Virus record (IMG/VR): IMGVR_UViG_3300018418_000064
Location: 1-33,116 of that record
Length of the DNA: 33,116 nucleotides
Reading direction: 5' to 3' (one strand)
Origin: a virus
The notes under the pieces are model-generated. The model was not told where the DNA came from, searched no databases, and saw nothing but the letters and a program-made list of their open reading frames with translations. Both the position numbers and the translations under genes were made by a program. Within the stretch, counting starts at the first letter, position 1; each line of letters begins with the position of its first letter. Shown in pieces: positions 1-33,116 of this stretch.

Positions 1-300
1 CAGCATAACCTTGAATACCATCATAGCCTTGAATACCTTGCACGCCCTGTGCGGCTTGAGGACCTTGAATGCCCTGTACACCTTGAACGCCTTGAATACC
101 TTGTACACCCTGTGCGGCCTGAGGACCCTGTGTACCTTGCATTCCTTGGAAGCCCAAATCACCCTGTACACCTTGAATTCCTTGCGGGCCTTGATGACCT
201 TGGAAACCTCTATAACCGCGAGATCCCTGAATACCCTCTTGACCAAGCGTACCCTGTAGACCCTGAATTCCTTGGTTACCTTGGAAACCCTGTACACCAC
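1..300 (-). repeat. Gly-X-Y (collagen-like) 9-base repeat tract
   Basis: On the minus strand about 100 codons read as Gly-X-Y triplets, mostly Gly-Ile-Gln and Gly-Val-Gln, giving a 9-base DNA periodicity. The tract continues past the left edge. Two near-identical blocks each contain a Gly-to-Ala break (PQAAQG), suggesting one block was duplicated from the other. A shorter run lies at about 475-546. Such tracts can change length by slippage. Confidence 0.85.
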
Positions 301-709
301 GGAAGGAACTAATATTAATCCAATTCGTACCGTCCCAAATCCAAAGCTCATCGTCGGCTTCGTCAATAACACCGTCACCAATGTTTGGTGTAGGGAATGC
401 GGCAGTGAGTGTGGCTTGAGGATCGCCTCCGGCGTCTACATCAGGTACTGATCCAATAATTGTGAAGCCTGGACCATAGTCACCTTGTAAACCCTGAACA
501 CCTTGGGATCCTTGAAATCCCGTAGTACCTTGCGGACCAGCACCAACGTCGACCCATTGCGTTCCATCTGAAAGTTTGATCGTCCCATTTTCTGCATAGA
601 CAATCGCACCTTCAAAAGGAGCCGGGTCCAATTGAATAGGAAATTCCTGTGGTATACCCTGTCCAAGTGTAATCGTCTTGGACCCGATAGATCTAAATCT
701 AGTCGACAT
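1..709 (-). CDS. Collagen-like tail fibre protein, 5' part (runs off left edge)
   Basis: Open minus-strand frame with no stop before the window edge; 236 codons are visible. The start is the ATG at 707-709, which overlaps the end of the preceding gene by 11 bases and has GGAAGAG just upstream. The N-terminus (about residues 1-50, starting [16 protein letters not shown]) is probably the attachment part. A first short Gly-X-Y run (about residues 55-78) is followed by a globular insert containing the motif WIWDGTNWI (about residues 124-132). A long Gly-X-Y run rich in Gln, Ile and Val then continues to the edge. Two repeats lose Gly ([10 protein letters not shown], twice). Collagen-like triple helices are common in phage fibres as trimeric shafts, so a fibre or whisker role is inferred. 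The receptor-binding end lies outside the window. Confidence 0.85.
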
Positions 710-1154
710 CGTACTCTTCCGCCTGACCTAATGTGAATGATAAAGTAGCGTCAAGTGATAAATCTGCGCCAGCCTTAGCTTCTAAAGTATCCCCAGAAGC
801 AAAGAACTGACCATTAAGCGGGATCGGAATAGTATCATAGGCTGGTACTCTTAAGTTTCTTACTAAATAAAATTCTAAATTTTCTACGAAACGATATGCT
901 TTCACATCGAGTGTTACAGTGTTTGCAGTTTTGTTAGAAACAATCAAAGGAGAAATAACTTCTCCAATGCCCGGCTCAATCGTAGTTGAACCACCGAACA
1001 CAAGTTCTGGTACTTCAAATTTCGGAACATTAATTAGTTCTTGCCAGTTCGTAGACAATTCTAAGTTTTTTCCAACGGGCAACGCATCAGGGGCCTGAGT
1101 CGTTACAATAACTGTAATCCCCGTATTAGCTTCAGTGTAACTTGTGTATGACAT
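699..1154 (-). CDS. Small virion structural protein, function unknown (151 aa)
   Basis: A 151-residue acidic protein without signal peptide or membrane segment. It is beta-rich (alternating stretches such as [20 protein letters not shown], about residues 79-98). Its C-terminus ([20 protein letters not shown]) resembles the ends of small collar or tail accessory proteins of T4-like phages, from memory of such families and not from a search. The ATG at 1152-1154 has AAGGAT about nine bases upstream. The gene follows the giant repeat gene by 15 bases and overlaps the collagen-like gene by 11 bases, so it is probably translated from the same message. A small adaptor or decoration protein between fibres is plausible but unproven. 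Confidence 0.75.
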
Positions 1155-1169
1155 GTCTTTATTTATCCT

Positions 1170-4100
1170 TTAAATGCTAGCTCTACTATTAGAAGCTCGT
1201 CTTGCAAGTTTTCTTACTGATGAAGTAAATGGTCGACCCTCGATTCTTCCTGTTCTACCATTAATTCTCAAACCTCGTGCAAAGTATTGGTTATTCAATT
1301 CATCGGCACCAGACCATCTTACCCTACCACCGTCTTCACTGAGTACCGAGGCCAACGCTGAAATTGGAAGACCAAGGTTTCTAAAGTTAAGTGGCAATGC
1401 GTTTCTGTTAACACCTGCCGATGCACCATTAAACTGGTGAGCAATCGATTCAACAAGAGATCCGAACACAAGCGTTTCAGGTCTCATTACGTTGTCAATC
1501 AATCCCCAGTTAATCAGGGCTTTGACCATATCTCTATGATCATTATCTGGTGCAAGAGTAACGAGATAATCTCTCATCTTCGCCCAAGCTTGTACAAACG
1601 AGTTCAACAAATCAACATTGTTTGGACCATCGTTTATCCATGTTGCACCATTCCAATAATATACATCCCCTGCGTAGTTACCTCTTACGTCTCCGGTAAA
1701 TACTCCTGAAGTGTTGGCCATCGCATTATTTATGTCAGTAGCAACAATATATGCGTGGTTCTTCTTCACTGCAAGATCACCTGTTCTACTTTGAATCTCA
1801 GCCAATGCAGTCGTGTTATTTGAAACACTACCCATGTACTTCAGTCCAGTTGTTGTAGGATTAAAGACTGGGAATACATGCTGTCCATCAAAGTCAAAGA
1901 GCGCGGCAGTATAAGCTCGAGTTCTTTGTCTGTCCCCGTTATTCTGGTAATTATCACTAAGTGGTGGACCAGCCGGGTTAACGGTGCTAAAGTCTTGTCT
2001 AATTGCCTTCAGTAAGTTGAGACCATCTCTTCTCGTTAGATTAATGTCGATGTACTGATAAGTAGCATTGACAAATCTCACTGTATCAAAGGCGAGATCA
2101 ATCTTATTGAACTCAAGTATAGAACTTACGTCTTTAACAACATCAGGTATCCAAGTATAATCAGGTTCCTCTATCGCAGGTAAGTATGTTGTATCATTAT
2201 TTATCTGAGTAAGATAGAAGATATTTGCCAAATCTTCAACTTTATTTGCTTCGACTTCTGTACCCGTGCCACTCTTCACCATTTGGCCAGGATATCTGCC
2301 AAGAACGATGTCTTTACAAATGCGACCAAGATGCTGATAAGATCTTGCAGTAGGAACACGCTGATCTTCAGGAATGCGATAGATTTCGTTCCAGAAGTAG
2401 AAGTCTGCGTTCCATCTTGATGCTGTATTACCACCATAGTTAAGGTCATAACTAAATGCATCAAGGAGATAACCTGTATCTCTGCGACACTTATCTTTGT
2501 TGTAATCGAGTACATCAAACTCTCTATGCAAGAAGTGAATAAGATCTTGAGCTAATTCTTGCTTATTATCTTCGATCATCTCGGCTGTAGCAATAAGATC
2601 TGCTGCTATCCAAGATGTATCCGGCTCTTCAAGGACTGGTAGGCCATTTAGAGAATCATTTCTAATTACACTTTCAATAATTCCAGTTAAGCTTTGAGCC
2701 GAAGCACCTTCGGTTGCCGTAGCAGCAGTTCCAGCAATAACTTGTCTTGTGTCTGTATAACTCGTGTTAGCTGCTGCTACATCAATTTGCTGTACGACAT
2801 CGCTCATTCGAGCGCCAAGGAAATTGTAAATGTCTGCTGTTTGTGTTCTCGTGTCAGCAGGAAGTACGCTAATTCCATTTTCGAAGTAAATGCCGGCTGC
2901 TATGCGAGTAGCATAGTTACCACCGTATTGTACGTCGTGTGAAACGGCATCGATAAGGTAACCAACGTCTCTTCTGCACTTACCTCTTGGGAAGCTCAAT
3001 CCATTATAGGTTGTAGAGATGAAGCTAATTACTTGATCTGCTAAGTTTTCTGAAGCATTTTCAATCAAGTTAATAGAGTCTTTATAAACGTCTAGTATCC
3101 AATCAGTCTCTGGCATTACCATCGCAGGAATTGAAGTAGTTTCAGGTGTCGCATCATCTACTGCATTAGCGACAATCTTAACGAGATCTTCTACTCTCAT
3201 ACCAGTCATTGGGTTAGCAGCCACTTCAGCAAAGTCTTGAGTGCGTGTATTACCAACTGTTGGAGTAACAACCATTTCTCGAGTAATGTGATTCATTACT
3301 TTACCCAAATGCAAGAATGCTTTGTTTGCTGGCTGTCTTTGATTGAGAGGTAGACCAACGTTTACACCGTTTTGGAAGTAATTATAAGCTGCATTAACTG
3401 TAGCTGCATTACCGCCATACTGAATGTCGTGCATTACAGCATCGACGATATAACCAGTATCTCTTCTACACTTAGTCTCGTCATAAGAAAGTGTATTGAA
3501 GTATGTAGAGAGATGACCGAGTACACCATTTTGAATAGTTGGTTTCGTTGTTTCGAGTGCAGTATATGCACCTTGGAAAGCAGTCCCGTAAGAAGAAACA
3601 GTAGGCTCTTCAATTACTGGCAATCCATCGATACCATTTTCACCAATTGCTTCTGCAACAATAAGCATCAGTTGCTCTACGACTGCAGAGATACTGTTGC
3701 CGGCTGAAGCAGCCGAAGTATCTTGAGATTCTCCGTTTCCTGATGTTGGACTAACGGGATCGCCATTAGCAATCAATTCTGCTACTGAAGCAAGATGAGT
3801 AAATGCTGCTGCTGTTGGCTCTCGCTGATTTTCTGGAAGTACGCTGAGTGCATTCTCGAAGTAAAGAATCGCGTTGTTTCTTGATGCAGTGTTACCACCA
3901 TGCTGAGCGTCAAATGATACTGAATCAACAAGATAACCTACGTCTCTCTCGCACTTAGCTACATCATAGCTCAGTGAAGGTCTGTTGAGAGCAATCCATG
4001 CAGTCATTTCTTTTTGCAAGAATACTTTGTTATTCTGAAGCTGTGCTCGAGCATTGATTCTTTGAGCACTCACTGCATCAGTACCGAATGACATAGTATT

Positions 4101-7100
4101 GGCGTTTGCGTAATCTTCTGTGCCACCCATGATATTAATGATAGTATCAAAGGCCGCATTAACTCTTTGGTTTGCAGCGTCGTCTGTTACAGCGTTAGAA
4201 GCTTGTAACTTAGCATACTCGACTGCAGAGATTGTTTCTGTTAATTGCTCATTAATAACTGCATCGGCACCTACCGTTCCAATTCGATATGCTCGACCAT
4301 TGAAGTTTGCGTTGAAATTAGATCCAGTTAATACATCTCTCTTTACAGCATCAACGAGCAATCCAACATCTCGCTTACACTTATCTCCGTCGAAAGTATA
4401 GAATTCGTCATTAAGATAAGCAACGACTTCGTCGACAATAAACTCTTTATTGCGCTGGATTTGCTTACGTGCCACTGTTCTATTTGGATCTGCGACTGGC
4501 TTGACCTCTGTTGTAGTCAAGTTATCGAGATCATTATCATCAACAACACCTGAGATGACATTGAACAAATCTCTTACCGCGGCAGCTGTCGTAGAATCAG
4601 CGGCTGTATTATCAAAGTTTTGATATGGACCAGTGCTAATTGAATCAGCGTCTGCAGAAACAAATGTATGCACAGCCTGACCTGAACCACCATCTCCAAC
4701 ATTCATTGTAATTTCAGTAGCCGTTACTGCTGTAATTGTAACCGCCTGATCATAGTAAGGATGGTGTGCCTGGGGTGATGTATGGTTTGTAGGACCGCTA
4801 CCCATATCACACTGGAACGTAAATCCATTAGGCTTGAGCCAAACTTTACCACCAACTTGGAATGAGTGTGCACCAATCGTAGCAGTAAACACTCCAGTCG
4901 CTGGATCGTATGTTGCATTAGTTGGACTATATGTTGTATACGTAGTTGCGTATGGAGTTTCTTGTACAACACTTTGGGCGACTGTAGCTAAGTGCTCAAA
5001 CGCTCTCTTAGTTGGTACACGTTGCTCGATTGGTAAGATATTAGTTGCTTCTCTTAAACCAGAGACCGCGGCCAAATCGTCAAGTACTGAGAATTGACCT
5101 GTAACTGGTACACTGAGAACATTGCGTGTTCTCAATTCTTCGTAAGAAGAAGCTAATCTTTCGTCGACAGTGAAGTAGTACTTGGCTGCTTCAATTGTCG
5201 AAGCGTTGCCACCATACTCAATATCCTTAGAAACCGCATCAGTAATGAGACCAACATCCCTGAAGCACTTGTCTTTATTATATGGAAGACCATTATGGAA
5301 TTCTCTCAAGTACTTAATTACACCACCCTGCAGTGATTCTGTGATGCCGTCGATCTTATTAGAAGCGTCGAGTGTTGCAGCCGTAGTGTATCCTGGCTCA
5401 ATATATGTTGGCAACCAATCAAGAGTATCTTCTCGAATAACTTTAGAAACAACTTCGATAAGGTCGTGTGTTCTAATCGAGTTAATATCTCCAGCGTCTG
5501 GGTTTGTCGTATCTTGTGCTTCTGCGTTACCAGTCGTTGGTGTAACTGCTTGTGCTCTTACGATAAGAGCTACTACATTAGCAAGGTGCTCCCAAGCTTC
5601 TGCAGTTTTAATTTTTTGATCTGCAGGTAATACGCTAACACCTTCATTAAAGTAAAGTCTTGCGAAGTTAACTACACCAGCATTTGATCTATGTGCAATA
5701 TCCCAAGAAAGTGCATCAATTAAATAGCCCGTATCTCTGCGGCACTTAGCAGCGTCATATGAAAGATTCGGGAAGTTTTGTGTAATGTAAGCAATAACTT
5801 CTTCTTGTAAGAATGTCTTGTTAGCTTGCAAGTGAAGTTGAGCGTTACCAGCATCTGCACCAGCAGTTGCTGTCCCGTAATTAATTGCGTTAGCTGCACC
5901 GGTTCCATTCGTGAGAATATCAATAATTTCGTTAAACGATGCATTAGAAGCTGCAAGCTCAGTGCCATCGAGTCGATTAGCTACTTCATCTCTGATGTAT
6001 CCAATCGCTGCAGCAGTTTGAGTCAATTGATCAGAGATAACATAGTTGCCACTAGCTGTGCCGGCTCGATAAGCGAGGCCAGAGTAAATGGCGTTATAAT
6101 TCGATCCTGTTGCAACGTCTCTTCTGACAGCTTCAAGAATAAATCCTGTATCTCTTGAACACTTATCACCATCGAATACGAAGTATTGGCTATCGAGATA
6201 GTGCATAACTTCTTCTTGCAAGAACGTTCTATTTGCTTGCAATTGCTCTCGAGCCCGTTGGCCGTGTGAGTTATATGTTGTTTTCGCTACGGCCTGGTTA
6301 ATGCATCTTACAAATGTGTGTGCACCACCGCCGCCGATACCAGAGTTAACTGTAATGTCGTCGCCGGCAACGTTAGTTACTTCCATTGGTGCATTAAAGT
6401 TTGCATCACCTCTTCTTGGATATGAGTGCTCTGTAGCATTACCATCCTGAGCGCATGTAAACGTAAAGCTATAAGGTGCAAATTCAATCCAATCTCCAAC
6501 AACAATGTCGTGATTTGGAATTGTAATTACACTTACACCGTTAACTGGATTATAAGTTGCAGTCGATGGAGTGTAGTACTTCAGAATGCGTGATGGGTCT
6601 GTCCAAATAGTCGGATCAGATTCAATTGCACCTACATCGGCACTTACAAATGTATGAGCACCACCAGTCGACGCACCAACATTCATCGTAATTGAAGTTG
6701 AAGTAACGGCAGTAATCCGTACTGGTGCGTTATAGAATGGGTGGTGACTTTCTGGAACAGCGTGATTCGTTGAGTTTCCATCGAGAGTACATGAGAATAC
6801 AATACTCTCAGGTTTGAATTGAACGTAATCACCTTCGGCCAAGTTATGTCGACCGATCGTAGCTTCAAATACTCCAGTTGCAGGATCGTATGTTGCTGTA
6901 CTTGGAGTGTAAGAGCTAATGTAAGTACCAGATTTCACACTGTCCGGATTTGCGCTTACAAATGTATGTGCAGTACCATTCTCGTATCCACCCACATTAA
7001 CTGTAATCGTAGTTGATGTAGTGGAGTTAATTGTAATTGGCGTTCTATATGCAGGATGCTGTCTTTCACCTTCGATGGCATCTGCAAGAGCCGATACAAA

Positions 7101-10100
7101 CGTATGAGTTCCGCCGCCATTTATTGCAGCACCTACATTACAAGTAATAGTTGTCGATGTGACCGCAGTCAGTGCAACTGGTTTCTTGTAGAAAGGATGA
7201 TGTGATTCAGGAGTCGGATGATTTGTTGCATTGCCGTCCATGTCACAAGTAAATACAATTGACTCAGGAGCAATCTTAATATGATCACCAACTTGTAAAT
7301 TGTGCGTTCCTATCGTTGCAGTAAATACTCCAGTTGTAGGATCGTAAGTAGCATTAGTCGGCGTGTACTTCGTCTTAGTAGTCGTTGGATATGAATGCTG
7401 TGTAGTGTTTCCATCCAAAGCACACGTAAATGTAATACTCTCATCTGCTAAGACGACAGTATCACCTTCTTGTAAATCGTGGGCGCCAAGAGTAAGCACC
7501 ATTACACCAGTCGTTGGATCGTATGTCGCGCCGGTTGGTGTGTAAGATTTCTGATTATTATTAAGGATGTCTACAATCTGATCAAATCCTTCGTCTGACC
7601 TATCGATTGCACCTTGATCTGAAATCGTACCACTTGAAAGACCCTTGAGATGATTAATAGCACCGACCGTTTCTACAAGCTGGTCCATTACGACTGTTTC
7701 TGCGCCTTGTGTTCCAGCGCGATAAGCGATACCAGTTTGCTTTGAATTGAAGTTAGTACCAGTAATAATATCTCTTTGAATTGCTGGCAAAATGTATTGG
7801 AGCATGTCACGCTCACACTTTGCCGAATCGTATAAGAAATAGTTATCGTCAATATATCCCATTACGTTATCTTGCAAGAAATTTCTATTCAATTGCAATT
7901 GCTTTCTTGCATTACGACGATCGGCTGAGATTCCTGCATCATCGCTAAACGCAATTGGCGAGCCGAGAGTGATAACAGAATCATCTTCTGCTTCTATAAA
8001 TGTATGTGCAGAAGTATCAAACGACTTACCAACGTTAACCGTAATCTTAGTTTCGTTTGCACCAATTACTTCGATTGGTGAGTTAGCGGCAGGGTCAGTA
8101 GCTCTTGGATAACCTGTTCTCGATACGTTATTATCTCTGTCGCAGCTAAATACGAGGCCACCGGTTTTGAGTAATACTTTTTGCCCAATGCCCAGACCGT
8201 GACCTGAAGTAATAGCATTCTTTACGGCAGATACAAATGTATGTACCTGTTGGCCGTTTGGTCCACCGCCGCCCACGTTCATTGTAATAGTGTTTGAAGT
8301 TACACTAATAATTGGACATGGCTTGTTGTAATATGGATGATGGGCTTCAGGAACTGCGTGGTTCTGAACACCGCTACCAGCATTACAATTAAATGTCATG
8401 CCTTCTGGTTTCAACCAAACATGATCATCTGTAGTTAATTGGTGTGGTCCAATCGTTGCTACCAAAATGCCAGTAGCAGGATCGTAAGTTGCAGCAGAAG
8501 GTGTAAAGCCTTCACTCTCTGCAATTGTTATAACGCTGTATCCAGTTTCTGGATCATATGTGGCGTTAGTTGGAGTGAACGAAACGCCTCTGTTGTCGAG
8601 TGCAGCAATGACTTCGTCAAATGCAGCGTCGACTCTCGATGTACCAATATAAGAGTTGGCATCAATTAATTCGTTTGTTTGCTCTTTGAGTCTACGATAA
8701 GCTGCAATTGTTTCGTTGCGTTGTTGACCGACAACCTTTTCGGCCGACTTCATATAATAAGCACCACCAGCTCTCACCGCATTATAATTGGTGTCGAGCA
8801 GCATGTCGTACTTAGCGGCCGGAAGAATATAATCAGTTGTATCACGCTTACACTTAACGCTATCGTAAGCAAAGAATTGATCGTTGTTATCAATCCAATC
8901 GAGAAGTTCGTCTTGGATAAACGATCTATTATCTTGAATGATTTCGCGAGCCGATGTTCTCTTAGAATTTCTGGTGTCAGCGAATATGATTGGGTTCATA
9001 TTCTCTTCACCGTATTCTACAACATTATAGAGCTCATTCCAAGAGGTGTTGGCCCGCTCAAAAATTTCTGTATTAGCACCATCGAAAATATCGTTGATTC
9101 GATCTTGTAAATATCTGTTGGCACCAAGAGTTGCATCGAGCTGTTCGCCTACAACCTTACTTGAGATTGGTGAACGATAAGTGATACCCGCCAATCGACC
9201 CCAGTAGTTGGTGTCAAGTGTCATGTCATAAGCAAGACCGTCGATAATAATCTTAGAATCTCGCTCACACTTCTGAGCATCATATCCTGTATAACCCAAC
9301 CCGCCCGATGAAGTATTGGCAGTCAGATAATCGACCATATCTTCAATGATAAGATCTTCGTTCTGAGTAATGACGTCTGCGAAATCAGTATTACCAATAA
9401 TCGTACTACCTGATGGTACATCCTTAGGTGCAAAGATTCTCGTAGAACCCTTTGCTCTCATTGAAATATCACCGAACTGAGTACCCGAGTTGTTCAAGGT
9501 CATTTGTCCGCCATTCAATGCATAGAATGCAACACGTACGAAGATGGATAGAGAACCAATACCGTTAACACCAGCACCGTCTCTTGCTACATAGCCCATA
9601 CCATTTTGAGAACGAGGTGTGAAACCAAAGCAGAGTACGTATGTGTAGAGAGAATCCGGATCAAGGACTCTTCGATCCGCAAGCATACAACCACCGCCAC
9701 GCCCAACAAGTGGGTTGGGGAAGTCATCAATACCAATAGACTCAACAACACCTTGGCCACCCGACTCAGACTTGACTAAGTCACCAACAGCAAAACCTTT
9801 GTTATTTTTAAGGTTACGCACTCGGATCTTGCGATAAGTTGACTGATCTTTAGTGAGGCCGGCCGCATCATCGTCGTCATCATCCCAAGAAATAAATCCT
9901 GTTGCACCACTTGAGAAAGTAACCTTATCGTCTTTTCTAAATGTACCTGCCGTAATTGGTGCAGTCAGAATAAATTCTCTACCCAAGTCGAGTACATTAC
10001 CTTTCGTATTGAAAGGCTGGAGTGGTGGTTCTACATCTTCACGGAGGAAGTTAGAAAGCTGGGAGCTGTCACGAATATATGGTGAACGGAGTAGCTTAGC

Positions 10101-11672
10101 ACCTGGTCTATAAGCACAAGCAAAGCCACCTTCTGGGAAGTCGAAGTTATCGATCTTCCAGTTTTGATATGCAAAACCTTGTACATAACAACCCGAACCG
10201 ACAAGGACTGCGTTATTATTTTCATAGCCGGGTAGTGCTTCGATCACCGTAGCATACTGACCCGCAGTAGCTGTCATTGCACAATCATCTGGAAGTGCAA
10301 TATTACCCTTAGTGTAATAAGTGCCCGGGCCTACCGTGATATGAATGGCGTTATTAATTGCGTTACGATCGTAAGAACCGCCGGCTTTTTCTAATGCGAG
10401 CTCAGAAGCACGCTCAAGCGTTCTGATTGGCTCAAGCAACGAGCCAGGATTCTCATCATTACCTTTCGCAGCATCAACATAAATCTTAAGGTCAGACTCT
10501 GTAGTCTTTGAAATCTCACTAAAGAACTGTGCATATGTAATCTTTTCGACTTCACCTGTCTTCTCGTTCTTAAGGGCAAACCAGCTGTTTTCATCAATGT
10601 GAGGCTCGAATTCTCGATCGATTTCCATGTCGAAATCGACGAGTTTAGATTGATCAATAACACCATTTTTAAATGTAGTGTTTTCAATTACACCATTGTC
10701 GAATGTAGAATTCTTTTGTGATAAACCATCAGCTGTTGAGCTGGTGATTGACATATTCGTTGCTACGACACCATCCATCGTGCCTGCAAAAGAAGAATCA
10801 ACAATCGTTGAATTTTGAATAATACTTTGGTCGACAGTAGTGTTGGTAAAGATATTATTATTACCAGTACCATCTGAGAAATCTGAATCAAGAATATCAG
10901 ATTGAGTAATAGTAACGTTATTTGCTGTTGAGTTTTCAATCGTCCCATCAGCAAACGATGAAGTAGTAATAGTAAGATCGTCACCCGTCGAAGATGTAAT
11001 AGCTCCGTTAGTGAATTCACTCTGATCGATTGTAGAGTTTGTGATTGCACCGGTGTCGAATGTAGAATTCGTAATGGTGACATTGTCAGCAGTCGAATCT
11101 GTAATTTCACCATTGGCAAAAGTAGAATTTGTTAAACGTACGTTTGTACCATCTACATCGGCCATTGTGCCGGAAGCAAAAGATGAATTAGTAATCGTTA
11201 CGTTATTGGCAGTAGAATCACCAATGGCACTATCGTCGATAGTTGAGTTAATAAGACGTACGTTGTCGCCGTCTACATTTTCCATTGATCCGTCGTTAAA
11301 CGTAGAATCAACAATGGCCGTATCTCTAATATCGCCATCTCGGAAAAGAGAATTATCAATGTCGAGATTTGTACCGGTTGAATTTCTGAGCGTGCCGTTA
11401 TTAAAATCAGTTCGGACAATATTAGAATCTTCCATGTCTGAATTATCGATTTTAACATTATCGATATTCAAATCATGGATAAAGGCGCCCGATATATCAC
11501 CACCAGTGATAGTGATTCTATTGAAAATTTCGTACATGAGAGCTTGAACAAGCTCTTTTCTCGTGATGTTCTTAGTACCGTCATCACCTTGTACTAGGTT
11601 TACGATAACGAATAAATCTTCGGTCCTAGTATTAGCGCCGGTTATCGACCCGAGTTCTGAAATCTTAGACAT
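1170..11672 (-). CDS. Giant modular tail surface protein (3500 aa)
   Basis: Uninterrupted 10.5 kb frame; ATG at 11670-11672 preceded by AAGGGTAAGGACTAA. Domains in order: a short N-terminal anchor (1-50); an Asn/Thr/Ser-rich pentapeptide-like ladder (about 53-345); a beta-helix-like region beginning KIYVDAAKGNDENPGS (about 396-750); eleven clear plus one degenerate copies of a helical repeat centred on YDxxKCxRDxGYxxDAxxxD; beta modules with TYDPxTGV and HTFVSA motifs inserted between some helical repeats; and a C-terminal domain ending in ELNNQYFARGLRINGRTGR and a basic, Ser-rich tail. Similar end domains and KCxRD repeats occur, from memory, in large structural proteins of T4-like cyanophages, so a tail or fibre location is inferred. 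It follows the S74 fibre gene, with late-promoter octamers in the 75-base gap. I see no catalytic motif. It could bind host surface polymers or be a very long side fibre. Confidence 0.9.
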   Translation of the reverse strand: MSKISELGSITGANTRTEDLFVIVNLVQGDDGTKNITRKELVQALMYEIFNRITITGGDISGAFIHDLNIDNVKIDNSDMEDSNIVRTDFNNGTLRNSTGTNLDIDNSLFRDGDIRDTAIVDSTFNDGSMENVDGDNVRLINSTIDDSAIGDSTANNVTITNSSFASGTMADVDGTNVRLTNSTFANGEITDSTADNVTITNSTFDTGAITNSTIDQSEFTNGAITSSTGDDLTITTSSFADGTIENSTANNVTITQSDILDSDFSDGTGNNNIFTNTTVDQSIIQNSTIVDSSFAGTMDGVVATNMSITSSTADGLSQKNSTFDNGVIENTTFKNGVIDQSKLVDFDMEIDREFEPHIDENSWFALKNEKTGEVEKITYAQFFSEISKTTESDLKIYVDAAKGNDENPGSLLEPIRTLERASELALEKAGGSYDRNAINNAIHITVGPGTYYTKGNIALPDDCAMTATAGQYATVIEALPGYENNNAVLVGSGCYVQGFAYQNWKIDNFDFPEGGFACAYRPGAKLLRSPYIRDSSQLSNFLREDVEPPLQPFNTKGNVLDLGREFILTAPITAGTFRKDDKVTFSSGATGFISWDDDDDDAAGLTKDQSTYRKIRVRNLKNNKGFAVGDLVKSESGGQGVVESIGIDDFPNPLVGRGGGCMLADRRVLDPDSLYTYVLCFGFTPRSQNGMGYVARDGAGVNGIGSLSIFVRVAFYALNGGQMTLNNSGTQFGDISMRAKGSTRIFAPKDVPSGSTIIGNTDFADVITQNEDLIIEDMVDYLTANTSSGGLGYTGYDAQKCERDSKIIIDGLAYDMTLDTNYWGRLAGITYRSPISSKVVGEQLDATLGANRYLQDRINDIFDGANTEIFERANTSWNELYNVVEYGEENMNPIIFADTRNSKRTSAREIIQDNRSFIQDELLDWIDNNDQFFAYDSVKCKRDTTDYILPAAKYDMLLDTNYNAVRAGGAYYMKSAEKVVGQQRNETIAAYRRLKEQTNELIDANSYIGTSRVDAAFDEVIAALDNRGVSFTPTNATYDPETGYSVITIAESEGFTPSAATYDPATGILVATIGPHQLTTDDHVWLKPEGMTFNCNAGSGVQNHAVPEAHHPYYNKPCPIISVTSNTITMNVGGGGPNGQQVHTFVSAVKNAITSGHGLGIGQKVLLKTGGLVFSCDRDNNVSRTGYPRATDPAANSPIEVIGANETKITVNVGKSFDTSAHTFIEAEDDSVITLGSPIAFSDDAGISADRRNARKQLQLNRNFLQDNVMGYIDDNYFLYDSAKCERDMLQYILPAIQRDIITGTNFNSKQTGIAYRAGTQGAETVVMDQLVETVGAINHLKGLSSGTISDQGAIDRSDEGFDQIVDILNNNQKSYTPTGATYDPTTGVMVLTLGAHDLQEGDTVVLADESITFTCALDGNTTQHSYPTTTKTKYTPTNATYDPTTGVFTATIGTHNLQVGDHIKIAPESIVFTCDMDGNATNHPTPESHHPFYKKPVALTAVTSTTITCNVGAAINGGGTHTFVSALADAIEGERQHPAYRTPITINSTTSTTITVNVGGYENGTAHTFVSANPDSVKSGTYISSYTPSTATYDPATGVFEATIGRHNLAEGDYVQFKPESIVFSCTLDGNSTNHAVPESHHPFYNAPVRITAVTSTSITMNVGASTGGAHTFVSADVGAIESDPTIWTDPSRILKYYTPSTATYNPVNGVSVITIPNHDIVVGDWIEFAPYSFTFTCAQDGNATEHSYPRRGDANFNAPMEVTNVAGDDITVNSGIGGGGAHTFVRCINQAVAKTTYNSHGQRAREQLQANRTFLQEEVMHYLDSQYFVFDGDKCSRDTGFILEAVRRDVATGSNYNAIYSGLAYRAGTASGNYVISDQLTQTAAAIGYIRDEVANRLDGTELAASNASFNEIIDILTNGTGAANAINYGTATAGADAGNAQLHLQANKTFLQEEVIAYITQNFPNLSYDAAKCRRDTGYLIDALSWDIAHRSNAGVVNFARLYFNEGVSVLPADQKIKTAEAWEHLANVVALIVRAQAVTPTTGNAEAQDTTNPDAGDINSIRTHDLIEVVSKVIREDTLDWLPTYIEPGYTTAATLDASNKIDGITESLQGGVIKYLREFHNGLPYNKDKCFRDVGLITDAVSKDIEYGGNASTIEAAKYYFTVDERLASSYEELRTRNVLSVPVTGQFSVLDDLAAVSGLREATNILPIEQRVPTKRAFEHLATVAQSVVQETPYATTYTTYSPTNATYDPATGVFTATIGAHSFQVGGKVWLKPNGFTFQCDMGSGPTNHTSPQAHHPYYDQAVTITAVTATEITMNVGDGGSGQAVHTFVSADADSISTGPYQNFDNTAADSTTAAAVRDLFNVISGVVDDNDLDNLTTTEVKPVADPNRTVARKQIQRNKEFIVDEVVAYLNDEFYTFDGDKCKRDVGLLVDAVKRDVLTGSNFNANFNGRAYRIGTVGADAVINEQLTETISAVEYAKLQASNAVTDDAANQRVNAAFDTIINIMGGTEDYANANTMSFGTDAVSAQRINARAQLQNNKVFLQKEMTAWIALNRPSLSYDVAKCERDVGYLVDSVSFDAQHGGNTASRNNAILYFENALSVLPENQREPTAAAFTHLASVAELIANGDPVSPTSGNGESQDTSAASAGNSISAVVEQLMLIVAEAIGENGIDGLPVIEEPTVSSYGTAFQGAYTALETTKPTIQNGVLGHLSTYFNTLSYDETKCRRDTGYIVDAVMHDIQYGGNAATVNAAYNYFQNGVNVGLPLNQRQPANKAFLHLGKVMNHITREMVVTPTVGNTRTQDFAEVAANPMTGMRVEDLVKIVANAVDDATPETTSIPAMVMPETDWILDVYKDSINLIENASENLADQVISFISTTYNGLSFPRGKCRRDVGYLIDAVSHDVQYGGNYATRIAAGIYFENGISVLPADTRTQTADIYNFLGARMSDVVQQIDVAAANTSYTDTRQVIAGTAATATEGASAQSLTGIIESVIRNDSLNGLPVLEEPDTSWIAADLIATAEMIEDNKQELAQDLIHFLHREFDVLDYNKDKCRRDTGYLLDAFSYDLNYGGNTASRWNADFYFWNEIYRIPEDQRVPTARSYQHLGRICKDIVLGRYPGQMVKSGTGTEVEANKVEDLANIFYLTQINNDTTYLPAIEEPDYTWIPDVVKDVSSILEFNKIDLAFDTVRFVNATYQYIDINLTRRDGLNLLKAIRQDFSTVNPAGPPLSDNYQNNGDRQRTRAYTAALFDFDGQHVFPVFNPTTTGLKYMGSVSNNTTALAEIQSRTGDLAVKKNHAYIVATDINNAMANTSGVFTGDVRGNYAGDVYYWNGATWINDGPNNVDLLNSFVQAWAKMRDYLVTLAPDNDHRDMVKALINWGLIDNVMRPETLVFGSLVESIAHQFNGASAGVNRNALPLNFRNLGLPISALASVLSEDGGRVRWSGADELNNQYFARGLRINGRTGRIEGRPFTSSVRKLARRASNSRASI
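4640..4940 (-). repeat. Solitary beta module between KCxRD copies 6 and 7
   Basis: About 100 residues running from SPTNATYDPATGVFTATIG through FTFQCDMGSG, NHTSPQAHHPYY and ITMNVG to HTFVSADADSI. It is the same module type as the cluster at 6290-8583 but sits alone, roughly 1.3 kb further along the coding strand. It enlarges the distance between helical repeats 6 and 7 (888 bases against about 420-490 elsewhere). This supports module insertion rather than an ancestral uniform array. Confidence 0.8.
6290..8583 (-). repeat. Cluster of beta modules, including truncated and nested copies
   Basis: Coding-strand order with approximate limits: a, an N-terminal fragment (8509-8583); b, complete (8213-8508); c, lacking its first strand (7964-8212); then helical repeat 3; d, N-terminal half (7372-7547); e, complete (7063-7371); f, C-terminal half (6940-7062); g, complete (6622-6915); h, complete but diverged (6290-6580). 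The complete module reads TYDPxTG, GDxVxxxPES, FTCxxDGN, NHxxPESHHPFY, TMNVG and HTFVSA. A beta-sandwich or Ig-like fold is likely. The function is unknown. Confidence 0.75.
10638..11516 (-). repeat. Pentapeptide-like ladder in the giant protein N-terminus
   Basis: About residues 53-345 of the giant protein are built from near-repeats of roughly 20 residues, such as STANNVTITNSSFASGTM and STADNVTITNSTFDTGAI. Bulky residues (Ile, Phe, Val, Leu) recur about every fifth position, with Asn, Thr, Ser and Asp between. This is the spacing expected of a right-handed quadrilateral beta-helix of the pentapeptide-repeat type. The match to A(D/N)LXX is loose, so the fold is inferred. It would make a stiff rod joining the anchor to the beta-helix domain. 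Confidence 0.7.
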
Positions 11673-11695
11673 TTAGTCCTTACCCTTTTTCTTTA

Positions 11696-11703
11696 TATTT
11701 ATT
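11696..11703 (-). promoter_or_regulatory. T4-type late promoter octamer AATAAATA
   Basis: The minus strand reads AATAAATA in the 75-base gap before the giant gene. T4 late promoters need only TATAAATA at -10, and NATAAATA is reported for T4-like cyanophages. Initiation a few bases downstream would leave a short leader still containing the AAGG ribosome site. The octamer also occurs by chance inside AT-rich genes here, so location is the main support. Confidence 0.5.
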
Positions 11704-11722
11704 AAGACGGACACATAAGGTA

Positions 11723-11730
11723 TATTTATC
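11723..11730 (-). promoter_or_regulatory. Second late-promoter-like octamer GATAAATA
   Basis: The minus strand reads GATAAATATA 27 bases upstream of the first octamer in the same gap. It may be a second start site for the giant gene or a chance match. The rest of the gap (11673-11747) shows no hairpin with a U-run, so no terminator is called. Confidence 0.35.
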
Positions 11731-11747
11731 TTGTCAAACCCGCATCA

Positions 11748-12914
11748 TCACCGAATTTTGTTTTTCAAATCATCAACATCTTGCTTTAATTCTTTGATGG
11801 CTTCAACGAGAAGGCCCATCATATTTTCGTATCGTAGGGCTTTATAATCTTCACCATCATCTTCAATATATTCGTAAACCACCTCTGGTAAAACTTTTTC
11901 TACGTCTTGAGCAACAAGGCCAGTTGCTCTCGAACCTGGCTTATTAATATATTCAAATGTGTAACCTGTTAATTCATTGACTTTATCGAGTGCACCTTCA
12001 ATTTTCTGAAGATCGGTTTTAAGACGAGAGTCAGAGGAACTGTGTTGAGATCTTACGTTACCAGTAGCATGCACATTTCCGTTAACTTGTACTGTACCAT
12101 TAAATATGTGTGTGCCTGTACCAAGAGCGCTAAGCTCTCCTCTTGTTTCCAAGGATTGTGTAAATTCACCTTCGCCAATAATACTAAGCTTACCGCCGGC
12201 GTAAACAGCGCCGTTCTCGCCCTGTATTTGGCCACCGCCGGTTGCAGTTAATAAGTAACCATCAACATCACCGCCTGCAAACGTAGCACCACTTGTAGAA
12301 CTACCAGCGTTATCAGTACCAGGCGCCCATTCTGTACCGTTCCATTTTAATACCTGACCTGTTGATGGTGATGTCGTCGATACATCGGGAATATCAGATA
12401 ATTCATCAATGCTCGTACCCGAAGTGAATGGATCACCATTTCCATCAAGGTATGTTGTCGCTTGAATTGTTGGAACGGTAAGAGTTCCTGCTGGCGTTAA
12501 TACAAATTTAAATGGATTTTCTGTACCGGTATTGATAATAAAATTACCGGACGTAGAATCTTGTAATCCAACGTCCCACGCGAGACTTCCAGTACTTGTA
12601 CGAATCCTTGCACCTTGAGCGCCATAAGTAAATGTTGCTACAACTTGTTGACCAGTCGTAACATTAATTGGAGAAGTAAAGTCAATGTCAGCGCCCGGTG
12701 TTGCAGAAGCAAATGCGTCTCCAGCAATTTGGTTTGTCGCTGTTACGTTAGTAGCCGTAAAGTCACCGACCAGAGTGGCGTCACCGGTTGTAGTATCACC
12801 GCCCGGTGAGGCTGTCATAGCATCAGACTGAAAAATGTCTACCATTTCATTGGTTTTATCAAACCAATTCTGGAACGTTACAGTTGTATCGATATTTGCT
12901 ATACTTTTAGCCAT
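11748..12914 (-). CDS. Tail fibre with C-terminal S74 intramolecular chaperone
   Basis: 388 residues. The C-terminal ~97 residues are a typical endosialidase-type chaperone domain (Peptidase S74): SDSRLK at 294-299, ATGLVAQDVEKVLPEVVYE at about 330-348, LRYENMMGLLVEAIKELKQ near the end, and a closing coiled coil. In this family the domain trimerises the fibre and then cuts itself off just before the Ser of the SDxRLK motif, so Ser294 is the likely self-cleavage residue. Upstream is a Gly/Thr/Ser-rich beta shaft, with a module LSDIPDVS...GQVLKWNGTEW (about residues 170-195) shared with the 403-residue protein. The N-terminus (about 1-40, VTFQNWFDKTNEMVDIF) is probably the anchor. The mature fibre would end near residue 293. 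It is likely a receptor-binding fibre, judged from family and position. Confidence 0.9.
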   Translation of the reverse strand: MAKSIANIDTTVTFQNWFDKTNEMVDIFQSDAMTASPGGDTTTGDATLVGDFTATNVTATNQIAGDAFASATPGADIDFTSPINVTTGQQVVATFTYGAQGARIRTSTGSLAWDVGLQDSTSGNFIINTGTENPFKFVLTPAGTLTVPTIQATTYLDGNGDPFTSGTSIDELSDIPDVSTTSPSTGQVLKWNGTEWAPGTDNAGSSTSGATFAGGDVDGYLLTATGGGQIQGENGAVYAGGKLSIIGEGEFTQSLETRGELSALGTGTHIFNGTVQVNGNVHATGNVRSQHSSSDSRLKTDLQKIEGALDKVNELTGYTFEYINKPGSRATGLVAQDVEKVLPEVVYEYIEDDGEDYKALRYENMMGLLVEAIKELKQDVDDLKNKIR

Positions 12915-12916
12915 TT

Positions 12917-13099
12917 CTATCTATCTTCTAATTTGTCCATTCGTTGACAAATAGAAACAAGACACTCTCGTATTTCAACAATGTCTTTTTCCATTTGAGT
13001 TACTTTACGGTAGTAAGTTCTTTCTCTTTTGTATTTATTCAAAGCTTGAGCATCCACACTCAAAACTGCCTTAGTCTCAGGATCGCGGTGGTTTTGCAT
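12917..13099 (-). CDS. Small coiled-coil protein of unknown function (60 aa)
   Basis: 60 residues, strongly charged. The second half (about residues 30-60, VTQMEKDIVEIRECLVSICQ) has a hydrophobic heptad pattern typical of a short coiled coil, with two Cys four residues apart. The ATG at 13097-13099 has AAGGGAAT upstream, overlapping the end of the 1861-residue gene region, and the stop lies two bases before the S74 fibre start. This tight fit and a good ribosome site support a real gene. It could be a small fibre chaperone or virion adaptor. Position is the only clue. Confidence 0.7.
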   Translation of the reverse strand: MQNHRDPETKAVLSVDAQALNKYKRERTYYRKVTQMEKDIVEIRECLVSICQRMDKLEDR

Positions 13100-13114
13100 G
13101 ATGTTATTCCCTTA

Positions 13115-16100
13115 TTAGGTTACAGCAATTGCTCTATAATCTTTTAACGTTGGAGCATTGTGTACCGTGTCTGATTCAAGCACGATTTTAATTGCAAATC
13201 TTCTAAATGATTGGAAGGTTGGATCAGTACCGACACCACCCGTATCTACCTGGTATGTATAAACACCTTGAGAATCTTTATTTGCATCTGCAATTCTATA
13301 TCCAAACTCGCGGTAATCATGAATGTTTGCTTGTGAAGAGAACATATCTACACCTTCAAACAATTCTAATTCAACCCAAGGAAGATCGGCAAATGCAGTA
13401 AAGTCAAATCCATTTTGTGCTTTGATAAAGAATCTAATATTAGAATTGGGCGGCCGATAACCCGAAGCTGCTACGTAAATATCTTCAGCATCAAGATCAA
13501 CGGCTAATTCAATCTTCTTAGAAATATAAGTCGATGTTGGATTATTAAATTGTTGTCCATCATTCAACTTATACTGATAAGCGAGAAGCTTCGATACTTC
13601 GAGGTCAACAAACGGCGTTGACGTAACGTTACTTCCATTTTCCATACGAATATTAAGATCAAATGCTTGTGCACCAGCCGGATCATTACTTCGGCTATAC
13701 AACACTGCACCAGCGAAGTTAAAGTGATTATTATCCTTAAACGATAATGGCATATTATACGTGCTGCTCAAGTTAGCAGGTGGTACAAATGTTCCATCCA
13801 CATCAAGTGTCGATGTTGAATCTGTCGCCTTCATAATCATTGGCTGGAAGTAACTCAAATTAATATTTTGCAGGGCTGTTACAGTGGCAGATTTTTCACT
13901 GTCTAGACCATAAATTGTACCTGCAACAAATACTCTATTCGAGTTTGCAGAGCTATCTTCTAAATACATTTGAGTAGGATCGTTAATGTCATACCAGCAA
14001 AGATTACCTTTTACAACCGGCGTACATGAATCACCTGCGCCAGGAAGAGCATTCTCTTTGTTCAGCAACATTTGAGTAGCAGACTGTACAGCCACTACTT
14101 CAAAAATATCTTTATTTCCGTTGGAGTCTTCAATCAATACAAAATCTCCGTCGAAGTATTTTGTATCGAGTGCTGTACCAGTTACTGTAGCACTACCGAC
14201 CGGAATACCAACGGTGTCAGTAGATGCTTTTTCTTGATAAATTTGCTCACCGGGCAGGAATCTTCCATTCCAGCTATCTACAATAAAGAATTCGTGATCA
14301 TTATTAGTGAGTGTAACTGTTCCGGAAGAAGTAGCAAAGTTGTGTCTACGTAAGACAAACTTCAGATCTTCATCCTGATATGATCGCCATGCACTATTAT
14401 TTGTTGAGCTAAATAGTACACCATCACCCCAGTCTTGTACAACGGCGGCACCTTGTGTAGGTCCTGGTGTCAAATCTGTTCCACCTATCTGAGAAATATA
14501 TGCAAGATAGTTGGGATCTTGAGCATCTGGTTTGATTGAAACTGCGTATTCAGCTTCTACATCGAGTCTTACCGGAGCTTCGAAAGTAAACGTCGTCGCT
14601 AAACTTGCGTCATCTGATACATTAACATCAGTAGCAAGCTTATGCACTCTACCGAATGGAATAACCTGGCCGGAAGGATAACCGTTAATTACTTCTCTCA
14701 ATTCAACCGTTACACCATTTGTATCTGACTTTCTCTTGAAGAACAAATCGACTTCTGAAATATAAACGCTGTTGCTGCCTTGGCCCATACCTTTCTTAAT
14801 GAAGAATGTTTGAGCAAGTGGGTCAGCAGCGGGAATTCTTCTTACGACTGTTCTAAACGAAGAAGAACTATTAATGTCGAAACTTGGTGCTCGAGTTGTT
14901 ACGCCAAGGGCACTCTTTTCAACTGAGAAGTTGTAAGCCCTATATGTAATATGCCCACGCGAGATTCCAGCAGATTCAATTTGACTATAAGTGTCAATGT
15001 CTGAAATTTCTAATACTCTGTCACCTACAAAGAATGTTTCTGATGGAAGTGCAAAGACTGCTCGAAGAACACCATTAGAGTCAGAAGAAACTGCATCACC
15101 TTTTTGTCCGGCTCTTTGTACATCATCTGCAGAGTTAACGTTTGTGCCCGGAATAATATGAGCATTGACGTCTTCGCCGTCGAAGAAGAAATAATGTCGT
15201 GCATTAGGACGGAGGCCCGTCATATAAATGCCAATATCTCTTCCTGCCATAAATGGCTCGAAGTTAAAGTTACGTACGAACTCACCAACTTGGAAGTTCT
15301 GCTGCATGTTTGAAGTATTGAGCTCAAGACTTCTTGTCGTTGTTTCGATTCGAGTTGTAAGTGTATTGCCACCTCTAAATCGATCCATGAATCCATCGCC
15401 AAGGAATGGGAACATATTAGGTGGTGCCCATCCATCTGCGTTACCGAACCAATTATTCTCTGCTTCTACAACTCTTTCTGTTGTAACGTCAGTCAATGGA
15501 ATAAACTCTTGTAGATTTTCTACAAAGTCTTGGAATGCAGACGTCATGTCGATATTAATTTCTGCGGGAGTAACTGTCGTATCATAAGCAGCATCATAGG
15601 GTGGAGATAATTCACCAATACCACGATAGCTATAAGCGTTACTTACACAATTACGGAATCCTGTTGCGTAATCTTGAGAAATTACATCAACATTACTATC
15701 CCGGCCAAGTGTTGCAACTTTTGCTTTATTGACCGCCGGGAAAATGCTTGCGCCAGATGCTGACTTATATTTCAAATCGAGCGGAATTGTTTTAACAGCA
15801 GGAGTCAATATCTTTTGATTAAATGGTACGGCTGCTTTAAACTCCGGATCTCTTACGTCTGCAACAGATAAATCATTAAAAGGATCTACAATAAATCCGT
15901 TCTTAAATCTGTCAAGTCCATCCTGATCTGGAATGAACATGTTTTGAGTATCTTGCTCGAGTTGATTCAAAGATATGTAGTACGCCATTCTATCGATTTG
16001 CGCACTCATTGCGTGCATATCTTTCATCGTGTAAACTTTTACACCTTTCGATCGAGTGTGTACAGCGTAAGCTTTTCTACCTGTTCTCGAAGCTTGTCTT

Positions 16101-18700
16101 TGCGAGAGTGCAGGGAAACCTGGGATAAGAACTTCACCAATTTCAAGCTGATCTGGACTCAGCGATGGTGGTGCTGCGTTTTTCTCTTCTTTACCTTTTA
16201 CAAGGGAAATTACACCATAAGAGTCTACAACGACAGAATCAATACGCTGCAAATAATAAGTCAGCGTAGCTGATGCAGTGGCGTTGTGAGCAGGAATCAA
16301 TGGTATAGGTTTATTCGTAAACGAAAGAAGCCTAGACTTAAGATTTAAAAGTGGAACGCCAGGATTACCCGAAGTAGTGTTACTATAACTTACACCAATA
16401 TCGTTATCAATGTGTGGCCTAAAGTCAAAGCAATCTCTCAAATTGTAATTGATTCCAGACGCCGATCTATAAACGGGAATATCGTAAGGATCGAGATCAT
16501 TAGGATAGCTATTAACCGTAAAGAAGTATTGCCCAGTTTGAGGCAATTCAACTTGGAAACACTTGAACTCAACGAGGAGTGTTGTTCCATTCGATACGAT
16601 ATCACGACCGGGGATATATTCTACATAAGAATGATCGTAGAAAGTATCTTTTTGGTTGTAATTTAATCTAAAGCTCTTAGTGTAATCTTTTGGATTTCCA
16701 TTTACCAACTCAGCTGGGTTAGTAATTGCAACAAGTTCAAAAGCATCTGGCACGCCAAGAGTATAATCAACCACGTTGTCAGTGTAAGTGATCTGAACAA
16801 AAAGAGTTTTGACTGTTTTATCGTAAGCAAGCGCACCATCAGAGGTTGTTCCTACTTCTCTTTTATTATAATATACCGTAGCGTTAGCAGCCGATCCGTC
16901 AGCCGGCTCGAGGTTAATTGTTAGTGTGCTTCCATTCGCGCCCGTTGAATAGCTCGCAACACGAATGTGTGTATTAGTTGAGTCGACGACAACAATATCA
17001 TCGTTTTGAACGTTGTAATCTTCACCAGGATTTGCATTAATCGTAAATGTATTATTAGTAATACCCGTAACATTCTCGCGAACCCTTACTGGGATTGCAA
17101 GATTTTCTGCAGAGAATAAGCTTCTTTGACCGGTTGGAAATACAAGTGCACCTTGCGCAGATTTCTGGAAGAACGATCCTTTCTGAGGCGCACCATAACC
17201 ATTGTGCGACATATCGTGATTTCCTTCAAAGGCGATCGCTTCATTAGCTGTCATGTTTGGAGCGAGCTCGTGAATCTCATTCGAACCCGCACCAGAAAGT
17301 ACTTCAATGCTTGAGAAGAAAGCTTTTGTTGGTGTAAGGTTAAATAACATACCTGAACCAACTTCAGAACCACCATTACTCGTTGGACCGTCAGCATCTC
17401 GTAAAGTTTCTGGTGTATAATTGAGTGTAGGCGCGAAAGCAGTCAACCATTGACCATTAGCGGCTCTTTGAATAGGTAATGAATTACCATAATTAAAAGA
17501 AATGTTTTGATTGGTTAATGTTTCTGTTTCTTGAATCTGATCAATGACAAAGGATCTTTCTGCTGAGTTCTCTACTCTAAATCCTTTAACGTAAGCTACA
17601 CCTTGACCAACCACGGCATGAACCGACGTATTCGAAGAACCTTCTGGAAACGTTTTGTCTGTCGTTGAAATCTTAAAATCGTTGAGAATGTAGTTACCTG
17701 ACTCTTCGTATGTTCTTCGAGCAAGCTCTTCTCCAAGTACATTGTACTGAGATACGTCTCGAACTGTAACGGCGTTTCCGTTTTGATATTGAACAAGAGT
17801 AAAGAAGTCTGCATCTTCTCGTGCAGCACTTGTAGCTTGCACAACAAGCGTTGGTATAAGCTTGAGTCTATCTGCACCGGGGGCGTTTTCGTTATTCGAC
17901 CCGTTTGCATTATCGTATAGACTATTATCTGATAGCGCATCAACGTATGTTTCTTCTACTCTAAAACCTACGGCTACATTAGTTGGATTATTATCATACT
18001 TTGATACAACGAGAACCTGGTCGTCTGCAAAAAGGAAATGACCCTTTTGGAAAATAATACCAGGCGCTGCTTGAATACCAAAAGATTTACCCGAAGTCGT
18101 AGTAACGTTTGTTGTTCTTACTGTACCTACTACACTTGGGTTTTGACCAAGAGGCTCTTGAGTACTTACTTTAAAACGATACTCATTAATGGTTAATTCT
18201 TCACCTGCCTGGAATACACGATTTGTACCAGACTGATTCAAATAGCTAATATAAAAAGTATTAAGATCAGGTGCACGTACTTCCACACCTCGGTCTGCGG
18301 TAATAATGTTTGCAGTGAGACCTGATACAGATCCAGTAATTTGATAAACGTAATCGATTTCTGTTAATACACCTTGTACTACTTCTTCTTGTCTTTTCGG
18401 TATATAAGCTGTTGGGTCAAATGCTGTTTCTGCCGTTTCTAGTGCCGGAGTCCAAAGATCTTGAATTCTTACGTATTCTAAGTCGTCAAGCTGAGTAAAG
18501 TTACAGCCTTTTACAATCGAACCTTCTTTAAAGATGTTATCACCAAACTGCTCAATCTGACTCTGCAGCATAGTCTGCATTTGAGTCAGCTCTCTTGCTT
18601 GAACGGCGTAACCCGGCTTAAACAGCACTCGGTAATATTGATTTTCTAAATCAAAATCATCAAAGTATGGTGCTGTATTGAGATTTGTATTAATTGGCAT
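13115..18700 (-). CDS. Large tail structural protein with N-terminal DUF4815-type region
   Basis: 1861 residues. The N-terminus (about residues 20-60: QYYRVLFKPGYAVQARELTQ and IEQFGDNIFKEGSIVKG) is the hallmark of the DUF4815 family of large T4-like phage virion proteins. A central stretch (about 920-1100) includes TRSLELNTSNMQQNFQVGEF and an RHYFFFDG segment. The C-terminus ends in APTLKDYRAIAVT. The start ATG at 18698-18700 has AAGGAAG about eight bases upstream. It follows gp8 by 15 bases, where T4 has genes 9 and 10, so a role at the baseplate periphery connecting wedges to fibres is inferred. No enzyme motif, signal peptide or membrane segment is seen. Confidence 0.85.
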   Translation of the reverse strand: MPINTNLNTAPYFDDFDLENQYYRVLFKPGYAVQARELTQMQTMLQSQIEQFGDNIFKEGSIVKGCNFTQLDDLEYVRIQDLWTPALETAETAFDPTAYIPKRQEEVVQGVLTEIDYVYQITGSVSGLTANIITADRGVEVRAPDLNTFYISYLNQSGTNRVFQAGEELTINEYRFKVSTQEPLGQNPSVVGTVRTTNVTTTSGKSFGIQAAPGIIFQKGHFLFADDQVLVVSKYDNNPTNVAVGFRVEETYVDALSDNSLYDNANGSNNENAPGADRLKLIPTLVVQATSAAREDADFFTLVQYQNGNAVTVRDVSQYNVLGEELARRTYEESGNYILNDFKISTTDKTFPEGSSNTSVHAVVGQGVAYVKGFRVENSAERSFVIDQIQETETLTNQNISFNYGNSLPIQRAANGQWLTAFAPTLNYTPETLRDADGPTSNGGSEVGSGMLFNLTPTKAFFSSIEVLSGAGSNEIHELAPNMTANEAIAFEGNHDMSHNGYGAPQKGSFFQKSAQGALVFPTGQRSLFSAENLAIPVRVRENVTGITNNTFTINANPGEDYNVQNDDIVVVDSTNTHIRVASYSTGANGSTLTINLEPADGSAANATVYYNKREVGTTSDGALAYDKTVKTLFVQITYTDNVVDYTLGVPDAFELVAITNPAELVNGNPKDYTKSFRLNYNQKDTFYDHSYVEYIPGRDIVSNGTTLLVEFKCFQVELPQTGQYFFTVNSYPNDLDPYDIPVYRSASGINYNLRDCFDFRPHIDNDIGVSYSNTTSGNPGVPLLNLKSRLLSFTNKPIPLIPAHNATASATLTYYLQRIDSVVVDSYGVISLVKGKEEKNAAPPSLSPDQLEIGEVLIPGFPALSQRQASRTGRKAYAVHTRSKGVKVYTMKDMHAMSAQIDRMAYYISLNQLEQDTQNMFIPDQDGLDRFKNGFIVDPFNDLSVADVRDPEFKAAVPFNQKILTPAVKTIPLDLKYKSASGASIFPAVNKAKVATLGRDSNVDVISQDYATGFRNCVSNAYSYRGIGELSPPYDAAYDTTVTPAEINIDMTSAFQDFVENLQEFIPLTDVTTERVVEAENNWFGNADGWAPPNMFPFLGDGFMDRFRGGNTLTTRIETTTRSLELNTSNMQQNFQVGEFVRNFNFEPFMAGRDIGIYMTGLRPNARHYFFFDGEDVNAHIIPGTNVNSADDVQRAGQKGDAVSSDSNGVLRAVFALPSETFFVGDRVLEISDIDTYSQIESAGISRGHITYRAYNFSVEKSALGVTTRAPSFDINSSSSFRTVVRRIPAADPLAQTFFIKKGMGQGSNSVYISEVDLFFKRKSDTNGVTVELREVINGYPSGQVIPFGRVHKLATDVNVSDDASLATTFTFEAPVRLDVEAEYAVSIKPDAQDPNYLAYISQIGGTDLTPGPTQGAAVVQDWGDGVLFSSTNNSAWRSYQDEDLKFVLRRHNFATSSGTVTLTNNDHEFFIVDSWNGRFLPGEQIYQEKASTDTVGIPVGSATVTGTALDTKYFDGDFVLIEDSNGNKDIFEVVAVQSATQMLLNKENALPGAGDSCTPVVKGNLCWYDINDPTQMYLEDSSANSNRVFVAGTIYGLDSEKSATVTALQNINLSYFQPMIMKATDSTSTLDVDGTFVPPANLSSTYNMPLSFKDNNHFNFAGAVLYSRSNDPAGAQAFDLNIRMENGSNVTSTPFVDLEVSKLLAYQYKLNDGQQFNNPTSTYISKKIELAVDLDAEDIYVAASGYRPPNSNIRFFIKAQNGFDFTAFADLPWVELELFEGVDMFSSQANIHDYREFGYRIADANKDSQGVYTYQVDTGGVGTDPTFQSFRRFAIKIVLESDTVHNAPTLKDYRAIAVT

Positions 18701-18715
18701 TTTTAATCCGCTTCC

Positions 18716-20371
18716 TTAAAATTCGAGAACGATTTTAAACTCTTCTTTTGCTACAGTATTTTCCACTAAACCATTCTCGACATTTTCTGACGTTCTATTC
18801 AATGGGAAGAAATTTTCCATAAAATAAACTTTGCCAGATCTTTGAATATATGGCGAGACAACAACATTATCTGCTGCCGGTGTATTTATTTCAATTATCT
18901 GGCCCGTCTCGTTTCTCAATGATCGAGTTAAGTCGAGTGAAGTATCACCGTTTCCAGTATTAGCGTTATTTTGATAAGGGCCCATATAATGAGCTAAATA
19001 AATTTTATCATTTGTTTCATCAATCTCGTGCACTCGGCCTGAGAAAGTAACGTCTTGTGTTTCTGAACTAATTTGCACGACCGTTGTATTAGCAGTCACA
19101 CGATCGGCGTTTGCTGTAGTAATTTCTATACGATTATCAAAAACTTCTGGTGGGGTCAGTGTACTAAACTCTGGATTTTTAACAATGCCAACAGAAGCAT
19201 AAGTGTTTTCATTTGGAATTACATTGTTGTCATCGGTAGTAATATAAGCGTAAAGACTATAATGTCTACATCTAAATTCGTTAATTAAATTATAGCCATG
19301 ATCACTATCAGGCGTAAGAACTGCTCGTATCGAAGCTCTTACGTCTGTTGTTTCTTGGCTGCTTGGATCAAAATCATAAGCTGGATCGACAACCTGAGCA
19401 GTGACATTATTATATCCATCACCGGGATTTAATACAATAATTGTAGAAATTCTTCCATCGACTACAGTAGGAATTGCAACTGCACCAGAGCCATCGCCTT
19501 CGATTTTGATTGTAGGGAAAATACTAAACGATGCGTTTTGTTTTACTACTGACGATCCGCCTCCCTGTGTAACAGGATCAATATTCAATCGTATGTCAGC
19601 TAGACCCGTTTGATCATCATAATTATATGCTGTAATTTGATAGAGGAACGTTGAGCTATCTGGATTCGTAAAATAAATTGATTGTCCTACGTAATAATCT
19701 TCGATAGGATTAAACGTACCATCTGGGAAAACTTCGACGACACTATTAACGATATCTGTATCTGTTACTCGACCAGTTTCTTCTATGTAACCAAAATTAT
19801 CTTCGTTGTTCTGAACAATAATATCAGATATTCCTCCACCAGTATTGGCAGAAGGATTAGTATCAAAGTCACCTACGATAGGAACAAAACCCTGTGAGTT
19901 ATATGCATCAAATTCTAATTCACTGATAACATACATGTACTTCCAAATATAGCCATCTGCTGTTCTATAAATTTGATCGACAGATGACTCGTTAAATGCG
20001 GGAGGACTTGTTACTCCAGCACCATAGTTATTAAACAGACACTTATAGACTCGGTAATCTCCAGTGTCGTTGTCGTTTGGTCCAACAACGCAATAGAACC
20101 TTTGGCCTTCTAATTCTTCTGAGTCGTCATACTGTACAAACACATCATCTCTTTGCCAAGGATAGTACTTGATCATGAAATGTGTGTCTCGTGTTTTAAT
20201 CTTTTTACCAAAAATTACTTTTTCTAAAAATTCTGTTTTAGAGACCTCAGTGTCGGCAGGTATAATTTCATTAATTGAAGACGCAAAAATGTAATAGTCG
20301 TTATTCTCGACGTCGTTTGCAAACCGGCGTGTTGCGTCTGCTTTAAATTCTGTGGTTAAAATTTCTGGCAT
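18716..20371 (-). CDS. gp8: Baseplate wedge protein gp8
   Basis: 551 residues, against 334 in T4. Three segments match T4 gp8 as remembered: YRVYKCLF (106-113, T4 LVYRCLD), DGYIWKYMYVIS (139-150, T4 DGYVWEYLFEIP), and the C-terminus SGKVYFMENFFPLNRT...FKIVLEF (T4 SGEMIYMENRPP...INILFTF). The extra length lies between these, about residues 165-500, with a repeated beta-rich pattern such as GAVAIPTVVDGRISTIIVLN and NPGDGY. In T4, gp8 dimers join gp10, gp7 and gp6 in each wedge. Here the gene follows the protease gene, and a late-promoter octamer lies in the gap before the protease. SD-like AGGTTGAG precedes the ATG. Confidence 0.85.
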   Translation of the reverse strand: MPEILTTEFKADATRRFANDVENNDYYIFASSINEIIPADTEVSKTEFLEKVIFGKKIKTRDTHFMIKYYPWQRDDVFVQYDDSEELEGQRFYCVVGPNDNDTGDYRVYKCLFNNYGAGVTSPPAFNESSVDQIYRTADGYIWKYMYVISELEFDAYNSQGFVPIVGDFDTNPSANTGGGISDIIVQNNEDNFGYIEETGRVTDTDIVNSVVEVFPDGTFNPIEDYYVGQSIYFTNPDSSTFLYQITAYNYDDQTGLADIRLNIDPVTQGGGSSVVKQNASFSIFPTIKIEGDGSGAVAIPTVVDGRISTIIVLNPGDGYNNVTAQVVDPAYDFDPSSQETTDVRASIRAVLTPDSDHGYNLINEFRCRHYSLYAYITTDDNNVIPNENTYASVGIVKNPEFSTLTPPEVFDNRIEITTANADRVTANTTVVQISSETQDVTFSGRVHEIDETNDKIYLAHYMGPYQNNANTGNGDTSLDLTRSLRNETGQIIEINTPAADNVVVSPYIQRSGKVYFMENFFPLNRTSENVENGLVENTVAKEEFKIVLEF

Positions 20372-20399
20372 GTTTATCTCAACCTAAAACGATATTAAT

Positions 20400-20407
20400 T
20401 ATTTATT
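20400..20407 (-). promoter_or_regulatory. Late-promoter octamer AATAAATA upstream of gp8
   Basis: The minus strand reads AATAAATA in the 39-base gap between the protease stop (20411) and the gp8 start (20371). The distance fits a T4-type late promoter with a leader of roughly 20 bases. The gap is very AT-rich, which lowers the weight of the match. Confidence 0.45.
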
Positions 20408-20410
20408 AAA

Positions 20411-22804
20411 TTAGCCCGTAAGCTTTTTTCGATATCTTGGATATAGCACTCCGGTGTCTGCTTCTTTGGGCTTTCCAACCGGTCCACGAACAGTCGTAAT
20501 ATATTTACCATTATTACCTCTGTCGATTGCCCAAGGTAATCCTATATGTAAGTTAGTCGATCCTTGTAATTGAAGAGTTACGTAATCATCATTGCCCGTT
20601 GTTCCGGCCGGATGACTAAAGATACCGGTTTCATTGGTCGATGTCTTTGCTGAATAAAAACCGTCCGGACTTGTATAGCCACCTTTAATTACGTGGTTTG
20701 ATACAAAGCCTAAGCTTGCCGTAGGCGCATTACTCCAATCATAGCCGGGATCGTCTTTCATTCTTGGTCGCGCGTAATTTCTCATTCTTGTTTTTAATTG
20801 CGCTATCGTTGGATAAGTGCCTGTTCGAATAAAGAAATCTTCGACAAAGCAAGCACCTACACCGCAAGCTACTGGTGCTGCATTACTCGTGCCTGAGAAG
20901 TATGAATAGTATTCTCCAGAACCATTGTTCATATAACCACCGCCGAAGTATCCATTAAAATCCGGCGCGCCTGCATAATACATTGCGCCTGGAGCCCATA
21001 AATCAATTCCCGGACCTCTACAACTATAAGAATCTGGATATGGATATTTCGTACTAGGTTGTGCAGCTCCAATCGTAATTCCATTTGTTTGACCTTGGTC
21101 ATAAGTTCGAAGAGGATAATGAGTTAAAGGACTACTTAACGATGGACCACCACCGAGAGATGAACTGCTTCCTGACCAATTAACTTGTGTATAACGACTT
21201 CCAGCTTCTTGAACAATATAGTTGTCCCATTCTGGTAAATCTTGGTGACCAAAATTAATCGCTGAATTCCCGGCACTACGGAACCAGTAAAAGCCATCAT
21301 AATTAGTAAACGTGTTAATTATGTTATCAAGTGCAGTAAAGCGTGAATTTGTATCTCGTGTCATAACAAACCACTTAACCTGATTATCATTCTGATCTTG
21401 AGCTGTTCGAAGATTAAAGCCAGCCTCACTGAAAGCAGAAAGGTCATTACCCCATCCACCGCCGGGACGATTAGTAGTGACAAGTGTTCCGTCACTCGTG
21501 TAACGACCTATTTGCGTAACATTATCAACTGGAACTAATCTATCAAAGTAATACCATGCGTATCCCCATGCAGCCATTGTCACTGTTGCATTTCTTTTGC
21601 CTGTTTCTGGATTGACTGGCTTTGAATTATGCCAGTTCAACACTGCGTTAATCATACCTTCTGGTGTTACGCCACTACCAAAATAAGCTATTCTAACTTC
21701 TGATCCTCTAGCGTATCCAGTAAATAAACCTGCAGAACTTGACGCAACGCCAGCTGAATGATATCCAAATAATTCACTGTTGCTCAGCTGATTATTTTCT
21801 GGCGTATTCATACTACTGTCGTAATTTGACCAATTCATTTTTACTAGGCGACTACCACTCGGCTTGACAAATTGTATAGTACCAGTCATTGCTGGATGAT
21901 TGACACAAGTGTATGTAGCGCTATTCAAACCTCCCTCTTCAAACCAATCTGCATAGAGAGTGATTGTACTCGCTGTTCCGTTACCAGCCACACCTTCTCG
22001 GTAAGGAGGATTGCCGCTACCAGGAATACCGTATGGAGCTTGTGTTGTAACCTTTATTGGGTGAAAAGAACCGGCGTTATTTGTTATAATAAGCTTATCA
22101 CCGTAATTCAGCTGTATAGTCGGATTAGATGCATTAGTAAGAGTACCACCTCTATGCGTACCATTCACAATATACGCAGACGTTCCATTCGCAGTAAAAG
22201 TCAAATTATACGTCTGAGGATCAAACACCGTCCAATTTTCGTGATTTTCAAAATCAGTATTATAACTTGTTTGAACATCGCTATTAGATTCGAGACACAC
22301 AACATCAACGTATCGACCAATTAATTTGTGCCTATGTGTTGTGTTAAAATCTACGGCTTCTCCATCCCAATTAAAGTGGCCGATAGGATAACTAGGGTCT
22401 GCACCTCCCGAGGCTTGCAGTCGTTGATCTGGCTGTGCGCCTGTAATATACACATGACTTAATGGACTATGAGTGGAGCCATGCGAGGCATTATCAGTTA
22501 TAGCCGAGGAAGAATTAACGTATGCACCACCGTCGAGGTTAATACTTGCTCTAAAACTGGCGTATTTTTGAAATTCAGTAACATTGTACGAAAAGGGTAT
22601 TGGATCCTCTGATTTTTCTACAGAAACAACGTTAGTGCTTTCTTGTAACGTCGTTGCCTCTTCTTCTGTAAGGTTGAGTATAACCCAATTGTCGAAGTTA
22701 TTGAGGTTAGTATTAAGATCCAGATTAGCCGCGTCGCCCGTTTCGAGGAACGCCGCTTCGTCTGTGCCTGGTACAAGTTCAACTCTGTAGGGTGATTTAT
22801 CCAT
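20411..22804 (-). CDS. Subtilisin-like (S8) serine protease with inserted cupredoxin domain
   Basis: 797 residues. N-terminal part (about 5-66, LTEEEATTLQESTNVVSVEK) resembles an I9-type propeptide/inhibitor. The S8 core shows a first strand YVDVVCLES (165-173) where the catalytic Asp normally sits but Glu172 is found; His349 in GYHSAGVAS; the oxyanion Asn513 in RSAGNSA; and the nucleophile Ser640 in FSGTSNAAP. Between the Asp and His regions, residues about 199-314 form a cupredoxin-like domain with His248, Cys300, His303 and Met306 in the amicyanin-like order CxxHPxM. No signal peptide or membrane segment is visible, as expected for a virion protein. The gene lies between the gp7-like/403-residue pair and gp8, so it is probably tail-borne; it could mature phage proteins or digest host surface protein. 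Its ATG is two bases past the stop of the preceding gene. Activity is uncertain because of the Asp-to-Glu change. Confidence 0.85.
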   Translation of the reverse strand: MDKSPYRVELVPGTDEAAFLETGDAANLDLNTNLNNFDNWVILNLTEEEATTLQESTNVVSVEKSEDPIPFSYNVTEFQKYASFRASINLDGGAYVNSSSAITDNASHGSTHSPLSHVYITGAQPDQRLQASGGADPSYPIGHFNWDGEAVDFNTTHRHKLIGRYVDVVCLESNSDVQTSYNTDFENHENWTVFDPQTYNLTFTANGTSAYIVNGTHRGGTLTNASNPTIQLNYGDKLIITNNAGSFHPIKVTTQAPYGIPGSGNPPYREGVAGNGTASTITLYADWFEEGGLNSATYTCVNHPAMTGTIQFVKPSGSRLVKMNWSNYDSSMNTPENNQLSNSELFGYHSAGVASSSAGLFTGYARGSEVRIAYFGSGVTPEGMINAVLNWHNSKPVNPETGKRNATVTMAAWGYAWYYFDRLVPVDNVTQIGRYTSDGTLVTTNRPGGGWGNDLSAFSEAGFNLRTAQDQNDNQVKWFVMTRDTNSRFTALDNIINTFTNYDGFYWFRSAGNSAINFGHQDLPEWDNYIVQEAGSRYTQVNWSGSSSSLGGGPSLSSPLTHYPLRTYDQGQTNGITIGAAQPSTKYPYPDSYSCRGPGIDLWAPGAMYYAGAPDFNGYFGGGYMNNGSGEYYSYFSGTSNAAPVACGVGACFVEDFFIRTGTYPTIAQLKTRMRNYARPRMKDDPGYDWSNAPTASLGFVSNHVIKGGYTSPDGFYSAKTSTNETGIFSHPAGTTGNDDYVTLQLQGSTNLHIGLPWAIDRGNNGKYITTVRGPVGKPKEADTGVLYPRYRKKLTG
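21863..22210 (-). other. Cupredoxin-like (type 1 copper) domain within the S8 protease
   Basis: Residues about 199-314 of the protease. The domain starts with YNLTFTANG, includes YGDKLIITNNAGSFHPIKV (copper ligand candidate His248) and ends with SATYTCVNHPAMTGTIQFV (Cys300, His303, Met306). The order and spacing, an early His after a beta strand and C-x2-H-P-x-M in the last loop, match small blue copper proteins of the amicyanin/pseudoazurin type. All four ligands are present. Copper binding is inferred from this pattern. Confidence 0.8.
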
Positions 22805-22805
22805 T

Positions 22806-24029
<1,224 letters not shown>

Positions 24030-24047
24030 CTAAAAATTTAATTTAGA

Positions 24048-24055
24048 TATTTATA
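24048..24055 (-). promoter_or_regulatory. Consensus T4 late promoter TATAAATA
   Basis: The minus strand reads TATAAATA, the exact T4 late -10 octamer, in the 43-base gap between the gp7-like gene and the 403-residue gene. Its downstream edge is about 30 bases from the ATG. It would drive the 403-residue protein and the protease as a late unit, separate from the upstream baseplate genes. Confidence 0.65.
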
Positions 24056-24060
24056 TTGCA

Positions 24061-24870
24061 TTAGTAATTTGTGTTATAGTTGTCTTCCAAGAACTTGTTC
24101 AAGAGATTTTCCATATCAGCCGAAACTGTATGTCCAACCGTGTCTGTTAAGAAAACAACGTCATCGTATTCTATGATAACACTTTCTGTACCGTATGTTG
24201 TTCCATTTGCTAGTTGTGCCTGAGCCCATCCTTGCTTCTGACCCAATGCATAAGCTGAGTCTGCAGCACTGAGGAATGTTGTACTAGCTACACCCGCTCC
24301 ACCTGCATAAGGAACAGTTACATCAAGTGAACCATTCATCTGCAAGATCTTTCTTTGTGGTATGACACCTTGTAGTGTATCGTATCCTGCATTTGCATAA
24401 GCGCTGCCAGTTAAATTATGATTCGATGGATAATAGAAATTACCGCCTCTATATTGATCAACATGAGCTTGTGAAATCAGACAAGCGATTGTATCGACAG
24501 CGAGGTCAGATATTTCGACAGAAGCTCTGAGTGCTAATGCACCACCGTTTGACACACCGACAATTCGAATCTTAGTAGCATCGACATTTCGATAGACTTT
24601 CAGTTGATCGACCATATCTCTCAACATCTGAATGTCTGGTCCTTTCGATACTTCATTAGTAACATTCCATGATTGCTCGTAACCATCGATTCCAATGAGT
24701 ATGTGGCCCGGCAGAGTCGAAGCAAACGATTGTACCATACTATTTGCGCTGCCGCCATTACCATGTAATAGGATAGCAACAGGATATGGCTCAACACCAA
24801 CCGACGGCATTCCTACTTCTACTGTATAATCGTGGAATCCTTGACTCCAGTTTCTTCTCAGCGTTAATTG
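24061..24870 (-). other. Alpha/beta-hydrolase esterase domain fused to the wedge protein
   Basis: Residues about 884-1148. The layout (HGNGG, then GxSxG on a nucleophile elbow 71 residues later, then Asp, then His near the end) resembles the polyhydroxybutyrate depolymerase / feruloyl esterase (LpqC-like) group of secreted hydrolases. The Ser986 codon is at 24550-24552. The triad is complete, so activity is likely. Plausible substrates are acyl or acetyl groups on surface polysaccharide, but the substrate is not readable from sequence. Confidence 0.8.
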
Positions 24871-27507
24871 TGGACCAGACGTCGTTCCAATTGCCGGCAA
24901 GCCGGTGCCAGGTGGCTCGTGGTCTGCCGTAGGAATTGTAGCATCTACATAATAGTTAACAATATCCGCAGTCAAGCCTGTTACTGGTGCTTCATCAAGA
25001 GGACTACCAGCTGTAATACTATTCATAAGTCTGAGGAACTTGACTTTAGGTGGTGATCCTGTCAATGCGGTGTATTGGAAATCACCAAACATTTTTGTAC
25101 CGGCTAAGTGTACATTTTCTTTTAATAGCCGCTCATATTCTCGTCTGCCCAAAGTCGATTTGATTTGATAAGAATATTCTTGATAGAAATCACTATCCTG
25201 AATCTTCATACCAGAGTCATAGTACTCGTAGCTATTTTGATATTCGTACAAGTTAGGATAGTTTCTAAACCATACCTGCTGCTTAATGCTTGGAGAAATA
25301 ACATCATTCCAACGATCGATTGCGTATTGAGGTGTATCACTATTACCTTCGGCAATATCACGAATTGTTTGAATGTCGGTATTTGAAATCGATGTAAATG
25401 TGCTATTAGCAGATTCGTTGAAATCAAAGAGTAGAACACTATCTGCTGCAGCACTTCCAGCCCATAGCCCTATTTCGGGTGGTGCAGTAATAAGTCCATC
25501 GTAAACTTCTTGAACATAATCTGCGAGGTCGTCTGTCGGTAAAATAGGTGTTGATAAAGTTTGCGGAAGCTCTTCGAATCCGTTGAGGTGTGAAGAGAAG
25601 TCAGACCAGAATCCACCGGTCTTTCCTTGAGTTTCTGCACTTACTATACCGACCGCGTGAATTTGTTCGTCGACATCTTCAATCGTACATGATTGGCCTG
25701 TTACATATCCAAAGCCAGAGTCGACAACATTGACTTCAGAAATCTTTCCGATAGCAAATTCTGTTTCTGCGTCAATCACCGCGTTTTCGCCAAGGATCGG
25801 CGAATCATAATCTATCGACACGCCGCTCACTGTAACATTACCATTCGCTCGAATAATAGGGCTTCCAGTAAATCCATAGTAATCAAACGCGACGACTGAA
25901 ATAAATCCTTTCTGCACGTTGATTGCTTTGACTTCACCTCTGATGCCCGTACCAGCTTCTTCGATAATTGATCCGACATCAAAAAGTCCGGCTGAGGAAG
26001 GCTCAAGAAAACTAATTAATTGACTCTTTCGCTTAAACGTAGAAAAGATATCATCCTTCGCTAACGCAAATACATCAAAGGTGTATTCACTACCTGGATT
26101 AATATTTTCGAACTCTTCAATTGAACCGATAGTAAGTGTCTGAATATCAAACGCTTGATTCAATGGTGTACTTAAATTAACTGGTGAAGCAGTACCAGAG
26201 AATGGTGCATTCACTTCGTAGTCTGGAATATTAAGTACTGTTGCTAAGTGAGGAGCAATTAAGTCTGTAATAACGTCTACGTTAGTTGGATTACCCAGCG
26301 CAAGAATTTTGACGTCGTCTGTCGATCCTGTATCAACATACATATCACCGGGCGAAGTATCATTCTTTGGAGAAACAAGTCCAACCCACGACGGGTCAAT
26401 TATCACATTAGGACTACGATCCACTGTAATAAGTGGAAGTCTATTAATACTAAATTCACCATGAATTCCTGAATAAACTTGTACACCTAAAACGTTATCG
26501 GATTGTCCTACTACTCGTGCTTCGTTTCCAGCAAAATCCCTTATTCTTTCATAAGGCTCAAATGTAAGATCTTCTCTATTTTCTTCAAATTCTACTTGTT
26601 TAAAAAGAACTGATTGGTTAGATACGACGAGACGAGTATTATCGATAGTGTATCCATAGCCACCATCTTCGATTGTGTAATTAATTTCTCCGGAAATATC
26701 GTCAGACACCTTTGTGACTACGACTTCACCACCTCGACCGGTCGATGTTTTAACTTTATAAATGTCACCTACTTTATGTCCGGTTGTTGCAGCCTGATCT
26801 CCGTCGTCGATAGCAACAGAATCAAGTGAACCTGCAATCCGACCAAAAGAAACAACTTCACCATCAATATTCGTAATGATATCGTCAAACTTTTGGAACG
26901 TGCCTAAGACTTCATCGAGATAAATGATTGGCGTAAGGATATTATTAAGAATGACAAAGTTAATTTTGTCAACAGCAGCCTGGGCACCCGAAGATGAACC
27001 AGTAATTGTTCTTCCTAAGAGATCTTGGTAGCTATATTCGCTACCCGTGGTGCTAAAGAACTTATTCTTATTTGGCACCATTTGTAAATAAACGCCGTTT
27101 TTCCACTTAGAGTTCGACACCTTAAACATGTATCGAGCTGGATAAGTAATCTCAGCTTCATATTCGTCAAAGAAGAGAGCAAAGAATAATTGTATACCCG
27201 CGGGTGTGCCTTTTCTTCGATAGAGATCGAGAATATTTTTAACAATGAATCTAACGCTGTCTGAATCATTAAGTGGAAGATCTGCAAGAAACTTTTTCTG
27301 AAAGAAAATAATCATGCTCTCAAGAGTCGTATCGATATCACGATAATCGAATATTCTTCTTGAGTTATAGTGTGTTTGCTTTGTATCTGTTTCTAGAAAA
27401 TTGTAGTATTCTTCAATAAGCGAAACGAGCTCTTCGCCATTTTCCCTGTATATCGCAGGGAATTGCGACTGAATAAAAAAAGCAATATTCTTTTCGATTT
27501 CCGCCAT
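24061..27507 (-). CDS. Large baseplate wedge protein (gp7 position) with C-terminal esterase domain
   Basis: 1148 residues (T4 gp7 is about 1030). The N-terminal domain (about 10-140: QFPAIYRENGEELVSLIEEY, RRIFDYRDID, FIVKNILDLYRRKGTPAGIQ, SNSKWKNGVYL) is of a kind found in large wedge proteins of T4-like cyanophages. A beta-rich middle follows. A conserved segment YYDSGMKIQDSDFYQEYSYQ ... VHLAGTKMFGDFQY (762-812) would normally be close to the end. After a linker, residues about 884-1148 are an alpha/beta-hydrolase: HGNGG (915-919, oxyanion region), GVSNGG with Ser986, Asp1062 in GSLDVTVPY, and His1126 in DTVGHTV. Location between gp6 and gp8 gives the gp7 assignment, which rests on synteny more than sequence. 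AGGA precedes the ATG. Confidence 0.8.
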   Translation of the reverse strand: MAEIEKNIAFFIQSQFPAIYRENGEELVSLIEEYYNFLETDTKQTHYNSRRIFDYRDIDTTLESMIIFFQKKFLADLPLNDSDSVRFIVKNILDLYRRKGTPAGIQLFFALFFDEYEAEITYPARYMFKVSNSKWKNGVYLQMVPNKNKFFSTTGSEYSYQDLLGRTITGSSSGAQAAVDKINFVILNNILTPIIYLDEVLGTFQKFDDIITNIDGEVVSFGRIAGSLDSVAIDDGDQAATTGHKVGDIYKVKTSTGRGGEVVVTKVSDDISGEINYTIEDGGYGYTIDNTRLVVSNQSVLFKQVEFEENREDLTFEPYERIRDFAGNEARVVGQSDNVLGVQVYSGIHGEFSINRLPLITVDRSPNVIIDPSWVGLVSPKNDTSPGDMYVDTGSTDDVKILALGNPTNVDVITDLIAPHLATVLNIPDYEVNAPFSGTASPVNLSTPLNQAFDIQTLTIGSIEEFENINPGSEYTFDVFALAKDDIFSTFKRKSQLISFLEPSSAGLFDVGSIIEEAGTGIRGEVKAINVQKGFISVVAFDYYGFTGSPIIRANGNVTVSGVSIDYDSPILGENAVIDAETEFAIGKISEVNVVDSGFGYVTGQSCTIEDVDEQIHAVGIVSAETQGKTGGFWSDFSSHLNGFEELPQTLSTPILPTDDLADYVQEVYDGLITAPPEIGLWAGSAAADSVLLFDFNESANSTFTSISNTDIQTIRDIAEGNSDTPQYAIDRWNDVISPSIKQQVWFRNYPNLYEYQNSYEYYDSGMKIQDSDFYQEYSYQIKSTLGRREYERLLKENVHLAGTKMFGDFQYTALTGSPPKVKFLRLMNSITAGSPLDEAPVTGLTADIVNYYVDATIPTADHEPPGTGLPAIGTTSGPQLTLRRNWSQGFHDYTVEVGMPSVGVEPYPVAILLHGNGGSANSMVQSFASTLPGHILIGIDGYEQSWNVTNEVSKGPDIQMLRDMVDQLKVYRNVDATKIRIVGVSNGGALALRASVEISDLAVDTIACLISQAHVDQYRGGNFYYPSNHNLTGSAYANAGYDTLQGVIPQRKILQMNGSLDVTVPYAGGAGVASTTFLSAADSAYALGQKQGWAQAQLANGTTYGTESVIIEYDDVVFLTDTVGHTVSADMENLLNKFLEDNYNTNY

Positions 27508-27521
27508 TGGAAATAATCCTG

Positions 27522-29387
27522 TTAGTACGCTGTTCTGCTATTTGTATTTCCGTCTATGCTTCCATAGGCGTTTGAATCTTCTCTTGAAGCGCTAAATCTT
27601 ACATCACTGTCTCGAATAATAAACACCCTTCCTTTCGGTGCCTTTATGTCGTCAAGCTTAGTTCTTGCCATAATCTTAATTGCTGCACCGGGATAACCTT
27701 CGACAAATAAATTTGACAAGCGTACATCACCTGTTTTATAATCAACTGTACCAGCTCTTGGCTCAACAATTTCAGGATTTGTAATGTTATCTGTAATGAG
27801 CTGAAGATTTCCTTTACCATCGTCTTGAATATAAACACAGACACCACCTCTCGTATCAAATACACTACTTACGACGGCGGGTTTATAATCACTAAATCCT
27901 GTTGTTAAATTAAATGGATACGGTTTTGTGAGTGCTGCTTCGAATTGGAATCTTGGATTAGCTGCTATTCCAGTGATAGGCGAGTACTCAATAATCGGCA
28001 TAATATCAATTTGAGTACTTTCGATTGCGGTATCAAGTCCGTCAATCTCAGAAGCAAGCTTAGACGATCGTAAGACTGCATCAAACTTTTCAAGATTTGT
28101 ATCCGAATGTGTTTGAATTGCTTGCCTGACTTTTGACTCAAACTCTGATGCAGATGCTGTTGTCATCTTACCCGTATAACTAATCTGAGCATGAACATCA
28201 GCATACAAGAATTGTGTCTGCACAAAAATTGGTTCAATACTCAAAGGACTTCTTTCGTTAAGATATTCAATAAATGTATTTGCTAATGTCGTTGAAATAA
28301 GCTGTGCATCGTCTCTGAGATAAACACTAATTGCTACCTTACCAAATTGTGGTGGATCGAGCTCTTCACCACCATAAGCAGATACCGCAGTAATTTCTGG
28401 GAATCTCTGCTTAAGCAAAATTTCATAATCCTTTGTAGTAACGGCTCGATCTTGAATTTGAATTGACTTTGGTGCAAAGAATCGTATACTATCGAGTGAT
28501 TCTCTTTCTAATCCACCGACAGCGGCCGAGACTGTTTCGACTCGAATATCACCTTCGGTAAATCCTGTAGTAAATACGTTAGCACCGTTTCCGTCTGCAC
28601 CTGATGTAATACGATATTGAACTCTTACGTCTTCGAAAGGCTCGGGCTGAAGTCCAAACTCGTTGTTACCAAAATAGATTGCGTATGAGTTATCAAAATA
28701 TGCTTCTACATAAAACACTTTATCTAAAGGCTGTACACCAAAAATCGAGTTTGCTCTCGTGAAAATATTCTTATCTTCTGTTTCTTCTGCGTCAACAAAT
28801 ACGACGAGAGATTCAATATCTGTATTGTCGTTAGTTAGCTGAACTCGAAGCTTTCCATCTGCGTCAATAATAAAGCCTTCCCTTTGGAAGCTCGTAAGTG
28901 TTTGGCCTTCGTATAACTCTACACCTTCTGCAACATAAAATGTATCTCCAGTTGCAGCGTCAATTGATTTTCTTGCTACATACGTTTCGTCTGTAACAAA
29001 GTTAAAATTTTCACCAAGGTAGTTAGAAGAAAAGTCAGTAAACCTTGGAATAGTAATTGTTTGGTCGTCTCGTGTTTCGTCATAGATTCTTACATTGACG
29101 ACTGCCTTTGCAGATTTACGAGATCTTGGAACGTAGTTAAGTTCCTTTGCATGAGATACAACAGAGTTTTTCAATACAGCCGAATCGAGAAACATCTCGT
29201 TAAGTGCCATGTTAGTATAAAAGTTATTTTGAAACGTATTATATGCCAAAACATCGAGCAACACACTCATGTTCGAACCTTCAAAGTCGTAATCTTTGAA
29301 TTGTGTTTGAGTTTGCAGATATGATTTAAGCTGTCGTTTTACAGCGTCAAAATCAAGCTCTGTGATTGGCGTCGATGGAGTGGCCAT
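27522..29387 (-). CDS. gp6: Baseplate wedge protein gp6 (baseplate J-like)
   Basis: 621 residues, close to T4 gp6 (660). The N-terminal signature FEGSNMSVLLDVLAYNTFQN and NFYTNMALNEMFLDSAVLKN (about 40-80) is diagnostic for gp6/gpJ wedge proteins. Further matching stretches are FFAPKSIQIQDRAVTTKDYE (about 305-324) and the following LLKQRFPEI. In T4, gp6 dimers form the inner ring of the baseplate and clamp the wedges. The gene lies one base after the gp25 stop, with AAGGATAAG before the ATG, matching the T4 order 25-6-7-8. Confidence 0.93.
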   Translation of the reverse strand: MATPSTPITELDFDAVKRQLKSYLQTQTQFKDYDFEGSNMSVLLDVLAYNTFQNNFYTNMALNEMFLDSAVLKNSVVSHAKELNYVPRSRKSAKAVVNVRIYDETRDDQTITIPRFTDFSSNYLGENFNFVTDETYVARKSIDAATGDTFYVAEGVELYEGQTLTSFQREGFIIDADGKLRVQLTNDNTDIESLVVFVDAEETEDKNIFTRANSIFGVQPLDKVFYVEAYFDNSYAIYFGNNEFGLQPEPFEDVRVQYRITSGADGNGANVFTTGFTEGDIRVETVSAAVGGLERESLDSIRFFAPKSIQIQDRAVTTKDYEILLKQRFPEITAVSAYGGEELDPPQFGKVAISVYLRDDAQLISTTLANTFIEYLNERSPLSIEPIFVQTQFLYADVHAQISYTGKMTTASASEFESKVRQAIQTHSDTNLEKFDAVLRSSKLASEIDGLDTAIESTQIDIMPIIEYSPITGIAANPRFQFEAALTKPYPFNLTTGFSDYKPAVVSSVFDTRGGVCVYIQDDGKGNLQLITDNITNPEIVEPRAGTVDYKTGDVRLSNLFVEGYPGAAIKIMARTKLDDIKAPKGRVFIIRDSDVRFSASREDSNAYGSIDGNTNSRTAY

Positions 29388-29388
29388 T

Positions 29389-29805
29389 TTATCTTATCCT
29401 TTCTAAAATAACGTTAAGTATGATTGGCTGTTGTTGACTTTGTACATAGAATCTTACAGTTACACCGACTTGATTGTCATCAATATTCGATGAAACAGTT
29501 ACATCAATAAGCTCAGCTCGTGGCTCATAAATTTCAACTGTCGTTCTAACTCTGTCTTCGATAATCTTAATAACGGCGGGCGTAATATTTTCAAACAAGA
29601 GTGCACGAATACCACCACCAATAAATGGCTGCATTAAACGCTCGCCTGGATCTGTAAGGATCAGGTTTTTAATTGATTCTTTTACTGAATCTTCGTCTTT
29701 CAAAACGGCAATGTCGTTTGAGACAGGACTTTTAGCGAGATCTTTTCTGAAGTCAGAATATAGGACTGGCTTCTTCGTTCTCGGTGTATATACTTGAACT
29801 GTCAT
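29389..29805 (-). CDS. gp25: Baseplate wedge protein gp25
   Basis: 138 residues (T4 gp25 is 132). The segment NLILTDPGERLMQPFIGGGI and the next residues RALLFENI are the family signature (GPW/gp25). In contractile tails this protein sits in the wedge core with gp6 and connects to the sheath. The ATG overlaps the stop of the M15-peptidase gene (ATGA), with GAGG about eight bases upstream, pointing to translational coupling. Confidence 0.95.
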   Translation of the reverse strand: MTVQVYTPRTKKPVLYSDFRKDLAKSPVSNDIAVLKDEDSVKESIKNLILTDPGERLMQPFIGGGIRALLFENITPAVIKIIEDRVRTTVEIYEPRAELIDVTVSSNIDDNQVGVTVRFYVQSQQQPIILNVILERIR

Positions 29806-31325
29806 CCTTGCGGCCTCGGCTTAAGATCTAAATGTACAAAACTACTATTTACCTTACAGTAACGGAATCCTTTTTCGAGAGCAATCCTACACATTTCGTC
29901 TGCGTCTCCAATGATTTCTACATCGACTGCTAAACCAGTCAAATGCGGAGACTCAGGTGATGCTCCAATTTCTTCGTTATATGCTTCGTCTCTCCAGCCG
30001 GCAATCACGTTGAGCTTGCCTTGCCCTAGAGCTTCTTGAAGCCTCACTAAGTAGACCTTTACATCGAGATCTATATTAACCCAACCTTCAAGCCCTAATA
30101 CTTCTGGATCTGTCCAGTCGCCTGAGATCTGTATTTTTGGATCCGTTCCTTCCTTTACTGCTTTACAGCTAGGAAGACCAAAATATTCTTTTACAGTCGG
30201 TGGAGGCGGGTTAACTGTTTCTTCATTCTCATCCCACTGCTGTTCCATACTATTTATTACTTCTTTCTTACGTTCGTCTGATAAACGAATACCACCATTT
30301 CTGACGGCCGTAGAAGTGTTAAGATTGGAAATAGTCTTTAATCTATCAGTAATCCTTCGATACCGATTTGTATAATCCGCAAGTGGTTGATTTACATCTC
30401 GAATCAGAGCTTCGATTTGTGTAGCATAAGCACAAAATCTCATAATCATGAACTCAATTTCTTCAAGCTGTGGATTCTGAAAAAGTCCTGCAACATAATC
30501 AATTAAGCTTTCTGTTTGCTCCTGAACGCTTTTCTTTTTGTCATCGTTAAGAAGCAAGCAGGCTCGCTCTTTTTGTGCTACGATTTGCTTGACGATATCT
30601 TCTCGAATAAAGGTACTAATATTTCCAATGATTTCTTCAATATTAAAGTTCTCAACAATAGAAGCAACCTCTGCAAAGACCTGATTAATTAACTCTGTAA
30701 TTAACTTTTTGATTTCGTTAATTAAAAATTGGATTGTCAGTTTTTGTGCTAAAGCATCGAGAGCTTCATCAAGATTTCTAATAGTAGCTAATATTTTTGT
30801 GATAGCATCTTCTATTGCAACAAGCGTATCAAAGAAAGCGTCAATCGCGCCAAAAACTTGAGGAACAAGCTTACAAAAACCACCTAATATACTATCAGAA
30901 AACGATGCTTTATAATATCCATCGAGGTCTCCAAGCAAACCAGTATAGTTATTATTACCTTTGTTAATTAAGCTTTGAGGCGTAAGGTTGTAATCATTGA
31001 GGAAATCAGAAAATTCAATATTAGTAATGTTACCCTTGTTCCATCTTTTTTCGAGATCTGGATAATTGGCTAACTCTTCTTGAACATAAGGAGCCCTAAA
31101 GAAATCACCATTAAGGAAATCGCGTGCGTCGTAAATCGAATCACCATAAAGATTAATTGCTTTCTTAAGTGGATTCGTTTCAGCATCTCGTAAGATACTT
31201 GCAGCGTATTCCTCAGCAAACTTATTTACTTGACTAATCGTAAATTCACCTTGCGCATCGACGAAAGGCCCGTTTGCCGAGTATTTTATTGTCTGATCAG
31301 TAACGTCTACGCAATTAGAAGCCAT
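29802..31325 (-). CDS. Hub-associated protein with C-terminal M15-type peptidase domain
   Basis: 507 residues from the ATG at 31323-31325. That start is chosen over one 129 bases upstream because it has AGAGGAAT in front and avoids overlap with the spike gene. Residues about 1-130 are unrecognised (MASNCVDVTDQTIKYSANGP). Residues about 150-345 are long amphipathic helices or coiled coil (IEDAITKILATIRNLDEALD, INEIKKLITELINQVF). The C-terminal ~90 residues are an M15A-type (D-Ala-D-Ala carboxypeptidase/endopeptidase-like) fold: GWRDEAYN, then SPHLTGLAVDVE with zinc ligands His461 and Asp468, then FVHLDL with His498. It probably cuts peptidoglycan peptide during tail penetration. Position right after the gp5-like gene supports this. 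The coiled coil suggests it may also act as a tape-like or hub plug protein. Confidence 0.8.
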   Translation of the reverse strand: MASNCVDVTDQTIKYSANGPFVDAQGEFTISQVNKFAEEYAASILRDAETNPLKKAINLYGDSIYDARDFLNGDFFRAPYVQEELANYPDLEKRWNKGNITNIEFSDFLNDYNLTPQSLINKGNNNYTGLLGDLDGYYKASFSDSILGGFCKLVPQVFGAIDAFFDTLVAIEDAITKILATIRNLDEALDALAQKLTIQFLINEIKKLITELINQVFAEVASIVENFNIEEIIGNISTFIREDIVKQIVAQKERACLLLNDDKKKSVQEQTESLIDYVAGLFQNPQLEEIEFMIMRFCAYATQIEALIRDVNQPLADYTNRYRRITDRLKTISNLNTSTAVRNGGIRLSDERKKEVINSMEQQWDENEETVNPPPPTVKEYFGLPSCKAVKEGTDPKIQISGDWTDPEVLGLEGWVNIDLDVKVYLVRLQEALGQGKLNVIAGWRDEAYNEEIGASPESPHLTGLAVDVEIIGDADEMCRIALEKGFRYCKVNSSFVHLDLKPRPQG

Positions 31326-31326
31326 G

Positions 31327-32871
31327 TTATTCCTCTGCTGAAATATATCCGCCAGTCGACTGAGTATTCTCAAACTTAATATAAGAGAGAGAAGTAGACT
31401 TTGCGGGTGGTTCGGGCATCTTACATTCACCTGCATCAATTGTAGGTAATGCAAATTTTGCGGTCGTTGAATTCAGTCCAAAGAGCCGATCGGTCGCAAA
31501 TCCAGAAGCCAAAAGTACAACGTCGTCAATAGCAACAGTAGGTGCTTTTATTGAAACATTAGCCCCCGATTGCATTACTGCTCTCGTGATCCCAGATAAA
31601 GAAAGATCTCCAATCGCTTCGATAATTGCGTTTGTTGAAGCCCATAAGCTCATCGGCCCAAACGAATCCATTGTTATGCCGCCCGGTCCAGAAGTTACAT
31701 GCAAACCGGTACCAACCGAAGGAACAAGTGCAACGTCTGGAACAAGCGCATTACAAGTAATATACATGTTACTCTGCTGCATGTGCACGCTCGAAGTAGA
31801 TGTAAAGAACATACTACGTTCTGCAAAGAATTCAAACTTACCGGTCGTGAGAGGTGCTAATGGATTCAGCGTAGCATGCTGATATATTGTGTTGCCTTTA
31901 ATATTGACTCGTGTCTTGCCTTGCATTTGAATTTCTTTTTCTGCAAGGACTGTCATTGTACCCACGTTAGCTTGAATGTTAACGTCTGCAGCTCTCATTT
32001 GAACCTGTTCAGATCCATTTAAATTGAGTTGAGTACCTGCAGTAATGTTTGTCGTGCCATGAACGAGTAAGTTATAATTGCCTTCGATCTCTTCGGTCTT
32101 ATTGCCCTTTACGTAAACATGAGCATCACCACCAATTGTAACTACGTGATGGTGGCCAACACCTTCATACTTATTAAGCTTCGTTATGTCGTGCTTAGCG
32201 CCTACAGATTTTTCTGCGACATTACCTTTTGAATCGATTTGAACATACGACCCTTCTTTATGTCGAATCGTAATTCGCTCACCACCCGGCGTGTCATCGA
32301 GCTCAATAGAATGGTGAGCAGTTTCAATCACTCGATTGTGTGGATACTTAGTAGCATAAGCCGATTGTGGTTCAGACCACACTTTATCCGTGCCACCAAT
32401 TTTAAACTTTTCCATCCTATTTAATTCATGACCGGCGACACCAGTTTCTTCAATGCTTTCGCCTCGTGCCAATCGTGACATTTGAGGATGGCCAATATCT
32501 CTCGGCGTAAGTCCTTTACCTAATAATTTTCCATCTCGCTTTGGAATAACACCATATTTGTTTACATCTGGATTTGGTGGCTCTACAAACTGAGTCGGTA
32601 ATAGACCGAGTACGACAGGATGCTGTGCATCTCTTCCGTCGAGGAACATACCCCAAACAAACGAGTTCAAAGACGGGAGAGGATTATTTGGGTCGTAGTT
32701 TCCGTGAGATACCATTGCCCACGGTAAATCTTCTGTAGAAATCTCTTCGTTAGTGCCATGAATACTAAACGCACGCACTTTGACTCGTCCAAGTAATGTT
32801 GGATCGTCGTTATCTTCAATAACTCCTACGAAGAAAAGCGGATTTCGTATTCCTACGCCTTGCTCAAACAT
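31327..32871 (-). CDS. gp5: gp5-like central spike / baseplate hub protein, no lysozyme domain
   Basis: 514 residues. The N-terminal OB-fold (about 10-92: LFFVGVIEDNDDPTLLGRVKVR, then LPWAMV, FVWGMFLDG, PVVLGLLP) is the gp5/VgrG start. A trimerisation entry follows (NRVIETAHHSIELDD at 179-193; GSYVQIDSKGN at 207-217). Residues about 245-450 form a repetitive beta-helix with alternating hydrophobics (VYVKGNKTEEIEGNYNLLVH, IQANVGTMTVLAEKEIQMQG), the needle of the tail tip. T4 gp5 has a lysozyme domain between OB-fold and helix. Here the space (about 95-175) is too short and lacks lysozyme motifs. The next gene supplies an M15 peptidase instead. GAAGG is upstream of the ATG, and the gene starts three bases past the preceding stop. 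Confidence 0.88.
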   Translation of the reverse strand: MFEQGVGIRNPLFFVGVIEDNDDPTLLGRVKVRAFSIHGTNEEISTEDLPWAMVSHGNYDPNNPLPSLNSFVWGMFLDGRDAQHPVVLGLLPTQFVEPPNPDVNKYGVIPKRDGKLLGKGLTPRDIGHPQMSRLARGESIEETGVAGHELNRMEKFKIGGTDKVWSEPQSAYATKYPHNRVIETAHHSIELDDTPGGERITIRHKEGSYVQIDSKGNVAEKSVGAKHDITKLNKYEGVGHHHVVTIGGDAHVYVKGNKTEEIEGNYNLLVHGTTNITAGTQLNLNGSEQVQMRAADVNIQANVGTMTVLAEKEIQMQGKTRVNIKGNTIYQHATLNPLAPLTTGKFEFFAERSMFFTSTSSVHMQQSNMYITCNALVPDVALVPSVGTGLHVTSGPGGITMDSFGPMSLWASTNAIIEAIGDLSLSGITRAVMQSGANVSIKAPTVAIDDVVLLASGFATDRLFGLNSTTAKFALPTIDAGECKMPEPPAKSTSLSYIKFENTQSTGGYISAEE

Positions 32872-32873
32872 AA

Positions 32874-33116
32874 TTAAACCTTCGCACTTGCATACTTTAC
32901 TATATGCAATGTAGTTGTTAAAACATCATCTTCCATTGAGTGCTTTGTACTCTTTACTAAATAATTACCCGAATATCTCTTATTATCTTTAGCTTCTTTT
33001 TTTGTCGAATTAAACTTCTTTGCCTTTACATCAATAATCATACCCGGCTCAATATCAAGTCTTCCCTTAATCTGAAGCATGGCAGAAGTATATTGAATAT
33101 GATGCTCGTGCTTTAA
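32874..33116 (-). CDS. Baseplate hub protein, C-terminal fragment (runs off right edge)
   Basis: 81 codons are open to the window end. The Met at 33078-33080 is probably internal because the frame continues upstream without a stop (LKHEHHIQYTSAMLQIKGRL). The visible part, GRLDIEPGMIIDVKAKK...RYSGNYLVKSTKHSMEDDVL...HIVKYA, has the form of the last beta domain of gp27/late-control-D-type hub proteins, which sit above the gp5 spike. Position just before the gp5-like gene agrees. The call rests on a short segment. Confidence 0.6.
   Translation of the reverse strand, partial: LKHEHHIQYTSAMLQIKGRLDIEPGMIIDVKAKKFNSTKKEAKDNKRYSGNYLVKSTKHSMEDDVLTTTLHIVKYASAKV

Follow-up and report, generated by a model that had tools for sequence, protein, structure and literature searches.

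The window analysed here is the whole of a 33,116-base IMG/VR virus record from a T4-like environmental phage. On its minus strand, at 20411..22804, lies P0001, the gene for a 797-aa S8-like protein of the baseplate region that carries an insert and is recognised by matches to Pfam, PHROG and a protein of phage S-CAM1. The open reading frame is present whole in four further IMG/VR contigs at 99.6-100% identity. Residues 8-715 match PHROG 15006, annotated 'tail fiber protein' (E 1e-37), and the closest protein among phage records is the S-CAM1 'tail fiber protein' (25.6% identity over 88%). The identities and codon coordinates of the residues on which the discussion turns (172, 248, 300, 303, 306, 349, 513, and 640) were checked by script. 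The original prediction held that the protein contains a cupredoxin domain, and this core observation is confirmed by the reality of the reading frame, the predicted fold, the ligands, and the profile score.

P0001 sits within a baseplate operon whose order is gp5, M15 peptidase, gp25, gp6, a gp7-like protein, a gp9/10-like connector, P0001, gp8, and a large structural protein, with gp5 and gp25 named by comparison with relatives. The upstream neighbour (22806..24017, minus strand) is a gp9/gp10-like tail-fibre connector, with a Pfam T4_gp9_10_N match above the cut-off and an N-terminus related to phrog_677, and the downstream neighbour (18716..20371, minus strand) is the gp8 baseplate wedge subunit (phrog_438, E 5.7e-48). 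Gene order, together with the tail assignment of PHROG 15006, suggests that the P0001 product is a component of the virion. Between 18716 and 32871 the baseplate genes are nearest those of the phiM12 group and, set against phiM12, include the connector and S8-cupredoxin genes as extras. Specifically, the nearest phage relatives of gp5, gp6, and gp8 belong to the Sinorhizobium phiM12 group, and in Sinorhizobium phage phiM12 the genes follow the same order, except that gp8 comes after gp7 with neither the connector nor P0001 in between. Since the phiM12 order lacks these two genes and the surrounding baseplate genes are phiM12-like, the connector and P0001 look like an accessory block placed on a phiM12-like baseplate. 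A cyanobacterial host was considered and is unsupported, given that gp5, gp6, and gp8 are closest to Sinorhizobium phages. PF00124, the photosystem reaction-centre family, was absent from six related records, all of which are fragments. An alphaproteobacterial host therefore appears likelier than a cyanobacterial one.

Several other minus-strand genes in the window merit description. The gp7-like baseplate protein (24061-27507) has no Pfam match, and its C-terminus (residues ~879-1145) is esterase/lipase-like, resembling phrog_2576 and, more weakly, the esterase/lipase family phrog_789. The M15-peptidase protein (29802-31454) is listed with a TTG start that gives it a 128-base overlap with gp5 (31327-32871); its true start is probably an internal ATG (MASNCVD). 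Toward the other end lie a collagen-like GxQG repeat protein that runs off the end of the window (2-709), a structural protein of 3500 aa whose N-terminus has pentapeptide-like repeats (1170-11672; Pfam Pentapeptide_4 above the cut-off), and a tail protein with a terminal Peptidase_S74 intramolecular chaperone domain (11748-12914).

Across the whole of P0001, Peptidase_S8 was the sole Pfam family found (residues 491-657, 1.5e-6, above the cut-off), and the protein aligns with S-CREM1 and S-H38 relatives that match Pfam S8 nearly end to end, establishing homology to the S8 family. When 79 non-redundant phage S8 proteins were aligned, His349 (21758..21760) and Asn513 (21266..21268) fell at the catalytic His and oxyanion Asn positions, and Ser640 (20885..20887), within GTSNAAP and supported also by the Pfam match, at that of the catalytic Ser; the position of the catalytic Asp is occupied by Glu172 (22289..22291; all on the minus strand), so that the Asp-His-Ser triad is incomplete. 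The catalytic acid is Asp in 67/79 of these proteins and Glu in the remaining 12, namely P0001, the S-CAM1 family, and the two lineages denoted L017 and L076, which are monophyletic in the tree and retain the His, Asn, and Ser positions, one contig stopping before Ser. Because the triad Asp is Glu throughout this clade, we class P0001 as S8-like and not as a proven protease. Its proteolytic activity is doubtful, and the core is predicted to be reduced or altered in activity through the Asp-to-Glu change; activity is nevertheless uncertain rather than excluded, as full retention of His, Asn, and Ser means that P0001 may still be a protease. The designation 'protease' in the original prediction is thus unproven.

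The insert lies in the loop between the catalytic acid and His of the S8 core, as had been proposed, although the acid is Glu172 and not Asp. A spacing of about 30 residues between the two, taken originally as the baseline, fits ordinary subtilisins; in phage relatives the loop is longer, with a median of 59 in other phage S8 proteins and 55 and 57 in the insert-free L017 and L076 of the same clade. By comparison the spacing is 176 in P0001, leaving an insert of about 119 residues, or one domain, and 169-178 in relatives of S-CAM1. The domain is present where it was first reported and is best drawn slightly wider, as residues 194-316 (21857..22225, minus strand), with the unpermuted topology indicated by AlphaFold2, Foldseek, and a linear profile.

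AlphaFold2, given an alignment of residues 194-316 with 60 further phage domains, predicted a beta-sandwich consisting almost entirely of strand (pLDDT 87.7, pTM 0.81), with one long loop of low confidence (model residues ~61-80). This domain and the permuted form described below were modelled separately, since full-length alignments misplaced the insert owing to C-terminal and permuted copies. The top Foldseek matches in the PDB were a three-domain nitrite reductase, rusticyanin, a two-domain laccase, and plastocyanin (E 2e-5 to 1e-3), with modest TM-scores of ~0.5 to PDB cupredoxins, and the model together with these matches argues for a Greek-key cupredoxin fold, as originally predicted. 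Among predicted viral structures the best match came from Synechococcus phage ACG-2014e, an S8/S53 protein with TM 0.77; further S8 proteins, tail fibre proteins, and baseplate connectors followed closely. Sequence comparison was consistent with this assignment once multiple sequences were used: phmmer found no match among PDB sequences for either whole P0001 or the domain alone, but a profile of nine phage domains recovered leading matches that were nearly all plastocyanin, rusticyanin, amicyanin, azurin, or copper nitrite reductase (E 0.001-0.1). Against Pfam Copper-bind the P0001 domain scored 17.4 bits, below the 21.2 cut-off, and that of a relative, L130, scored 28.5 bits, above it. A profile of 90 phage domains, nearly all from other loci and with the P0001 copy contributing 1/90, gave the P0001 domain 69.5 bits. 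This score, and the finding that the four ligand columns are the sole invariant columns in an alignment of 61 domains, indicate that the resemblance is not due to chance.

The predicted copper site comprises His248 (22061..22063) as first ligand, Cys300 (21905..21907) as thiolate ligand and the only Cys in the domain, His303 (21896..21898) as second His ligand, and Met306 (21887..21889) as axial ligand, all on the minus strand. Each residue occupies the position originally assigned to it, and the ordered His-Cys-His-Met set of a type 1 site is complete, with an amicyanin-like CxxHPxM spacing. All four are invariant in the 61 domains. In the set of 90 domains (<70% identity, mean pairwise 35%) the first His is kept in 98%, Cys in 99%, the second His in 99%, and Met in 100%. 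Both sets were partly collected by a CxxHxxM pattern and are thus biased for C, H, and M, but not for His248. Each ligand is present in 26/26 of those among the 90 that came from outside the pattern scan, some of which were obtained from a search with YYYICQFH among six patterns. The cleanest sets are nine domains found chiefly by comparing entire domains or entire proteins, in which H, P, C, H, and M are invariant, and 18 permuted domains, in which all four ligands are invariant. A predicted fold other than that of a cupredoxin, and loss of the Cys or His in most homologues, had been named as arguments against the original prediction; the model matches cupredoxins, the homologues nearly always keep both residues, and the reading stands. 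A disulphide instead of copper was rejected, given the lone Cys in 79/90 domains, that of P0001 included. Overall, a type 1 copper site in the P0001 domain is well supported, and the site is predicted to bind copper.

The domain is widespread in phage proteins. In most of the phage S8 proteins sampled it is C-terminal; it lies between the His and Asn of the core in S-BM3, L180, and L193, between the Asn and Ser in L130, and in the acid-His loop in P0001 and the S-CAM1 family. Non-S8 proteins of the tail fibre, collagen-like, and baseplate-connector types carry it also. The CxxHxxM scan yielded at least 120 contigs, and among the matches listed 110 domain-bearing ORFs were non-S8 and 11 were S8. 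Ten non-S8 carriers drawn at random from the matches listed belonged mainly to PHROG tail fibre, collagen-like tail, connector, and virion structural families, some with collagen repeats. In addition, an apparently non-S8 and unrelated phage protein (L099, 3959-6280) has a cupredoxin mid-protein. Judged from this distribution, the domain is a mobile module of phage tail proteins and is not special to P0001. The original prediction named no comparable arrangement, but the arrangement is not unique: a search for homologues revealed that cultured S-CAM1 phages have a cupredoxin in the same loop, albeit permuted, and that S-BM3 has one in another.

The S-CAM1-family insert is circularly permuted, with the CxxHxxM strand first. 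Against the linear profile, the inserts of S-CAM1 relatives match in two parts, the C-terminal part first (13-21 bits) and the N-terminal part second (56-66 bits), and a profile rotated at column 87 matches them in one piece at 76-94 bits. The P0001 domain matches the linear profile in one piece and the rotated profile in two (50.8 + 13.5 bits), and other domains not of the S-CAM1 type likewise favour the linear over the rotated profile. A representative permuted domain was modelled with pLDDT 89.5 and pTM 0.83. Foldseek comparison of this model with the PDB gave no significant match, which is expected of a sequential aligner on a permutant and proves nothing either way; the case for permutation rests on the rotated-profile test. 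Among all loci fetched, clear permuted copies were confined to the S-CAM1 family. Permuted cupredoxins within an S8-like core are seen in L006 (1468-3723; S-CAM1) and in its relatives L018-L079. In several family members another permuted copy lies between NRP and GWGSDL; it is 57-65% identical to the first within one protein, and members close in the tree may differ in whether they have it.

An IQ-TREE phylogeny of core columns placed P0001 outside (L017,(L076,(permuted forms))), with UFBoot 100 at these nodes. Since the insert-free lineages L017 and L076 separate the linear from the permuted forms, the acid-His loop was probably invaded twice, and two separate captures are the simplest reading. 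Alternatively, one capture may have been followed by permutation and two losses.

We favour, with moderate confidence, an explanation in which P0001 is an S8-core protein of the baseplate or tail periphery and the insert is a mobile type 1 copper cupredoxin serving as an accessory decoration of the virion. The domain would be an accessory beta-sandwich displayed on the particle and used much as other phages use Ig-like domains, giving the particle more reach, more stability, or a weak hold on surfaces. The loop from catalytic acid to His would be a permissive host for it, and a copper ion acquired from outside would lock the cupredoxin fold. Because the ligands are more conserved than a structural spacer requires, room is left for a redox- or copper-dependent role. 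We give some credence, well short of preference, to a bolder reading in which phages, many of them marine, have made the blue-copper fold into a mobile module of the virion that repeatedly entered loops of protease-like baseplate proteins, in one family as a circular permutant. Its copper would then be functional, and the virions would be extracellular copper proteins relying on ambient copper for stability, adsorption, or proteolysis. A beta-sandwich with the cupredoxin fold whose site has no copper in the virion, or takes another metal such as Zn, strikes us as very improbable. The long low-confidence loop in the model would suit it, but for Met as well as His-Cys-His to be kept so strictly at 35-44% mean identity is difficult to account for unless a metal is bound, and Met in a type 1 site points to Cu rather than Zn.

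A more specific function has also been considered for the insert's position. As a copper or redox switch, the domain would reshape the active-site cleft on metal loading, activating the protease at the host surface or silencing it in the producing cell. The position of the insert, flanked by two catalytic residues, the invariance of the ligands, and the retention or repetition of a core-loop insertion within one clade are all compatible with this idea. We nevertheless regard it as quite improbable: the same domain lies far C-terminal in most relatives and occurs in proteins without a protease core, L017 and L076 lack the insert within the same clade, the second copy varies between close relatives, and Glu stands in for the catalytic Asp whether or not an insert is there. 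The sensor role suggested by the original prediction, if peculiar to the protease, is likewise unlikely given the occurrence of this domain elsewhere in S8 proteins and in unrelated tail proteins. That same breadth of carriers, most of the 10 random ones matching tail fibre, connector, or collagen-like tail families, could instead reflect an adhesin for a specific envelope protein or glycan of the host, for which the S8 core would act as a scaffold (pseudo-protease) or as a surface-clearing enzyme. The clade-wide Asp-to-Glu change and the PHROG label of tail fiber protein agree with such a host-binding module, which we still hold to be unlikely, as its metal-ligand residues are constant across very different phages; receptor-binding surfaces usually diversify. 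Decoration of the virion by an accessory cupredoxin remains the explanation that we prefer.

If copper is bound, virions would display type 1 copper proteins on their exterior, an unrecognised class of metalloprotein display, with a possible tie between copper chemistry and phage infectivity. Regardless of copper, the proteins form a natural series (no insert, linear, permuted, two permuted, and other loops) that should help in working out how phages come to house entire domains within the cores of enzymes. Furthermore, many proteins labelled hypothetical, tail fibre, or peptidase gain a domain identity.

S8 peptidases were already known in T4-like cyanophages (PMC3037559). Among open-licence papers, no description was found of cupredoxin domains in the tail or baseplate proteins of phages or in proteins of cyanophages. 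The known cyanophage plastocyanin gene, petE, specifies a separate and different protein. The closest counterpart, YP_007672920.1 of Synechococcus phage S-CAM1 (PHROG 15006), shares with P0001 the S8-like core, Glu in place of Asp, a cupredoxin in the acid-His loop, and all four ligands; it differs in being only 25.6% identical and in having a permuted insert, to which some metagenomic relatives add a further permuted copy at a different loop. The cyanophage S8 peptidases of ACG-2014i (YP_009140959.1), S-H9-1 (QPB08157.1), and AG-345-P14 likewise combine an S8 core with the phage cupredoxin and intact ligands, but have the domain at the C-terminus and the catalytic Asp present. In the peptidase S8 of Synechococcus phage S-BM3 (WDS61281.1) the cupredoxin is inside the core, as in P0001, although it occupies the His-Asn loop of a much longer protein that has the catalytic Asp. 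Ig-like domains, small mobile beta-sandwich modules in many phage tail and head proteins, belong to a different fold family and are without a metal site. Amicyanin, plastocyanin, and rusticyanin match the P0001 domain in fold, in the nature of their four ligands, and in the order of these, amicyanin also in its CxxHPxM spacing; these proteins are free electron carriers, whereas the P0001 domain sits inserted within a tail-region protein and has no evident electron partner.
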